From an uncultured Prochlorococcus sp. (GTDB lineage Bacteria > Cyanobacteriota > Cyanobacteriia > PCC-6307 > Cyanobiaceae), in the NCBI GenBank assembly GCA_902590775.1, contig CACIYC010000001.1, forward strand, positions 1 to 64,000: a stretch of DNA of 64,000 nt, given 5' to 3'. The notes below the pieces were generated by a model. That model was not told where the DNA came from. It did no database searches and saw only the letters and a list, made by a program, of their open reading frames with translations. This document shows positions 1 through 64,000 of the stretch, piece after piece (positions within the stretch are counted from its first letter, which is position 1; each line of letters starts with the position of its first letter). Both the position numbers and the translations under genes were made by a program.

Positions 1-1
1 C

Positions 2-1285
2 GCTATTCGTAAGGCAGATAAGGCTGTAGTTGTTGAAGGTTATTTTGATGTAATAGCTCTTCATGCCTCAGGCATTAATAATTCAGTTGCATCTTTAGGT
101 ACTGCTCTTAGCAATCAACAGATTAAACAACTATGTCGGTGTAGTGATAGTAAAAAGATAATACTTAATTTTGATGCTGATAATGCAGGTATTCGTGCTG
201 CTAATAGAGCGATTGGGGAAGTAGAGCACCTCGCTATGCAAGGTCAATTGGAGTTAAGAGTTTTAGAGTTGCCTTCTGGTAAGGATCCAGATGAATACCT
301 TAGTCTTCACTCTGCCTTAGACTATAAGAATCTTGTAGAAAAATCTTCGCTTTGGATTGATTGGCAAATAGATCAAGTGCTTAAAGATACTGATTTAAGC
401 AAGGCAGATCAGTTCCAGAAAGCTGTTAGTAGTTTAGTCCAATTATTGGGAAAAATTCCGCAGTCGGCATTACGCTCTCATTATCTACAAAAAGTTTCTG
501 AGTTGCTAAGTGGTGGACAAGCTCGCTTAGCTTTGCAGTTAGAAGATGACCTTCGCAAGCAAATTAAAGGCCATAGATGGCATGGTCGTTCTAGTCGCTT
601 TGTACTTCCTAGTGAGACTAGCTTGAGAGAGCGTCTAGAAGCTCAGATCCTTCGTTTATATCTTCACTGTCCTAAATGTCGAGCTTCTATTCGTAGTGAG
701 TTAAGACAGAGGGAACTTGAGGATTTTGCATTGCATCATCATAGATTACTTTGGATTGCGATTAGTGATTTGGAAGAGAAAACAATTGGTGCTCAACTTT
801 TAGAATCTATAAATAGAGGTCTTGCTGCTTCTAATGAGTTTGAGATAATTGATCTTTCTAAATTATTGCTAGATAAATTCTTGAGTGAAAACAATGCGGC
901 ACTTAGTTCTCTCCTTACAAAACTTTTAGAGCCTGACGAGTTTCAACTGGCTTTAATTGAACAGCCCCTTCTTCAGTTGAGAGGAACTCTTGCTGTTTTA
1001 GAACGTCAGAAATCACTTAAGCGTTGTAGGCATTTAATTGAGGCCTGGAGTGGTCAGAGATTAGAAACGCTCGAAACTTGTATCTCTTCGCTTATTGAGC
1101 AAGAACAAAAATATCCAAATGAAAAATATGATATGGAAAAGAAAATAGAAGAAATGTTTGATAATCTTAATACTGAAGCATTGAATTTTCAGGAATTATA
1201 TTATGCAGAACGTAAACATATTTCTTTTTTGGATCAACAACGTTGTGCTTTGAAAAACCAAGATAAGGAAACAGTGAGCGCTTGA
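2..1285 (+). CDS. dnaG: DNA primase DnaG, C-terminal part (5' end outside window)
   Basis: Primase that makes RNA primers at the replication fork. The reading frame is open from base 2, so the ORF-track start at 236 is internal and the N-terminal zinc-binding and RNA-polymerase parts lie to the left. The visible 427 residues begin inside the TOPRIM domain: VEGYFDVIAL (about residues 11-20) carries the first acidic residue, and the DAD pair sits near residues 58-60. The rest is the helical C-terminal region that in this family binds the replicative helicase; it contains a CPKC pair. The gene ends with TGA at 1285 and is convergent with the next gene. Confidence 0.93.
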   Translation, partial: AIRKADKAVVVEGYFDVIALHASGINNSVASLGTALSNQQIKQLCRCSDSKKIILNFDADNAGIRAANRAIGEVEHLAMQGQLELRVLELPSGKDPDEYLSLHSALDYKNLVEKSSLWIDWQIDQVLKDTDLSKADQFQKAVSSLVQLLGKIPQSALRSHYLQKVSELLSGGQARLALQLEDDLRKQIKGHRWHGRSSRFVLPSETSLRERLEAQILRLYLHCPKCRASIRSELRQRELEDFALHHHRLLWIAISDLEEKTIGAQLLESINRGLAASNEFEIIDLSKLLLDKFLSENNAALSSLLTKLLEPDEFQLALIEQPLLQLRGTLAVLERQKSLKRCRHLIEAWSGQRLETLETCISSLIEQEQKYPNEKYDMEKKIEEMFDNLNTEALNFQELYYAERKHISFLDQQRCALKNQDKETVSA

Positions 1286-1335
1286 TACCAAGTGTAAGGA
1301 TTTTCAATATAATTTTAATTGGTTACTTTGATATA

Positions 1336-1351
1336 TTAACTAATTAGTTAA
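1336..1351. repeat. 16-bp perfect palindrome between convergent genes
   Basis: TTAACTAATTAGTTAA equals its own reverse complement and covers the stop codon of the minus-strand gene at 1348. It lies between the convergent ends of dnaG and the next gene, so it may help transcript ends, but there is no GC stem or clear T-tract. Chance is possible in such AT-rich DNA. Confidence 0.4.
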
Positions 1352-1815
1352 AAGCAAAATTCTTTAAGCAATGATATAATTTTTCTTGGCCTATCTTCCA
1401 GGGTATAAGCTTCATATTCACCTTCATAATCTCCAGTTAGACTAGTAGAACCCTTTAGAGCCTTTAACTTGTGAGGACTTATTTTTATATTTTCTTTTTT
1501 CACTATATTCATTGCTTCCCCATTATTACATTCTTGTGCTATATGAACAGCTTCGTGTCTTAAGGCTCTTCTTATCATAAGACCTGTTTGAAAAGCGCTC
1601 CCTGATTTAGGACTGTTTGCAAAATTATATCCACCATATTTCTTTGCATTTTCTGTACATATAACTACTCTTTTCTGTGGTTTTTTTAGAAAACCAAAGA
1701 ATTCATCTCCTATTAGACATAGGGGTGTGTTTTCTTCTACTTCATAATTTGCCTGTTTGATCAATTCTAAGATCTTTTTTTCATGTACATTGAGAAATAC
1801 GAGGAATTCCAGCAT
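1348..1815 (-). CDS. Small protein with HExxH zinc-protease-like motif
   Basis: 155-residue protein, not recognised as a named gene. It contains RHEAVHIAQ near residue 87, which fits the HExxH zinc-binding helix of metallopeptidases, and a downstream EGEYEAY stretch near residue 132 that could give the third ligand (Glu), as in gluzincins. No signal peptide or membrane helix is visible, so it appears cytoplasmic. It may be a small peptidase or an inactive metal-binding relative. It sits between dnaG and umuC, facing dnaG. The function is inferred from the motif only. Confidence 0.7.
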   Translation of the reverse strand: MLEFLVFLNVHEKKILELIKQANYEVEENTPLCLIGDEFFGFLKKPQKRVVICTENAKKYGGYNFANSPKSGSAFQTGLMIRRALRHEAVHIAQECNNGEAMNIVKKENIKISPHKLKALKGSTSLTGDYEGEYEAYTLEDRPRKIISLLKEFCF

Positions 1816-1897
1816 GATTATTTTGAAATCCTAGATTTCATTTTTATTTAGTGATTTATTATAAGTTTTTCCGGGTTTGTTTTTTTGTTATAGACAC

Positions 1898-3163
1898 TCA
1901 AGCGATAACAATAGGAATATCTTTGAGGCATGTGGTTGCTGAAGAATTTGAATATTTTTGGAGGTTTTGATGGGCATAATTGAGGCCACATAAACCCCAT
2001 TGCACTGTATTGCGACCATAGTGTTTGTTTAACTGATCGATAGTCTCCATTAAACGCTCTTGTTTCGTTATTTCTTTAGGTTGTCTCTTTGAAAATAAAT
2101 GAAGTTGTAAGTATTCTTCGCTAAGAAGATTCTGCATGATTACACCTGCTTTCATTAGTAAATAATTGGGATGGAATATTTGATCGGTTAATCTTAAAGT
2201 CTCTGATAACAGGATCTTACTATTATTGGTGGGAATATTTAGATAATGTGTTGCTGATTGACTATAAAAAGTTGATGTGTAGAGACTCGTCCGAGTAAAT
2301 ATAGTGATTTTGGCAGCATATTGCTTTTGACTTCGGAGTTTTTCACTTGCACAAATGACATGAATTGCTATCGCATGACGTAATTCTTCTATACGAGTGA
2401 TAGGACGACTAAAGCTTCTGCTAACACATGTTTCTTTCTTAGGCTTGGACGTAATCGACAGAATGAAGCATTCTTTGCCTTGTAATTCTCTTTGTAAACG
2501 TATTCCTTCAATACCGGCTTTTTTTTTAAGTATATTGCTGGGCGTGTCTCGTAATTGCCGGGCATTTCGGATTCCTTGTAGCCGACACCAATAGGCTAAC
2601 TTTTTGCCAATGCCCCATACCTTCTCTATAGCAACTTTTTCAAGCCACTTATCTTGTTCCGATATATTGCATATATTAAATATCCCTGCGTGACATGCGG
2701 TCGTTTTTGCTAAGTGATTTGCTAATTTGGATTGGCTTTTAGTTGTTCCAATTCCGATGGCAATAGGTAGACCTAAGCTTTGGTAAATGGTTTCGCGTAG
2801 TTGACGTGCCCAATGATTGAGATTGCAAGAATTAGAACTTACTTTTACAAAGGCTTCATCAATTGAATAGATTTCTATTGCTTCGCAGTTTTCTTTAATA
2901 AGACTCATTAAACGTTGACTCATATCAGCATAGAGCGCATAATTTGAACTTCGTACTTCTATGTCAAGCTTGTTTAGTTTGTTGCGGGCGATGAAATATG
3001 GTAGTCCCATTGAAATGCCAAGAGCTTTAGCTTCTGCATTGCGAGCTATAATGCATCCATCGTTATTAGAAAGTATGACTAAAGGACGATTAATTATTGA
3101 AGGATCTATACTTTGCTCGCATGCGGCATAAAAGTTGTTGCTGTCAATGAGTGCTATAGGCAT
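1898..3163 (-). CDS. umuC: UmuC, Y-family translesion DNA polymerase V subunit
   Basis: Catalytic subunit of the error-prone polymerase that copies damaged DNA after the SOS response, acting with processed UmuD. The N-terminus has the polymerase aspartate in ALIDSNNFYA (D7) and the catalytic pair in YSIDEAF (D102, E103), followed by the helix-hairpin-helix region (KVWGIGKKLA) and a C-terminal UmuC tail. At 421 aa it matches the family length. It starts with ATG 16 nt downstream of umuD, so the two form an operon driven from the umuD promoter. Confidence 0.96.
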   Translation of the reverse strand: MPIALIDSNNFYAACEQSIDPSIINRPLVILSNNDGCIIARNAEAKALGISMGLPYFIARNKLNKLDIEVRSSNYALYADMSQRLMSLIKENCEAIEIYSIDEAFVKVSSNSCNLNHWARQLRETIYQSLGLPIAIGIGTTKSQSKLANHLAKTTACHAGIFNICNISEQDKWLEKVAIEKVWGIGKKLAYWCRLQGIRNARQLRDTPSNILKKKAGIEGIRLQRELQGKECFILSITSKPKKETCVSRSFSRPITRIEELRHAIAIHVICASEKLRSQKQYAAKITIFTRTSLYTSTFYSQSATHYLNIPTNNSKILLSETLRLTDQIFHPNYLLMKAGVIMQNLLSEEYLQLHLFSKRQPKEITKQERLMETIDQLNKHYGRNTVQWGLCGLNYAHQNLQKYSNSSATTCLKDIPIVIA

Positions 3164-3179
3164 TTATTTCTATTGCTTC

Positions 3180-3584
3180 TTAGCGATTGAGACTGTGAAT
3201 GGAATATATAGCTACACCCCAGATTTGAACATTTTCGTATTGACGTAGATCAATTGGTGGGTATTTTGGATGTTCTGCTTCTAAATAAGGGATGTTTTTG
3301 GAAAAAGTTAATTTCTTTAAAGTGAAGGCTCCATCAAGTACAGCTATTACGATGTGACCTGGCTGTGGATCTAAACTGCGATCGACAATTAACAGGTCTC
3401 CATCTAGCACTCCTGCATTACTCATTGACTCCCCTTTTACTCGTAAAAAAAAAGTGCTTGCTGGATGGCGTATTAATTCTTCGTTTAGGTCAATACTTGT
3501 ATCGATATAATTCTCCGCGGGTGAAGGAAACCCTGCGGGAACATGCCCACTAACTAACGGTAGCAACACTCGCGGTTTTACCAT
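3180..3584 (-). CDS. umuD: UmuD, self-cleaving S24 peptidase subunit of Pol V
   Basis: LexA-like serine peptidase that cleaves itself on RecA filaments to activate Pol V. The track starts at a TTG (3614), but that codon lies inside the LexA-like dyad. I choose ATG at 3584, giving 134 aa. With that start the nucleophile is S53 (GESM) and the base K90 (FTLKKL). Their 37-residue spacing equals the S60/K97 spacing known for E. coli UmuD. The cleavage bond would be A17-G18 (VPAGFPSPA), 36 residues before the serine as in E. coli. A GGGAG ribosome site lies upstream. First gene of umuDC. Confidence 0.95.
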   Translation of the reverse strand: MVKPRVLLPLVSGHVPAGFPSPAENYIDTSIDLNEELIRHPASTFFLRVKGESMSNAGVLDGDLLIVDRSLDPQPGHIVIAVLDGAFTLKKLTFSKNIPYLEAEHPKYPPIDLRQYENVQIWGVAIYSIHSLNR

Positions 3585-3604
3585 GTGTAACCCAGGCTCC
3601 CTGC

Positions 3605-3624
3605 TATAGTACAAATATACTATA
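3605..3624 (-). promoter_or_regulatory. Putative LexA box over the umuDC promoter
   Basis: TATAGTA-N6-TACTATA is a perfect 7+7 inverted repeat 21-40 nt upstream of the chosen umuD ATG. Against the published cyanobacterial LexA consensus RGTACNNNDGTWCB (from memory) the core AGTACAAATATACT matches at all but one position. It overlaps a TATA-rich -10-like segment, so bound LexA would block transcription. Confidence 0.7.
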
Positions 3625-3664
3625 ACAGGGAATCCCCGGGCTGCACTATGGGGCTTTTATAGCT

Positions 3665-4102
3665 TTACCGTCGATGATAAGGGCTTCCTTTCGCGATAGT
3701 AGTTGCTCTGTATAATTGTTCAAGAAGTAAAAGCCTAGCTAATTCATGCGGGAAGGTGAGAGGTGAAAGACTAAGGCGAAAACGAGCAATATTTTTTATT
3801 TCAGAGGATAGTCCATTTGGCCCTCCAATGATAAAAACAAGTCGTTCGGATTCGATTTTTTGCAAGCGATGGTAAAAGCTCATAGAAGTTAGGCTTTCAC
3901 CTTTTTCGCATAAAGCTATTAGTACTTCGCCAGTTTTGATGGATGATTTAATTGTGTTAGTTTCTTTTTGGATATTGCTATCACGTATTTCTGTAATAGA
4001 AAGATCTGGAAGTCGCTTTTTGTATACTCTTAGGCCCGTTTGTATCCATGCCTTACGGACTTTTCCTATAGCAATTATACGGCATTTGGATGGGTTAAAC
4101 AC
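3665..4102 (-). CDS. rlmH: RlmH, 23S rRNA pseudouridine-1915 N3-methyltransferase
   Basis: SPOUT-class methyltransferase that methylates pseudouridine 1915 of 23S rRNA on assembled 70S ribosomes using SAM. The 145-residue protein has the knotted SAM-binding loop IGGPNGLSSEI near residues 92-102, the HELARLLLLEQLYRA helix, and ends in SPYHRR, the family's typical C-terminus. Length is slightly below the E. coli protein (155). It lies 14 nt downstream of the next minus-strand gene and upstream of umuD, which has its own promoter. Confidence 0.95.
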   Translation of the reverse strand: MFNPSKCRIIAIGKVRKAWIQTGLRVYKKRLPDLSITEIRDSNIQKETNTIKSSIKTGEVLIALCEKGESLTSMSFYHRLQKIESERLVFIIGGPNGLSSEIKNIARFRLSLSPLTFPHELARLLLLEQLYRATTIAKGSPYHRR

Positions 4103-4116
4103 TTGATGATACTTTC

Positions 4117-4515
4117 TTATGAGGTCGACTCTTCCTCTTCTTCTAGAAGCAATTGCTTGAATGAGATATAAAGATTTTCTTTTTGTTTCTTAGGTTTCAT
4201 ATTATTTTCATAGGGAGAAATGGCCTTTGAGTGGGATTTAATATTATTATTTTTATGAACGTTTTCTTCTACTTCAAGGAGCTCAATTTCTTTTAATCGG
4301 TCAATTAAGTGAGAAGGTATATTCCCATCTGGGCTTGCATTCATCAATTCTTTAAAAAGTTTTTGAGGGTTTTGTTCAGTTTCAATTGGATGAAGGTGGG
4401 ATTCCTTGGATTTAGTTTGCTGGGGCTTGCTCTTAGAATTATCTTTAGGTAGTGATTGAGGTAGTTTACGACCTAATTCGCGTAGGCGTTCAAGACTGTG
4501 TGAATCTAAGCTCAT
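4117..4515 (-). CDS. Hypothetical charged protein next to rlmH
   Basis: 132 residues, not recognised. The N-terminus (LERLRELGRKLPQ) and the middle (SHLIDRLKEIELLEVEE) look helical. Between them is a low-complexity Lys/Ser/Gln region, and the C-terminus ends in an acidic run EEEEEST. No signal peptide, membrane helix or catalytic motif is seen. ATG start at 4515. It is co-directional with and 14 nt upstream of rlmH, so probably the first gene of that transcript. Likely a picocyanobacterial conserved hypothetical. Confidence 0.75.
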   Translation of the reverse strand: MSLDSHSLERLRELGRKLPQSLPKDNSKSKPQQTKSKESHLHPIETEQNPQKLFKELMNASPDGNIPSHLIDRLKEIELLEVEENVHKNNNIKSHSKAISPYENNMKPKKQKENLYISFKQLLLEEEEESTS

Positions 4516-4654
4516 TTTTTTATAAAGATATCCTTGAGGTTGGATTAAATATAAATTAGGTATATTCTATAGAGATTTTTATTGTATGAGTTGCACTTTT
4601 GCGATTTGATAGATGTGTTGAGTTCTTAGAGATTTAGAAAAGGAGAATATGTAA

Positions 4655-5497
4655 TTGTCGTTTTCAGGGCATATTCCACGCAAGCGTTTTGGTCAGCATT
4701 GGCTTAGAGATGACTCTGTATTGGAAAAGATTTTATCTGCAGCCGACCTTGAAAGTAGTGATCGTATCCTGGAAATTGGTCCTGGACGAGGTGTCCTTAC
4801 TGCAAAGCTGCTTCAGTCAAGAGCGGCACTAGTTCATGGAATTGAATTAGATTTTGATTTAATACCTGGATTGCGAAAACGATTTTCTGATCAAACTAGA
4901 TTTTCTTTAGAAGAAGGTGACGCACTTTCACTTTCATTAATGCTTCCTGATGGATTTCCAGCAAATAAGGTTGTAGCAAATATCCCTTACAATATAACTG
5001 GACCACTTCTTGAGAAATTGATTGGGCGACTGGGAGTGCCTGCAGAGAATGAATACAAGCGTTTAGTACTTCTTTTGCAAAAAGAAGTTGCAAGAAGAAT
5101 TTTGTCTGAACCTGGTCAGAGTAGTTTTAGTGCATTGAGTGTAAGACTGCAATTGCTGGCGAAATGTCGTAGCGTGTGTGAAGTGCTACCTGGGTCATTT
5201 AGTCCTCCTCCAAAGGTGAATTCTGAGGTAATAGTTTTAGATCCAATCTCTTCTAAGGAACGTTTGGACTTTAAAATTGAAAGGAGAGTTGAAGCTTTAG
5301 TTCGAAAAGCATTTTTATCTAGGAGAAAGAAGTTACGTAATACGTTGGTAGGGTTTTGCCCTTTAGATAAATTAGAAGCTTTATTTAATCAGCAAGGTAT
5401 TAGTCTTGATCAAAGACCTCAAGAGGTGTCTCCAATGATTTGGGTAGAATTAGCAAAGGGGATTGAAAAATTGGAATATTTAAAAATCAATGAGTAA
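4655..5497 (+). CDS. ksgA: RsmA/KsgA, 16S rRNA dimethyladenosine transferase
   Basis: Dimethylates two adjacent adenines in the 3' hairpin of 16S rRNA during 30S maturation. The 280-aa sequence shows RFGQHWLRDD (residues 11-20), SAM motif EIGPGRG (40-46) and catalytic NIPYN (109-113). The start is TTG at 4655, supported by the AAAGGAG ribosome site just upstream; no better ATG fits the family N-terminus. It opens a co-directional run with ispE, overlapping it by 8 nt, which implies coupled translation. Confidence 0.97.
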   Translation: MSFSGHIPRKRFGQHWLRDDSVLEKILSAADLESSDRILEIGPGRGVLTAKLLQSRAALVHGIELDFDLIPGLRKRFSDQTRFSLEEGDALSLSLMLPDGFPANKVVANIPYNITGPLLEKLIGRLGVPAENEYKRLVLLLQKEVARRILSEPGQSSFSALSVRLQLLAKCRSVCEVLPGSFSPPPKVNSEVIVLDPISSKERLDFKIERRVEALVRKAFLSRRKKLRNTLVGFCPLDKLEALFNQQGISLDQRPQEVSPMIWVELAKGIEKLEYLKINE

Positions 5498-6443
5498 TAA
5501 AATGACTTTTACTAAAACAGGTGAATCTTTAAGAGTTAGCGCACCTGCAAAAATTAATTTGCATTTAGAAGTCCTTGGTCTTCGTAAAGATGGCTTTCAT
5601 GAACTAGCAATGCTTATGCAAAGCATTGATTTATTTGATGAAATAGATCTAACAAAAACCAATAATGGAAAAATCCAGCTTATTACTGATAATAAGGAAT
5701 TAAGTACCGATGATGAGAACTTAATCGTTAGAGCAGCAAAACTTTTGCTTGAGACTTCAATGGTTGAAAACTCAGGATTATTAATTCATTTGAAAAAGAA
5801 TATCCCTATAGGAGCAGGCTTGGCTGGTGGATCTAGTGATGCAGCCGCCACATTGTTTGGACTTAATGCTTTATGGGGAATAGGTTACTCAAACAAGCAA
5901 TTGGAAGAGCTTGGTTCAGAACTTGGCTCGGACGTCCCATTCTGCTTTGCTGGTGGGACACAATTTTGCTTTGGCCGAGGAGAGTCTTTAGAGCCATACA
6001 AGTGCAAAAGTGATATGGCTGTTGTACTTGTAAAAGATCCATTAGCAGAAGTTTCAACCCCAGTGGCATATTCGATTTATAAAGAGAAAAATAAGGACCG
6101 TTATTTGAAGGCTGAGGAGGATTTCGAAAAAAGACGTCGATTAGTTAAGAATGCAAGTTGGCTTAATCCATTAAGTACATCAAATCCACCTCCTTTAAGA
6201 AATGATTTGCAGGAAGTAATAGAGCCGATTACACCTGCTGTAAGAAATGCATTGGAGTTTCTTTCTACTCTTGAAGGTGTTCTTTCCTTCTCTATGAGTG
6301 GTTCTGGACCAAGTTGCTTTGGCCTTTTCGCTGATATTGGAACAGCCAAACAATCAATAGCAGAAAATCAGGCAAAGCTTGAATTGTTAGGGTTGGAGTG
6401 TTGGTGTTGTGGTTTTAGATCTAGAGGTGTCTCCTTTTTCTAA
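5490..6443 (+). CDS. ispE: IspE, CDP-methylerythritol kinase
   Basis: GHMP kinase that phosphorylates 4-diphosphocytidyl-2C-methyl-D-erythritol in the MEP isoprenoid pathway, which feeds carotenoids, the phytyl tail of chlorophyll and quinones. SAPAKINLHLEVLG (residues 17-30) is the N-terminal substrate/ATP motif, IPIGAGLAGGSSDAAA (105-120) the glycine-rich GHMP loop, and MSGSGPSCFG the third motif. 317 aa, normal length. It overlaps ksgA by 8 nt and is followed after 3 nt by the DUF3082 gene. Confidence 0.97.
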   Translation: MSNKMTFTKTGESLRVSAPAKINLHLEVLGLRKDGFHELAMLMQSIDLFDEIDLTKTNNGKIQLITDNKELSTDDENLIVRAAKLLLETSMVENSGLLIHLKKNIPIGAGLAGGSSDAAATLFGLNALWGIGYSNKQLEELGSELGSDVPFCFAGGTQFCFGRGESLEPYKCKSDMAVVLVKDPLAEVSTPVAYSIYKEKNKDRYLKAEEDFEKRRRLVKNASWLNPLSTSNPPPLRNDLQEVIEPITPAVRNALEFLSTLEGVLSFSMSGSGPSCFGLFADIGTAKQSIAENQAKLELLGLECWCCGFRSRGVSFF

Positions 6444-6446
6444 ATA

Positions 6447-6800
6447 ATGGAAGCTAAAAAAAAGATTTCTCAATCAAAAAAAGAAGAGAATTCAAACAAA
6501 ACTGATCAAAATACTGATGCCCCAGTGAAGAAAGGCCCACTTAGTTTTTTGTCAGGAGCCCTGTCAAGCCTTTTTTTTTCGTGGCTCTGTTTTCTTTTGA
6601 GCAGAAAAGTAGTTTTATATTTCACAATGCATTCTTCGAATTACACTTCTCCAATTGCTCAAAGCATTGCTTCGGCAATGAAAACATTAGCCATTGGAAT
6701 CTGTTTTTTAGCTACCTTTACATTTGCCTTTATAGGTCTAGGATTGACAATTGTATTTATTCGAAGTTTGTTTAATGTCAATACCTTTGAAGAGGATTAG
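6447..6800 (+). CDS. DUF3082-type membrane protein
   Basis: 117-residue protein with a Lys/Gln/Asn-rich cytoplasmic N-terminus (about 30 residues) and two hydrophobic segments: FLSGALSSLFFSWLCFLLS (about 34-52) and a longer one near 80-108. This arrangement and its place directly after ispE fit the cyanobacterial DUF3082 family, whose function is not known to me. It is co-transcribed with ispE by spacing (3 nt). Confidence 0.8.
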   Translation: MEAKKKISQSKKEENSNKTDQNTDAPVKKGPLSFLSGALSSLFFSWLCFLLSRKVVLYFTMHSSNYTSPIAQSIASAMKTLAIGICFLATFTFAFIGLGLTIVFIRSLFNVNTFEED

Positions 6801-6846
6801 TCTTTTATTACCTATTTGGTCTTTTTCTTAGTTAAGGGGTGATTCC

Positions 6847-6942
6847 ATGACTCTTCATGACCTTGGTTTGCTGGTTATTTTGCTATGTCCGGGAATGTTG
6901 CTTTCAGTTTTGATTCTTTCTACTTTTGCAGCAGGCGGATAA
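6847..6942 (+). CDS. 31-aa single-helix membrane peptide upstream of pdhB
   Basis: Below the ORF-track cutoff. ATG at 6847 is preceded by a strong AAGGGG ribosome site at proper spacing. The product is one hydrophobic helix starting [16 protein letters not shown], ending in FAAGG. It has the size and shape of small photosystem or cytochrome-complex subunits, but I could not match it to PsbM, PsbI, PsbT, PsbX, Psb30, PetL, PetN or PsaM from memory. It sits 46 nt after the DUF3082 gene, in the ispE-to-secF run. The ORF-track start of pdhB (6926) falls inside it. Confidence 0.6.
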
Positions 6943-7006
6943 ATACGGCACACTTTGTTATAGCTTGGCTAAGTTAAGCCGGCTTAGCCGAAACCCCAGA
7001 AAAACT

Positions 7007-7990
7007 GTGGCAGGGACTCTTCTTTTTAACGCTCTTCGCGAAGCCATAGATGAAGAAATGGCAAATGATCCTCATGTTTGTGTGATGGGTGAGGATGTTG
7101 GGCAATATGGAGGCTCTTATAAGGTCACTAAGGATTTGTATGAGAAATATGGGGAATTACGTGTTTTAGATACTCCTATTGCTGAGAATAGTTTTACTGG
7201 CATGGCTGTTGGAGCAGCTATGACCGGCCTTAGGCCAATAGTTGAAGGAATGAATATGGGTTTTTTACTTTTGGCTTTTAATCAGATCTCTAACAATATG
7301 GGAATGTTGCGCTATACCAGTGGCGGTAATTTTATTATTCCTACAGTTGTTCGTGGCCCAGGTGGAGTGGGAAGGCAGTTAGGAGCTGAACATAGCCAAA
7401 GATTAGAAGCTTACTTTCATGCTGTGCCTGGTATTAAAATAGTTGCTTGTAGTACTCCTACTAATGCAAAGGGTTTAATGAAAGCTGCGATAAGAGATAA
7501 TAATCCAGTTTTATTTTTTGAGCATGTACTACTTTATAACCTGACTGAAGAATTACCTGAGGGCGATTATATTTGTGCTCTTGACCAAGCTGATTTAGTT
7601 AGAGAGGGCAAAGATATAACAATACTTACTTATTCACGCATGCGTCATCATTGTATGAAGGCTATTGAGCAATTGGAGAAAAAGAATATTGATGTTGAAT
7701 TGATTGACCTTATTAGTCTTAAACCATTTGATATGGAAACAATTTCTCGTTCAATACAAAAAACCCATCGAGTGATTATAGTGGAAGAATGTATGAAAAC
7801 AGGCGGTATAGGCGCTGAGTTGATTGCATTGATTAGTGAAACTTGTTTTGATTATCTTGATTGCCGTCCTATAAGGCTTTCTAGTCAGGATATACCTACT
7901 CCATATAATGGAAAACTGGAGAACCTAACAATTATTCAACCGCATCAGATTATTGAAACAGCAGAAAAGATGATTAATTCAGAGGTTTAA
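7007..7990 (+). CDS. pdhB: PdhB, pyruvate dehydrogenase E1 beta subunit
   Basis: Beta subunit of the thiamine-diphosphate E1 component, which decarboxylates pyruvate for acetyl-CoA formation. [16 protein letters not shown] is the conserved start, with [14 protein letters not shown] near residues 28-41 and the ThDP-pocket glutamate region in [10 protein letters not shown] set the start at GTG 7007 (327 aa). The track's TTG 6926 lies inside the 31-aa peptide gene and would add a 27-residue tail without family character. No strong ribosome site precedes the GTG. Followed by secD after 3 nt. Confidence 0.93.
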
Positions 7991-7993
7991 TTA

Positions 7994-9478
7994 ATGGCAC
8001 GTCAACAAGGGTGGATTGCCCTTTTACTTGCATTAGTAATTACTTCTTTTTTACTTTGTATTAATTTACCTTTTCAATTAGGCTTGGATCTTAGAGGCGG
8101 TAGCCAATTAACTCTTGAAGTTCAACCAGTCACATCTACCGATAATGTCAAGTCAGAGCAACTTGAGGCAGTGCTATCAGTTTTAGATAGGAGAGTGAAT
8201 GGGTTAGGTGTAGCAGAATCTTCTCTGAGAACTATTGGGACTAATCAACTTATTTTGGAGTTGCCTGGAGAACAAGAACCATCTAAGGCGGCAAGAGTCC
8301 TAGGAAAAACAGCATTGCTTGAGTTTCGAGCACAAAAGGCTGGAACAAAAGTAGAAATGCAAAAATATCAACGACTTAGAAACCAGTTTAAAAATATTAT
8401 TTTGATTGATGAAGTATCTGGAAAAAGAAATGAAGGTTTTAGTGAGGTTGAATCTAGAGAGAAAAATATTCAGGATTTAAAGACTGCTTTAAATATAAAG
8501 GAGACTTCATTAAATAAAGAAGAGGAATTGGAACAAATTAGACAGAAAATTAATAATGAGATTTTGAGACTTTTTGACACTTCTTATTTGACTGGTAGTG
8601 ACCTAATTAGTGCAGGGAGGCGTCAAGAACAAAATTTATCTTCTTGGGAAGTTACTCTTACTTTTAATAAAGAGGGAGGAGATAAGTTTTCAAAATTAAC
8701 AAAATCTATAGCTGGTTCAGATAGATTACTTGGAATTATTTTAGATGGAGAGCCTATTAGTGAAGCAAGTGTTGGGGAACAGTTCAAATTAGCAGGAATA
8801 ACAGGCGGAGCCGCAACAATTAGTGGCAACTTTACTGCTGATTCGGCAAGGGAATTAGAGGTTCAGCTAAGAGGGGGATCGTTACCTTTGCCTGTAGAGA
8901 TTATTCAAATTAGAACAATAGGACCAACATTAGGTGCAGAGAATATAAAAAGAAGCTTGATAGCGGCTCTTTCAGGATTGGCACTAGTTGCAGTTTTTAT
9001 GATTACTTTTTATAGAATCGCTGGTTTTGTTGCCATTCTTGCGCTCTCTTTTTATTCGATGTTTAACTTTGCTATTTATGCACTTGTTCCTGTTACTCTT
9101 ACACTTCCAGGAATTGCTGGCTTTATATTAAGTATTGGTATGGCAGTTGATGCAAATGTTCTTATATTTGAAAGAGTTAAGGATGAACTTAGAAGAGGAA
9201 ATACTTTAATTAGATCTATAGAAAAGGGTTTTTCTCAGGCTTTCTCTTCAATTATTGATGGACATATAACCACTTTGATTAGTTGCATCTCACTATTTTA
9301 TTTGGGTACAGGTTTTGTAAAGGGTTTTGCCGCAACACTTGGACTTGGTGTTGTAATTAGTTTATTTACAGCTTTAAGTTGTACTAGAGTCCTGTTGAGA
9401 TTCCTTATGAGCTATAAATCTTTAAGACGACCTTCGAACTTTCTATCTTTAAATCAACTTCCCAAACAATCAACATAA
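7994..9478 (+). CDS. secD: SecD, protein translocase subunit
   Basis: Membrane component of the SecDF complex that uses the proton gradient to help SecYEG export proteins. It has an N-terminal membrane helix, the D1 motif GLDLRGGSQL (residues 30-39), a large periplasmic or lumenal region, and five C-terminal transmembrane helices containing SIGMAVDANVLIFER. At 494 aa it is shorter than E. coli SecD (615), as is usual for cyanobacteria. It is 9 nt upstream of secF, and both follow pdhB closely. Confidence 0.97.
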   Translation: MARQQGWIALLLALVITSFLLCINLPFQLGLDLRGGSQLTLEVQPVTSTDNVKSEQLEAVLSVLDRRVNGLGVAESSLRTIGTNQLILELPGEQEPSKAARVLGKTALLEFRAQKAGTKVEMQKYQRLRNQFKNIILIDEVSGKRNEGFSEVESREKNIQDLKTALNIKETSLNKEEELEQIRQKINNEILRLFDTSYLTGSDLISAGRRQEQNLSSWEVTLTFNKEGGDKFSKLTKSIAGSDRLLGIILDGEPISEASVGEQFKLAGITGGAATISGNFTADSARELEVQLRGGSLPLPVEIIQIRTIGPTLGAENIKRSLIAALSGLALVAVFMITFYRIAGFVAILALSFYSMFNFAIYALVPVTLTLPGIAGFILSIGMAVDANVLIFERVKDELRRGNTLIRSIEKGFSQAFSSIIDGHITTLISCISLFYLGTGFVKGFAATLGLGVVISLFTALSCTRVLLRFLMSYKSLRRPSNFLSLNQLPKQST

Positions 9479-9487
9479 AACAAGCTC

Positions 9488-10459
9488 GTGACATTTGCTT
9501 CTAAGATCTCTAATGGGAAAACAACTATAAGTTTGTCCCGTCACCGTAATCAGGTTTGGTTAGTTTCAAGTCTGGGAATTCTTCTTAGTCTTATTGGTTT
9601 TATTTTTTCTTGGTTAAACCCATCAATAGGCTTTCCATTACGTCCTGGGCTTGATTTTACTGGTGGAACTCAAATAAAACTTGAACGAAATTGTGATAAT
9701 CAATGTACAAATATAAGCTCTATAAAAGTTGATGAAGCTCTAAATAAAATTAATTTTTCCGAAAAAGAGGCTAAACAAAAAAATATTTCTGCAAGAGTTC
9801 AATTTTTAGATGGATATAAATCACTTCTTATTAGGATGCCATCATTATCAGCGTCTGAGAGTAAAAAGGTTGTTGATTCGATGGTGAATATTGCAGGTCC
9901 GTTTGAGGAAGGAGGCCAATCTATAGAAACAATAGGACCAACATTAGGAGCTAAATTACTAAAAACAACATTGATATCGCTTTTAGTAGCTTTTTCATGT
10001 GTTGCTATATATATATCAATAAGGTTTGATAGAAGGTTTTCATTCTTTGCCCTTTTAGCTCTTTTTCATGATGTCTTTATAGTCGCTGGAGTATTTTCCT
10101 GGCTTGGCATTTTTTGGGATATTGAAGTTAACAGCCTATTTGCAGTTGCATTGTTAACTATTGCAGGATATTCAGTCAATGACACTGTTGTAGTCTATGA
10201 CAGAATTCGAGAGATTGATAATCAAGATAGTTCATTACCTTACAAGCAAAAGATCGATCTTGCAGTTTCTGCAACTCTTACAAGAACTCTTTATACAAGT
10301 GGTACAACATTGTTGCCATTACTTGCATTGATTTTCTTTGGTGGAACATCTCTTTATTGGTTCTCTATAGCTTTGGCAATAGGTGTTGTTGTAGGGAGTT
10401 GGTCAAGTATTGCATTAGTTCCTTCTTTCCTTTCTGTTAGGGGAGACATTAGATCTTGA
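9488..10459 (+). CDS. secF: SecF, protein translocase subunit
   Basis: Partner of SecD in the export motor. It has an N-terminal helix (WLVSSLGILLSLIGFIFSWL), then GLDFTGGTQIKLE (about 54-66) and the C-terminal RND-type helices with AGYSVNDTVVVYDRIRE, the family's signature. 323 aa. The start is GTG at 9488, 9 nt after secD. A 75-aa membrane ORF follows after 12 nt and may share the transcript. Confidence 0.97.
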   Translation: MTFASKISNGKTTISLSRHRNQVWLVSSLGILLSLIGFIFSWLNPSIGFPLRPGLDFTGGTQIKLERNCDNQCTNISSIKVDEALNKINFSEKEAKQKNISARVQFLDGYKSLLIRMPSLSASESKKVVDSMVNIAGPFEEGGQSIETIGPTLGAKLLKTTLISLLVAFSCVAIYISIRFDRRFSFFALLALFHDVFIVAGVFSWLGIFWDIEVNSLFAVALLTIAGYSVNDTVVVYDRIREIDNQDSSLPYKQKIDLAVSATLTRTLYTSGTTLLPLLALIFFGGTSLYWFSIALAIGVVVGSWSSIALVPSFLSVRGDIRS

Positions 10460-10471
10460 AGTTAAGAAGAA

Positions 10472-10699
10472 ATGTTCTTTTTAAAGAAAAATAATATTAA
10501 AGAAATATTTATATTTTTAAATAGATTCTGGATTCAAATATTTCTTATTATTTTGGCTTTATGGGATCTTCGTTATGAGATGAGATTACTATTTGAGCAT
10601 TTTACATTTATATCACTCTTCTTTACAGTTTATAAGCACCCACTTGCAATTGCTGTTTTACTATTAGCACCTGGTTTCAGAATAAGAATATTTAAGTAA
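10472..10699 (+). CDS. Small two-helix membrane protein after secF
   Basis: 75 residues, not recognised. Two hydrophobic segments, IQIFLIILALWDL (about 22-34) and HPLAIAVLLLAPGF, surround a short charged loop; the N- and C-termini are basic. It starts with ATG 12 nt after secF and overlaps the convergent perM-like gene by 8 nt. Its place suggests co-expression with secDF, but a role in export is only a guess. Confidence 0.6.
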   Translation: MFFLKKNNIKEIFIFLNRFWIQIFLIILALWDLRYEMRLLFEHFTFISLFFTVYKHPLAIAVLLLAPGFRIRIFK

Positions 10700-11762
10700 T
10701 ATTTTTTATTTGTTTATCTAGGAAATCATGCACAACAGCTTCTTTTACTATGACTTGTATTACTACAGCTAAAGGAAGTGAGACTAGTAATCCAATTGGA
10801 CCAAAAATTATTGTAAAAATAAATTGTGCAGTTAGAGTAATTCCTGGCAATAATTTAACTTGGTGGTGCATTACTGAAGGTGTTATTATATAGCTTTCTA
10901 TATTTTGGATTGTTATATAAGATAGGAGAATTACAATCGTTTTCCAAGGGGCATCTAATAAAGCAACTGATATAGGGAAGATGATACTTAATGTGGGCCC
11001 AATATTTGGAATAATATTCAATACGCCAGCAATTAAAGCATTTGCTATTACAAGCTTTATTCCTATAAAATAAAGTGTTAGGCCAGCTAATAATGCTACA
11101 AAAGTAGAGCTAATTATTACACCAGTCATCCAATTACTTAGTGCCTCGCCGCACTCTAAAAGTATTAGCCTTGATCTTCTTCTGTAAAATGAGGGTATTA
11201 ATTTAATAAATGCTTCTCTATAAGCTTCAGGCTGAACTGATACCATTAGACTAATTGAAAGCACAAAAATTATTTGTATTATTCCTATTCCCAGATTTCC
11301 TGCAATATTAAGAAGTCTCTTTATACTATCTGAAATTCCATTTGCTAAAATAACTCCGTCAGGCAGAGGGTTGAATTCTTTAAAGACAAGGCCATTATTT
11401 ATTAAGTTAGAATCTTCTCCAAAAAATAAACTAATAATCTTTTCTATCCCTACTGATATTATTTCCCAAAGTGCATTGGCTGATGAAGGAAGCTGAATTA
11501 TTAACTGTTGAAGTTCCTTAGTGAATTGCGGAATTACTATTATCATAAAAATAGATAATAATAAGAAAACACTTGCAAGAGCTATTGTTAAACAAAATTG
11601 TCTAGGTATGTGTAGAAAATTATTTATTTTCCCTGTAAGAGTGCATAAGGCCATTGCAAGTATTAAACCTGCAAAAATTAATATGATTATTTCTTTCAGA
11701 CTCCAAATTAAAAGAATAGCAATTACTAGAAATGCCAATGCAAAAGAATTAGAAAGTTTCAA
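10692..11762 (-). CDS. AI-2E/PerM-family membrane transporter
   Basis: 356-residue integral membrane protein with about seven to eight helices. The N-terminal pair, the long middle soluble region (residues about 90-150) and the C-terminal motif NIIPNIGPTLSIIFPI are typical of the AI-2 exporter (PerM/YdiK) family, which moves small molecules across the inner membrane; substrates in cyanobacteria are not known to me. It starts 5 nt after psb28 ends, on the same strand, so it probably shares the mnmH-psb28 transcript. Confidence 0.88.
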   Translation of the reverse strand: MKLSNSFALAFLVIAILLIWSLKEIIILIFAGLILAMALCTLTGKINNFLHIPRQFCLTIALASVFLLLSIFMIIVIPQFTKELQQLIIQLPSSANALWEIISVGIEKIISLFFGEDSNLINNGLVFKEFNPLPDGVILANGISDSIKRLLNIAGNLGIGIIQIIFVLSISLMVSVQPEAYREAFIKLIPSFYRRRSRLILLECGEALSNWMTGVIISSTFVALLAGLTLYFIGIKLVIANALIAGVLNIIPNIGPTLSIIFPISVALLDAPWKTIVILLSYITIQNIESYIITPSVMHHQVKLLPGITLTAQFIFTIIFGPIGLLVSLPLAVVIQVIVKEAVVHDFLDKQIKNIT

Positions 11763-11767
11763 CGTAT

Positions 11768-12121
11768 TTATTTTTCTGAATAGCCCATTCCATGGCTGGA
11801 TGCATAGCGCTTTGCAAAGCGCATAAAGCGTTCGAAATCAGTTTGACTTTTCCAAACATAAGTAGCTTCTATAGCACTTGGCGTTCCATTTAAGAAACGA
11901 GCCTTGACTTCTCTTGTTGAAAGAACACCTTCTTCGTCAATCATTTTCATGCCTTTTATCGAACCATCTTTGACAGCAGATAATGCTTGAGGATCTTCGA
12001 AAGTAAAAAAAGCTTGGCCTGTTCTCCCATCTCGACTTCTTGTTAAACGTATCTCTGGAATAGAAGGTTCCTCTATCCCATCTAAAAAACTAATCGCCGC
12101 AATTTTCTTTGTTTCAGCCAT
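11768..12121 (-). CDS. psb28: Psb28, photosystem II assembly factor
   Basis: Soluble protein that binds the cytoplasmic face of CP47-containing PSII intermediates and helps assembly or repair. The 117-aa sequence carries the family's [20 protein letters not shown] (residues about 10-29) and GMKMIDEEG and [15 protein letters not shown] segments. Normal length. It lies 63 nt downstream of mnmH and 5 nt upstream of the perM-like gene on the minus strand. Confidence 0.96.
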
Positions 12122-12184
12122 GGTCTTTAGCGACTCACAATAGATAGTACTGAAAAGACTAATGAAAACGCTAGAAAAAACTTT

Positions 12185-13228
12185 TTAATAAACATGTCCT
12201 TTTTCTATTAAAAGCTCTGCAGAGTTCTTAGGATTTAGTCCTGATAGGTTAACTGTCTGTTTTTTGGAAATTTTTTCAAGTTCAAATTGATAGCACTTAT
12301 CATAATATTCAAGTATTTCTAAACAAGCTTCTTCCCATAAACCATGTTGGATCGACTGCAATGCTTTTTTTGTTCTTTGTGGTCCTAAACGTTTGCTGAT
12401 TCTTAGTGTTGCTTCTTTAAGATCTATCTTTTTATTTTGACTGTATTCATTGACTAGAATTTTCACTCTTTCATCTTTACTTCTTTTGATTTCTAGTAAA
12501 GGTGCGTCTTTCATTTGAGCAAATAATTTATTTGGAATTCTACATTTTCCAAGATTTGCACTTTCCGCTTCTAGCCAAATTCCTTTTGGATTGATTTTTT
12601 CAGTCTTATGAAGATCTTCTGCCAATATATTTTCAAATTGTTCGCAGGTAGGTTGAGGTGGCAATCCAAGACCTCCAAAGCTGCTCCCTTTATGCTTAGC
12701 AATACCTTCTAAATCAATAATTGATTTCCCCATTTTAGAAAGTTCTTTGAGTAGAGAAGTTTTTCCAGTTCCTGTCTTGCCACCTATTAGTCGCAATGAC
12801 CATTCTTTCTCAAATTGTGTTAATGCCCATTTTCGATAGGATTTATAACCCCCATTTAATACAACAGGTTTCAGTCCTATTACTTTCGCTAACCATCCTA
12901 AGCTTGTGGAACGCATTCCACCTCTCCAACAGTAGATTTTTAGATAAGGTTTTACTGATTTTGAGTTTTCTAGTTCTAATTCTTTTATTAAGCTCTTTAG
13001 TTTAGGAGAAGTAATTTTTAGACCTAACAAAATTGCTTTTTCTCTACCTTCGTTTTTATAGGTGATACCAATTAATTCTCTTTCTTCATTATTAAATAAA
13101 GGAATGTTCTTGGCACCAGGCCAATGCCCTTGCATGTATTCTTTTGGACTGCGAACATCTATTAACGGTCCTTCTAGATTTCTGAAAGTATTTAGAGAAT
13201 ATGAAGATGGTATGCCGATTTCTGACAT
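12185..13228 (-). CDS. mnmH: MnmH/SelU, tRNA 2-selenouridine (geranylthio) synthase
   Basis: Modifies wobble 2-thiouridine of some tRNAs through a geranylated to a seleno form. It has an N-terminal rhodanese domain with the active cysteine in YCWRGGMRS (about C100) and a P-loop GGKTGTGKTS (about 149-158). I moved the start to ATG 13228 (347 aa). The longer track form (13294) adds 22 residues before MSEIG and would overlap the divergent gun4 gene. Whether selenium is used here cannot be told from the window, since no selD was seen. Confidence 0.9.
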   Translation of the reverse strand: MSEIGIPSSYSLNTFRNLEGPLIDVRSPKEYMQGHWPGAKNIPLFNNEERELIGITYKNEGREKAILLGLKITSPKLKSLIKELELENSKSVKPYLKIYCWRGGMRSTSLGWLAKVIGLKPVVLNGGYKSYRKWALTQFEKEWSLRLIGGKTGTGKTSLLKELSKMGKSIIDLEGIAKHKGSSFGGLGLPPQPTCEQFENILAEDLHKTEKINPKGIWLEAESANLGKCRIPNKLFAQMKDAPLLEIKRSKDERVKILVNEYSQNKKIDLKEATLRISKRLGPQRTKKALQSIQHGLWEEACLEILEYYDKCYQFELEKISKKQTVNLSGLNPKNSAELLIEKGHVY

Positions 13229-13265
13229 AGTGTAATTAAGTTGAAAATGAAGTTGGTTGTTAGTT

Positions 13266-13997
13266 ATGCCATCTGACACATCTGAATCAACCATCGTTCC
13301 TATTGAAGAGCTGCTTGAAAAGTTTTCAAGTGGGTCTACAAGACAGCGACGTCGTCTCGTTAATGAGATTGAGTCAAGATCTAAGGAATTGACTAGGCTT
13401 GGCCATGAATTATTTGATGATTTTGATAGAGAATCAGATAATTGGTCTAATGGTTGGATTCTTCAAGTCCTCAATAGACACGAAAAAGACTTCCTTGGTG
13501 AATTTTTAAAAAACGAAAAAGTACCTTTTTTTCTTACTCGATCTTCTTTAGGAATAGATTATGCCCCTTTACAGCAAAGTCTCTTAGAAGAGCGTTTTGA
13601 AGAAGCAGACCGAATTACAAGTTCAACTTTAAGAGAGTTGGTTGGCCCAAGTGCTTTGGATCGTGGATATGTATATTTCAGTGAGGTTGAAGCAATTAAT
13701 AGTCTTGATCTGATAAGCATAGATCGCTTGTGGACAGCATATTCTTTAGGTAGATTTGGTTTTTCTGCTCAAGCTCGTATCTTGAATTCTTTAGGTGGTT
13801 CTTATGAAAAGCTTTGGCCAAGGATTGGATGGAAAAATGAAGGTGTCTGGACAAGATATCCAAAAGCATTTACATGGACAATTAAGGCACCTGAAGGGCA
13901 TATGCCTTTAGTTAATCAATTGAGAGGTGTTCGATTAATGGATGCTTATTTGAAGCATCCTTTCTTGCAATCACGTTTGAAATCAAACTTAGATTAA
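13266..13997 (+). CDS. gun4: GUN4-domain tetrapyrrole-binding protein
   Basis: Binds protoporphyrin IX and its Mg form and stimulates Mg-chelatase, steering porphyrin into chlorophyll. The helical N-terminal half (residues about 5-70) precedes the GUN4 domain: LGIDYAPLQQSLLEERFEEA, then LDLISIDRLWTAYSLGRFGFS and WTIKAPEGHMP. The start is ATG 13266 (243 aa) rather than the track's TTG three codons earlier. It is divergent from mnmH with 37 nt between starts, so the promoters must overlap. Confidence 0.93.
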   Translation: MPSDTSESTIVPIEELLEKFSSGSTRQRRRLVNEIESRSKELTRLGHELFDDFDRESDNWSNGWILQVLNRHEKDFLGEFLKNEKVPFFLTRSSLGIDYAPLQQSLLEERFEEADRITSSTLRELVGPSALDRGYVYFSEVEAINSLDLISIDRLWTAYSLGRFGFSAQARILNSLGGSYEKLWPRIGWKNEGVWTRYPKAFTWTIKAPEGHMPLVNQLRGVRLMDAYLKHPFLQSRLKSNLD

Positions 13998-14069
13998 ATC
14001 TGATATTTATTTAAAAGTTTTTTTGCTTGAAAAATTTCTTCCCTAAAAACCGTTAGCTTTTTTATTCTG

Positions 14070-14468
14070 TTGCATTTATCTCACTGGAGTCAATTTACTG
14101 TTCCTTCAACTCTTCAATTAAAATTTTATGTGATGCTCTTGCTAGAACCAGTTGAGAATATGGAAAAGAGAGAACTCATTCAGCTGGGATTGCATGAAGC
14201 ACTAGTAAATGCAGTAGTTCATGGGAATTTAAGTAACCCTTCTAAGCATGTAAGAGTAAGGAGAATTATCACACCTAATTGGTTCGTTTGGCAGATTCAA
14301 GATAAAGGTAATGGACTAAAGGAAGCTCAAAGAAGATTCTGTTTGCCTGCTGAAGTTGAAGCTGAAAGAGGAAGAGGTCTATTCTTAATTCACAAGTGTT
14401 TTGATGATGTTCGTTGGAGTAAGAAAGGTAATCGTGTTCAAGTTGCTTCCAGACGCGAGAAAATATAA
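14070..14468 (+). CDS. RsbW-like anti-sigma factor / HATPase serine kinase
   Basis: Small GHKL ATPase of the anti-sigma class. Of its 132 residues, HEALVNAVVHGN (about 42-53) is the N box, DKGNG the G1 box and GRGLFLI the G2 box. Such proteins bind a sigma factor or phosphorylate an anti-anti-sigma (STAS) partner; no partner gene lies nearby. It follows gun4 by 72 nt and is convergent with the 84-aa gene, 2 nt apart. Confidence 0.9.
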   Translation: MHLSHWSQFTVPSTLQLKFYVMLLLEPVENMEKRELIQLGLHEALVNAVVHGNLSNPSKHVRVRRIITPNWFVWQIQDKGNGLKEAQRRFCLPAEVEAERGRGLFLIHKCFDDVRWSKKGNRVQVASRREKI

Positions 14469-14470
14469 GT

Positions 14471-14725
14471 TTAATGAGAAGGACAACCTGGGTCTTTTAT
14501 TTCACCTTTTATCCAAAGCAATGATTGTTCTATAAGAGCTTCAATATCATCTTTTGAACCATTCTTGATGATTTGAGATAGAGCACTAATTAAAAGTTCC
14601 GCAGCTCTTCTTGAGTTATTTGTTTTAAGTTCATGCCAATTATTATTATTTAATGCTAATTCTGAATGAAGAGAAGAAACAAGCTTTTCTGTACTATCAG
14701 TCCAGATGGATTTCTTTCTATTCAT
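14471..14725 (-). CDS. Conserved small cyanobacterial protein (DUF6439-like)
   Basis: 84 residues, mostly helical: STEKLVSSLHSELAL, then NSRRAAELLISALSQI and IEALIEQSLLWIKGEI, ending GCPSH. The pattern fits a picocyanobacterial family that I recall as DUF6439, but I cannot confirm it. No membrane helix or catalytic motif. It starts 4 nt after the DUF1350 gene on the same strand, so the two are a likely operon. Confidence 0.75.
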   Translation of the reverse strand: MNRKKSIWTDSTEKLVSSLHSELALNNNNWHELKTNNSRRAAELLISALSQIIKNGSKDDIEALIEQSLLWIKGEIKDPGCPSH

Positions 14726-14729
14726 CTCT

Positions 14730-15461
14730 TTACTCTGAAGCGAATGAATATATTGTATCTATTAAGAGTTTAAAATTATTATTTCTATCATCATAATTTG
14801 ACATTTCGTCTAATAATACTTCTCTTATATTTGGAGTAGCAGGAGTTAGATGGTTCCCCTTTAGTTCAATTACCTTTGTTTCGTCTTTACTTCTTGATTG
14901 TAGATGCTCTAGTAGTAAGTGAGTTTGATCAATTTTATCATTCGAAAATTTTATCAAGAGATTTTTGGGCTGTATATATTGATTGCCAATAATTCTCATT
15001 GTTTCTATTGGGCTAGGGCTAAATTCAGTTTCAATATTAAATTTCTTTTTTAGTTTACCAAGGATAGGTATTGACTTATCTGCGTTATAGTTATTAAAAC
15101 TTAATCCAATAAATGATTTGCATTTTCTACCACAATCTGGAGCAATTAAGTGTAATTTACAACCTAAGCTATGTCCTAATCTTATTGGGTTAAAGTCACT
15201 ACTTCCCATCCTTTCCTGAAGTTTTAGTCTGCACTTTCTTAAGCCTTTCCATGCCTCATTTGCTTGAGCTTGATGGTCAAGACTAGGTATATAACTCCAT
15301 GCATGTATTGCAATATTTTTTTTCCTAAGAGCATTTAGAAGTCTTTTATAGCTAATGTTAGGTGATGCAGCTAAATAGCTTCCACCGATCATTTCAATTA
15401 AAGCTGTAGGTTTAGATGGCCAGCTACACCAAGTTTGATCTAATCTCAACCATTTTGCCAT
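14730..15461 (-). CDS. DUF1350 alpha/beta-hydrolase-like protein
   Basis: 243-residue protein of the cyanobacterial/plastid DUF1350 family. Near the N-terminus it has LIEMIGGSYLAASPNISYKR. LGHSLGCKLHLI (about residues 93-104) is shaped like a hydrolase nucleophile elbow with Ser, and KGNHLTPATP near 202 would place the histidine. The substrate is unknown. First gene of a pair with the 84-aa protein, divergent from the exonuclease gene. Confidence 0.85.
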   Translation of the reverse strand: MAKWLRLDQTWCSWPSKPTALIEMIGGSYLAASPNISYKRLLNALRKKNIAIHAWSYIPSLDHQAQANEAWKGLRKCRLKLQERMGSSDFNPIRLGHSLGCKLHLIAPDCGRKCKSFIGLSFNNYNADKSIPILGKLKKKFNIETEFSPSPIETMRIIGNQYIQPKNLLIKFSNDKIDQTHLLLEHLQSRSKDETKVIELKGNHLTPATPNIREVLLDEMSNYDDRNNNFKLLIDTIYSFASE

Positions 15462-15604
15462 TTCGACGCCTTCTTGATAAAGAAAATAATTGATATTTTT
15501 CTATAATTTGTTAATAAAATCAATATGATGATATAAATGAGTATTATTTTTTTTGGTTATTAATTTTGAAATTTAGCTATAATTTAGTGTTGATTTAGAT
15601 AAAG

Positions 15605-16342
15605 ATGCAGAAGGAACTAGAGTTTTTTGGTGGTCAAGGATTTGACGATAAGTCCTTCTTCCCTGAGATGCTTTTGATTCTTGATACTGAAACAACTGGA
15701 CTTGAACCATCGGATTCTCAATGTATTGAACTTGGATCAATTTTGTTTCATGTCAAAAGTCGATCTATACTCGCGCAGAATTCTTTTTTAATTCCAGCAG
15801 AAAGTAATGCTGCAGAATTAATTAATAAGATTCCATCTGAAATTTCAAGAATTTCTCAACCTTGGGAAGAAGGCTTAAAATATTTTGAGGCATTACTTGA
15901 AAAGTCAGATGCAATTTTGGCTCATAATGCAGCTTTTGATAGTAAATGGTTTGGGATTCCTCCCCTCCCAGATATTTCCAAGCCATGGATTTGTTCCATG
16001 GAAGACATTTCTTGGCCATGTGAGCTAAATCTTAAAGGCAGGCCTTCAGTAAGGGATCTTGCCTTAGCTTATGAAGTACCTGTTTGGTCAGCCCATCGAG
16101 CTTTGACTGATTGCATTTATCTTGTTGAGGTCCTTCGTCGTTGTTCGAACTTAGAGACTCTTTTAAAACAAGGATTAGAACCTAGAAGGATAATGAGGGC
16201 ACTTGTTTCATATGACCAAAGACATTTAGCAAAAAATGCTGGATTTCGTTGGAATGATCCAATCCCTGGAGCTTGGACCCGTAGATTAAGTGATAGAGAA
16301 ATTAGAGAGCTTCCTTTTGAAGTTTCTGGGGTTGAACTATAA
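15605..16342 (+). CDS. DnaQ-like 3'-5' exonuclease (DEDDh)
   Basis: 245 residues with the RNase T/DnaQ exonuclease fold. Exo I is LLILDTETTGLEP (D27, E29), Exo II is LAHNAAFDSKWF, and Exo III is SAHRALTDCIYLVEVL with the catalytic His four residues before Asp. It may be a proofreading subunit or a stand-alone nuclease; a polymerase domain is absent. The C-terminal quarter (KNAGFRWND...) is found in stand-alone bacterial relatives. Monocistronic by spacing. Confidence 0.9.
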   Translation: MQKELEFFGGQGFDDKSFFPEMLLILDTETTGLEPSDSQCIELGSILFHVKSRSILAQNSFLIPAESNAAELINKIPSEISRISQPWEEGLKYFEALLEKSDAILAHNAAFDSKWFGIPPLPDISKPWICSMEDISWPCELNLKGRPSVRDLALAYEVPVWSAHRALTDCIYLVEVLRRCSNLETLLKQGLEPRRIMRALVSYDQRHLAKNAGFRWNDPIPGAWTRRLSDREIRELPFEVSGVEL

Positions 16343-16475
16343 TTAGGAAATAAGAAACTTCCTTGTTTAAAACAATTCCTTTAGATCTTTGAAGTGACTA
16401 TGGTGATTTTTTGAAAACCATAATTTTTGTGCCAACCTAAAATTAAATTATGTTCTATTTGAGTAGAAAAATCAT

Positions 16476-16706
16476 ATGCAAGTTAATAGACAAAAAATAA
16501 GAAGAAGTTTGCAAAATTGGCAGCAAGTAAGAAGTTGGGCGAGATTAATTAGAGAGGCTGAGATACTTTGGAAGGTTGATCAAAAGGAATTAAAGAGGCT
16601 TGGTGCGTTGGAATTATCTCAGTTAATGAAAGAAATACCGCCAGCTTATAGAAGGCGGATAAATCTTTGGCTTGTTAAATTTTCATTGAGGACAAGATTT
16701 TATTGA
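16476..16706 (+). CDS. Small basic hypothetical protein
   Basis: 76 residues, very rich in Arg/Lys and Trp, all predicted helical (QVNRQKIRRSLQNWQQVRSW). No membrane segment; it could bind nucleic acid or membrane surfaces, but nothing proves it. Not recognised. ATG at 16476, between the exonuclease gene and hisS, with about 200 nt on the downstream side. Confidence 0.55.
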   Translation: MQVNRQKIRRSLQNWQQVRSWARLIREAEILWKVDQKELKRLGALELSQLMKEIPPAYRRRINLWLVKFSLRTRFY

Positions 16707-16752
16707 ACACAATCAGAAGATTCGTCATCATTTTTTTTTAAATTTATTTCTC

Positions 16753-16851
16753 ATGACTATATTCTTTGTTTTATGGCCTTTTTCGATTCGGACTATTTAT
16801 GGCATTTTCTCTAAGCAATTGTTTTTTTCTAAAACTCGTGGTAAAGGATAA
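16753..16851 (+). CDS. Possible 32-aa peptide upstream of hisS
   Basis: A short open frame with a hydrophobic N-terminus (MTIFFVLWPFSIRTIYG) and a basic tail (SKTRGKG). No convincing ribosome site precedes the ATG. It occupies the gap between the 76-aa gene and hisS. It could be a real small membrane peptide or chance. Confidence 0.2.
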   Translation: MTIFFVLWPFSIRTIYGIFSKQLFFSKTRGKG

Positions 16852-16902
16852 ACAATTATAATTTTAGTTATTTGTTTTAACTATGATCATGGAGTCTTTA
16901 TA

Positions 16903-18177
16903 TTGACTGATTTTCAAACACTGCGAGGAATGGTTGATATTTTGCCATCTGAAACGGAGCGATGGCAAAGAATTGAGACTTTGGCAAGAAATCATTTTTC
17001 TCTCGCAGGAATTGATGAGATTAGGACTCCGCTTTTAGAAGGAACCGAACTTTTCAAAAGAGGGATTGGGGAAGGTACTGATGTTGTGGGAAAGGAAATG
17101 TATTGTTTTGTTGATCGAGGAGATAGGTCTTGTACCCTGAGACCAGAAGGCACTGCTTCAGTTGTTAGATCAGTAATTCAAAATGGACTTTTAAGTCAGG
17201 GACCACAGCGTCTTTGGTATGGAGGACCAATGTTTAGATATGAAAGACCGCAAGCTGGAAGGCAAAGACAGTTCCATCAGTTAGGTGTTGAATTTTTTGG
17301 ATTATCTTCTGCAAGAAGTGATGCAGAACTTATAAGTGTTGCATGGGATTTTTTAAAAGATATTGGACTTAATGGTTTAACACTTCAATTGAATAGTTTG
17401 GGGACATTAGAAGATAGAATTCACTATCGTATTAAGTTAGTCTCTTTTCTTGAGGAATTTACAGAATTATTAGATGAAAATTCCAAGAAACAATTAATAA
17501 AGAATCCTCTAAGAATTTTAGATAGCAAAAATAATGATGTCCAAAAGCTACTTGATAAGGCACCTACGATAGGAGATTCCTTAAGCAAAGAAAGCAAAGA
17601 AAGGTTTTGCCAATTACAACAAATTCTGAAGAGATTGGAAATTCCTTTTGTTATTAATCAGAAACTTGTAAGAGGTTTAGATTATTATTGTCAAACGGCA
17701 TTTGAAATTACTAGTGATCAATTAGGCGCTCAAGCGACTGTATGTGGCGGTGGTAGATATGATGACCTTGTTGAACAACTTGGGGGACCTCCTACTCCTT
17801 CAATAGGCTTTGCTATTGGTATGGAAAGGTTGATAATTCTTTTATCTGAAAAAACTTTTGATTCAAATATACCTAATGTTTATCTAGTAAACAAAGGCAA
17901 GGAAGCTGAGTTGGAAGCACTTTTTCTTGCAAGGAATTTAAGAGCTGCAAATATAAAAGTTGAATTAGATAACTCAGGGTCTTCATTTGGGAAACAATTC
18001 AAAAGAGCAAACAAATCAAAGGCTTCTTGGGCAATTGTAATAGGAGATGAGGAGATAATTAATGGTGAGATTAAAATAAAATCTCTTGACAAGTTATCAA
18101 ATAAGAAAGATGAACTTGTCTTTAATATGTCAGATATGCAGAATATTATTCAGTTTGTTAAACCATTTGATCATTAA
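16903..18177 (+). CDS. hisS: HisS, histidyl-tRNA synthetase
   Basis: Class II synthetase that charges tRNA-His. 424 aa. It starts TTG (16903) giving [17 protein letters not shown], the family N-terminus. Motif 2 is [16 protein letters not shown], the histidine loop is [14 protein letters not shown], and motif 3 is [14 protein letters not shown]. The C-terminal anticodon-binding domain follows from about residue 320. Two small genes follow closely on the same strand. Confidence 0.97.
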
Positions 18178-18198
18178 GCCTTAAATACTTGATTTATT

Positions 18199-18438
18199 AT
18201 GAAACCTTCTCTTCTAATTGTTTTTGTTATAATTATTATGCTATCTATTCTTTATATTTTTAATGTAAAGAAAAAAAGAAAATCTAAATTATCAATATAT
18301 AGTTGGATGAAAATGACTAAAAGCAGTCGAAAAATTTATGATCAGGAAGAGATATTAGCAACCTTAGAAAGGAAAAAACGACTAATTAATCTAACAAGAA
18401 AAGAATATATAAATTATAAGAAATCTAAGAATAATTAG
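18199..18438 (+). CDS. Small single-helix membrane protein, unknown
   Basis: 79 residues: an N-terminal membrane helix (LLIVFVIIIMLSILYIFNV, about 4-22) followed by a very basic Lys/Arg-rich helix-forming tail. Not recognised. It starts 21 nt after hisS and 11 nt before the next ORF, so it is probably on the hisS transcript. Confidence 0.6.
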   Translation: MKPSLLIVFVIIIMLSILYIFNVKKKRKSKLSIYSWMKMTKSSRKIYDQEEILATLERKKRLINLTRKEYINYKKSKNN

Positions 18439-18449
18439 TTATAGATTAA

Positions 18450-18803
18450 ATGCTAAATTGGCCACCTATTAAAGCCTGGACTAGTGTCAATCTTATCAAG
18501 GATTCTAGATATTTTGTGGCAATTAATTATGGTAAATATAAGGAAAGATTTTGGGTCAATATGGTTTCTGTATTGGATGGTAATATCTCTTTCTCTATTG
18601 ATTTTGAAGAACTAAATAATAGTAAAAACTGGATCCCAGGATGGATTGAATTTGAAAACGAAAACATAAAAAATGTCCGCAATATAGAATCCTTAAAGGC
18701 TGTAGATGGATTCCTTGGAAATGCTTGTCTGCATCCTTCCGATGACTCTGGTTTTTCTTTGGACTCAAAAGTAGATATAAACAGGCCTTGGTTCCCTTGC
18801 TGA
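18450..18803 (+). CDS. Conserved-looking hypothetical protein after hisS
   Basis: 117 residues, soluble, mixed beta/alpha character with many Trp (NWPPIKAWTSV, NWIPGWIEFE) and a C-terminal RPWFPC. Not recognised. ATG at 18450, 11 nt after the membrane ORF. Its codon use resembles the neighbours. A promoter-like sequence with a dyad follows it. Confidence 0.65.
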   Translation: MLNWPPIKAWTSVNLIKDSRYFVAINYGKYKERFWVNMVSVLDGNISFSIDFEELNNSKNWIPGWIEFENENIKNVRNIESLKAVDGFLGNACLHPSDDSGFSLDSKVDINRPWFPC

Positions 18804-18817
18804 AATAGACTCTTGAT

Positions 18818-18845
18818 TTGACATACATGTATTTCTACCTATTTT
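18818..18845 (+). promoter_or_regulatory. Sigma70-like promoter with internal palindrome
   Basis: TTGACA at 18818-18823 and TATTTT at 18840-18845 are 16 nt apart. Between them is ATACATGTAT (18823-18832), a perfect 10-bp palindrome that could be an operator. It would serve the HTH gene at 18915. Confidence 0.4.
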
Positions 18846-18914
18846 TACAGGTTGCCCCTTACTTGATTCTGAAAATTGCGCTAAGAAAGATTTGTTGAAC
18901 ATGCTTTTTTTTTA

Positions 18915-19154
18915 ATGTCTTCTAATCAGTGGTTATTAGAGGAAGAGGCTTCTAGAAAACTTGGAGTTAGTTCAAAAACCTTGCAGCATTGGAGAGAAAT
19001 AGGTTATTTGAAACCAGGGACTCACTGGAGAAGCGCACCTGGCCAGACTTCTATGCCATGGAAGCCAGATGTTATATATCATTTAAGTTGGTGCAAAGAA
19101 ATAATAGAATATTGGCGAAATAGAGATGCACCTTTGTCTGAAATGGCTGCATGA
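18915..19154 (+). CDS. MerR/AlpA-like helix-turn-helix small protein
   Basis: 79 residues. LLEEEASRKLGVSSKTLQHWREIGYLKPG is a winged helix-turn-helix segment of the MerR/excisionase type (about 7-35), followed by GTHWRSAPGQ and a Trp-rich C-terminal helix. It lacks the coiled-coil effector part of full MerR proteins, so it may be a DNA-bending or excisionase-like factor. A promoter with a palindrome lies upstream and could be its own target. Confidence 0.65.
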   Translation: MSSNQWLLEEEASRKLGVSSKTLQHWREIGYLKPGTHWRSAPGQTSMPWKPDVIYHLSWCKEIIEYWRNRDAPLSEMAA

Positions 19155-19378
19155 TATATGAGCCATTTGTATAGCTTGTAAATCATTATAATCTTTAAGA
19201 TATAGTACCTTCCATATAAAATTTTCTTATAAAAACCTTTTAGAATGAATAAGAGTTAAAAAATCTTTTACTTATTTTATTTATTCGAGAAAAACTTTTT
19301 CCTGAAAATGTTTTAAAATATATTTGCTAATAGCAATTAAAAATACAAGTCTTTAATTAATAAATTATGGATAATTTA

Positions 19379-19534
19379 TTATCCAGGAAAGCTCTCTGGT
19401 AGATCTGGTATAAATTTTTTAAAGAAGCCTATTAAAATCCATAGGATTACCAGATTTCCAAGCATAGCAAGAGCAAACCTAAGCCTCATATCTTTAACTA
19501 AAGGGAGAATGACTTCCCATAATTTAAGAAACAT
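19379..19534 (-). CDS. 51-aa single-helix membrane protein, unknown
   Basis: Missed by the ORF track. ATG at 19534 with an AAGAAGA purine stretch upstream. The product starts MFLKLWEVILPLVKDMRL and has one hydrophobic helix (FALAMLGNLVILWILIGFF, about 20-38), ending PDLPESFPG. Codons look native. The last codons and stop form a TGGATAAT/ATTATCCA hairpin. It lies alone between the HTH gene and pcb. It may be a conserved thylakoid or inner-membrane peptide, but I cannot name it. Confidence 0.6.
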   Translation of the reverse strand: MFLKLWEVILPLVKDMRLRFALAMLGNLVILWILIGFFKKFIPDLPESFPG

Positions 19535-19812
19535 TCTTCTTTACTCGTGCATGACTTGATAAATACATTAAAGCATTTGGATCTTTTAAGCCTCGTTTTT
19601 TATAGAAGCTTTACCAATTCCTTTGCTAATGGGGTTGTTTTTTTTATATAGTTAAATGCCCGAAACGCAGCCAATTTCCTTGTGGTTAGAGGATTTTATA
19701 ACTATTTTGATAGCTTGAAAGACTTACACTATGTAAAAGGTATTGGTTTTACCCCCATTCTATTCTCGTTTTTAGATAGGGTTTCAGCGCTTTCCCACCT
19801 TCGTGCAATCTA
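19535..19812 (+). promoter_or_regulatory. pcb upstream region with candidate promoter
   Basis: No gene seen on the + strand here. TTGATA (19707-19712), a 17-nt spacer and TATGTA (19730-19735) form a plausible sigma70-type promoter about 75 nt before the pcb ATG, leaving an untranslated leader. The leader lacks a clear Shine-Dalgarno sequence. The divergent 51-aa gene must be transcribed from the left part of this stretch. 19155-19378, to the left of that gene, shows only AT-rich sequence. Confidence 0.4.
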
Positions 19813-20868
19813 ATGCAGACCTATGGAAATACAGACGTCACCTACGGGTGGTGGGCTGGTAATTCAGGGGTCACCAATCGTTCAGGAAAATTTATAGCAG
19901 CTCACGCCGCTCATACCGGTTTGATTGCTTTCTGGGCTGGTGCCTTCACACTTTTTGAATTAGCTCGTTTTGATCCTTCTGTCCCTATGGGACATCAGCC
20001 GCTAATTGCTCTACCTCATTTGGCTACTCTTGGTATTGGCTTTGATGAAACTGGAGCATTTGTCGGAGGAACAGCAGTTACATCAATAGCAATTGTTCAC
20101 TTGATCCTTTCCATGGTTTATGGAGCGGGTGGTCTTTTACACTCACTCTTTTTCCCTGGAGATATGCAGGACTCAGAGTTACCTCAAGCAAGAAAATTCA
20201 AGCTCGAATGGGACAACCCTGATAACCAAACTTTTATTTTGGGTCATCACCTTATATTCCTAGGTGTTGCCAATATTCAGTTTGTTGAATGGGCAAGAAT
20301 ACATGGTATATGGGATGCAGCAGCAGGCTCCATCCGTCAGGTTGAGTACAACCTAAACCTTTCTTCTATTTGGAATCACCAATTTGATTTTCTTTCAATT
20401 AATAGCTTGGAAGATGTAATGGGAGGCCATGCATTCTTGGCTTTCTTTATGATTACAGGTGGCGCATTCCATATTGCTACTAAGCAAGTTGGCGAATACA
20501 CCAAATTCAAAGGATCTGGATTGTTATCTGCAGAAGCTGTACTTTCCTGGTCTCTTGCTGGAATTGGTTGGATGGCAATTGTTGCAGCTTTCTGGTGTGC
20601 GACAAATACAACCGTTTATCCAGTTGACTTTTTTGGAGAGACTTTGGACCTTAAATTTGGAATTGCTCCTTATTGGGTAGATACAGCTGACTTAGATCTT
20701 GGAGTACATACTTCAAGGGCTTGGTTAACTAATGTCCATTATTACCTTGGCTTCTTTTATATCCAAGGTCATCTTTGGCATGCATTGCGTGCAATGGGCT
20801 TTGACTTCAAGAGAGTAGGTAACGCTATTACTAACATTGATAGTGCAACAGTCTCCTTGAATGATTGA
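19813..20868 (+). CDS. pcb: Pcb, chlorophyll a2/b2-binding antenna protein
   Basis: Six-helix antenna protein of the CP43/IsiA superfamily that binds divinyl chlorophylls in thylakoids around PSI or PSII. This family identifies the organism as a chlorophyll-b cyanobacterium. 351 aa, starting MQTYGNTDVTYGWWAGN. His residues in membrane segments (FIAAHAAHTG, FILGHHLIFLG, VHYYLGFFYIQGHLWHALRA) are chlorophyll ligands. The large lumenal loop of CP43 is absent, as expected. Which paralogue (PcbA to PcbH) it is cannot be told. It has its own promoter and terminator, so it is monocistronic. Confidence 0.96.
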   Translation: MQTYGNTDVTYGWWAGNSGVTNRSGKFIAAHAAHTGLIAFWAGAFTLFELARFDPSVPMGHQPLIALPHLATLGIGFDETGAFVGGTAVTSIAIVHLILSMVYGAGGLLHSLFFPGDMQDSELPQARKFKLEWDNPDNQTFILGHHLIFLGVANIQFVEWARIHGIWDAAAGSIRQVEYNLNLSSIWNHQFDFLSINSLEDVMGGHAFLAFFMITGGAFHIATKQVGEYTKFKGSGLLSAEAVLSWSLAGIGWMAIVAAFWCATNTTVYPVDFFGETLDLKFGIAPYWVDTADLDLGVHTSRAWLTNVHYYLGFFYIQGHLWHALRAMGFDFKRVGNAITNIDSATVSLND

Positions 20869-20915
20869 TAGTTGTTCTATTTTCTCTAAACTAACTTTTG
20901 TATAGAGAAATAGAT

Positions 20916-20963
20916 TAAATATAAAAAAGGCTCACCTTTTTAGGTGAGCCTTTTTTATATTTA
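20916..20963 (+). terminator. Very strong Rho-independent terminator after pcb
   Basis: A 21-bp perfect inverted repeat with a 6-nt loop. The core AAGGCTCACC/GGTGAGCCTT is flanked by A6 and T6, so it works in both directions. A weaker TTTCTCTA/TAGAGAAA dyad (20881-20910) precedes it. It insulates pcb from the gltS-like gene. Confidence 0.93.
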
Positions 20964-21028
20964 GTATTATTAGAAAAAATTTAGAAAATCTTCCTTATTT
21001 CTAAGTTGAAAATTTGTGAATTAGCAAT

Positions 21029-22411
21029 ATGAAAACCCTACAGAATACTTTTGAAAATATAATCTTTTTTGATTCACCTTCTAAGTTATTTATTGCTTTT
21101 GGATTTCTTGGAGTTTTAGCGATACTCTTAGTAGTTGGGAGAAGATTTGATTCTGCATTACGGCTTGAGAGATTAGGTATTCCTATCTCTATCCTTTTTG
21201 GGACATTTGCTCTTTTGATAGGACCTCATGGATCAATTCATATTTTGCCAGAAACAATTACTGATATTTGGCTAGGATTTCCTACTCCTTTGCTGACTAT
21301 AGTTTTTGCAACTTTGATGATTGGGAGGCCAATTCCAAGAGGTAATGGTTTATGGGGTTTAGTTGCTTCTCAAAGCTTATTGGGACTTCTCTTGGGTTTT
21401 GGTCAGTATTTAGTAGGAGGCTTAGCTGTATTACTTGTTCTTATCCCTTTCTTTAATGTTGATCCTTTGATGGGGTGCCTTATAGAAGTTGGCTTTGAAG
21501 GTGGCCATGGAGCAGCCTCTGTAATGGGAAAGAGTTTTGACCATATAGGTTTCTCTGAGGGATTAGACCTTGGCTTGGCTATGGCAACAGTAGGACTTTT
21601 GGCTTCGACTTTGTTAGGTAGTCTTTTAGTTATTATTGGTAGGATTTTTGGATGGATAACTCCTGATGAAAGTAAGACTGAGCAAGAAGTCTTTATAGAT
21701 AATCAGATTTCGATAATTGAACAATTCAAGCTATTGATGATAAATCTTGGCTTTGTTGGTTTAGCAGTTCTTTTTGGTGTCACAACGCTTTATTTCTTAA
21801 GAGTCTTAGTAAGTTTTATAGGAGGTATTCCTTCTGAAGTACTATCTGTTTTCCCTGTTTTTCCACTAGCGTTACTAGGATCACTTCTTATTAGACTCTT
21901 ATTAGAAAGACTTGATAAAACAGAATTCGTTTCTGAGATTTTGCAGCGTGAAATTGGAATCTTATCCACTGATCTTCTTATTGTAACTGCAATGGCTGGT
22001 CTTGATTTACCTATTTTGCTTAAAGATTGGGCAGCTCTTTCAATTCTTGCTTTAGGTGGATTGTTTTGGAACCTTTTTGGCATGTTCCTATTTGCAAAAA
22101 TTTTATTTAGAAAACATTGGTTTGAGAGATCAATTATTGAATTTGGAAATGCAACTGGAGTTGCGGCAAGTGGAATATTGCTTTTAAGACTTGCTGATCC
22201 AAGAGATCAAACAAATACATTGCCAATTTTTTCTATTAAACAGTTGTTTTTGCAGCCTTTCCTTTCAGGTGGCTTGATAACAGTTATTGCTCCACTGTCT
22301 ATAGTCAACTTTGGATTGGTTGGATGGACTGAAATATGTGGTGTCTTAACTGTTTTATTTATTCTTCTTGCAGTATTTATGCAATTTAAAGTTGCTGATG
22401 ATGTTCTTTAA
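21029..22411 (+). CDS. GltS-like sodium/glutamate symporter
   Basis: 460-residue membrane protein with about twelve helices in two halves. EVGFEGGHGAASVMGKSF (about 152-169) corresponds to the GGHGT signature loop of GltS sodium/glutamate carriers, and a second re-entrant region is NATGVAASGILLLR. It likely imports an amino or carboxylic acid with sodium. Length is a little above E. coli GltS (401). It begins after the pcb terminator and appears monocistronic. Confidence 0.85.
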   Translation: MKTLQNTFENIIFFDSPSKLFIAFGFLGVLAILLVVGRRFDSALRLERLGIPISILFGTFALLIGPHGSIHILPETITDIWLGFPTPLLTIVFATLMIGRPIPRGNGLWGLVASQSLLGLLLGFGQYLVGGLAVLLVLIPFFNVDPLMGCLIEVGFEGGHGAASVMGKSFDHIGFSEGLDLGLAMATVGLLASTLLGSLLVIIGRIFGWITPDESKTEQEVFIDNQISIIEQFKLLMINLGFVGLAVLFGVTTLYFLRVLVSFIGGIPSEVLSVFPVFPLALLGSLLIRLLLERLDKTEFVSEILQREIGILSTDLLIVTAMAGLDLPILLKDWAALSILALGGLFWNLFGMFLFAKILFRKHWFERSIIEFGNATGVAASGILLLRLADPRDQTNTLPIFSIKQLFLQPFLSGGLITVIAPLSIVNFGLVGWTEICGVLTVLFILLAVFMQFKVADDVL

Positions 22412-22472
22412 GCGGTTATGTTCTGCAGCTAATATAATAATAGCCTTTGATTGTAATTAAGGTATTGCTATT

Positions 22473-22730
22473 ATGAGATCTTCAGATTTTAAGGATATTC
22501 CACCTCAAGAGTCCAGAGAAAAATGGTTTAAGAGTCATCTTTTATCGAGGGAAGTAGAACTTAAAGAGTTATATGAGATGCCGCAACAAGATTTAGACTT
22601 ATTGATGGCTGAAACTGCTGAATTAAGAAGTGACTTGGGGAATAGAGAAAGAAATATTGGTAAATTTTGCACAGCTGGTTATTTCTTGGAATTAGCTAGA
22701 ATTATTGATAAAAGAAGAATAGAGAGTTGA
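22473..22730 (+). CDS. Hypothetical helical protein
   Basis: 85 residues, soluble, charged and helical (SREVELKELYEMPQQDLDLLMAETAELRSDLG). Not recognised; resembles other small picocyanobacterial proteins in size and composition. ATG at 22473, 61 nt after the GltS-like gene; convergent with the GST gene, 5 nt apart. Confidence 0.65.
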   Translation: MRSSDFKDIPPQESREKWFKSHLLSREVELKELYEMPQQDLDLLMAETAELRSDLGNRERNIGKFCTAGYFLELARIIDKRRIES

Positions 22731-22735
22731 TAAAA

Positions 22736-23410
22736 TTATGGGAAGAATATATCTTTTGAATCGTCTGATTTCCAAAAGTTATTTTTTTTCATTAATTTAG
22801 TAAATAGATTATGATTTAAATAATAATCTAACCATTTCTTTATATAGAAAAAATCTGAATCATTATCAAATCTAATAGGATCGATAGAACGATATTGACG
22901 AACAAAAGGCCATATACTCCAATCTGCAATTGTTTCATTATTTGAAAAAAGCCAATATTTATATTTATCTTTTTCTGAGTTATCTTTTATTAATTGATTC
23001 CATCCTATTAAAATATCCCTAGATTCTTTCTTATGTTCTTCAATATTAATCCCATCATATCTATTCGGATACTTGCATCTATCTAAATGATACTTGAAAT
23101 GATTGTCATTTTGAATTATTAGGTTTTTAATAAATATTTTTTGTTTTTTATTTAATAAATTTAATTTACCTGTTGAATTTTTATGATTAATAGCCCAATA
23201 GATGATATCTAAACTTTCATCAATGATTTCACCGTTTGGTTTTATTAAAATAGGCACTGTATTCTTAGAAGATGCTTGTTTAAGTTCTATAGGTTTATTC
23301 TTGAGGTCTACTTCTCTTAAAATAACTTTTAAGCCACAATTCAATATTGCCCATCTTGCTCTTATCGCATATGGACACCTTCTGAAAGAGAAAAGAACAC
23401 ACAGATCCAT
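22736..23410 (-). CDS. Glutathione S-transferase family protein
   Basis: 224 residues with an N-terminal thioredoxin-fold: VLFSFRRCPYAIRARWAIL (about 5-23) places a CPYA active-site motif of glutaredoxin/omega-type GSTs. KNTVPILIKPNGEIIDES is the cis-proline and Glu-Ser glutathione-binding segment. The C-terminal helical domain is AT-rich and divergent. It probably handles thiol redox or conjugation. Monocistronic, divergent from the GIY-YIG-like gene. Confidence 0.88.
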   Translation of the reverse strand: MDLCVLFSFRRCPYAIRARWAILNCGLKVILREVDLKNKPIELKQASSKNTVPILIKPNGEIIDESLDIIYWAINHKNSTGKLNLLNKKQKIFIKNLIIQNDNHFKYHLDRCKYPNRYDGINIEEHKKESRDILIGWNQLIKDNSEKDKYKYWLFSNNETIADWSIWPFVRQYRSIDPIRFDNDSDFFYIKKWLDYYLNHNLFTKLMKKNNFWKSDDSKDIFFP

Positions 23411-23530
23411 CCTAACTGTTCATTTAAATTCATATTATTTCAATTGACTTACTTGTTTGGCCAATTATAATTAATATATATTTTAAAATCTTGAAAGCCT
23501 TATCAAGGCAAACCTTTACATTTACCTATC

Positions 23531-24079
23531 ATGACAGGGAATGTTTTTTTTGTTAAGAAGGATGGATTATACCTAATTGGAAGAGCTAGGAATATACAAA
23601 AACAAATGAGAAAGGTTAAGCCTGATGAAATAATAGCTATATTAGAAACAGATTATCCTTTAGCTTTTGAAGCAAGACTTTTGAGAAGATATAGAAATCA
23701 TAGATTACCTGAATCTTGCTATTTTAAATTCACTGAAAAAGAGGCATTGTTATGCAAAAATGAATTCGGAATTAAAGGTAATCTTCCTAGAACTTTGGGA
23801 GAAGAGTTCTTTATAGCTCTTACAGCTTCTGTGATTATACTTTTTTCATCAACTGCTATTTTGTTTAAATTAAGTTTTTTACCGTCATTTGTTATCTGCC
23901 TAAGTTTATTTTTTTCTTCATTCCCAATGTTGCTATTATTTTTTCTTGGAGATTTCGGCGGTTATAATTGCAGTGACTTAAACCTCTTCTATTCATGGTT
24001 TAATAGAATAAGAGCATTGATTGTAGCAATCCTTCTTTTATCTTTATCTTTTTTTATCTGGAAAAGCTATCTTTTCTGA
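23531..24079 (+). CDS. GIY-YIG-like domain fused to membrane helices
   Basis: 182 residues. Residues 1-68 resemble the T5orf172/Mug113 branch of GIY-YIG nucleases: NVFFVKKDGLYLIGRARN corresponds to the two GIY and YIG strands, followed by an Arg-rich helix and AFEARLLRRYRNHRLPES with the conserved Glu. The first GIY tyrosine is replaced by Phe, so activity is uncertain. From about residue 95 there are three hydrophobic segments. A membrane-anchored member of this family is unusual. Not recognised as a named gene. Confidence 0.6.
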   Translation: MTGNVFFVKKDGLYLIGRARNIQKQMRKVKPDEIIAILETDYPLAFEARLLRRYRNHRLPESCYFKFTEKEALLCKNEFGIKGNLPRTLGEEFFIALTASVIILFSSTAILFKLSFLPSFVICLSLFFSSFPMLLLFFLGDFGGYNCSDLNLFYSWFNRIRALIVAILLLSLSFFIWKSYLF

Positions 24080-24177
24080 TATTAATGTAAATTATTAATA
24101 CTAACGATTAATTTTATATTGCTTGTTATTTATTTGCACAGATGATAGGAATACATTGAATTTATTATTTTTTAGCT

Positions 24178-24435
24178 ATGAATTATACTCCTTATCTAAA
24201 GTTATTTGAACCTCTAAAAGATCAGCTTTCTGGGGTCTACTCAACAGCTACACTTATTATTTCTATAATACTTATACTCTGGGTTTTGAATTTTGTTGTT
24301 GGGTTGATATCAAGAATTTTCTCTATTGGTAAATCTGTTGGCACATTTTATAGGAGTTTTGTGCATAGGTACCTTCGTATCTTTATTTATAGTTTCCTTA
24401 ATTTATTTTCTCGTAAGAATAACATTAAGACTTGA
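24178..24435 (+). CDS. Small membrane protein, unknown
   Basis: 85 residues with one or two hydrophobic segments (TATLIISIILILWVLNFVVG, about 23-42) and a basic, aromatic C-terminal half (RSFVHRYLRIFIY, then SRKNNIKT). Not recognised. ATG at 24178, about 100 nt after the GIY-YIG-like gene and convergent with the SDR gene, 13 nt apart. Confidence 0.6.
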   Translation: MNYTPYLKLFEPLKDQLSGVYSTATLIISIILILWVLNFVVGLISRIFSIGKSVGTFYRSFVHRYLRIFIYSFLNLFSRKNNIKT

Positions 24436-24448
24436 TGTAACCTATAAA

Positions 24449-25168
24449 TTAACTCTCTAGATTACAGTTAATTGGGATATCAAATGGTATGCAGCTATTA
24501 GGTAGTTCTAAAACCTTTGATACAATTTGAGCTATATCTTCTGGTTGAGTCATATCTTTTTTCTTCAAGCTATTTATTGAGCTTGCCATATCAGTGTTAA
24601 CCCAGCTTGGTGAAATAGTTGTCACTCTTATACCTTCATCCCATCCTTCATTCCTAATGGTTTGACTTAATCCCATTAAAGCAAATTTTGTTGCACTGTA
24701 ACCAGCAAGTTTACCTTTGGACCTTTTTCCGCTCATAGAAACAAGCATTATAATCCTTGAATTTTTACTTTTGCACAAGTATTTCCATGAAGCCCTTGTA
24801 AGCATCCAAGGTCCTAAAACATTAACTTTCCATAATTCATCAATATCTTTTTCTTCGCCTTCTTTAAAATTTAAACCTGTTCTTTTGAATATACCTGCGC
24901 AGTGGATTAATGTATTGATTTCTCCAAAATATTTATATGTATTCTCAACCCATTTTTTTGCATCAAGATGGCTTTTAGCATCATATTTATTTATTAATAT
25001 ATTCTCATTACTTTTTATTTTTAAATCAAATGCAGATTTTTTAAATTTCTCTTTATCTCTTAATCCAATGCTAATATTATGTCCATCTTTTAAAATCTGC
25101 TTTGCAATACATTTTCCTATACCTCTAGATGCACCACTAATTAAAACTGTTCGATCTTGGTTATACAT
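24449..25168 (-). CDS. Short-chain dehydrogenase overlapping lycopene cyclase
   Basis: 239-residue classical SDR. VLISGASRGIGKCIAKQIL is the NAD(P)-binding TGxxxGIG motif (about 8-26), HCAGIFKRTG the NAG-type motif, and SMSGKRSKGKLAGYSATKFAL holds the catalytic Ser-Tyr-xxx-Lys. The substrate is unknown. Its start overlaps the end of the lycopene cyclase gene by 8 nt, so it is probably translated with it; a role in pigment or terpenoid metabolism is a guess from context. Confidence 0.9.
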   Translation of the reverse strand: MYNQDRTVLISGASRGIGKCIAKQILKDGHNISIGLRDKEKFKKSAFDLKIKSNENILINKYDAKSHLDAKKWVENTYKYFGEINTLIHCAGIFKRTGLNFKEGEEKDIDELWKVNVLGPWMLTRASWKYLCKSKNSRIIMLVSMSGKRSKGKLAGYSATKFALMGLSQTIRNEGWDEGIRVTTISPSWVNTDMASSINSLKKKDMTQPEDIAQIVSKVLELPNSCIPFDIPINCNLES

Positions 25169-26447
25169 TTGGCTTTATAAAATTCCATAGTAAGTTTATT
25201 TCTCTTCCTTTCATTTCCATTAATCCCCATTTTACTTTCAAGGGAGCTTTTTTAAACATAGTCCACATTGCATTTACTAGTTCATTTGTTGTAAGTGTAT
25301 TTGTTAGAAATCTGTACCATTGTTCATTAGATAGGCTGAAGAAACTTATAAAGAATTCTCTTAATTGCACTTCTTTAAACCTCATTAATTTTTCCAGTCC
25401 AAATTGATAAAGAGCTTGCTTTCTTCTTAGTTCTTTGGGCCATAAATTTTCCCATCCTCTTTTCGCAATTTCAGATGGTGAGTTCGATTTTTCCTTTATT
25501 GCTAAGGCAATTTCTTTCGCTAACGATGGAGCTCGTCTAAGTAGACCTCCTACTAAATAACCTGATGCTGGATGAACCATACCAGCAGATCCTCCAAATC
25601 CTAGGATTGGTTGATTTAAGTCTGGTATTGGTAAGTTCATTGGTAAGTAAACCCCATTCTCTTCATTATCTATATTTAAAACTTCTATATTTTTGTTTTT
25701 AAGTCTTGAATATAGTCTTGATTTAAGTGTCTTTATATCAACAGGGGGTGCTAATCCTAACGAAGTTTCTTCTAGAAAATATTTACCATTACCCATGTCC
25801 ATTGCATATAAAAAAGTTGGGGGTTCTTTCTTCTCACGTTCACTTAAATGATTACTTCTATAATCCATTAGAACAAATTGATTTTCTTCGATAGGTGGGC
25901 GACTAAACTCCGCAACTATTCCATAACAAGTTTGAACAGCTACTTCACCATTATTTGGAACATTTAAGAATACTGGATCATAACCTGATGCATCTATAAT
26001 TAATTTTGAAATTATCTTTTTACCAGAAGAAGTTTCAACAATACTATTGAATTCATTTACTTCAAGCTTGGTTGCCTTACCTCTATACCATTGGACTGAA
26101 GCTTGATTACATTTATTGATCCAGTGCTCTTGAAGCTTTTTCTTATCAAAAAGTCCGTAGTCACGATTATGCAAAGTTGCATTATTTTTAGGGGATATGT
26201 TCTCTTTTGCACCTTCTCCTAAGTAGCTCACTGTCTTTGACCATCGGTGGTTAAGTAAGTTTTCAAAACCTAATTCATCAACTTCTTCTCCCCAGATACC
26301 GTATGTATAAGGCCATGGTTCGGAGGGGTCGTTTGCTGAAAGAACAGCTACATTAAGATTCTCTTGCCCAAGAGCGGAAGCAATTGCTAAACCTCCAGGA
26401 CCTGTACCAATTACTAATACGTCCATAGGAGTATCAGTATTAGCCAT
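25161..26447 (-). CDS. crtL: CrtL-type lycopene cyclase
   Basis: FAD/NAD(P)-binding cyclase forming beta or epsilon rings on lycopene, on the way to zeaxanthin and alpha-carotene. 428 aa. VLVIGTGPGGLAIASAL (about 10-26) is the dinucleotide motif, PYTYGIWGEEVDELG the cyclase signature, and FGGSAGMVHPASGYLVGG the conserved C-terminal motif. Prochlorococcus has two paralogues (b and e); I cannot assign which one this is, although the beta type seems likelier. First gene of a pair with the SDR; divergent from the POR-like gene 310 nt away. Confidence 0.92.
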   Translation of the reverse strand: MANTDTPMDVLVIGTGPGGLAIASALGQENLNVAVLSANDPSEPWPYTYGIWGEEVDELGFENLLNHRWSKTVSYLGEGAKENISPKNNATLHNRDYGLFDKKKLQEHWINKCNQASVQWYRGKATKLEVNEFNSIVETSSGKKIISKLIIDASGYDPVFLNVPNNGEVAVQTCYGIVAEFSRPPIEENQFVLMDYRSNHLSEREKKEPPTFLYAMDMGNGKYFLEETSLGLAPPVDIKTLKSRLYSRLKNKNIEVLNIDNEENGVYLPMNLPIPDLNQPILGFGGSAGMVHPASGYLVGGLLRRAPSLAKEIALAIKEKSNSPSEIAKRGWENLWPKELRRKQALYQFGLEKLMRFKEVQLREFFISFFSLSNEQWYRFLTNTLTTNELVNAMWTMFKKAPLKVKWGLMEMKGREINLLWNFIKPNV

Positions 26448-26757
26448 TTCGATTTAAGCCTCTTTTAGTAAATGAGACCAAGACACCTAAGTAATTATTC
26501 CTTTCAATCTTCACGTAATGCCTCCTTGCCTTTTCTCCTATGACAATAACCTGATCAGGTGTATCAAATTAGACTTTAAAAGCTTTTATTTACTAGATGT
26601 AGCTATTACTATAATTACAATAATAATATTTATCTTGTTGATCATTGTAGTTATTGAGGAATTAATGTTTCAGTATTAACAATCTAATATTTTTTTCTAT
26701 AATAAATTAAATTTTTTAATATATTAGATTATTATCCCTTGCTTTATATTTAATTAG
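26448..26757. promoter_or_regulatory. Divergent crtL / POR-like intergenic region with palindrome
   Basis: 310 nt without an annotated gene. It holds ACCTGATCAGGT (26549-26560), a perfect 12-bp palindrome about 100 nt from the crtL start that could be an operator. The right part is very AT-rich and contains promoter-like TATAAT relatives. A possible 53-aa frame crosses it (listed separately). Confidence 0.4.
26518..26679 (+). CDS. Possible 53-aa membrane peptide
   Basis: An open frame from ATG 26518 gives MPPCLFSYDNN and then a long Ile/Leu/Val helix (VAITIITIIIFILLIIVVI) ending EELMFQY. The helix is convincing for a small membrane protein. However, no ribosome site is visible, and AT-rich DNA easily encodes Ile-rich frames. 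Kept at low confidence. Confidence 0.25.
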   Translation: MPPCLFSYDNNLIRCIKLDFKSFYLLDVAITIITIIIFILLIIVVIEELMFQY

Positions 26758-27777
26758 ATGAACGTTTTTGTAAAACCTAAAACTATATTAATTACTGGTG
26801 CGACTTCAGGTATTGGATACGAGGCTGTTCTTCAACTTTTAAGATTGAAGAATAGACTTTTAATTACATGCAGAAATCAATCTAGAGTAGAATCATTGAT
26901 AAATTCACTTCTAAACGATAGATTTGATCTTTCAGATATCAATTCTTTAGTTTCTTTTCCTATTGTGGATCTATCTAATTTAGATAGTATTAATAAATTT
27001 GTTGAAGAACTTTTAAAAAAAGAATGTACGTTAGATACTTTAGTTTTAAATGCAGGTCTTCAATACACAGGAGCACAAACCGTCAGGAGATCAGTTCAGA
27101 AAATAGAATTAACTTTTGCTGTTAATCATCTTAGTCATCATTACTTAGCTCAGAAACTATTACCTTTATTGTTAAAATCCAAGTCTCCTAGAATTGTTAT
27201 TACATCTTCTGAAGTTCACAACCCTAAATCACCGGGAGGTAAAATAGGTAAGAAGGCAAGTCTTGGTAAACTCGAAGGATTAAAAAATTCCCCAACTTTT
27301 TTGATGATTGATGGCAATACTTTTTTTAGTGCAGATAAGGCCTATAAAGATACCAAATTATGTAATATTCTTCTAGGAAAAGAATTGTCTAGAAGATTAT
27401 CTTTAAAAAATATTCATATGCCTGTTATATGTTGGGCCCCTGGATTAGTTATACCTCGTTCAAAGGAAGGCTTCTTTAGATATAGTCGTAAATATAATGA
27501 AATTGGACAGATTTTATTTTCATTTTTTGCTAGAGACTTGTTTAAAATAACAGAGTCTCCTAAGAAAGCAGGATATATACTAATGTCTATTTCGACATCA
27601 GATAAATATAATGAGAAAAGATTTAGATATATTTCAAATAAGATTGAAAGACCTGGAAAGATGGTTCTAGAGGATGAAAGTATTAGTGAAGAAGCAAATG
27701 ATGAATGTAAAGCGAAACAGCTTTGGGATTTATCTAACAAGACTATTGATCGATTTCTTACCAGAAAATTATTTTAG
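26758..27777 (+). CDS. Light-dependent protochlorophyllide reductase-like SDR
   Basis: 339-residue SDR more like POR than like ordinary SDRs. ILITGATSGIGYEAVLQLL is the NADP motif, LDTLVLNAGLQYTG follows, then KIELTFAVNHLSHHYLAQKLL and YKDTKLCNILLGKELSRRL, which carries the Tyr-xxx-Lys pair and matches POR's YKDSKxCNML. In POR the next segment contains a catalytic cysteine (PGCIA); here it reads WAPGLVIPRSKEG, so that cysteine is missing. It is therefore probably a paralogue with a different substrate, not the main POR. Confidence 0.75.
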   Translation: MNVFVKPKTILITGATSGIGYEAVLQLLRLKNRLLITCRNQSRVESLINSLLNDRFDLSDINSLVSFPIVDLSNLDSINKFVEELLKKECTLDTLVLNAGLQYTGAQTVRRSVQKIELTFAVNHLSHHYLAQKLLPLLLKSKSPRIVITSSEVHNPKSPGGKIGKKASLGKLEGLKNSPTFLMIDGNTFFSADKAYKDTKLCNILLGKELSRRLSLKNIHMPVICWAPGLVIPRSKEGFFRYSRKYNEIGQILFSFFARDLFKITESPKKAGYILMSISTSDKYNEKRFRYISNKIERPGKMVLEDESISEEANDECKAKQLWDLSNKTIDRFLTRKLF

Positions 27778-27800
27778 ATAAATAGCAAGTAAGCCTGATA

Positions 27801-28817
27801 TCAATTGTTAATATTTATTGTTTGAGTGGGGAAGGCAAATTCTATTCCATTCTCTTCAAATTCTCTCATGATTTCAAGATTTATTTGTTGTTGAGCATTC
27901 ATTGCTAATAAATAATCATTTGTTGGTATATAGTAAACCAATTCAAAGTCAAGACTACTCTCTCCAAAACCAATAAAATGACATCTATCAAAGATTGCAT
28001 TATTTGTTCTTTCAATTATTGACTTAATTAATTCAGGTATTATTTTCATTTGAGAATGCTTAGTATCATATATAACACCTATTTTATGAACTAATCTTCT
28101 GGTTTCCATCTCAGCATAGTTAGAAATAACCCCATTTGTAAGATTGCTATTACTCATTACAATAATCTCCCCGTTAATACTTCTCATCCTGGTTGATCTG
28201 ACACCAACTCTTTCCACTTTTGCCCATACACCATCTATGTGAATAAATTGTCCATTTTGGAAAGGCTTGTCTAATAAAATTGTTATATATTCAAAAAATT
28301 CTTGCACAGGTTCTTTTAATGCAAGACCAGCTCCTATTCCACCAGCACTAAGAAGAGCCCATAATGCTGCCATCTGAACACCCATATTATTTAAGTAAAA
28401 CACAACTCCTATTGACCAAATTGCTGCTCTAACCATTGGGCTCAATGATTTAATCATTGTGCTTACAGCAGGATCATTTATTTTCAGGGACCAACTATGA
28501 ATTAGTTTAAGTAATATTCTATTAATTAATCTGACTATTAGAATGAGTAATATGAACTTAAATAATCCAAGTATTGCCTCATTAATTCTTAGGAAATTAG
28601 TTTGAATTGATAGTATCTCCCAGGCTGTATAAGCACTTATCGCTATACCAAGTGGCCTTATTGTATCTATTAATACATTGAAAATATAATCATCAGTGTT
28701 GTTTTTAGTTTTACTTGAAATCTTAAGAAATATACTTTTTAGAACCTTTGAACTTACAATTGTTATTATGTAACCTATGAAAAAAGTTGCTACTGAGATA
28801 ATTATTTTAGAATACAT
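27801..28817 (-). CDS. MscS-family mechanosensitive channel
   Basis: 338 residues with four to five membrane helices. The pore-lining region is ALWALLSAGGIGAGLALKEPVQEF (in part GGIGAGLALKEP), followed by the beta domain FQNGQFIHIDGVWAKVERVGVRSTRMR that opens the MscS cytoplasmic part. It would release osmolytes on hypo-osmotic shock. It starts with ATG at 28817 and is convergent with the POR-like gene. Confidence 0.92.
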   Translation of the reverse strand: MYSKIIISVATFFIGYIITIVSSKVLKSIFLKISSKTKNNTDDYIFNVLIDTIRPLGIAISAYTAWEILSIQTNFLRINEAILGLFKFILLILIVRLINRILLKLIHSWSLKINDPAVSTMIKSLSPMVRAAIWSIGVVFYLNNMGVQMAALWALLSAGGIGAGLALKEPVQEFFEYITILLDKPFQNGQFIHIDGVWAKVERVGVRSTRMRSINGEIIVMSNSNLTNGVISNYAEMETRRLVHKIGVIYDTKHSQMKIIPELIKSIIERTNNAIFDRCHFIGFGESSLDFELVYYIPTNDYLLAMNAQQQINLEIMREFEENGIEFAFPTQTININN

Positions 28818-28932
28818 TTAGAATTTTATTTGAGATTGATTTGTTTCAGTATGACATCAATCTATGTTTTTGCTATAACTTGCTTGTAATTCAATATATG
28901 AATTAATTTTTTACCGAAACTTACGAATCTTT

Positions 28933-28962
28933 AAGATCATTTAATTACTATAAAATGATCTT
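28933..28962. terminator. Hairpin across the stop codon of the isochorismatase-like gene
   Basis: AAGATCATTT and AAATGATCTT form a perfect 10-bp stem with a 10-nt loop. On the + strand a T5 run follows. On the minus strand it overlaps the stop of the gene at 28941. Either a transcript end or a stabilising 3' hairpin. Confidence 0.45.
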
Positions 28963-29576
28963 TTTACTATGCTGCTTATCTCTTTAAAATTTTGATTATT
29001 TGAAGTTTTACATAACTCAAATATAGCTGTTTCACAAGTTGTAATTATTGCCCCGGCTTCTCTTGCTCTGGATAAGGCAACTTGATGATCATTATTATTT
29101 CTACTTTTAGTTGCATCGGCAATTATTTGAATATTAAAGCCTTGTCTAATTAGATCTAGAGAACTTTGTAATACGCATACATGTGTTTCTATTCCACAGA
29201 TCAATAAAGTTTTTATATTTCTTTTGTGAAGTTCCTTAGTTAGATTTATACATTCTATACATGAAAAGCTCATCTTACTATATTTATGGTGAGTATAGTT
29301 ACCTATCAATGTCTCTTCGGTCTTGCCTAGTTTTAATGGATTCTGTTCAGTTACAAAGATACTCAAATCAAAAATTTTTGCAGCGTCGGTGATTTTTTTG
29401 ATATTAAATAATAGATTCGCTTTGTCTGGAATAACATTGATCAATTTTTCTTGAATATCTATTAAAAGTAGAGCTGTTTTTCTCCTATCAATTAATTTAT
29501 CTGCAGGTTTGATTGGATTGAGGTATTTAAGTATTGGATTATTTATTGAATTAATAATCTTTGCCTGGACGTCCAC
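28941..29576 (-). CDS. Isochorismatase-like cysteine hydrolase
   Basis: 211-residue member of the nicotinamidase/isochorismatase fold. The catalytic triad is visible: D40 in ALLLIDIQEKL, K101 in HHKYSKMSFS and C134 in CGIETHVCVLQ, with the cis-peptide GIETH motif. Closest in pattern to the YcaC-type hydrolases of unknown substrate. A 32-residue N-terminal extension precedes the fold. Monocistronic, divergent from the Fur-family gene by 130 nt. Confidence 0.88.
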   Translation of the reverse strand: MDVQAKIINSINNPILKYLNPIKPADKLIDRRKTALLLIDIQEKLINVIPDKANLLFNIKKITDAAKIFDLSIFVTEQNPLKLGKTEETLIGNYTHHKYSKMSFSCIECINLTKELHKRNIKTLLICGIETHVCVLQSSLDLIRQGFNIQIIADATKSRNNNDHQVALSRAREAGAIITTCETAIFELCKTSNNQNFKEISSIVKRSFYSN

Positions 29577-29706
29577 TTTTCTTTAATTCATATAAGTTTT
29601 TATACCTTAAACCAACTTTTGTACAATATTTAGTTAAAATTACTTATATGATGTATTTGCTCATATCTCATTAGCTATTACTATTGAGAATATCATAAGA
29701 TTAAAT

Positions 29707-30159
29707 TTGAACCTAAAATCTGGGTATACATCTTTATCTTCTCCTTTTGAATTGGGACTTCACAAAAGTGGAAGAAGATTGACTCCTCAAAGAAAGAAAG
29801 TTCTTGACCTTTTCCAGAGTATAGGGAGCGGAAACCATTTGAGTGCAGAAGAGGTTCATGGGCATTTGATTCAGGCTAATTCGCGTGTTTCTTTAGCAAC
29901 TATTTATAGAACGCTTAGGTTACTAGTAAGAATGGGTTTCCTTCATGAGCTAGAACTAAGTGAAGGAGGCCATAGATTTGAATTATTAAGCAAGGATAAT
30001 CCGGATCATCATCATTTGGTATGCATTAACTGTGGCAGGACAGAAGAATTTGAAAGTGAAGAGGTGGTTTTAGCTGGTAAGAAAGCAGCAGAAAATAAAG
30101 GCTTTAAATTAATTGAATCTACTTTGAATGTAAGAGCAATATGTCCTGGTTGTATATAA
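29707..30159 (+). CDS. Fur-family metal- or peroxide-responsive regulator
   Basis: 150-residue DNA-binding repressor. The winged helix covers LTPQRKKVLDLFQ to VSLATIYRTLRLLVRMG, and the metal-binding region has HHHLVCINCGRTEEFES and a C-terminal CPGC, giving the structural zinc site. Whether it senses iron (Fur), zinc (Zur) or peroxide (PerR) cannot be decided. The start is TTG 29707; a shorter start is possible, as the first 20 residues are poorly conserved in type. Convergent with arsS, with an ATAAGCT/AGCTTAT hairpin between them (30156-30175). Confidence 0.9.
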   Translation: MNLKSGYTSLSSPFELGLHKSGRRLTPQRKKVLDLFQSIGSGNHLSAEEVHGHLIQANSRVSLATIYRTLRLLVRMGFLHELELSEGGHRFELLSKDNPDHHHLVCINCGRTEEFESEEVVLAGKKAAENKGFKLIESTLNVRAICPGCI

Positions 30160-30171
30160 GCTTTATGTAGC

Positions 30172-31104
30172 TTATTTGGTAATAGCACCTCCACAGCTTG
30201 ATCCGTTTCCAGCTGTACATCCAAAACAATGTTCATCCACACAAATTTTAAGACCTTCAAAAATCACTTTGTCCTCAGCTAAGTCTTTTAATGTTTTAGG
30301 AAACAAAATACTTTTCATACCTAATTGTTGATTAAAATCACAATCAAAAATATTACCTTGCCAATCTACACTTATGGTATTTCTGCACATTACTGATTTT
30401 AAATTAGATGAATTGTGATTTTTCTTTAAAAGTGATTTATATTCCACTAGCTCATTTTTACTCTCTAGATAATTTGAAAATCTGTTAATAGGCATATTAG
30501 CTAGAACTAAAAGGTTATTGAATTGGATATTAAATCTACTTATTAATTCATGTTTATATTCTTTTTCTAATATGCTTTGAGATGGAGGTAAGTTAGGCCC
30601 TATAGGGTTATAAACCAGATCTAGTTTTAATTGACTAGAATTTTTTCCATATCCTAGTGCATTGAGTTGTTTTAGTACACGAATGCTTTTTTTGAAAACA
30701 TCCTTACCTCTTTGACTATCAACATTTTTCTCTTCATAACAAGGCAGTGAAGCAATAATATTTACCTTATGTTTCGCAAGATAATGTGCAAGATTCTCAT
30801 AACCAGGTTCAGTTAATATGGTTAGATTGCATCTATCAATAATATTTACTTTTAATTTTGAGACTTTTGCTATTAAGTCTGTAAACAGAGGATGCATCTC
30901 TGGAGCACCTCCTGTTAGATCAAGAGTTTTGATACCATAACGTTTGATAATCTTTGGTATAAGTTTCAAATTAGATTTATCCATCATTTCTGTTCTGATT
31001 GGACTAGCATCTACATGGCAATGTATGCAGGCTTGATTGCACTTGTATCCTAAATTCACTTGAAGAGTCGTAAGGCTCTCTCTATAAATTTCCGGAAAAT
31101 CCAT
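30172..31104 (-). CDS. arsS: ArsS-like radical SAM protein
   Basis: 310 residues. The radical SAM cluster motif is CNQACIHCH (C22, C26, C29), followed by LDLTGGAPEMHPLF. The C-terminus CVDEHCFGCTAGNGSSCGG is the extra Cys-rich SPASM-like part seen in the family assigned to arsenosugar biosynthesis (ArsS, DUF3641 C-terminus). It likely adds a 5'-deoxyadenosyl group to an arsenical. No arsM methyltransferase is adjacent. Single gene on the minus strand, convergent with the Fur-family gene. Confidence 0.88.
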   Translation of the reverse strand: MDFPEIYRESLTTLQVNLGYKCNQACIHCHVDASPIRTEMMDKSNLKLIPKIIKRYGIKTLDLTGGAPEMHPLFTDLIAKVSKLKVNIIDRCNLTILTEPGYENLAHYLAKHKVNIIASLPCYEEKNVDSQRGKDVFKKSIRVLKQLNALGYGKNSSQLKLDLVYNPIGPNLPPSQSILEKEYKHELISRFNIQFNNLLVLANMPINRFSNYLESKNELVEYKSLLKKNHNSSNLKSVMCRNTISVDWQGNIFDCDFNQQLGMKSILFPKTLKDLAEDKVIFEGLKICVDEHCFGCTAGNGSSCGGAITK

Positions 31105-31153
31105 ATTTGAGATATTTTTTATAATTTTAGCGAGATTAATAAGATTTTCCTTA

Positions 31154-32371
31154 TTATTTGATTTCTGACCTCATTCTGGATAGTTTCATTATCCATTGCA
31201 TATATTCTTGTGGACCGTTTTCCATAATTAAGTCAAAAGAAAGTGAATCTTCTATATCAGATATTCCCTCTAGACCGTCTTTCTTAAAGGAAGGCCTATA
31301 AACTTCGCCAAAACTACTATCTACAAATATTATTAGGTTATCTTTTTTATATATTTTCCCAAGTTGTTGTATTAGTGTTAGAAATCCTCTATCACTTCCA
31401 CCTCGAGACCATTTATTTGTTTGTATATTTTTACTTGAAGTAACTGTGTCACCCACTCCAATTAATAAAGGCATTTCTTCATTTGAAATATTTCTTTTGC
31501 ATAAAGATATTAGTTCTTTTATTGATTTAGGAGCATTTCTTACATTGAAATCCTCCCCTAAGGGACTTTTGCCATTTTTCTTTGAAATGTACTTATTTAT
31601 AAGAACTAATAATCCAGCTTCTTTTAGAGCTCCATTTATAATTAATTGAATATCAGTCGAGCCTATATCTTTTTCTGTAGAAAGTTTAAGCAACTCTAGT
31701 CCATTCTCTTTGCCAATATTTGGGGAAATATGTAAGTAAAATGAGTTTGTTAATCCATTTTTTTTAGCATCGTTCATTACCTTTTGCATTACTTCTAGCA
31801 TTTTTAACTGAAGTGTTCTTCTCTTACTAATATCATTTTGAGATTTTAGAAAAAGGTTATTTAGGTTTATGGCTGGAGAAAATCTTGTATCGCAGATTGC
31901 TTTTTCTAGTTGGCTATTTAGTTCAAAATCTGTTAAATCAGGAAATATTGACTCTATCTCTTTTTTTAATAGTCTTTTCATCCTATTTGGGGCCTCTTTA
32001 AGAAAGTTAACTTCTTCTTGAGTTACACCTAAAATTTCAGTATTACCAAATTTATCTTGATATTCAACCCCACAGGCGGCTAGGCCTGGTAGGAAATAGC
32101 CTTGATCCTTTGGGATGCTTTTTGAATGAAGAGCTTTCTCTATTATTCTATTAACCCCTCTCCTTCCCTCATGTTCTCCACATGTTAAAACAGAAAATTC
32201 ATCATTAAATTTCGACACGGATATTGCATACTCTTTATTAATTGTTCGTTTTAGTGGATCTTTAACTAGAGGAATGCATACACCATCAATATCTTGAACA
32301 ATTAGAAAGTCTTTAGAACTATTTATTTTTTTTAAATACTTTTCTAACTTATTGTGATTTAAATTTGCCAT
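31154..32371 (-). CDS. stpA: StpA, glucosylglycerol-phosphate phosphatase
   Basis: Releases phosphate from glucosylglycerol-phosphate to give the osmolyte glucosylglycerol. The 405-aa protein matches Synechocystis StpA in several places recalled from that sequence: FLIVQDIDGVCIPLVKDPL (catalytic Asp pair D27/D29), VLTCGEHEGRRGVNRIIE, FLPGLAACGVEYQD, and the C-terminal LIGVGDTVTSS. The partner synthase (GgpS) is not in the window. It is divergent from a GpsA-like dehydrogenase that could supply glycerol-3-phosphate. Confidence 0.88.
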   Translation of the reverse strand: MANLNHNKLEKYLKKINSSKDFLIVQDIDGVCIPLVKDPLKRTINKEYAISVSKFNDEFSVLTCGEHEGRRGVNRIIEKALHSKSIPKDQGYFLPGLAACGVEYQDKFGNTEILGVTQEEVNFLKEAPNRMKRLLKKEIESIFPDLTDFELNSQLEKAICDTRFSPAINLNNLFLKSQNDISKRRTLQLKMLEVMQKVMNDAKKNGLTNSFYLHISPNIGKENGLELLKLSTEKDIGSTDIQLIINGALKEAGLLVLINKYISKKNGKSPLGEDFNVRNAPKSIKELISLCKRNISNEEMPLLIGVGDTVTSSKNIQTNKWSRGGSDRGFLTLIQQLGKIYKKDNLIIFVDSSFGEVYRPSFKKDGLEGISDIEDSLSFDLIMENGPQEYMQWIMKLSRMRSEIK

Positions 32372-32390
32372 GTTTGTTTATTTATATTTA

Positions 32391-32415
32391 AGCTTGCCAA
32401 AATGGCAGGCTTTTT
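32391..32415 (+). terminator. Terminator-like hairpin in the stpA/GpsA-like divergent gap
   Basis: AGCTTGCCA-AAA-TGGCAGGCT is a 9-bp stem (one G-T pair) with a 3-nt loop, followed by TTTT on the + strand. It lies 20 nt beyond the stpA start and 66 nt before the GpsA-like ATG. It could end an antisense transcript or act as an attenuator for the downstream gene. Confidence 0.5.
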
Positions 32416-32480
32416 ATATTATATAACAATTAGATGATAATAAATGTATTTTGCCTTTAAAGCTAATTTGTTATTAAAAA

Positions 32481-34004
32481 ATGGAAAATAATTTCTTTTC
32501 TCAGGTCTTTGATAAAGCTTCAATAGCCAGAAGATTGAAGGAGTTAGACAATGGGAAGGTTGGTTTCTATAGTGTTGGTTTGTATCCAGCTTCTTTAGCT
32601 TATAATTGCGCATTACATACTAAACATAATAATTTACTTTTAGCACCACGCCAAGGAAGAGATCTTTTAGGTGCATTTTCAGAAGATTTGCTGTCAGATC
32701 TAGACCCTGATTGTCTTGAAAAGATGAGAAATATGTCTTGTTTTGCCTATGAAGGAGAAAAAATTAATTATACATTGTCGGATTTGATAAAAATTTGCGA
32801 GGTAGTTGTTTTAAGTTCTAATAGCAATCATATAGAAGGAGACTTGGAGGAAGCTTTGCGCTTACGTTCTATTCTAAAAAGAGATAATGTTTTATTTGCA
32901 TGTTTAGTTGGTTCATTTACTTATGATAAATGCTCTGAAGAACCATTACTTTTATGCCAGAAATTTTCAAATTTGGCTTTTTTTTCAGGTTTTCATAGAC
33001 ATGGAGCTTTAAGAAATCCTTTAGATAGTTTTACAGCTAATTTTTGTCATCCAGATCCTCTTAATGCATTATTGGGTTCTCGTTTGCTTGATAAACTTTC
33101 TCCAAATATTCAAGTCTCAGCAGGCGTTCATAATTTGGAAGGCCAGTATATTAAAGCTGCCAAAAATGTTTCTTCAATATTTGCAGGTTTTGCTCATACT
33201 TTTCATCGTGATAATCCTGGATTATTGCCAACACTTTTGACCTTATTATTTAATCAATGCTTGGATCAAGCAGCAATTGTATCAATGTCTAGAGCTCAGG
33301 AAAACTATAATTCTTCTAATGCTTCTCTTCCACTTACTGAAATTGGTTACGGTGTTCAGAGAATTGAAGCAGCACTTTCAAAAGATGGAGCTTTGCATAA
33401 AGTAAGAGATCATACTTTTACTCAATTAACTGCAATGGTTGCAGATGTAAAAGGAAGTATGATGTTACCAGTTAGTGGACAGCCTACGCGTAATTTTCAA
33501 GTTGGACAAATACTTGCGAAAAAAATCTCAATTTTAGGAAGGTGCCCTTGCAATTTAGGAGAATTAATTAGTTGGAGTAGTAGTGAAGGTTTATCTCAAG
33601 GTGCTTTAGAAGGTATAAACTCTTTAAAATATTGGCCAGATATTGTTAGAAAGTATTGCATTACTTATCAAGATTCATCGATGATCAATTTGCTATATAT
33701 GTCTATATTTGCTAATAGTGAAATTAAAAAAGATGTTTATAAAACTCTTACAGATAGTCGTAAACTCACAAGATTTTGTCAAGAGTCTGTTAGACCGGAC
33801 TCCTCCTTTCATATGAGGGAATTATTAAATAATATTGATAATAATGAGATCATTAATTATCTTTCAGAATCTATTTATAATAGTTCTTTTGATTTACAGA
33901 AACTTGAAAATACCATTTATTCTAAAAATAATACTCTTGAAGTTAATGCTAGTTCTGATTATGATGGACTAAAGAAGATATTTTACGATCATTTTGTAAG
34001 TTAA
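32481..34004 (+). CDS. Glycerol-3-phosphate dehydrogenase (GpsA)-like protein
   Basis: 507 residues, clearly longer than GpsA (about 340). The N-terminus GKVGFYSVGLYPASLAYNCAL (in part) looks like a degenerate Rossmann loop: the expected GxGxxG is altered. VVVLSSNSNHIEGDL and the segment EGQYIKAAKNVSSIFAGFAHT recall GpsA's conserved Lys-Asn in KNVxAIxAG. The last 150 residues are not recognised. ATG at 32481. Placed opposite StpA and 21 nt before an APH-fold kinase, it may act in compatible-solute synthesis. Assignment is by pattern and context. Confidence 0.55.
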   Translation: MENNFFSQVFDKASIARRLKELDNGKVGFYSVGLYPASLAYNCALHTKHNNLLLAPRQGRDLLGAFSEDLLSDLDPDCLEKMRNMSCFAYEGEKINYTLSDLIKICEVVVLSSNSNHIEGDLEEALRLRSILKRDNVLFACLVGSFTYDKCSEEPLLLCQKFSNLAFFSGFHRHGALRNPLDSFTANFCHPDPLNALLGSRLLDKLSPNIQVSAGVHNLEGQYIKAAKNVSSIFAGFAHTFHRDNPGLLPTLLTLLFNQCLDQAAIVSMSRAQENYNSSNASLPLTEIGYGVQRIEAALSKDGALHKVRDHTFTQLTAMVADVKGSMMLPVSGQPTRNFQVGQILAKKISILGRCPCNLGELISWSSSEGLSQGALEGINSLKYWPDIVRKYCITYQDSSMINLLYMSIFANSEIKKDVYKTLTDSRKLTRFCQESVRPDSSFHMRELLNNIDNNEIINYLSESIYNSSFDLQKLENTIYSKNNTLEVNASSDYDGLKKIFYDHFVS

Positions 34005-34025
34005 TCTTTAATAAAAATTATAAGT

Positions 34026-35153
34026 ATGTATAATGTGACTTATCTTACAAATATTGCTTCGGCATTTGTTAAAGATGCAACTTATTTTAAGATAGAACAA
34101 TTGAATAAAGGTTTTATTAATAAAACCTTTATTGTTAGGCCAAGTAAAATCCAAGATCTAAATCCATTTATTTTACAGCGTATAAATCCTGTAATCTTTG
34201 CTAAACCTATAGCGTTATTTAATAATTATCAGTTAATTCATGAATCAATAAATAATAAGGTAATATCTTCTTCCTTAGATACATATCGTGATTTCTTTTT
34301 ACCAAGTCTTTTGCCTAATATCTATACTAAAAAGCCTTTTATTGTAATCGAAGATTACTATTGGAGGGCTCTTCAATATGTTCCATCTTCGATTAACTAT
34401 GATATTATTAAAGAGCCTGATCAGGTAAATAAGCTTCTTAAGCACTTAGCAACATTCCACCTTTTAACTTCTCAAGTAGATTTAGATAAATTTTCTGTGC
34501 CAATTAATAATTTTCATAATACTCCTTTTTATTTAAAAGAGTATTATAGTTTTATTAATTGTAATTTATTAGAAAATATTGACTTTAGTGATTATCAATC
34601 AAATCTTAATTATATTTTTAATTATATAGATAATAATAAAAGTGAAGCCCATCTATTGGATGATCCAATTCGCAAAAACTCCTTATTATTAGGAGTTATC
34701 CATGGAGATCCTAAAGCAAGTAATTTCTTATTTGATAGCACAGGAAATAATGTTTTATCGCTTATAGATTTTGATACTTGTTCTTCTGGAATAATTTTAT
34801 ATGACATTGCAGACTGTATTAGATCTACTTGTAATCCTTTAGGGGAAGAACCAGATGAAATAAATGATGTATATTTTAGTCTTGAATTTTATGAAGAAGC
34901 TCTTAAGGGCTATTTCTCTGTTTCAAATTGTATTTTATCGGAAATTGATGTTACTTACTTACCCTTATGTCTAAGAAGCGTTACTTTTGAATTGGCAATA
35001 AGATTTTTTACTGATTTTTTAAAAGGTAATCTTTATTTTAGCGTAAATCATGATTTACAGAATCTCTATAGGGCTAGAGTTCAATTAAGATTACTTGAAA
35101 GTATAAAATCACAATGGAATGATATTATTTCATTAACCAATAAAATAATGTAG
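34026..35153 (+). CDS. Aminoglycoside phosphotransferase-fold small-molecule kinase
   Basis: 375 residues. LLGVIHGDPKASNFLFD (about 222-238) is the Brenner catalytic loop with Asp and Asn, and LSLIDFDTCSSGIILYDIADC (in part LIDFDTCSSG) supplies the metal-binding Asp. The N-terminus has LNKGFINKTFIV, as in the N-acetylhexosamine/sugar kinase branch of this fold, so a sugar or sugar-alcohol substrate is more likely than an antibiotic. It follows the GpsA-like gene by 21 nt, so they are probably one operon. Confidence 0.8.
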   Translation: MYNVTYLTNIASAFVKDATYFKIEQLNKGFINKTFIVRPSKIQDLNPFILQRINPVIFAKPIALFNNYQLIHESINNKVISSSLDTYRDFFLPSLLPNIYTKKPFIVIEDYYWRALQYVPSSINYDIIKEPDQVNKLLKHLATFHLLTSQVDLDKFSVPINNFHNTPFYLKEYYSFINCNLLENIDFSDYQSNLNYIFNYIDNNKSEAHLLDDPIRKNSLLLGVIHGDPKASNFLFDSTGNNVLSLIDFDTCSSGIILYDIADCIRSTCNPLGEEPDEINDVYFSLEFYEEALKGYFSVSNCILSEIDVTYLPLCLRSVTFELAIRFFTDFLKGNLYFSVNHDLQNLYRARVQLRLLESIKSQWNDIISLTNKIM

Positions 35154-35267
35154 ATTTTAATTTTACAATTATTATTATTCTGGAATTTTGTTGAACCATA
35201 CTTCAAATATATGCAAAATCGTTTTTTTCCATTACCTTTATTATGAATAATATTTAGATTTTCGCAG

Positions 35268-35966
35268 GTGGCAAAGGAATTAACGCATCGAGGAGATGAA
35301 TTAAAGGACCTTGGCTGGTCTAGTCATGATGAAGTTCGATATATCGAATTATGGGATTATAGGCAGCGTTGGGGAGCAATTAATTTAGAGAGAGAGGACC
35401 GCCTTTTTTTGCGAAAAGTTGAAGCATCTCTCCCTGAGGTCAAGTCTTCTAAGACCAGTATAAAAAAACCACTTAAAGAAAAATCATATTACTGCAGAAT
35501 TTTGTTTTTCTTGCAAGAAATGTTAGAAGCAGAAAAATCTTTTTCAGCTTCTCCTAATTCAAAGGGAATATGGTCTATTTTGCTAGAGGAGGAGTTGAGA
35601 ACACTAGATTATTTTCAACCGGTTTTAGGTTTGCCTGATACCTTGAAATCCAAATTATTAATTCCTTTTAGAGAGAATATAATTAATTCTTTGAAAAAAA
35701 AATTTAATAATAATATAAAAATATTTGATTTTGATTTTGATAAGTCCCTTTCAACTTGCGATTCAATTCAAAGTAGAAATTGGAAACCTCTCAGAGACGG
35801 TATATCAGAAGAAGCAAAAGATTATCCAGTATTAGATTCTGAAATTGTAGAAGAGTGTCGTTCTTTAATTCGCAAAGAAATTGTTCCTTTGATTAGAAAC
35901 TCTTTCCCCTCTTTATCTGATCTTGAAAAAGACAACCCTCCTGACGATTGGATTCCAGATTCCTAA
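35268..35966 (+). CDS. Conserved-looking hypothetical protein upstream of metY
   Basis: 232 residues, soluble and charged, not recognised. N-terminus LTHRGDELKDLGWSSHDEVRYIELWDYRQRWG (in part) is Trp/Tyr-rich; the middle is mostly helical; the C-terminus is acidic (DLEKDNPPDDWIPDS). GTG start at 35268 in a stretch without a good ATG. Lies 38 nt before metY on the same strand. Confidence 0.65.
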   Translation: MAKELTHRGDELKDLGWSSHDEVRYIELWDYRQRWGAINLEREDRLFLRKVEASLPEVKSSKTSIKKPLKEKSYYCRILFFLQEMLEAEKSFSASPNSKGIWSILLEEELRTLDYFQPVLGLPDTLKSKLLIPFRENIINSLKKKFNNNIKIFDFDFDKSLSTCDSIQSRNWKPLRDGISEEAKDYPVLDSEIVEECRSLIRKEIVPLIRNSFPSLSDLEKDNPPDDWIPDS

Positions 35967-36001
35967 TCTTGAGCTAGAAATATAAGTAGACAATTCATTA
36001 A

Positions 36002-37333
<1,332 letters not shown>

Positions 37334-37350
37334 CTAATAGGAGAAGTTTT

Positions 37351-38247
37351 ATGGCTCTAATCCTTCCGCGTGGTTATCACAAGATCTCTGCAGTGGAGAG
37401 AAATCATATTTCTTGGATTGAGCCTGAACTTGCCAAGAGACAGGATATAAGACCTTTGAGAATTGGCATATTAAATATTATGCCTTTAGGAAAACAATAT
37501 GAATTTAATCTTCTTCATCCACTTGGGCTTTCACCACTACAAATTGAACCAATTTGGATTAGATTAAGTTCACATAGCTATAAAACATGGGATTTAGATC
37601 ACTTGTCTAAGCATTATGTTGGCTGGGAAGAAGCTATGTCCCCAATGCCTTTGGATGGCCTAATTATAACGGGAGCTCCTGTTGAACATTTACCTTTTGA
37701 AGAAGTTAATTATTGGAATGAATTGGTTAAATTAGTAAATGAAGCAAGAACAAGTTGTGCTAGCACTTTGGGCCTTTGTTGGGCTGGTTTTGCCCTGGCA
37801 TATTTAGCAGGCGTCAAAAAAACCTTATTCAAAAAAAAGTTGTTTGGGGTATACCCAATGAAGAGTCTTGTTCCTGCTCATCCAATAATGGGTACCCAAG
37901 ATGACATATTTTATTGCCCGCAGAGTAGACATGCAGGATTACCTGATGAATCAATGGAAGAAGCACAAAGACAAGGAATTATTAGGTTGTTATCATATGG
38001 GGAAAAAGTTGGATATACAATTTTTGAGACTACTGATCAGCGACAACTTATGCATTTAGGCCACCCTGAATATAATGTTGCAAGAATAGTTTCTGAAATG
38101 GAAAGAGATAAGGCTAGAGGTGATGTAATGCCTCCAGAAAATTTTAAATATCAAAACCCTGAAACAGCATGGAGATCACATCGTAATTTAATGTTTCAAC
38201 AATGGCTTTGGTTTTGTTATCAAAGAGTAAGTTTGAAAAATAATTAA
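37351..38247 (+). CDS. metA: MetA, homoserine O-acyltransferase
   Basis: Activates homoserine with an acetyl or succinyl group for MetY. 298 aa. The nucleophile C142 is in STLGLCWAGFALAY, the catalytic His/Glu region is HLGHPEYNVARIVSE. E. coli MetA's residue after CW is Gly; here it is Ala. Acyl choice (acetyl or succinyl) cannot be decided safely, but the metY partner suggests O-acetylhomoserine. Co-transcribed with metY. Confidence 0.95.
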   Translation: MALILPRGYHKISAVERNHISWIEPELAKRQDIRPLRIGILNIMPLGKQYEFNLLHPLGLSPLQIEPIWIRLSSHSYKTWDLDHLSKHYVGWEEAMSPMPLDGLIITGAPVEHLPFEEVNYWNELVKLVNEARTSCASTLGLCWAGFALAYLAGVKKTLFKKKLFGVYPMKSLVPAHPIMGTQDDIFYCPQSRHAGLPDESMEEAQRQGIIRLLSYGEKVGYTIFETTDQRQLMHLGHPEYNVARIVSEMERDKARGDVMPPENFKYQNPETAWRSHRNLMFQQWLWFCYQRVSLKNN

Positions 38248-38266
38248 AAAATAAATATTAGATTAA

Positions 38267-38827
38267 TTGGAAAATAACCCATTTATCTTAATACCTGGAT
38301 GGGTAGAAAAAACAAAAGCAATTCAATTATCTAATCAATTATTATCAGAGGTAAATTGGGAGCAACCTAAGGTGAAAATATTTGGCAAGTCATACTTAGT
38401 TCCTCGATTAACAGCATTTTTAGCAAGTAAAGAAATTAATTATAGTTATAGTGGAGTCAAACATATTGGTAAAGGTTGGCCAGATTGGTTTATACCATTA
38501 TTAGAGAAAGTTAAACATTTTTGTAAAACAGACTATAACGGATGCTTATTAAACTTGTATAGAAATGGGAATGATTGTATGGGATGGCATGCAGACAATG
38601 AGAAAGAATTAGATCTAGAAAAAAAGATTGCTTCATTATCATTAGGAGCTACAAGAGATTTTTATTTTAGGAATATAGTTAACTTAAAAAAAGAGTGTTT
38701 TTCTATTTCTAATGGTGATCTTTTGATTATGGAACCAGGATGTCAAGAAACCTGGGTTCACTCTCTACCTAGAAGGAAAATGGTTAATGAATTGAGGATA
38801 AATTTAACTTTCCGACGATATATATAA
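38267..38827 (+). CDS. AlkB-like 2-oxoglutarate/Fe(II) dioxygenase
   Basis: 186-residue oxidative demethylase of the AlkB/ALKBH2 type, expected to repair alkylated bases. Iron ligands are MGWHADNEKEL (H107, D109) and ETWVHSLPRRK (His). The 2-oxoglutarate arginines lie in NELRINLTFRRY. TRDFYFRN carries the family's substrate-side motif. The start is TTG 38267; a short purine run precedes it. It follows metA by 19 nt, which may be coincidental packing. Confidence 0.9.
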   Translation: MENNPFILIPGWVEKTKAIQLSNQLLSEVNWEQPKVKIFGKSYLVPRLTAFLASKEINYSYSGVKHIGKGWPDWFIPLLEKVKHFCKTDYNGCLLNLYRNGNDCMGWHADNEKELDLEKKIASLSLGATRDFYFRNIVNLKKECFSISNGDLLIMEPGCQETWVHSLPRRKMVNELRINLTFRRYI

Positions 38828-38858
38828 GTAAATTAAACTAACAAAGAGAATTCATATT

Positions 38859-39128
38859 CTAACTACCTTCTAATGAATCGTTAGAAGGCTTTTCTGCTGC
38901 AGCTGCATCTGCTGCTGCCTTAGCTTTAGCTGCTGCTTCTTCTTCAGCAGCTTTGGTAGCTGCAAGTGCCTGAGCTTTAGCTGCTGCTGCTGCTGCTTTC
39001 TTTTTGTCGGCTGCAGCCTTTGAATTGTGGAGCTTAAGGGTTTTGCTGTCTAAAAACTTTAATGCAGTTATTAGAATTGGAACGTGAGCAATTCCCCCGG
39101 CAAGAACTACTGCTTGACTGTATGCCAT
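38859..39128 (-). CDS. Ala/Lys-rich low-complexity protein with N-terminal helix
   Basis: 89 residues. The first 25 include a short hydrophobic stretch (VVLAGGIAHVPILITALKFL). The rest is almost only Ala, Lys and Glu (KKKAAAAAAKAQALAATKAA), which would form a long charged helix, ending KPSNDSLEGS. This resembles TolA/histone-H1-like linkers, but no domain is attached. Function unknown. Encoded by GCT/GCA/GCC-rich DNA that stands out against the AT-rich surroundings. Confidence 0.7.
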   Translation of the reverse strand: MAYSQAVVLAGGIAHVPILITALKFLDSKTLKLHNSKAAADKKKAAAAAAKAQALAATKAAEEEAAAKAKAAADAAAAEKPSNDSLEGS

Positions 39129-39274
39129 TTGGTTACATATAGCTGTATCCTATTTTTACATTTTTACGTCTCCATTTGAATAGTTGGTTATGTATTGTCT
39201 TATTCATTCTGAATGTAATTAATATAAAGCTGTTCTTTATACTTATGAATCTCCTTCCAAGTTGATCAATTTGA

Positions 39275-40837
39275 TTAGCCATGTGATGGCTCTTGGCCTC
39301 CAAGTCTATCAAAAAGATCTAGGCTTTCCTTATTCAAACCAATCACGTCAACCTTTGAGCCTCCATTACTAAGTTTTCTTATTATTTGATCTAGAGCTGC
39401 AACTCCACTTTGATCCCATATATGGGCTTTAGACATGTCTATAGTTATTTTATTAGGATGATTATGAATATCAAACCCTTGTAGAAAATATATTTTGCTT
39501 ACGAAAAATAATTGTCCAGTGACCTCATATCTTATTTCTTCATTAGTTATATTTATAGCTTGAACTTTTATAACCTTTGCTACTTTTCTGCTAAATAATA
39601 TTCCTGCTAATGCAACTCCTGCAATAACCCCTAGGGCAAGATTATGCGGTGTAGTTAACATTGTGACAAAGAAAGTCATTAGCATCACTGCAGTATCACT
39701 CCTTGGAATTTTGGATATATTTTTTAATCCCTTGATATCTGCTGTGCTAATTGCTATGGAAATCATTACTGCAATTAAAGCAGCCATTGGAATTTGTTCT
39801 AACCATTTTTTACCTAATAGAACTATTATTAAAAGGCTTATTCCAGAGGAAAAAGTAGAAAGTCTTGTTTTGCCTCCATTTTCTGTATTCATAACTGATT
39901 GCCCAACTAAAGCGCATCCTGCCATCCCACCAAATAATGAAGAAACTATATTTGAAATACCTTGACCCCTTGCTTCTTTATTCTTATTTGAATTTGTATC
40001 TGTTATATCATCAAGTATATCTTGAGTAAGGAATGTTTCCATTAGGCCAACTAAAGATATTGCCAAGGCTGTTGGTAGGACAATTCCGAAAGTTTCTAAG
40101 TTGAAAGGTACTTTGCCATCAGTTATAGAACCGAAAGGAAGTGTTAAGGTAGGTAAACCTTCTGGTAAGCCGCCACTTACACTTAATTCTTTTACTGTAG
40201 GTATATCAAAATTAAGCCAAATAGATATTATTGTGATGACTAAAATTGCTACTAATTGTGATGGAATAAGACGAGTTATTCTTGGTAGCCCATAGATGAT
40301 AAATAAACCCAATATTATTAATAACCAAACGATTGGATATTGAATTCCTTTTAAGATAGTTTCTTCACCATAATGAAAATTTATTCCCATTTGTGGTAGT
40401 TGTGCTTGGAAAATCAATAAAGCTAAAGCATTCACAAAACCACTTAATACTCCGGTTGGCACAAATCTCATTTGATATGCCAGACGTAAATAACCCCAAA
40501 TAATTTGAAAAACTCCTGTTAATAGGCCAGCAGCAATTAGGTATGAAACTCCAAGCCCTTCCCCCTGAGAATTCCCAGTTGCGACAAGCCCAGTCATCAA
40601 AAGAGCAGTTGAGCCTGTAGCAGAGGTGATCATTCCCATTCTTCCTCCTACCAGTGCAATTGTTATGGAGAGACAGAATGCACCGTACAAGCCAACCTGA
40701 GGATCTACGCCTGCTATACCTGAGAAAGCAATAGCCTCAGGTATCATTGCAAATGCAACAACTAGACCAGATAAAATGTCATTTCTGGGATTAGCAAACC
40801 ATTCCTGAAAAAAAGATGATTGAGTTTTGCTAAGCAT
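39275..40837 (-). CDS. SulP-family anion transporter with STAS domain (BicA-like)
   Basis: 520 residues: ten or more membrane helices, beginning [20 protein letters not shown], the SulP signature (about 19-38), then [15 protein letters not shown]. The C-terminal STAS domain starts near 440 ([19 protein letters not shown]). Cyanobacterial members include the sodium-bicarbonate carrier BicA, so bicarbonate uptake for carbon fixation is likely; sulfate is the alternative. Monocistronic by spacing. Confidence 0.88.
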
Positions 40838-40868
40838 CGATTAATAAACTTCCTTCGGAGACCGTATA

Positions 40869-42149
40869 TCAAAGAGGAGGCAAAATTCCTTTTGGATCAT
40901 AATTTGATTTCAATCTCTTGAGCTCAGGAAGCCAAGTTTTAAAAGCAGCTTTTATTTCTTTTTTATGCCAAGTTAAGTGAGGATGCATTTGTGCTAAATG
41001 AACCCCAGGGAAATAATCCTCAAGTTCTTCCCATGTTTCTCTCATCCAATTGAGATTTTCCTCTCTTCCTTTAATGTCTCCTTCATTCCAAGCCCCAGTT
41101 ATCCATGGTTTCCAACTTGAATCTCTGTGAACAAATGAACTGGAATCGTTGTCTTTGTTCTTAGTTTCTCCACCAAGTTGTTGTGCAGATATATATGAAT
41201 TTTCTGAGGGTCTGTTATTAATTAGTTTTTCAATCTCTTTTATGATTTTCGAAGCATTAGCATTCATATCAGGACCAAGAAGCCCCAGGACCTCAGAATG
41301 TTGTTTCTTAAATAGTTTATTATTTTTGATTGGTATAGTTACTTCTTTAAGTTGATTTATATTAGAAATTTTGTATGAGCAGAAATCATTGGACTTTGGG
41401 ATTTTATCTATTATATAACTAAAATCATCATAATCTTTTTTTGTTTCTAATTCAATTAGACCATAAGATTTAATTTTATTTCCCCAGAACCAATACATGC
41501 TAGATGAATCAGGCCATTCTTCTGCCATCTCAATAGTAGTTGCAAGTTGCATTGGTGATATAGATGTTTCCCATGCATAAATTGCATTTTGTTTATGTGT
41601 CTTAAGTCTTATCTTAGTAATAATTGCTAGAAAAGGTGCTGCTCCACAAAGTGCCTTCCATTTTAAATGATCTTCTTTATTGGAACATGAATCCGGCTTA
41701 TGCAAAGTAAACTTTTCACCATTTCCCCAGAAGCCACTTATCTCTTCTACATGATCTATTGCTAATCCATATTTCCTACTTAATGGACTAATACCTCCAG
41801 TTAAAATATATCCAATACCAGTAAAACCTGAAATCCCTATAGGAAAAGAACGGTTAAACTCTGAAATTGTTTTGGTAAGTGTGTGCATATTTACACCAGC
41901 TTCTATCAAGACTTCATTTTTTGTTTTGTCAAATTGTATTTCTTGAAAATTTTTTCTTAGATCAAGTGTCCAATGGTCTTTACTAGCACATCTGCTTGAA
42001 GTCCCTCCTCCACATATCAGAAGAGGTTTTGGACTTAAAGCATCATTTTTAATTAGATTAACAAGATAATTATCTATGTCTTCATAGATACCAGCTATTT
42101 TTTGATCATTGGCTTGACTATTTGGAAAAATTGATTTTATTTCATTCAT
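40869..42149 (-). CDS. FAD-linked oxidase (glycolate oxidase/BBE-like)
   Basis: 426 residues. N-terminal FAD-binding_4 domain: LLICGGGTSSRCASKDHWTLDL (in part GGGTSS) and EVLIEAGVNMHTLTKTI, then GISGFTGIGYILTGGISPLSRKYG as the flavin loop. The C-terminus LKSNYDPKGILPP is the berberine-bridge-type terminal motif. Substrate unknown; D-lactate, glycolate or a sugar are possible. It lies 31 nt upstream of the SulP gene on the same strand. Confidence 0.88.
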   Translation of the reverse strand: MNEIKSIFPNSQANDQKIAGIYEDIDNYLVNLIKNDALSPKPLLICGGGTSSRCASKDHWTLDLRKNFQEIQFDKTKNEVLIEAGVNMHTLTKTISEFNRSFPIGISGFTGIGYILTGGISPLSRKYGLAIDHVEEISGFWGNGEKFTLHKPDSCSNKEDHLKWKALCGAAPFLAIITKIRLKTHKQNAIYAWETSISPMQLATTIEMAEEWPDSSSMYWFWGNKIKSYGLIELETKKDYDDFSYIIDKIPKSNDFCSYKISNINQLKEVTIPIKNNKLFKKQHSEVLGLLGPDMNANASKIIKEIEKLINNRPSENSYISAQQLGGETKNKDNDSSSFVHRDSSWKPWITGAWNEGDIKGREENLNWMRETWEELEDYFPGVHLAQMHPHLTWHKKEIKAAFKTWLPELKRLKSNYDPKGILPPL

Positions 42150-42238
42150 ACTTATTGTGGTTAAATTAGATTAATTAGCTGTTCAATTAGATTTTGAACC
42201 CTGATTCACGATATGGTTAAATAAAGTGCCATAAAGTT

Positions 42239-43267
42239 TTGAGTTCAAGGTTCTTAGATCAACTTCATTCCAATATAGGAATTTTAATCATTGGGCATGG
42301 AAGTAGAAATATCCATGCAACAAATGAATTTGCAAAATTAGCTTGTTCAATAAAGTCTTTAATACCTTCAATCCCAGTTGAATTTGGTTATCTTGAATTT
42401 TCAAAGCCAATTATTTCTGAAGCTTTAGATAAACTTAGGAAAAGATCAGTTAAAAAGGTCATAGCAATTCCTGCAATGTTATTTGCTGCCGGCCACGCAA
42501 AAAATGATATTCCTGCTGTACTGAATGACTATGCTGCAAAGTCGGGAATTGAAATAGTTTATGGAAGAGAGCTTGGAATTGACAATTTGATGATAAATGC
42601 AGCTGGTGAAAGGATAAAGGAATCAATTAGTTCTTTTAGTGAAGTCCCTTTAAATCAAACACTATTAGTCGTAGTTGGGAGAGGATCCTCAGATCCAGAT
42701 GCTAATTCAAATGTATCAAAAATCACGAGAATGCTTGTAGAAGCTATTGGATTTGCATGGGGAGAAACAGTTTATTCTGGAGTTACTTTTCCTCTTGTTG
42801 AGCCTGGCTTAAGACATTTAATAAAATTAGGTTTTCGAAGAATAGTGATTTTTCCTTATTTCCTATTCTCAGGAGTCCTTGTAAGCAGAATTTGGAAATA
42901 TGTTCATTTAGTTGCAGATGATCATCCTGAAATTGAATTTGTTAATGCAGGATACTTGGGAAATCATCAAAAAGTTAGGGAAGCTTTCTTAGAAAGGATT
43001 GATGAAGCTTTGAATGGAGATAATGCAATGAATTGTGCACTTTGCAAATATAGATCTAATTTATTGGGCTTTGAAGAAGAGGTTGGGTTCCCTCAAGTAA
43101 GTCATCATAGTCATGTAGAAGGTATAGACCAAGGATGCCTTTTGTGTGATAAGGAATGTACAGGAGAATGCGAAACAATTAGAAGTTCTTCTAATGAGCA
43201 TGAGCATGAGCATGCTCATTATCCCCATTCTCAGCATCCTTTTGGTCCTGTTACGCTCCGCAATTAA
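42239..43267 (+). CDS. cbiX: CbiX-type sirohydrochlorin chelatase, long form
   Basis: Inserts cobalt (or iron) into sirohydrochlorin for cobalamin or siroheme. Two tandem CbiX halves: ILIIGHGSRNIHATNEF (H20) and FAAGHAKNDIPAVL (H86) supply metal ligands, and the second half starts near LLVVVGRGSSDPDANSN. The C-terminus has MNCALCKYR (about 264-272), matching the MxCxxC iron-sulfur motif of CbiX long, then CLLCDKECTGEC and a His-rich tail EHEHEHAHYPHSQHP. 342 aa; start TTG at 42239. Confidence 0.92.
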   Translation: MSSRFLDQLHSNIGILIIGHGSRNIHATNEFAKLACSIKSLIPSIPVEFGYLEFSKPIISEALDKLRKRSVKKVIAIPAMLFAAGHAKNDIPAVLNDYAAKSGIEIVYGRELGIDNLMINAAGERIKESISSFSEVPLNQTLLVVVGRGSSDPDANSNVSKITRMLVEAIGFAWGETVYSGVTFPLVEPGLRHLIKLGFRRIVIFPYFLFSGVLVSRIWKYVHLVADDHPEIEFVNAGYLGNHQKVREAFLERIDEALNGDNAMNCALCKYRSNLLGFEEEVGFPQVSHHSHVEGIDQGCLLCDKECTGECETIRSSSNEHEHEHAHYPHSQHPFGPVTLRN

Positions 43268-43668
43268 AAAAGACAAAATATAAAAAAAATACTTTTAGAA
43301 TGTTGACTCACCAGTCTCTTTCTCAATGGGACTCAATAGACTCTTTATTGATAAGTAGGTCTTATGGATAGTTCTTTAATGTTTTTCCCCAGCCTGTTTC
43401 CACAGATAGATAAGGCTTTTCCACTGAAATCTTATTTAAATGGATTAAATACTTCTTTTTGTGGCTCTTTTTGAAAAGAAGGAGCTATTAGTTCTTTTTT
43501 TTATAGCCAGGATTTTTCTTAAGGTTATTTTTGTATTCATTCAATATGTTCATGCAGTAATGAGTCTCAGCTTGTCTCACGAGTTGGTATAAAATCTTAT
43601 ACTGCTTTGACGATTTCTCAATTTTTATAGATATTGGTTCTGTTAAATAAAGCGGACTTGAACTAGTA
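43268..43668 (+). other. 401-nt intergenic region with competing hairpins
   Basis: No gene seen. Around 43464-43502 one arm can pair two ways: GCTCTTTTT-GAAA-AGAAGGAGC (9 bp, GAAA tetraloop, with G-T pairs), or AAGGAGC-TATTA-GTTCTTT followed by a T-run. TGGCT (43462-43466) and AGCCA (43505-43509) could close the whole. Near 43579-43602, TTGTCT and TATAAA resemble a promoter for the DUF2811 gene. A small RNA or attenuated leader is possible, unproven. Confidence 0.35.
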
Positions 43669-43974
43669 ATGGATTTAACCCAATTAAATGTAAGTGAGGA
43701 AGAAATTTCTTTACTTCCCAGCTCTAAAGATTTCTCTAACTCTTTAATCAGGGATAAAGCAGAATTGGGAATAGATAATAGCGTAAGCCTTGAGGCTGAA
43801 ATTCCTGAGGATCTTTATAATGGTATTAACGAATTTATCTGTTCAAACCCAAAATGGGATCTGTATAGATTAATGAGCTCAGCTTTGGCAAGTTTCCTTT
43901 ATACAAATGGAAGTGAAGATAGAGTTGTAATAGAGCAATATCTTAATGATTTATTTGCGTTGAATGGTTCTTAA
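43669..43974 (+). CDS. DUF2811 protein
   Basis: 101 residues. The second half SVSLEAEIPEDLYNGINEFICSNPKWDLYRLMSSALASFLYTNG fits the cyanobacterial DUF2811 pattern (in part SLEAEIPEDLY), a small domain shaped like a ribbon-helix-helix or regulatory protein. The N-terminal 40 residues are acidic. Function unknown. Its 3' end overlaps the convergent GMC oxidoreductase gene by 32 nt. A candidate promoter lies about 70 nt upstream. Confidence 0.82.
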   Translation: MDLTQLNVSEEEISLLPSSKDFSNSLIRDKAELGIDNSVSLEAEIPEDLYNGINEFICSNPKWDLYRLMSSALASFLYTNGSEDRVVIEQYLNDLFALNGS

Positions 43975-45598
43975 TTGCTTCTATGCAAGCTCGTCTTGTT
44001 ATAGCCATCATTGTAAGAGTTGGACTTTGCCAAGCTGAAGTAGGCCAACAAGCGCCATCTACCACTAAAACATTCTTACATTGCCATAATCTATTCCATT
44101 TATCTAATACACTATTTTCTTGTTTTGTTCCCATTGGAGCTCCTCCTACTTCATGAATGTAATAACCTGGTGGAGGTGGAGAATTCTTAAGAGCATATGA
44201 ATTTCCTGCAATCTGCTTTAAGAAAGGAACTTTGAAAAGTTCATCAAATTTATGTATTTCACCTCCAGATATTTTGATACATTTTTCAATTGTTTTATTC
44301 ATATGCGTAACCATCTTAAGTTCATTTTCATTCCATTTACAGTCAATAATAGGGATAGGTATTCCCCATTGATCTAAATTCTTAGAAAGAGTGATTTTAT
44401 TTTCTTCATAAGGTAATACTTCACCATGTCCAATTAGAAAGCCAGTCTTAGTGTTAGGTTTTGTTTTAAGAAAATCTGGAGGATCAAACCTGTCAATAGC
44501 ACCCCATATTCCATATCCTCGAATAAAATCTATATTTGTATTTTTATCTAGATTTTTACCAAAAGGAATAAAGAAACTTCCAGCACCAGTTAATTTCTGA
44601 TTATTATTTTTACTATTACTATTAGTGCTTGGAAGAGAGAAGAAACGACATGTCGAGATATGATCCATTAGACAGGAACCAAGTTTTCCAGATGGTTCAA
44701 TTAATCCTTTAGACCTGATATTTTCGCTTGAATTTAAAAGAATCTTTATGCTTTGAATTGTAGATGCACAGATTATAATTAACTTTGCTCTAATTTCCTT
44801 TCGATTTTTATTTATTCGATTTATAGCTATTAATCCTTTGGCTGAATTTTGTTCGTCATTTATTATTAATCTTTCAACAATATGGTTGGACATAATCTCA
44901 ACTTTGCCTGTCTTTAAAGCTTTTCCAAGAGAGCTTCCTTGACTACTAGATTTAGGCCATTCCTCATATTCTGTTTTAATATCAGGGCCAAAACCTCTTG
45001 AATGGATTACGGGAAATCCAAGCTCAGATTCAACTTTATTTTTGAAAAATATTTCTGAACTTGTGAATGGGATTGATTCTGTGTACTTACCATCAGGTAA
45101 TTGATCTAATTGATCTTTGTTACCTTTAATTTTTAAAAAATTTTCAATTAAATCATAATGCTTTTCAAGGTCAGAATAATTTATTGGCCATTCTGGACCA
45201 TAATTATCTATTGATGAAGTATTAAAGTCTGAATCGGAAAGTCTTAAAGTGATCCCTCCCCATGTAAGGCTCCTTCCGCCAACTTGCCTTCCTTGAGTCC
45301 ATAGAAAAGGCTTATCTTCAGGAGTTATATATTTATTCTTCTTTTCATTTATATATAAGGATGGATTTGCTTTCCAAAATCCTGGGTGCTGTGATTGGAT
45401 TTGATTCTCTCCAGAGACAACCCTTTTTATTCTTTTTAAGAAGTTACAAGGCTCTGATCCAATTGCTTCTGATGATGTTAACTCTGGACCAGCTTCAATT
45501 ACTAGAACTCTTACTCCATGCTCAGAAAGTGTTTTAGCTGCCATCCCTCCAGTTGCACCTGAGCCAATTACAATTGCTTCAAATTGATGCTGGATCAC
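43943..45598 (-). CDS. GMC-family FAD oxidoreductase
   Basis: 551 residues. VIGSGATGGMAAKTLSEHG is the FAD-binding motif (about 11-29), GGRSLTWGGITLR the flavin-loop region, and the C-terminal domain has HEVGGAPMG and VVDGACWPTSAWQSPTLTMM. Family members oxidise alcohols, sugars or, in light, fatty acids; the photodecarboxylase branch is algal. No signal peptide seen. Substrate unknown. Terminal 32 nt overlap with DUF2811, tail to tail. Confidence 0.92.
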   Translation of the reverse strand: MIQHQFEAIVIGSGATGGMAAKTLSEHGVRVLVIEAGPELTSSEAIGSEPCNFLKRIKRVVSGENQIQSQHPGFWKANPSLYINEKKNKYITPEDKPFLWTQGRQVGGRSLTWGGITLRLSDSDFNTSSIDNYGPEWPINYSDLEKHYDLIENFLKIKGNKDQLDQLPDGKYTESIPFTSSEIFFKNKVESELGFPVIHSRGFGPDIKTEYEEWPKSSSQGSSLGKALKTGKVEIMSNHIVERLIINDEQNSAKGLIAINRINKNRKEIRAKLIIICASTIQSIKILLNSSENIRSKGLIEPSGKLGSCLMDHISTCRFFSLPSTNSNSKNNNQKLTGAGSFFIPFGKNLDKNTNIDFIRGYGIWGAIDRFDPPDFLKTKPNTKTGFLIGHGEVLPYEENKITLSKNLDQWGIPIPIIDCKWNENELKMVTHMNKTIEKCIKISGGEIHKFDELFKVPFLKQIAGNSYALKNSPPPPGYYIHEVGGAPMGTKQENSVLDKWNRLWQCKNVLVVDGACWPTSAWQSPTLTMMAITRRACIEAIKNHSTQINH

Positions 45599-45761
45599 CT
45601 GTAATTATTGATTAAAAGTCTATTCTTACATTAATTATATTATTTGAAATACAATAAAAATATAGATTTTTGATAAATAGGAATAAATATTTATTTAGGG
45701 TTTGAGTTTTTTTCTTTGAATAAGTTAATTAAATCTTTAATTAAATAGCTTTTAGAACTCC

Positions 45762-46064
45762 TTAGCTCCTTGCTACCCAAGAGGGTGCTCCTAAGAACCA
45801 GTTGCCTAGGTCTTCGGGATTTGAATTTACATAATCATCTGGCTCAGCGGAACCTAGATCTAGTTCGTTGATTAATTGATCTAGGGAATCTTTTAACTTA
45901 TGATTTTTTTGAACTCTCTTTGCTTTTGTTAGCCAAGCCGTAACTCGTTGATCTTTGTCAGCAGCATTTTTTATAAATACTCTTTCAGCTAGGGTGACTT
46001 TCTCGCCTTTAGATAGTCGAGAAAGAATATCCTTTATTTGTTCAATGGCTAAAGAAGAAAACAT
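45762..46064 (-). CDS. Small conserved-looking protein of unknown function
   Basis: 100 residues, soluble. The first half is helical and basic (SLAIEQIKDILSRLSKGEKVTLAERVFIKNAADKDQRVTAWL, in part), the last third acidic and ends LGNWFLGAPSWVARS, a compact aromatic tail. Not recognised; a picocyanobacterial family is likely. ATG at 46064, with 163 nt of AT-rich sequence on each side. Confidence 0.7.
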   Translation of the reverse strand: MFSSLAIEQIKDILSRLSKGEKVTLAERVFIKNAADKDQRVTAWLTKAKRVQKNHKLKDSLDQLINELDLGSAEPDDYVNSNPEDLGNWFLGAPSWVARS

Positions 46065-46227
46065 TTTATGAGTATTATTATTTACTTTTTAGCTTGCTTT
46101 TCCATAAAGAACTATTTTATTTTACAAAAAAATTTTAATTTCTTTAGATTAAGTAAATTTTACTATTAATGAAATCAAAATCATTTTTGTTACTCCTTCT
46201 ATAATTATGCTTTACGCTTTTAAATAG

Positions 46228-46716
46228 TTGAATATTTCTATGCTTAATAAATTAAGTTCCTTCTTCTTGACTTTGTTAGTCTTTTTCTTCTCACTTTTAC
46301 CCGTTAATGCTTCTATTGATTATGGTAAGCAAACTCTAATAGGAGAAGACTTCTCAGAATTAGATTTAAAAGGCTCAACTTTTTATTTGACTAACTTGCA
46401 AGACGCGGATCTTTCAGGAAGTGATTTAGAAGGTGCAAGTTTGTTTGGAGCTAAGTTGTTAAATACAAATTTATCAAATGCAAATCTGACAAATGCAACT
46501 TTAGATTCTGCAGTTTTCGAGGGTACTAATTTGAGAAATGCTGTTTTAGAAGATGCTTTTGCATTCAATGCAAGATTTAAGGATGTAAATATTAAAGGTA
46601 GCGACTTTACTAATGTAATAATACGTGGAGAAGATTTAAACTATCTATGTTCAATCGCAGAGGGTGTTAACCCTACAACTAAAAGAAATACTCTTGACTC
46701 ATTAGACTGTAATTGA
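46228..46716 (+). CDS. Exported pentapeptide-repeat protein
   Basis: 162 residues. It has a signal peptide (FFLTLLVFFFSLLPVNASI) with likely cleavage after Ala near residue 28, then about fifteen A(D/N)LxX repeats (DLKGSTFYLTNLQDADLSGS) forming a right-handed quadrilateral beta-helix, ending with a Cys pair (LCSIAEG, LDCN). Likely in the thylakoid lumen or periplasm. Start TTG 46228 or ATG 46240 (residue 5). Function unknown, as for most of the family. Confidence 0.88.
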   Translation: MNISMLNKLSSFFLTLLVFFFSLLPVNASIDYGKQTLIGEDFSELDLKGSTFYLTNLQDADLSGSDLEGASLFGAKLLNTNLSNANLTNATLDSAVFEGTNLRNAVLEDAFAFNARFKDVNIKGSDFTNVIIRGEDLNYLCSIAEGVNPTTKRNTLDSLDCN

Positions 46717-46739
46717 GATATCTATATAAGAAGAGCGCA

Positions 46740-47123
46740 CTATATTCCTTTTAGATTTTTAATTGATTTATTTATTTTTCTAATATGATCATTATTTTTA
46801 TACCCTAGAGCATTTACATGTGATTTTAAGTCGCATAAGTAAGTATTTTTTTTACTTATACTTTCAAAATAGTTTCTAGAGAATTCTTTCAATACAATTT
46901 TCAATAGATTAACTTCTCTTTTTACACCTAGTTTCTTACCTATTAATAAAAATCCATTATTTATATATAAATTGCTATCTAAATCCATTGATACCTCAAC
47001 TTTTTCATCTGACCTTCTAAAAAATATGCAAACGAAGTTTTCATATTTCGTTTGCATATTTAATCTTATTGAATTTAACCTAAAGGAGGTGTAAATCTTT
47101 TTCTTGTATTGTTTAGGTGGCAT
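46740..47123 (-). CDS. Unknown protein, second gene of RHH cassette
   Basis: 127 residues, basic, not recognised. N-terminal Lys/Arg-rich segment (PPKQYKKKIYTSFRLNS), a middle strand-rich part (VEVSMDLDSNLYINNG), and a helical C-terminus (DHIRKINKSIKNLKGI). It starts 6 nt downstream of the RHH gene on the same strand, so it is co-transcribed. A 15-bp inverted repeat lies in its early codons and covers a second possible ATG (47057). A toxin, partner or cargo role is speculation. Confidence 0.55.
   Translation of the reverse strand: MPPKQYKKKIYTSFRLNSIRLNMQTKYENFVCIFFRRSDEKVEVSMDLDSNLYINNGFLLIGKKLGVKREVNLLKIVLKEFSRNYFESISKKNTYLCDLKSHVNALGYKNNDHIRKINKSIKNLKGI
47022..47061. repeat. 15-bp perfect inverted repeat inside the 127-aa gene
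   Basis: AAATATGCAAACGAA and TTCGTTTGCATATTT flank a 10-nt spacer. In the minus-strand mRNA it would form a stem over the internal ATG at 47057-47055. Such a long perfect dyad inside coding DNA is uncommon and may be regulatory or a protein-binding site. Confidence 0.75.
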
Positions 47124-47129
47124 TTTAGT

Positions 47130-47639
47130 TTATAAGCTTGTTTTAAGGTTGGATGTTTCATACCTTTCCCAGACATTGTTTACTTCAGCAAGAGCTATCC
47201 TCTTTTTGCAAGCCAAGTCATAACGTTCTATTGCAGCAGAAGGAATAGAGCCTTTGCTTTTCATTGATCTTAATCCTGTTTCCAGGCATTGAAATGCAAC
47301 GCTTGATAAGTCTCTACCTTCTGCAGCTGCCCATGCTTTCATCAAGTAATGGAGGCTGGATGGAACAGATACTTGAAGCTTTGAGGAGTTTGATGTATTT
47401 AGAGATAAATCATCAAGACTATTTTCTTTTTCAATAATTGTATTTTTAATTGTCTTTTTGAGTTCTTTTATCTTTTGAGTAATTTCTTCGGAAGCTAATC
47501 CGTTTGAAGAAATGCTTTCGATTGCAAAAATAGCTTTTTCATTTTTGTTTAGTGAATCAATAGCCCATAGTGATGTCTCTTCAGCAATGGAAGTTTTGCT
47601 GATCCACTCATCTCTGGACTGACTCCAGTTCCCTTTCAT
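47130..47639 (-). CDS. Ribbon-helix-helix-like regulator candidate
   Basis: 169 residues. The N-terminal 85 form charged helices. Residues about 88-126 (KLQVSVPSSLHYLMKAWAA and SVAFQCLETGLRSM) read as a beta-strand plus two helices, the CopG/Arc ribbon-helix-helix pattern of dimeric DNA binders. A further helix-rich tail follows. Two operator-like dyads lie 33-67 nt upstream of its ATG, consistent with autoregulation. First gene of a pair with the 127-aa unknown protein. Confidence 0.6.
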   Translation of the reverse strand: MKGNWSQSRDEWISKTSIAEETSLWAIDSLNKNEKAIFAIESISSNGLASEEITQKIKELKKTIKNTIIEKENSLDDLSLNTSNSSKLQVSVPSSLHYLMKAWAAAEGRDLSSVAFQCLETGLRSMKSKGSIPSAAIERYDLACKKRIALAEVNNVWERYETSNLKTSL

Positions 47640-47943
47640 ATTTTATCCCGAATAATTTTACTATAGAACACTCTATATAGATTGGCTATAGAATCTATAT
47701 AGATTGTTTTTAGACATTTTAATCACAATAAAGGACGATGGGCTTTCTTTTGCGCGCTACACTTGCTCAAAGGCTGCTCGGATCTAATCTTTAAAAAGGA
47801 ATTAAAGTTCTATCTACAGGGTCTCTACGAACTTTTTCAATCTGAAAATATACTTTCGTTATTCTTTATAAGGATTTAAGACATAAAAGAGAAAAAGCTA
47901 GTTTAAATGTATGTATTGACTCTTATTCTTTTGATCTTTTACC
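47640..47943. other. 304-nt gap between divergent accessory genes
   Basis: Apart from the operator dyads at its left end, the gap holds an 18-codon frame (47738, MGFLLRATLAQ) with AAAGGA too close to its ATG, and a GC-richer patch (GCGCGCTACACTTGCTC). Neither is convincing as a gene. TTGACT near 47918 could be part of a promoter for the 118-aa gene. Nothing else seen. Confidence 0.4.
47672..47706 (-). promoter_or_regulatory. Paired operator-like dyads upstream of the RHH gene
   Basis: CTATATAGATTG occurs twice, at 47673-47684 and 47695-47706, 22 bp apart, so on one face of the helix. Each copy centres on TCTATATAGA; the second extends to AATCTATATAGATT, a perfect 14-bp palindrome. This is the usual layout for cooperative binding by an RHH dimer pair. 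Confidence 0.6.
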
Positions 47944-48300
47944 GTGACCAAAGATAAAATTAATTTTAGTGACCTATCCAAGATTGAATTGGATGAGCTT
48001 AAAGATTTGTATGTTAGTAGTCGATTGGATTTGATGTCTGAAAATGATCTTAAACTATTTGTAAAAATATCACTTGAAGATCAGATTAAAGGGACAGTCG
48101 GGAATGAGGAAGAGAGAGAGGCATGGAAGGAAATGGAGGGACACTTTAAAGAAGACTTTGTGGAAAAGATTTTTGAAATCCAACAAAAGAGAAAAGATAA
48201 TTCCGATATGCCAATAGAAAAATCAGAAGTAGAGAAAAGAATGAAATTATTGGAGCAAAGAAAAAAGGAGAAGGAAAAGGAAGTTGAAGATATGTGGTAA
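47944..48300 (+). CDS. Small charged protein, likely recurrent picocyanobacterial family
   Basis: 118 residues, almost all helical and charged. It starts with LSKIELDELKDLYVSSRLDLMSEND, then DQIKGTVGNEEEREAWKEME, and ends in a Lys/Glu coiled-coil-like tail (KSEVEKRMKLLEQRKKEKEK). From memory, similar sequences recur in Prochlorococcus genomes; I cannot name a function. GTG start at 47944. Codon use fits the surroundings. Confidence 0.6.
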   Translation: MTKDKINFSDLSKIELDELKDLYVSSRLDLMSENDLKLFVKISLEDQIKGTVGNEEEREAWKEMEGHFKEDFVEKIFEIQQKRKDNSDMPIEKSEVEKRMKLLEQRKKEKEKEVEDMW

Positions 48301-48659
48301 TTTTTATTGTTATTAACTTTTAAAATAATTTTTACCTATAAGAAGTAAAAATAATTATTTATTTAGTATTTCTTTTTATCACATCTTATATGTTTATTTA
48401 TTCTTCTTATTAACTAACTATTTATAACTTATTTAATAGTAGGATAGACTTGATATAAATATTGCAACGCCTAGAGCTTTTAAGATAGTCTAGTTATTTC
48501 ACTTACATAAGCTTCTTTATAATAGCCATGGAATTCTTTACAAAACAAGCCAATCTAAAAAATAAAAATAGATATAGATAATATTCTATATATGTGCTTA
48601 TTTAATATCAATTGAAAGTATCAATAATCTTAAATTACAATACTCACTCTCCAATAGAA
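48301..48659. other. AT-rich gap between 118-aa gene and tRNA-Ser
   Basis: 359 nt with no convincing gene; only a 17-codon frame at about 48530. The right end carries the dyad that pairs with the tRNA 3' end. It resembles eroded intergenic DNA. Confidence 0.4.
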
Positions 48660-48668
48660 CGGAGAGTG
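48645..48668 (-). repeat. Hairpin pairing the tRNA-Ser 3' end with downstream sequence
   Basis: On the minus strand CACTCTCC at the 3' end of the tRNA acceptor is followed by an 8-nt loop and GGAGAGTG, a perfect 8-bp stem. GGAGAGT repeats the first seven bases of the tRNA itself, so it competes with the true acceptor stem. It could influence 3' processing, or be a footprint of past recombination at the tRNA. Confidence 0.6.
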
Positions 48669-48746
48669 GGGGATTCGAACCCCCGAAGGAGTTGCCCCCT
48701 TGCTAGTTTTCAAGACTAGAGCCATAAACCGCTCGACCAACTCTCC
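48660..48746 (-). tRNA. trnS-UGA: tRNA-Ser (UGA)
   Basis: 87 nt on the minus strand. The acceptor GGAGAGT pairs with ACTCTCC and the discriminator is G; CCA is not encoded. The anticodon stem CTAGT/ACTAG encloses CTTGAAA, giving anticodon UGA for serine codon UCA (and wobble). The TTCGAAC T-loop is intact, with GGGGG/CCCCC stem, and the long variable arm expected for tRNA-Ser is present. Confidence 0.97.
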
Positions 48747-49218
48747 ACTTTCAATTATACATTTTAAAAAACACAAAACCTGATTGATCTCAGCAATTTT
48801 CTCTTCTTGAAAACTTTATGCAAGTTATGGTTCGCCATTTTAAAAAAAGTAAGCTATGGAAAGTTGGGCAGGATTCTAAAGTTGCAGAACTAGATTCCAA
48901 ACTATCTTTAGCAATTTCCTCTCAATGGTAATTTATAGCCTTTGATTGATTTTATGTAAGGGCTTTGAGTCTAGGATCAAAGTTGATACAGAGCTTTAAG
49001 CAGTATTTCAAGGCAAACAGCTTAAAAAAAATATGTGCTTGCAAATGTTCGATGCAAGAGACCATCTAGTATATGCTCTTAGTAGATAATGCTTAAATCA
49101 CAAAATCTCTTGGATCAAAATAACAAAAGGTTGATTTCCTAGAAATACTGGTTTTGCTGAGGATTTTTTATAAAGCCTTTAAGATATAATTTTATAGTAA
49201 TTTTTAAAATATGAAAAA
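48747..49218 (+). other. 472-nt region between tRNA-Ser and pilD, with a possible small ORF
   Basis: Mostly AT-rich. One frame, ATG 48818 to TAA 48931, encodes 37 basic residues beginning MQVMVRHFKKSKLWKVG; no clear ribosome site precedes it. The stretch upstream of pilD probably contains its promoter, but no clear -35/-10 pair was found. Nothing else seen. Confidence 0.35.
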
Positions 49219-50028
49219 TTGCTCGTGGAATTCTTTCTTATAATTATAGGATTATGCTTTGGTAGTTTTCTAAATGTCTTAATAGTAAGAATACCATTAA
49301 AAAAATCAATCTTTTTTCCTTCTAGTCATTGCCCAATTTGCAAAGATAAAATTCTTTGGTATGACAATATTCCTCTATTATCATGGATATTACTAAAGGG
49401 TAAATGTCGTAATTGTTCTGGAAGAATATCTTTTATTTACCCAACTATTGAAATTTTGTTGGCAATTCTTTTGCTTATTGATTATTTTTATAATAAAAGA
49501 CTATATGATTCTAATTATATATTTAATTTTATATCAAGCTTAACTTTTTGTTCCATATTAATAGTTGTAAGCTTTATAGATATGAAAACATTTAGAATAC
49601 CAAACTCAGCCAATATATTTGCATTTTTAGCTGGATTAACTTATTGTTTTGTTCTTTCATTAATTTTTAGTGGAACTATTAATTTTAATTATTTTCTTTT
49701 AATTAGATTAGCGGAGGCATTAATCCTATATATTATTTTTGAAATATTTAGATATTTTATTAGGATGTTAATAGGGAAAAATGCATTTGGAGGTGGAGAT
49801 TCAAAATTAATATCTGCTTTGACAATTTGGCTTGGCCTAAAAAGCTCTGCTATTACATTGTTAATTTCCTTTTATCTCGCTGGCATCTTTATTTTTGTAG
49901 CTTACTTATTTAAAAATGCTAGTAGAGGAGATAAGATAGCTTTTGGTCCTTTCCTTTCTTCCTCAGCTTATTTGCTATGGGTTTTTGGAGCTGACAAAAT
50001 TATCCCAGTTATATTTCCTTATAGTTAG
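49219..50028 (+). CDS. pilD: PilD, prepilin peptidase (A24)
   Basis: Cleaves and N-methylates the prepilins encoded downstream. 269 aa, about eight membrane helices. The cytoplasmic zinc motif CPIC...CRNC is at C38/C41 and C63/C66. The two catalytic aspartates are D121 (FIDMKTFRIPN) and D194 (GGGDSKL), as in type IV prepilin peptidases. The start is TTG 49219, or GTG 49225 two codons on. First gene of the pilus locus, on the same strand as the pilin genes. Confidence 0.95.
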   Translation: MLVEFFLIIIGLCFGSFLNVLIVRIPLKKSIFFPSSHCPICKDKILWYDNIPLLSWILLKGKCRNCSGRISFIYPTIEILLAILLLIDYFYNKRLYDSNYIFNFISSLTFCSILIVVSFIDMKTFRIPNSANIFAFLAGLTYCFVLSLIFSGTINFNYFLLIRLAEALILYIIFEIFRYFIRMLIGKNAFGGGDSKLISALTIWLGLKSSAITLLISFYLAGIFIFVAYLFKNASRGDKIAFGPFLSSSAYLLWVFGADKIIPVIFPYS

Positions 50029-50065
50029 TTTATATGTATACTATATATATAGTCTTTAAGTGATT

Positions 50066-50521
50066 ATGAATTTAATTTTTTTTAAGGCGTTTTTATTCGT
50101 TGGATTTTTAGTCTCTAACCTTCCATCTTTTTCAGAGGAAATTAGTAATAAATATGAAGAATGCAATCAAGATACAGCATATAATGTCAACCCAATAAAA
50201 AAGCTTAATTGCTTAGATGCTAGTGATGCATTCCTTAACTCATTCTATTCTGACCATACTCCTCGTTCTTATCAATATCCTAACGATCGATTCTTTAAGC
50301 AAACATCATCAGCAAAATTATTGGGAGAATGGTTAGGATTTTATTCAACTAATAATTCACCAAAATTTGGTTTTCCAGATCAACGTATGAAGTATGATTC
50401 AAATAGTCTATCGGTTGAATTTAGTAGGCAAATATCTAAGATAACTAGAGATCCAATTTATACTGAAGATCTTTTTAATGGATTTAATTCAAGCATTTAT
50501 GAAGAGGAAACTTCTAGATGA
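50066..50521 (+). CDS. Secreted protein of unknown function in pilus locus
   Basis: 151 residues from ATG 50066 (the track's GTG at 50060 is also possible). N-terminal signal peptide NLIFFKAFLFVGFLVSNLPSFS, cleaved near residue 24, then a soluble domain with two Cys (EECNQD, LNCLDA) rich in Asn/Ser/Tyr. Not recognised. It follows pilD by 37 nt and is convergent with the pentapeptide/TPR gene, overlapping by 8 nt. Its place suggests a pilus-linked periplasmic or surface protein. Confidence 0.65.
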   Translation: MNLIFFKAFLFVGFLVSNLPSFSEEISNKYEECNQDTAYNVNPIKKLNCLDASDAFLNSFYSDHTPRSYQYPNDRFFKQTSSAKLLGEWLGFYSTNNSPKFGFPDQRMKYDSNSLSVEFSRQISKITRDPIYTEDLFNGFNSSIYEEETSR

Positions 50522-51293
50522 GTCTAAACAGAAAAAATGCTTGACTTATAGCTTTAGCAATATTTAAGTTAAACTTTCTTTTGTTTTTAGTTTCTTTGAA
50601 TATTCTCTCTTTGAAGTCTAATATTTTATCTGCATTCTCTTCTTCCCCAATATCTATATATAATTTTGCGGCAATTTCTAAATCATACATACTTCTTTTT
50701 ATATTGCCTAACTCATAATTTATTATAGCTTTTGATAAAATAGCTTTTGGTTGTTTGGGTTCTTTTTTAATTGCTATTTTAAATATCTTTATAGCTTCTA
50801 AATATTTCTTATTTATGTAATAGGTTGCACCTAAGTTATTAAGCTTATCAATACTTACAGTTTCTTTTGTTATTCCAACTGCTTCAGATATATTGCTATT
50901 ATTAAGAGCTTCGTAGTCTATTATTGCTCCAGTCAGATCAGCTCCTCTAAAATCTGTATTATTTATTTTTGCTTCTTTCATATTTGATGCTCTAAGCGAA
51001 GTATTGACTAGTATTGTTTGGTTTAAGTTACTTCCTCGTAGGATCACTTCATCAAGTATGCTGCCACTTAAGTCACTATGACTTAGATCTGATTGAGATA
51101 AGTCTACTCCTCTTAAATCTAAATTAGTCATATTTATATTACTTAAATTGCATTGAATACATTTCTTGTCTTTTAGCACTTTGTTTATAGTAATATAAGG
51201 ATCTGCTAATATTTTGTAAGCTAATGTTCCACTAAAATCTGTTAGTAGAGTTATTATTAAGAGGCTCACTTTAAGAAAAGTATTCCTGCTCAT
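50514..51293 (-). CDS. Exported pentapeptide-repeat protein with TPR-like tail
   Basis: 259 residues. Signal peptide (FLKVSLLIITLLTDFSGTLA), a short Cys motif (KCIQCNL), then about fifteen A(D/N)LxX repeats (NLDLRGVDLSQSDLSHSDL), then from about residue 150 helical repeats (NNLGATYYINKKYLEAIKIF, PKAILSKAIINYELGN) of the tetratricopeptide type. It would be periplasmic or lumenal and could scaffold other proteins. It sits opposite in strand inside the pilus locus. Confidence 0.82.
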   Translation of the reverse strand: MSRNTFLKVSLLIITLLTDFSGTLAYKILADPYITINKVLKDKKCIQCNLSNINMTNLDLRGVDLSQSDLSHSDLSGSILDEVILRGSNLNQTILVNTSLRASNMKEAKINNTDFRGADLTGAIIDYEALNNSNISEAVGITKETVSIDKLNNLGATYYINKKYLEAIKIFKIAIKKEPKQPKAILSKAIINYELGNIKRSMYDLEIAAKLYIDIGEEENADKILDFKERIFKETKNKRKFNLNIAKAISQAFFLFRLI

Positions 51294-51382
51294 ATTAATT
51301 ATTTTTTATTTATAGAGTAATAATGTATAAATATACTCAAAATTTTCTCTGTAGTACTATCAATATATTATAAATTTGTCTA

Positions 51383-51991
51383 ATGTTATTTTTTAAGTTG
51401 CAAAAAAGAAATCTTGTCCGTGCTTTTGAGAATGATACCGAGGGTTTTACTATGCCTGAATTATTGGTTGTAATAGTACTTATTGCTTTGCTTGCTTCTT
51501 TTTCAGTCCCATCCTTATCTAGATGGATTAATAATGAGAGAAAAAATACTTATATAAATGAACTTAGGGATTTTATCCCACTTTTGCTTAGGGAATCGAG
51601 GAGGTGGGGAGGCAGTTGTTCAGTAAATATTAATAGATATATACCTTCAGGGGTAGAGGCTTCAGGCTTAAAGGTTAATTGCATAGGTATAGGTAAGGCG
51701 AGTCGAAATAATATTAAAAATGGTCCGAATATATCTAAGTTTATCTTTCAAGAAGCTAGTAGTGATTTTACAGTGACTCCTAAAGGCCAAATTTATACTT
51801 CAAACAATTCTCCAATAGTTTTTATTGTAGGAATGAGAGACGGGACAGGAAGAAATCAGCCAAAATGTATCGTATTTGAATTACCGGTTGGATCATCACG
51901 AACAGGACTATATACTCAAGCATCCTCTTTTTCCAGGTCAAGAAGTGGAAGTAGCATAAACCCTAGACTTAAGACTTCAAGTTGTAAATAA
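51383..51991 (+). CDS. GspH/FimT-like minor pseudopilin
   Basis: 202 residues. The type III prepilin leader is 21 residues with cleavage at Gly21-Phe22: TEG/FTMPELLVVIVLIALLASF, and Glu5 is present. The globular part has Cys pairs (SCSVNINRY, VNCIGIG) and ends SSCK. The GspH-like length and position first in the pilin cluster suggest an initiator/minor pilin. Not recognised beyond family. PilD upstream would process it. Confidence 0.88.
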   Translation: MLFFKLQKRNLVRAFENDTEGFTMPELLVVIVLIALLASFSVPSLSRWINNERKNTYINELRDFIPLLLRESRRWGGSCSVNINRYIPSGVEASGLKVNCIGIGKASRNNIKNGPNISKFIFQEASSDFTVTPKGQIYTSNNSPIVFIVGMRDGTGRNQPKCIVFELPVGSSRTGLYTQASSFSRSRSGSSINPRLKTSSCK

Positions 51992-52128
51992 TTTATAATT
52001 AAGAATGAACCATCTCTCACTTACTGATGTTTCATTGCTGAGGCTATGAGTATTTAAAAATTCAAAATTAAGTATTTTTTTCTTTTTTTTCACTCTTTGA
52101 CCTATAATTTTAAAAAATCTTTAAGTTT

Positions 52129-52680
52129 ATGTCGCTTACAACCTTAAAAGCAAGATTAATTCAGAGACTTCTTGAAAAGGATGAAGACAAGCAGTCTGGT
52201 TTTACACTTGTTGAACTAATTGTTGTTGTTGTTATTATTGGGATTTTATCCTCTATTGCTATTCCTAGTTTCCAGAATGCTAGTGACAAAGCAAAACAAA
52301 AAGAAGCTTCAGCAATTGTTGCTTCTTGGGTTAAAGCTGCCCAAGCTTTTTATACTGAAAATAGTGATTATCCAAGGAATGTAAGAGATTTAGGAGGGTA
52401 TGTAACTATCTCAGGATGTAGAACAACTGGGAAATGGTGCAAAACAGGAACCATGACTGACTATACAAATTCAACTCGAACATGGATTTATAGTCCAAGC
52501 GGAAACTTTCAGGTTTATATGGGTCGAAGAGGTAATCGCCTTGACATAAGAGCTAGACCTACAGGAACTTATTCCTCCTCTGGCTATGGAGTGACTGGTT
52601 GCTATAATTGGCAGTCAGGTGCAACAAAAGTAATAGATCAAACCAATAAAGGACCTAGTGTTCCTACTACTAATTGTTAA
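52129..52680 (+). CDS. pilA: PilA-like major pilin
   Basis: 183 residues with a 24-residue leader: QSG/FTLVELIVVVVIIGILSSIAIP, Glu5 present, the most canonical prepilin in the set. The head has a Cys pair near residues 97 and 104 (SGCRTTGKWCK) and a terminal pair (VTGCYN ... TTNC), which would form the D-region disulfide. Likely the main shaft subunit. Its 138-nt upstream gap may hold a separate promoter, in keeping with a highly expressed pilin. Confidence 0.92.
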   Translation: MSLTTLKARLIQRLLEKDEDKQSGFTLVELIVVVVIIGILSSIAIPSFQNASDKAKQKEASAIVASWVKAAQAFYTENSDYPRNVRDLGGYVTISGCRTTGKWCKTGTMTDYTNSTRTWIYSPSGNFQVYMGRRGNRLDIRARPTGTYSSSGYGVTGCYNWQSGATKVIDQTNKGPSVPTTNC

Positions 52681-52697
52681 AATACAAAAAATAAGCT

Positions 52698-54881
52698 TTG
52701 TTTGTCGTGAAGAGTTTCTTCATTAGAAAGAGTAATAATTTATTTAATGATCAAAGCGGTTTTGCTTTAACTCAAGTCCTAATAATATCTATTGGTTTGG
52801 CTATAGGTATTACCTCTCTTATATCATCTTCTATCCTAAGATTATCAACTTCTAAAACTAAAACATTAGAAAATAATTCAAGAAATTCAGCTTATGCAGC
52901 GATTGCAAATATACGTTCATTATTTAATAATACAAAGGGCCCATTTAACTATTATTGGCTTTCTAAGGTTTGCTCTTCCAATGTAAAAAATACTAATTCA
53001 GAATGCCCTTCATTTAATTCTTTTAGTGATAGAAATAATTGGCCTGGAATGCTTTCCCTTGGTAAGTTCCCAGATTTATCTAATCTTTTTTGGGTAGATA
53101 GTTACGATAAGTGGTGTCAAAAAAAGAATAATTCAAAAAACTCTAGATGTTTTGGGAGGCAGGTTGCACCAAAATGTACATATGCTGGGAAACTTAGATC
53201 AGCTCCTATTGACTGGATGAATTTAACAAATAAAATTAATTTTATTTTAGATTCATCAGAAGAGAAAGTTGGGAGAATTATACCAAAAGCATTTCAAGAG
53301 AATAAACAAAGTTATTTAATAAATTCAATAAATTATGTTGGTAAAGAGCATGGCGGAGAAAATACTATTTTTGTAGAGGGCTTTACTAGATCTAATTCAA
53401 ATAATCAGAAAAATATTACTTCTACTAATAAAATTAGAGTCACTATGGCTGTAAATAAAATTGTTCCAGACTCAGGATTTGCTTTTATTAGTGCTGGTGA
53501 AAATGAGAATGATAGAGATAATTCTTTGTTTTTAGGAAATCTTTCTGTAAATGGAAAAGGATCAATTCTTTGGAGGAGAAATGTTTATAAGAATTCTGAT
53601 TGTACTCAGATCCTTTCGAAAGTTAATGTGCAGCGACAAAATCAACTTCCAGATAATACTAAAAGCGAGGGAGGACTTTGGGTTCAGCCATTAGAATTTC
53701 CTTCTGAGCCTGAACATAAAATTGCTAGTAAAGCAAAAACACATAAATTGGATTCAGTATTTTGCTCTCCTTCAAATTGGACTGATAGGAGTTCAAAATG
53801 TACAGATCTAGATAATTTTTCAAGAGGAGGAACAAATAATGGAAAAGTAGAAATTGACAATCTTTTTGTTCAAGGAGACGGGGCAGTTTTCTCGGTTACT
53901 ACAAATGAAAACAATAGGGTTACTTTGGTTTTTAATGGAGATGTGGAAATTAGCAATAATGGTAAATTTTGCCATAGGCATAATCGCGGAGGAGCTTGTG
54001 GAAGTGGAAAACCTGAAAATCTAACAATTATGTTTAAACAACCTAATTCTGCTAAACAAGAAATATTTTGTGAGACTAAAGGAGGAGGGATGACTTTGGC
54101 TAATGGTTTTAATTCAGGGAATCATACTTTTGTCCTTAGCAGTACAGGTAAAAAAAGTTCAGAAAAATTTAGTGGTTTTATTTATGGACCTACTACGACA
54201 TTAACAACTGCAAAAGTTGATAATGATTATTATCAACTACCTAATTCATATACTAGGCAAATTGTTATTTCCAGAGGAGCCTATGGAATTGTTACTAATC
54301 CCCATGGATCCACTTCATCTGAAAAGAGTCCAAAATCTATTAGATATAATGGAAGAAAAATTGCTTTTAGTAATCAGCGAATACCTGCTGGTTCTGTTCA
54401 TTTATTAGGCTGGAAAATTATAGCTGCTGGGAATAGACAAGGTGGATATCAGATTCCTCCTAACAATCCTATGGATACTATGATTCTTCTTTGGTATCCG
54501 CATTATAATTATTATAGGCTTTATGGGCTAAATGATAGCCATTCAAGCCATGCTGACTTGATAGTTCAGGCTCCTGGGAAGACAGCTATGATCAATATAG
54601 GTACAAACTTAAATAAAAAGAATCCTTATGGAGTTAGATGGTTAGATTATTATGGAATAAAATTAAATAAATCAAATAACACTAATCCCGTAAAGATAAA
54701 TGGAGTAGCTTGGATGAAGAATTTATGTTTAGATAAGGGACCAGTCATATGGGATTTTGATAAGAAAACTCCTAAAGAGCTTGAGAAAAGATATACACAG
54801 GAAATTAAATTTGGAGTTCCTTATTATCGTTCTAAAGTGATAACAGCATGGGATACATTAAGAGATTTTGACAGTCCTTAA
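52698..54881 (+). CDS. Very large GspK/PilX-class pilin-like protein
   Basis: 727 residues. The prepilin leader is 21 residues: DQSG/FALTQVLIISIGLAIGI. Position 5 is Gln instead of Glu, a feature of GspK/PilX subunits that sit at the pilus tip. The remaining 700 residues form a large Cys-, Gly-, Ser- and Asn-rich head; no known domain was recognised, but repeated beta-strand patterns suggest a beta-rich fold. The start is TTG 52698 (or GTG 52707). It lies 17 nt after pilA and 1 nt before the next pilin. It resembles cyanobacterial HpsA-type pseudopilins by size only. Confidence 0.75.
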   Translation: MFVVKSFFIRKSNNLFNDQSGFALTQVLIISIGLAIGITSLISSSILRLSTSKTKTLENNSRNSAYAAIANIRSLFNNTKGPFNYYWLSKVCSSNVKNTNSECPSFNSFSDRNNWPGMLSLGKFPDLSNLFWVDSYDKWCQKKNNSKNSRCFGRQVAPKCTYAGKLRSAPIDWMNLTNKINFILDSSEEKVGRIIPKAFQENKQSYLINSINYVGKEHGGENTIFVEGFTRSNSNNQKNITSTNKIRVTMAVNKIVPDSGFAFISAGENENDRDNSLFLGNLSVNGKGSILWRRNVYKNSDCTQILSKVNVQRQNQLPDNTKSEGGLWVQPLEFPSEPEHKIASKAKTHKLDSVFCSPSNWTDRSSKCTDLDNFSRGGTNNGKVEIDNLFVQGDGAVFSVTTNENNRVTLVFNGDVEISNNGKFCHRHNRGGACGSGKPENLTIMFKQPNSAKQEIFCETKGGGMTLANGFNSGNHTFVLSSTGKKSSEKFSGFIYGPTTTLTTAKVDNDYYQLPNSYTRQIVISRGAYGIVTNPHGSTSSEKSPKSIRYNGRKIAFSNQRIPAGSVHLLGWKIIAAGNRQGGYQIPPNNPMDTMILLWYPHYNYYRLYGLNDSHSSHADLIVQAPGKTAMINIGTNLNKKNPYGVRWLDYYGIKLNKSNNTNPVKINGVAWMKNLCLDKGPVIWDFDKKTPKELEKRYTQEIKFGVPYYRSKVITAWDTLRDFDSP

Positions 54882-54882
54882 A

Positions 54883-55482
54883 ATGCAAAATATGAGAAAA
54901 AGCATAGTTAAATTTGCCAATAAACATGATGATGCTTTTGGTCTTACAGAATCTATAATAAGCATTTTGTTATTATCACTTGTAGTCTCATATGCCACTG
55001 TATTTATTTCAAAAAGGTTGCAAATAATCCATAATGCAAATCTTATTAGTGCAATTAATGACGAAATTTATAGAGATACTCAAAAATTAAAATTTGAGTT
55101 GTGGAGGGAACATCTTGTAATATCTAAAAATTCTGCATTAGTATCATCTTTTTATGATGTTAATACTCCAGCAAACCGAAAGTATTGTTCGGATATAGGA
55201 AATACTTTACCTTTACTTCCTAGCTGGAATCCTACCAAGTGGACACCTAATGAAGACAATAATACTGTCTCAGGTCAATTAAGAAACTCAATTTTTAAAG
55301 GGAAGCCTATTACTATAACCAGAAAGTTAGAGACTTCTAGTCCTTTTGATTTGAATTATACTCATTTAGATAAAAGTCTTGCAAAATTAGTATATATAGT
55401 TGATTTTAAAGGAATTTCTAAGGTATGGAGTAGTATTGACTTAGTAAGTGATGCCCATAGTTGGTGCGATGCAAATGGTTAG
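54883..55482 (+). CDS. PilV/GspI-like minor pilin
   Basis: 199 residues from ATG 54883, which avoids the 14-nt overlap of the track start with the large pilin. The prepilin leader is 18 residues: KHDDA/FGLTESIISILLLSLVVSYA. The residue before cleavage is Ala, not Gly, which PilD enzymes tolerate less often. Glu5 is present. The head is Asn/Ser-rich, with Cys in RKYCSDIG and SWCDANG. By position it is the GspI-like partner of the tip complex. Confidence 0.82.
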   Translation: MQNMRKSIVKFANKHDDAFGLTESIISILLLSLVVSYATVFISKRLQIIHNANLISAINDEIYRDTQKLKFELWREHLVISKNSALVSSFYDVNTPANRKYCSDIGNTLPLLPSWNPTKWTPNEDNNTVSGQLRNSIFKGKPITITRKLETSSPFDLNYTHLDKSLAKLVYIVDFKGISKVWSSIDLVSDAHSWCDANG

Positions 55483-56851
55483 TTCCTTGAATGTTATTTT
55501 AAAAAGATATTGTAGATTAATTACTAATAATTTTTTATCTGATGAAGGTTTTACATTATCTGAACTCTTAGTTTCTTCAACTATTTCAATTATAGTCATT
55601 GCTTCGGGATATGCACTAAGTATGGTTGCTATTAATGCTAATTCTACAGACAAGGCTAGGATTGCTTTAAATAATAAAATTGATAATAGTTTAAATTATC
55701 TTCTTGATGAGATACAAAGTGGTAGAAGTCTAATTAAAGATAAAAGCAAGTTGCCTGATTCATGTAAGAATTTTGAAGGTAATCATTTTGTTTTGGGCGT
55801 TTATCTTCCGAAGCAGGCAATAAAAAGAGGCGATTATTCTAATACGGTTAATTCATGGCAATCAGTTAATTGTCCAATCATATATTCTCTGAAACAGGAG
55901 ATCCAAAAGAAAACTGGGCAGCCTATTACATATAAACTGTTAAGGAAAGGTCCTTCAATTGATAAAAAAGGTTTTTATACTAGCGCTAACCCTTCAACAA
56001 CAGTAATAACAGATTCTATTGATAAATCTCCTATGGATGATTTACTTTGCAGCCCTAAATGGGACAAAAAAATCATTAAAGGTTTAATTATTTGTTTTGA
56101 TCCAGATTTGAAATCTGCTGAAATAGCAATTTCTGCTAGAAATACAATAACGCCTGTGAGAAATGTTGTTAACAGGCAAACATCTGGTTCTTTCTCAAGG
56201 ATTTTTGAACGAGAAATAATGGGTAATATTCCAGTTGAGGGCGGAGGTTCTCAATGTAATACTGGCTGTTCATGTAATTATTATGGAACCCAAATTAGAA
56301 GTGATAGGGTTAATTTTACTATTGATACTTCTGGATCGATGGGATGGTATCGCATTAATGGAAAGTCTTTGATGGAGCATGCTAAGACTGAAACAATAAG
56401 ATTAATTGAATGCTTGAAGGATGGAACAAAGTTGTCAATAAATGGTTTTGATCACCGACAAAATTATTGCTTTAAAAGACCTATTACAATTAATAGTTAT
56501 TGGAAGAATAAAGCTATTAATTGTGTTTCTAAAATGTATGCTTATGGAGGAACAAATCCTTGGTCAGGTTTAAATAAAGATATTCAAGATCAAGATGTTG
56601 GACAAATTATTATTTTGTCAGATGGGCAAACTTATCCACCACCCTATGGGAGATGTTTTTATGATGGCAGAGTTGGTTGGCATGCAGATTGTTATGCAAG
56701 ATATAACGAACAAGTCCGAGATAATACTCCAGGAGGCAAGGTAACGTTTGATACTATATCACTTTGGAATAATTTTTGTGGCACTCAAGATTATCAATGG
56801 CTAGGCAGGTTGGCCGCAAAAAATGATGGTGAATGTAGCTTAATAAAATAA
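55469..56851 (+). CDS. PilW-like pilin fused to a von Willebrand A domain
   Basis: 460 residues from ATG 55469 (the track's GTG is 7 codons earlier). The prepilin leader is about 27 residues: SDEG/FTLSELLVSSTISIIVIAS, Glu5 present. Residues 30-260 form a PilW-like head. A Cys-rich linker (CNTGCSC) leads to a vWA domain from about 280: MIDAS residues DTSGS (D286), Thr in YGGTNPW, and Asp in ILSDGQ are all present, so metal binding is likely. Such modular pilins with vWA are known in streptococci as tip adhesins. It closes the pilin run. Confidence 0.85.
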   Translation: MQMVSSLNVILKRYCRLITNNFLSDEGFTLSELLVSSTISIIVIASGYALSMVAINANSTDKARIALNNKIDNSLNYLLDEIQSGRSLIKDKSKLPDSCKNFEGNHFVLGVYLPKQAIKRGDYSNTVNSWQSVNCPIIYSLKQEIQKKTGQPITYKLLRKGPSIDKKGFYTSANPSTTVITDSIDKSPMDDLLCSPKWDKKIIKGLIICFDPDLKSAEIAISARNTITPVRNVVNRQTSGSFSRIFEREIMGNIPVEGGGSQCNTGCSCNYYGTQIRSDRVNFTIDTSGSMGWYRINGKSLMEHAKTETIRLIECLKDGTKLSINGFDHRQNYCFKRPITINSYWKNKAINCVSKMYAYGGTNPWSGLNKDIQDQDVGQIIILSDGQTYPPPYGRCFYDGRVGWHADCYARYNEQVRDNTPGGKVTFDTISLWNNFCGTQDYQWLGRLAAKNDGECSLIK

Positions 56852-56865
56852 TTATTTTCTACTAG

Positions 56866-59142
56866 TTATTCCTCATTTCCATATATTAATTGTTTAGCAT
56901 CTTTAGTGCTTGGTTGGTACTTAGATGAAGTCTTAGTTAAAGAGCTTTGACTATCTTTAAGTATTTGCGGAGTTACTAAGATAACTAACTCTCTTTTTGT
57001 TTGTCCAGAGACTGAGTTTCTAAAGAATTGACCAATTAAAGGAATATCTCCAAAGAAGGGAAATTTTGTTATTGTTTCTTTGTCTTCTGTATTTAAAACA
57101 CCAGTAAGAATTAATGTATGGCCATCTCTAACTCTTATTGATCCAGTATCTAATCTTCTGACTGAAAGTAAATCAATATCTCCACATCCAGAAATAGTTC
57201 TTTTCTCAGATGTTGCAGAAACTGCAGGAGATAATGCGAAGGTTACAAATCCATTATCATCAACTCTAACTATTCTTGCTCCAAATGTAAGACCTGCAAG
57301 GCCATATTCAAATGAAGGAATTGAAGATTCTCCTTCAGAAGAACAGTTTACTGGAACTTGAGTACCTACTATTACAAATCCCTCATTGCCGTATGTTCTA
57401 CCAATAGATCCAGTTTTTAGAATAGAATCTAAATCACTTAGTACTACTTCCTGACCACCAGTTTTACCTGGAAATTCGTTTAAAATTAAAGTTGGACTAG
57501 CTAAAATCTTAGTGTTTGCTGATACTATTTCTGAGGTAAGAAAATCTACAAAGTTTTCATCTGGCATTAAACCAATTGGATTATTTCTAGTTCTTCTGTT
57601 ATATACATAGCCATCTGTTGTAGGAGTAGAAGTTGTATCAGTTGTAAATTGCTGTACTGTTTGAGCATCACTAAAGTCGGTACTATTGGCAGGTAGATAT
57701 TTACCAAAGGCACCTAATAGTTTTCCTTGATCATTTACTATGAAATTATTATTTTGTCTTAAGGCCCAACTATTTTTTAGTTCATTGTTATCGCTTAAAT
57801 TAACATCTAAAACTTTTATAGAAATAGCTACTTGACGTTGCCTTAAGTCTAGTTTTTTTAGGAATCCTTCGGCTACATTAACTAAATCTTTGGAACCAAT
57901 CATAGTTATAGTTTGAAGTCTGTCGTCTGTTGTAGCAATTAAGCCAACTAGTGGACCTATCTCAGACCCATAAACTTGAACGGTTGTTTTTGAACCACTT
58001 GTAGTAGTAGAAGAAGATGCACCTCCACTAACAGTTTCAGATTGAGTAGAGCCTTGAGTTATAGCTGTAGTAATAGTTGAAGTACGCGTTACTTTCGCAC
58101 CTAAATTAGCCAAATAAGAGGCAGCAGCATTTGCTGTTGTTTGATTTAATCTGTAGATTTTAGATATTCTTTCCGTGAAAGCAGTTTCTCTAACATTAGG
58201 ACCTACATAAACTATATCCTTGTCAGTTCTTGCTTGAAGTCCGCTTGCAATTAATAAAGAATTAAATGCTACTGAAAATGGTTTATTATCTATTGTAAGA
58301 GTAATTAATCTTGGGCTATCTGCATTTGATTCATCATCATCATCTGATGATGTCTGTTGATCTGGCGAACCAATACCACTAGATAAGGAAGTGCTTTGAT
58401 TAGATGTACTTAATGAATTAGATATTGTTGATTTTGAGATATAAGATGGATCACTTTTAACCCAAACATAACTATAAGTGGATTTAGAAAGTAAAAATTC
58501 GATTGCTTTTTTTGCTGGTGTTTGTTTGAAAACTAAACTTACTGTTGGTCCTTTTAAATTTAGAAGATTTGGGTTTTCTATGATTGTAGTGCCAATTGCC
58601 ATATCTCCAAGAGGAGGAGCTGTAGCTCTATTTATAGACTTTTTAAAGAATGTTTTTATTGGTGTGATTTTAAAAATATTATTTTTATTAAATGATAATT
58701 GTGATAAAGGTAATTTGAATTTTAGATTTAAACGATCATCTATATTTTCAATTCTTAATGTTGTTAGATCAATCGTTTCTGTAAATTGTACTGTAATTAA
58801 CAACTTGTCGTTAAAACTCTTCATGGAGGCATTTTCGACTCCTAATGAAGGCTTGGATATACTTTGAGGTGGCTGTTTATAAGGTTCTTCAAAATAAAGT
58901 GATAATATATTTCCTTCTAATACTTTGGAATATTTATTATTTGAAGAAATATTGCTAATTTGAAGTGATGTAAAATTATTTTTGCTTTGTAAATAGAAAT
59001 TTGGCTTAATTGAAACTAATTCCTCAGAGATAGGAGTTAGATTGGCTATATCTAGTTTATATCTATTATTTAAATTATCTGGAGAAGCTGGGCTATTCCA
59101 GAACATAAGCATAAATAAACAAAATGATGTTCTTTTATGCAT
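56866..59142 (-). CDS. pilQ: PilQ-like secretin
   Basis: 758 residues. Signal peptide (TSFCLFMLMFWNSPAS), an AMIN-like N-terminal beta region, then N-domains (ITLTIDNKPFSVAFNSLLIAS), a Ser/Thr-rich linker and the secretin domain from about 500 to 740: GGQEVVLSDLDSIL, FPFFGDIPLIGQFFRN and RELVILVTPQIL. It forms the outer-membrane pore for the pilus. No lipoprotein cysteine visible. Last gene of the five-gene minus-strand operon, 67 nt after PilO. Confidence 0.93.
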   Translation of the reverse strand: MHKRTSFCLFMLMFWNSPASPDNLNNRYKLDIANLTPISEELVSIKPNFYLQSKNNFTSLQISNISSNNKYSKVLEGNILSLYFEEPYKQPPQSISKPSLGVENASMKSFNDKLLITVQFTETIDLTTLRIENIDDRLNLKFKLPLSQLSFNKNNIFKITPIKTFFKKSINRATAPPLGDMAIGTTIIENPNLLNLKGPTVSLVFKQTPAKKAIEFLLSKSTYSYVWVKSDPSYISKSTISNSLSTSNQSTSLSSGIGSPDQQTSSDDDDESNADSPRLITLTIDNKPFSVAFNSLLIASGLQARTDKDIVYVGPNVRETAFTERISKIYRLNQTTANAAASYLANLGAKVTRTSTITTAITQGSTQSETVSGGASSSTTTSGSKTTVQVYGSEIGPLVGLIATTDDRLQTITMIGSKDLVNVAEGFLKKLDLRQRQVAISIKVLDVNLSDNNELKNSWALRQNNNFIVNDQGKLLGAFGKYLPANSTDFSDAQTVQQFTTDTTSTPTTDGYVYNRRTRNNPIGLMPDENFVDFLTSEIVSANTKILASPTLILNEFPGKTGGQEVVLSDLDSILKTGSIGRTYGNEGFVIVGTQVPVNCSSEGESSIPSFEYGLAGLTFGARIVRVDDNGFVTFALSPAVSATSEKRTISGCGDIDLLSVRRLDTGSIRVRDGHTLILTGVLNTEDKETITKFPFFGDIPLIGQFFRNSVSGQTKRELVILVTPQILKDSQSSLTKTSSKYQPSTKDAKQLIYGNEE

Positions 59143-59209
59143 TTAAAAATTTTTAATTAGAAAACTATTCATAATTTAGCAGAAATATTCAAATAGTCCA
59201 AAAGTATTT

Positions 59210-60193
59210 TTAATTGGAAATTTCATTAGTAGTAAAATTTTGGTAATTGGTATCTAGATTAAGAGTTGGAATATTGATTAGAATTCTTGCTTCTACTAAA
59301 CCAGGTGATTGTGTTGTCTGGTTTAGAGAAGAGGCTGATCCACTAGCAGGTGTTTTTGGTTCAAAACAAACTGGAAGTGCAATCATCTTATATTCTTGTA
59401 TTGTTCTTAGGAAGTTTAAAAGATTTATATAGTCTGCTTTAACAAGGATTTTAAAATAATTCATATTATATTTGTTTTCATTTATATTATCTTTAACAAG
59501 TTTTGTTGTATCGATTCTAAGTTTATTTATTAATTCATCATTATTAACTATATAGTCTAATTTCTTTTGTAACTCTATCTCTTCAAATTTACCTTCTATT
59601 GAGGTTTGGTCTAGGAAATCATCCATATTTTCGTTGAAATCATCGTTTAGGCTATCATCGAAATTATTCATATCTAAATTCATATTGTCTTCAAATTCAA
59701 ACTCTGAATCATTTGATGAAGCTGTACATGAAGATAATTCATCTTTAGTTATAGGAGCAAATTCTTGTATTTCTATTAAGCTTCTTCTGGCAGCATCTGT
59801 TAGCAATGCCGATAGATTTACTATTTCTGAATTATCTGGTATTAATGACATTATATTCTTATAATAGGGCAATAATTTAGTTTTAATTGATAAGCTCTTA
59901 TCTATTTGTTCTTTTATTATTGGTAGATGATTCGATTCTCTTGAATATCTATTTGAAAGAGATTGGAGTTTTCTCAGATTTTTAAACTGTGGTATTAATA
60001 TAGTAAAGATTAGAATTATAGAAATAGAAATCCCTGAAATAGGAGCAAGATATTTTGATTTACGTATATCTGACCAGGATATCTTCCTTAGATCATTAAT
60101 ACTGAAACTTTTAGTACTTTCAAATACCTGGCTTACATTTATTTCTTTAAGCTTCTCTATAAGTTGAAAAATACTTTTATTATTATTATCCAT
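59210..60193 (-). CDS. pilO: PilO-like inner-membrane alignment protein with acidic insert
   Basis: 327 residues, longer than typical PilO (about 210). One membrane helix (ISGISISIILIFTILIP, about 51-67), a coiled-coil (FKNLRKLQSLSNRYSRE), and a C-terminal ferredoxin-like part (YNMNYFKILVKADYINLLNF). Between them is an insert of Asp/Asn/Glu: DNMNLDMNNFDDSLNDDFNE. Assigned by order and shape; sequence match is weak. It starts 3 nt after PilN. Confidence 0.75.
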   Translation of the reverse strand: MDNNNKSIFQLIEKLKEINVSQVFESTKSFSINDLRKISWSDIRKSKYLAPISGISISIILIFTILIPQFKNLRKLQSLSNRYSRESNHLPIIKEQIDKSLSIKTKLLPYYKNIMSLIPDNSEIVNLSALLTDAARRSLIEIQEFAPITKDELSSCTASSNDSEFEFEDNMNLDMNNFDDSLNDDFNENMDDFLDQTSIEGKFEEIELQKKLDYIVNNDELINKLRIDTTKLVKDNINENKYNMNYFKILVKADYINLLNFLRTIQEYKMIALPVCFEPKTPASGSASSLNQTTQSPGLVEARILINIPTLNLDTNYQNFTTNEISN

Positions 60194-60196
60194 AAC

Positions 60197-60946
60197 TTAT
60201 AATTCAAATGATTTAATGGCTTTTAAATAAATATCAAGCTTATTTATTTTACCAAAATTGTATGTATCTTTATACATACTTAATTTTTTTTCTAAGTTAA
60301 TGTGGTTTAATTCACCCGAAATCTCTAAGAAGCTAGTATGAGGATTGTTAATATTTGATTGTTGAAATGTATTTGTTTTGCTTTGTTTAATTAGTCTCTT
60401 AACCTTTAATGAACCTTCTTTTACTAGTAATGATTTATTTAATAATGAAATAAAATCATTTAGTGAATTAATATCATTAGAACTTGCATTTATTACAAAA
60501 GCCTTTGCATCAAGTGCATAGTTTGATAGTCTCACATCAATTGGAACAGTTTGTTGAAGATAATGAGCAAATAAAACTGAAGGAGAATCTATTGATTCAA
60601 ATGGTAATAAACTCTTTAATTCATTAGAATATAACATAAGTTCATTATTTAAACTCTCTAGTTCTTGGTATTTCAAATTAAAACTATCATGATTTTCCCT
60701 TAAAGAGGATATTCTCATCCTTGGAATTAGAGTTATACTAGTAATAAGTAAGGTTATAGAAAATATAACTAAAGGAGGAATATAAAGAGATTTTTGCTTG
60801 CTTATTAAATTGAATATTAATTTATAATTTATATTAAGTAATAAATTCCTATCTGAATCAAATTGATCGTTTGAATCTTTTTTTGAAATATGTTTTTCCC
60901 ATCTTTTTAGTGTGGGGAAGTTATCAGCAAAATTAAATGTTGTCAT
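60197..60946 (-). CDS. pilN: PilN-like inner-membrane protein
   Basis: 249 residues. A short cytoplasmic N-terminus (TTFNFADNFPTLKRWEKH), one membrane helix (LVIFSITLLITSITLIP, about 59-75) and a periplasmic coiled coil with a small globular end. This is the PilN layout, where the cytoplasmic tail contacts PilM. ATG overlaps the PilM stop by 4 nt (ATGA), so translation is coupled. Confidence 0.75.
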   Translation of the reverse strand: MTTFNFADNFPTLKRWEKHISKKDSNDQFDSDRNLLLNINYKLIFNLISKQKSLYIPPLVIFSITLLITSITLIPRMRISSLRENHDSFNLKYQELESLNNELMLYSNELKSLLPFESIDSPSVLFAHYLQQTVPIDVRLSNYALDAKAFVINASSNDINSLNDFISLLNKSLLVKEGSLKVKRLIKQSKTNTFQQSNINNPHTSFLEISGELNHINLEKKLSMYKDTYNFGKINKLDIYLKAIKSFEL

Positions 60947-62262
60947 TTTACTAATTCCTCACAATGATTCGAAAAGATAGATAGCAATGAATTATATTTT
61001 TTTCCAAGTGCTGGATCCAGTTGGTCATCTAATTTGTATTTATTGAATAATGAAGATGGAACTTTATAGAAGTTTTCTGTTAATTTCTTTCCATCTAAAA
61101 CCATATTGTCAAAGCCAGTACCAAAAACATATACTTTATATTGATAATTGTAGGAATTATTTTCGACTATTTGCTTAATTGAATTTGAAAGCCTATAAAA
61201 ATACATATCAGATAATTCATTATCATCAGACGTATATAAGGAAGAGCCAAAAGGTAATCTTGTACTAAATAGTTCTCGCTTTTTAATTTGTAGAAAAATA
61301 GAAGTTGTGGATTTTTCTATATCAGCAACAATGACCATCTCTTCTTTAACTTCTTCGGAAATTGCTTGTATTACTTGAAATGCTGCTGTAGAAATTGAAG
61401 CAATAGGTAAATCTATTTCTTGAAGGACATTTTTCCATGAATTAAGGGATTCTTTTTCTGCGTACACGACCCTATAAAAGGAATTAAAATCTTTTGCTAA
61501 TGTCTTTGAGTAGGAAATAATTGTGTTTTTCGGAAGAAATGGACTTTTGGCAAGTACATCTGGAGAATTAACTGAGAAAACACCAATTTCGTTTTCCTTG
61601 AAACTTCTTGCAGTAAAGCCTGAAGAAGATAGTAAAAGAATTAATGAAGAATTTCTTAGGTTTAGTACTGAAATTACATTTTCAATTATGTTGCTAAGTT
61701 CAATTATATTTTCAACTTTAGAATCTCCTACTACTTCAGTTGGAATATCTATTTTGATTAACTTGGTGAAAATAGTTATATGATTTGAATACTTCATTGG
61801 AATTATAAACAACTCGTGCTCACCATAATATAATCCAATAAATTGCTCGTATGAATCATTTGTATTTACTTTTTTGTTAGTTCTAATTGTTTTCTTTGAG
61901 ATGATATCAAGTCTTTCTATTACTTTTATCTTTGTTGAATTTAATATATCTCGCACATTAGAAAGACTATTAACAATAGGAAGGTTTATATTTGAAAATG
62001 TTAATAATCTTCTTAGCTTTATTTTGACCTTGTTGCCTGCATTTATACCTATTCCTTTATATTTGAAAATGAAATTATTATCACTTGTACTGTTTTTAAA
62101 ATAAGGTTTTATTTTTTTAAACTTTGATTTTATTCGTACATTTATTTTTTCATAGTTATTTTTAATGCCTGATCCTATTTCTTTATAGTAAATCTTAATA
62201 TTTTTTCTTGCTTTTATTAATCTACTTAATAATGAAGCATATTTATTTTTAATAATCTTCAT
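60943..62262 (-). CDS. pilM: PilM-like actin-fold protein with basic N-terminal extension
   Basis: 439 residues, longer than classic PilM (about 350). Residues 1-130 are unusually Lys/Arg/Asn-rich (NKYASLLSRLIKARKNIKIYY). The rest shows the PilM/actin-like pattern weakly: GLYYGEHELFIIPMKYS, IVADIEKSTTSIFLQIKK for the phosphate loop, FVFGTGFDNMV-like segment (VYVFGTGFDNMVLDGKK). It overlaps PilP by 4 nt (ATGA) and PilN by 4 nt. Cytoplasmic platform that links PilN to the inner complex. Assigned mainly by synteny. Confidence 0.7.
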   Translation of the reverse strand: MKIIKNKYASLLSRLIKARKNIKIYYKEIGSGIKNNYEKINVRIKSKFKKIKPYFKNSTSDNNFIFKYKGIGINAGNKVKIKLRRLLTFSNINLPIVNSLSNVRDILNSTKIKVIERLDIISKKTIRTNKKVNTNDSYEQFIGLYYGEHELFIIPMKYSNHITIFTKLIKIDIPTEVVGDSKVENIIELSNIIENVISVLNLRNSSLILLLSSSGFTARSFKENEIGVFSVNSPDVLAKSPFLPKNTIISYSKTLAKDFNSFYRVVYAEKESLNSWKNVLQEIDLPIASISTAAFQVIQAISEEVKEEMVIVADIEKSTTSIFLQIKKRELFSTRLPFGSSLYTSDDNELSDMYFYRLSNSIKQIVENNSYNYQYKVYVFGTGFDNMVLDGKKLTENFYKVPSSLFNKYKLDDQLDPALGKKYNSLLSIFSNHCEELVK

Positions 62263-62765
62263 CTCTCTTCAAGGATAAATGTCTTTTCTAATTTTCCATT
62301 TGATAAGATGACTTTTACTGGATTAGATGTTATGTCCTTTAATATATATCCGTCTTCAATCTCCTCTCCTTTCTTATAGTAGTCACTCCCTTTGCTTGTT
62401 CTTATAAGGGCAGATCTTTCATTGCCAATAAATATTGCTGCAGATACATCTGTTTTTTGTAGGAAAGAGGAGGTTAGGCTCTCTCCTCCTGAAGTGGTAT
62501 TAGAGAATGGATTCCTCCCAAAATTTAATCTATCCGCTTCCATCCCATCACTTTTATTTGGTATATCTCTAAGTTCAAATGAAATAAGTATTTTGCTTGT
62601 TGTTGTATTGCTTGCCTTAAGCTGAGGAATAACTTCCTCATCAATTGATTTAGCAAAAGAACTATTAAGCGTTAATATAAAAATGTTTGATGCAAAAAAT
62701 GATAGTGCTATTCTTGTATAAATTGGCTTCCCTCTATGGCCTTTAATGACTTCCTTTAGTGTCAT
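62259..62765 (-). CDS. pilP: PilP/GspC-like inner-membrane protein
   Basis: 168 residues from ATG 62765, chosen over the track's TTG 62813 because GGAAAG precedes it at usable spacing. N-terminal membrane helix (IALSFFASNIFILTLNSSFA), a flexible middle, and a C-terminal beta domain with FGRNPFSN, AAIFIGNERSALIRTSKGSDYYKKGEEIEDGYIL (in part) that matches the PilP/GspC HR-domain pattern. It would contact PilO/PilN and the secretin. First gene of the minus-strand operon; 101 nt divergent from pilB. Confidence 0.75.
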   Translation of the reverse strand: MTLKEVIKGHRGKPIYTRIALSFFASNIFILTLNSSFAKSIDEEVIPQLKASNTTTSKILISFELRDIPNKSDGMEADRLNFGRNPFSNTTSGGESLTSSFLQKTDVSAAIFIGNERSALIRTSKGSDYYKKGEEIEDGYILKDITSNPVKVILSNGKLEKTFILEER

Positions 62766-62866
62766 GATTAAATTCTTACTTTCCAAAGTATCATCAGAAT
62801 AATTTTTTTGCAACTAGGCTTTCATTAAGCTTCTATCTTATCCTATTTATGTTTTGATTTTTAGAA

Positions 62867-64000
62867 ATGAATTCAAATCCAGAGACTAGTCCAAAGGAAA
62901 TATCGAATATTTCTAATTTATCGATTGACAACCTTATAGATTCAAATTTGTGTGAGTCAGCAGGTGTCATACCTTTATCAATAGATGGTAATACAATAAA
63001 GCTTGGAGCTATGAATCCTCTTTATATCGAGGTTACTGAGATTTCCGAGAAATTAAAATTAGAATATGGAGCAAATGTTTTTGTAGATCAGATTTCAATA
63101 GAGGAATGGGAAAAGTGGTTTGAGAATTCTGAGTCTCAGAATCTAGAAAGTATATCAATGGCTAGTCAACAAGAAATACATACTTCTTTGGATGTTGTTG
63201 AAAAAACTGAATCTGAAGAAAATGAATATCAAAATGTCTTAGAAAGTAGCGATTCTGATAATAATTCCAATGAACTAATGGAATCCCTTAAGGATAAAAC
63301 AAATATTCTCACTCCTACTGAACCAACAAGTGCAGATCATGAGATTAATAATTTATTTGATATGATTGATTTTGACGAAGAAGAAGACGAAGAAGAAGAA
63401 GAGATTGAAGCTATTGAGGATTCTGAATTCTCAAATTCCAAAGATCCTGTAATCAAGGCAGTGGGATCTATCCTTTTGCTCTCCCAACAAGTAGGAGCTT
63501 CAGATATTCATGCTGAACCTCTAGAAGATAGAATGAGAATTCGCTATCGGGTAGATGGAGTTCTTAAGGAATATTTTACTTTGCCTAAAAAGAAATCAAA
63601 GGCAATAATTAATAGATTAAAGGTTATGAGTAAGTTAGATATAGCAGAAAAACGCTTGCCCCAAGATGGGAGAATCAGATGTAAATTAAATACCGTAGTA
63701 TTAGATTTTCGGGTTAGTACTTTGCCAGGAAAATGGGGAGAAAAGATAGTTTTAAGGTTGCTAAGTTCTGATTCTTCAATGTTAAAACTAGATAAGTTAA
63801 TTACTACTTCGAGTGAACTTGATCTGGTTAGGGAGATGGGAGGTTCCCCTTATGGGATATTAATTGTTGTTGGTCCAACAGGAAGTGGTAAATCTACAAC
63901 TTTATATTCAATATTAAATGAAAGAAATACACCTGATGTTAATATAAGTACAGTTGAAGATCCCGTAGAATATACTCTACCCGGTATTCATCAAGTGCAG
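62867..64000 (+). CDS. pilB: PilB/GspE pilus extension ATPase, 3' end outside window
   Basis: Missing from the ORF track because the frame runs off the window. ATG 62867; 378 residues visible. The N-terminal part is poorly conserved and contains an acidic run (about residues 168-185; DEEEDEEEEEIEAIED). The catalytic domain follows: QQVGASDIHAEPLEDRMRIRYRVDG (in part), then Walker A GPTGSGKSTT (about 336-345) and EDPVEYTLPGIHQVQ at the window end. The retraction ATPase PilT and platform PilC would be expected beyond the edge. Confidence 0.95.
   Translation, partial: MNSNPETSPKEISNISNLSIDNLIDSNLCESAGVIPLSIDGNTIKLGAMNPLYIEVTEISEKLKLEYGANVFVDQISIEEWEKWFENSESQNLESISMASQQEIHTSLDVVEKTESEENEYQNVLESSDSDNNSNELMESLKDKTNILTPTEPTSADHEINNLFDMIDFDEEEDEEEEEIEAIEDSEFSNSKDPVIKAVGSILLLSQQVGASDIHAEPLEDRMRIRYRVDGVLKEYFTLPKKKSKAIINRLKVMSKLDIAEKRLPQDGRIRCKLNTVVLDFRVSTLPGKWGEKIVLRLLSSDSSMLKLDKLITTSSELDLVREMGGSPYGILIVVGPTGSGKSTTLYSILNERNTPDVNISTVEDPVEYTLPGIHQVQ

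Follow-up and report, generated by a model that had tools for sequence, protein, structure and literature searches.

The DNA analysed here (the window) is a stretch of 64,000 nucleotides from an uncultured Prochlorococcus, whose genome of 1.235 Mb in 48 contigs is 67% complete. A type IVa pilus locus with a full gene set was located at positions 49219-64000, in intact ORFs and in sequence free of Ns (Table 1). A complete type IV pilus locus had been proposed in a sequence-only reading of this region and was confirmed: all genes that it named are intact, and pilT and pilC, for which it suggested a search beyond the window edge, directly follow pilB. The set of pilB, pilT and pilC is completed about 3 kb past the edge. 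PilT matched TIGR01420 with 459 bits and PilC contained two T2SSF domains, both over cut-off, while the best profile for PilB was TIGR02538, though below its curated cut-off. For the probable major pilin PilA, the GspG/PilA profiles stayed below cut-off. Because Pfam matches were weak or absent, PilO, PilN, PilM and PilP were identified mainly by their position and conserved order.

Table 1. Features of the pilus locus and its left border, with the evidence for each assignment.
Feature	Position	Strand	Evidence and remarks
tRNA-Ser(UGA)	48659..48747	-	ARAGORN and Rfam; left border of the slot of the pilus block
pilD, prepilin peptidase	49219..50028	+	Pfam PF06750 (A24_N) 3e-32, PF01478 (Peptidase_A24) 8e-16
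Small predicted secreted protein	50060..50521	+	No Pfam match, no family
Pentapeptide-repeat/TPR protein	50514..51293	-	Pfam 2e-18; type 1 accessory gene
GspH/FimU-like minor prepilin (GFTMPE)	51383..51991	+	N_methyl at cut-off, TIGR02532 over cut-off, alignment
PilA, probable major pilin (GFTLVE)	52129..52680	+	N_methyl 4e-9, TIGR02532 over cut-off
Pilin-like protein, 727 aa (GFALTQ)	52698..54881	+	PilX/GspK-like, candidate filament tip
PilV/GspI-like minor prepilin (AFGLTE)	54868..55482	+	Alignment; position in loci conserved
PilW/GspJ-like modular prepilin with C-terminal vWA, 467 aa	55448..56851	+	N_methyl, VWA_3/VWA_2 below cut-off
vWA domain of the PilW-like pilin	56297..56848	+	Alignment; MIDAS D293, S295, S297, T369, D392
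pilQ, outer-membrane secretin	56866..59142	-	Pfam Secretin 7.7e-25
pilO-like	59210..60193	-	No Pfam match; position, syntenic homologues
pilN-like	60197..60946	-	Weak PF05137; syntenic homologues
pilM-like	60943..62262	-	Weak PF11104; syntenic homologues
pilP-like	62259..62813	-	Weak T2SSC match; position conserved
pilB, extension ATPase	62867..64000	+	T2SSE 1.5e-59; cut by the window edge, ends at G000:C1:64639

The components that mark a type IVa pilus, namely PilD, PilB with PilC, PilT, and PilQ with its PilM/N/O/P operon, were all found. This gene content is that of a complete and probably retractable machine, which would assemble a surface filament. The gene order, with pilins facing a reversed pilQ operon and a divergent pilB, had seemed unusual in the sequence-only reading, but among the Prochlorococcus pilus loci compared it proved to be the standard. 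That reading overlooked the vWA domain of the fifth pilin, the lack of Glu5 in the 727-aa pilin and the slot beside tRNA-Ser.

The fifth prepilin fuses a PilW-like pilin with a von Willebrand A (vWA) domain whose metal site is intact. It carries the class III prepilin signal GFTLSE, and E5 was called in 32 of 34 homologues. AlphaFold2 with five sequences gave a poor model of the pilin module, which an alignment of 32 homologues mended; in the resulting model (pLDDT 79.8), the long helix and the sheet of a pilin are seen together with a vWA fold. The C-terminal vWA fold was recovered by PDB profile search, AlphaFold2 and Foldseek, with the Pfam VWA match below cut-off. Streptococcus sanguinis PilB was the top match both by profile (5.9e-6) and by fold (7ba2, 2e-10, 474 columns). 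Both proteins consist of a class III prepilin module followed by a vWA domain with a MIDAS (7b7p, 7ba2; PMC8179133), but their identity in the fold alignment is only about 14%, and in the window the fusion is carried by the pilin at the PilW/GspJ position of a diderm pilus.

All five MIDAS residues were present in the alignment. This metal site was kept in all nine type 1 loci (the type of the window) and lost in most type 2 loci. The ligands tested with S. sanguinis PilB are bound even though its MIDAS is not functional (PMC8179133), and an intact site is therefore no proof of ligand binding. Judged by its sequence and its structural likeness to S. sanguinis PilB, the vWA domain of the PilW-like pilin may nevertheless act as a built-in, metal-coordinating adhesin. 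Full-length matches were confined to the picocyanobacterial family among the 291 cyanobacterial genomes sampled. Scanning of genome contigs returned only three loci, one of them a Streptococcus pilin of the same architecture, and a plasmid search for the origin of the fusion yielded no match.

The large pilin has Gln in place of Glu at position 5, as do all 24 homologues whose N terminus is intact; sequence search found no solved relative. The four minor pilins most likely make up a tip complex that corresponds to GspH-I-J-K of type II secretion, with which they share the number of members and a single large one lacking Glu5. PilT and the PilM/N/O-like genes, in contrast, place the system with type IVa pili. 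The PilY1/PilC tip adhesin of proteobacterial type IVa pili is alike in its presumed role, that of a vWA adhesin on a minor-pilin tip complex. PilY1 is not a pilin but a protein of its own that contains a beta-propeller, whereas the vWA domain of the window is part of a pilin. A search for PilY1 says nothing about absence of this protein, because its control was silent. According to a recent review, it is hard to say which cyanobacterial minor pilins are conserved and which of them form a tip complex (PMC12288463); the conserved four-member set with its fused vWA adhesin offers a concrete candidate.

The block lies in a slot between tRNA-Ser(UGA) and nrdJ. The same tRNA gene borders the slot in G001, G003, G105, G205, G126, G383, G263 and G029. 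The slot is empty in G001, where tRNA-Ser and the neighbour of nrdJ are about 450 bp apart, and likewise in G003. Within one genus the same slot holds type 1 machines in G195 and G400 versus type 2 machines in G105 and G205, and is nearly empty in G126, G383 and G029. It is not exclusive, since the pilus loci of G126, G064 and G263 sit elsewhere. Neighbour-gene comparison gave a hint of a second common insertion site on the tRNA-Pro/DUF3303 side in G064 and G126. No description of the tRNA-Ser slot or of a picocyanobacterial vWA pilin was found in the openly accessible papers searched.

The position beside a tRNA gene, the different cargo or empty slot in other genomes and the inversion of the block beside the same tRNA in G012 might suggest a site-specific, tycheposon-like integrative element inserting at tRNA-Ser(UGA), but several pilus loci lie elsewhere and no recombinase was recognised among the scanned ORFs of the block. 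Integration at the tRNA 3' end in particular is disfavoured because the block is found 5' of the tRNA gene and is not flanked by exact direct repeats of at least 14 bases of the tested tRNA end segments. Such an element is improbable; if exchanged, the block probably moved by homologous recombination within the conserved flanking regions.

The sequence-only reading had expected many relatives to lack the pilus and had left open that the locus might be lineage core. The first expectation held. The pilus is present in six of the 14 genomes of the genus and missing from three near-complete ones, and it is therefore not lineage core. A species tree based on SecD alone recovered the genus of the window and a second genus (g17) with full support. 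The AU test rejected a single clade for the pili of both, with p 2.5e-69 for the genus of the window and p 9.8e-43 for g17. G195 and G105 are 93% identical in SecD but only 57% in PilB and only 42% in PilQ.

These results bear on the possibility of an ordinary, vertically inherited core pilus with fast-diverging surface proteins, its absences being losses or assembly gaps. In its favour, every locus has largely the same order of genes, variation among pilins is well known and many of the genomes are incomplete; the conflict with the species marker, however, extends beyond the pilins to motor and secretin proteins, and the vertical clades were rejected at p <1e-40. PilB is 70% identical between G011 and G105 across genera, where SecD reaches 57%, and only 54% between the congeners G000 and G011, where SecD reaches 85%. 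Moreover, the SecD sisters G006 and G011 carry pili of different types. Vertical inheritance is thus quite unlikely. Slightly less credit still is given to an ancestor with several complete machines, of which each genome kept one without horizontal exchange: the extra pilW-like fragments on other contigs of G368 and the second pilW-vWA copy of G287 would fit it, but several deep pilus lineages occur inside one tight genus and two complete machines were seen in no genome.

The whole block can thus be regarded, with reasonable though far from full confidence, as an accessory island that Prochlorococcus clades gain, lose and swap among themselves. A bolder interpretation, which we advance only tentatively and rate as somewhat less than an even chance, is that the entire machine acts as a swappable surface antigen. 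Phages or grazers would then exert the pressure under which two complete but divergent machines take each other's place in a single slot across ecotypes, type 1 with a metal-dependent vWA adhesin and most of type 2 with a metal-free one.

A role in DNA uptake, also raised by the sequence-only reading, did not find support. ComEC is the inner-membrane DNA channel, and the search for comEC that the reading had suggested was negative throughout the 14 genomes of the genus and the 19 tested Prochlorococcus-type genomes that bear a pilus, nine of the latter being at least 96% complete, while it was positive in five of six larger picocyanobacterial genomes. The comEA profile was silent, even in relatives having comEC. 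DNA uptake was rejected because comEC is absent, and the pilus probably does not serve this purpose in the genus of the window. A natural-competence pilus is accordingly very unlikely in view of these comEC absences, despite the complete PilB/T/C/Q machine, a weak ComP_DUS match of PilA and the need for minor pilins in S. elongatus transformation (PMC12288463).

By analogy, the pilus is likely to serve drag, attachment or grazer avoidance. Such roles were shown experimentally for a marine Synechococcus (PMC7994388), and anti-grazing and flotation functions are plausible by homology to that work. The overall account that we consider probable is that of a retractable pilus with a vWA-adhesin tip, no part in DNA uptake and the character of an exchanged island. 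In this working model, PilD would process the five prepilins, and PilB, PilT and PilC would drive extension and retraction of the PilA fibre by way of PilM-N-O-P and the secretin PilQ. The tip complex would consist of the GspH-like, PilV-like and PilW-vWA pilins and the large Glu5-less pilin, with the last at the fibre apex and the PilW pilin presenting its vWA domain as built-in adhesin. The block itself would move between Prochlorococcus clades, often in the tRNA-Ser(UGA)-nrdJ slot.

The pilus itself is not new, as pili were reported in 2021 for about a quarter of marine picocyanobacteria and were highly prevalent among single cells of low-light II/III (PMC7994388). The window shares with the PilA1-PilE pilus of Synechococcus WH7803 described there the pilus family, a complete machine and a patchy distribution among picocyanobacteria, but differs in its single compact cluster and in the lack of comEC. 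Neither a vWA domain nor horizontal exchange nor the order of the genes is mentioned in the main text of that study. What goes beyond the sequence-only reading is the vWA-fused pilin, the apparently exchanged accessory machine and the split of types 1 and 2 in the metal site. A 2020 review described Prochlorococcus as devoid of pil and com genes except in MIT 9303 and MIT 9313 (PMC7690421); in contrast, pil loci are widespread in Prochlorococcus, and comEC is the missing part. If ecotypes of the most abundant phototroph in the ocean do exchange whole pili, the plasticity of their genomes would be linked to flotation, to grazing and to the entry of phages.

Some minor features of the window were also recorded. 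Several type 1 loci carry, between pilD and gspH, genes of a size similar to that of the small predicted secreted protein. The G006 copy of the pentapeptide-repeat/TPR gene is 60% identical to that of the window. Outside the pilus locus, a Pcb-type antenna ORF was read from the sequence at 19813-20868.

The source genome of the window (Prochlorococcus, 1.235 Mb, 48 contigs, 67% completeness) carries a complete type IVa pilus gene set. All elements named in the sequence-only reading proved to be real, and pilT and pilC, which it suggested seeking beyond the window edge, were both found on the continuing contig after the rest of pilB, completing the machine. PilO, PilN, PilM and PilP showed weak profile support, and their position is conserved in most compared loci. 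The gene order described there as unusual, with pilins opposite a reversed pilQ operon and a divergent pilB, is normal in the Prochlorococcus pilus loci examined. The pilus as such is already known in picocyanobacteria: about a quarter of them are piliated, 67-80% of low-light II/III single cells have pili, and in Synechococcus WH7803 pili prevent sinking and lower grazing (PMC7994388). Two pentapeptide-repeat proteins are encoded in the window; one of them, a pentapeptide/TPR fusion, lies inside the pilus block and is read from the other strand.

Coordinates of the pilus block, its genes and related loci in the compared genomes
Locus	Coordinates	Feature
Window	49219 to right edge	type IVa pilus genes
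Window	46228-46716	pentapeptide-repeat protein
Window	50514-51293	pentapeptide-repeat protein
Window	from 52698	large pilin, 727 aa
Window	55448-56851	pilW-vWA (fifth prepilin)
L065	10698-17769	other cargo, pilus-free slot
L062	12830-17195	other cargo, pilus-free slot
L143	5820-18261	other cargo, pilus-free slot
L100	77-942	DUF3303 gene, type 2 pilus
L097	4789-5100	DUF3303 gene, type 2 pilus
L098	1612-9274	type I secretion set
L096	10012-19999	type I secretion set
L048	2363-5362	type I secretion set
L075	9836-11209	second pilW-vWA gene of G287

A role in DNA uptake, one of those proposed, did not hold. The comEC gene was missing in each of the 14 genomes of the window's genus. The 19 pilus-bearing Prochlorococcus-type genomes tested, nine of which are at least 96% complete, lack it as well, whereas five of six larger picocyanobacterial genomes have it. 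Given 67-82% completeness, the probability of its chance absence in all six pilus-bearing genus members is about 1e-4. The search for comEA gave no match even in genomes with comEC and therefore carries no weight either way.

The pilus block is an accessory island, flanked in the window by tRNA-Ser(UGA) on one side and, on the other, by two small genes and then nrdJ. In G001, a pilus-free genome of the same genus in a single contig of 1,751,080 bp, these flanks adjoin: tRNA-Ser and the nrdJ neighbour are about 450 bp apart, much as in G003. G004 and G007 hold other DNA in this slot, and their pilus, of a different type, is encoded on another contig. In G006 the distance from the tRNA to pilD is 12.5 kb longer, and in G012 the block adjoins the same tRNA in inverted orientation. 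Where it lacks a pilus, the slot can contain 4 to 12 kb of other cargo, which makes it a general hotspot. For the pilus block neither attachment repeats nor a recombinase turned up, which favours exchange by recombination in the conserved flanks over integration. The type 2 pili of both G064 and G126 have the same DUF3303 gene nearby (with a tRNA-Pro in G064), possibly marking a second shared slot. In several islands of different clades pilD is adjoined by an outer membrane efflux protein, an ABC transporter (cNMP-binding and C39-like domains) and an HlyD protein, which suggests that this type I secretion set moves together with some of the pili. It is missing from the block in the window.

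Two divergent machines were distinguished: type 1 (gspH-pilA-large-pilV-pilWvWA; window, G006, G012, G195, G287, G368, G400 and AH-321-P05) and type 2 (pilA-large-pilV-gspH-pilWvWA). Within g17, another genus, G195 and G400 carry type 1 adjoining nrdJ, G105 and G205 carry type 2 in the same tRNA-Ser to nrdJ interval, and G126, G383 and G029 have just 1.1-1.3 kb there. In the species tree, based on one protein (SecD) and on genomes many of which are single-cell or metagenome assemblies, g17 (including G400, an HL single-cell record) and the window's genus each formed one fully supported group. The concatenated PilB/T/C/Q tree required four changes for each genus, and AU tests rejected a single pilus clade for either. 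G195 and G105 share 93% identity in SecD but 57% in PilB and 42% in PilQ; G011 of the window's genus and G105 share 57, 70 and 63%, respectively. G006 and G011 are nearest SecD sisters, yet differ in pilus type. The simplest reading of these comparisons is horizontal replacement of the whole pilus machine.

The pilW-vWA prepilin combines an N-terminal class III signal (GFTLSE) with a C-terminal von Willebrand A domain, both weakly matched by Pfam. A profile of five homologues gave PilB of S. sanguinis, an adhesin (PMC8179133), as first PDB match (5.9e-6). The AlphaFold2 model (32 homologues) reached a mean pLDDT of 79.8, mostly >90 in the vWA part, and Foldseek again placed PilB on top (2e-10, 474 alignment columns). 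Among the matches listed for a class-wide sample of 291 genomes, which reach down to about 2.5e-7 with weaker ones outside, the full-length architecture occurred only in the window's family, and the others matched the pilin or the vWA part alone. Diverged fusions are present in marine-Synechococcus-sized genomes of this family.

The large pilin has a pilin-like N terminus with Gln in place of Glu5, as do all 24 homologues whose N terminus is intact. The pseudopilin GspK of type II secretion, located at the tip, likewise lacks Glu5. It is plausible that the GspH-like, PilV-like, PilW-vWA and large pilins would form a tip set of the H-I-J-K kind, in which the J member carries the adhesin.

The five residues of the vWA metal site (MIDAS) are intact in 9/9 type 1 proteins (L075 included), 6/6 Synechococcus-like proteins and two basal type 2 proteins. 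At least two are lost in 12 of the 13 other aligned type 2 proteins; that of G007 has one change, Thr to Ser. Most are lost in two further proteins, from g53 and g13. Because the site is kept in type 1 and mostly lost in type 2, the two pili may differ in tip chemistry. The loss may or may not have a functional consequence, since S. sanguinis PilB binds the tested ligands without metal (PMC8179133). The stand-alone second copy in G287, separated by about 12 kb from the one in its complete type 1 cluster, looks like a duplicated adhesin pilin or a remnant of an earlier swap.
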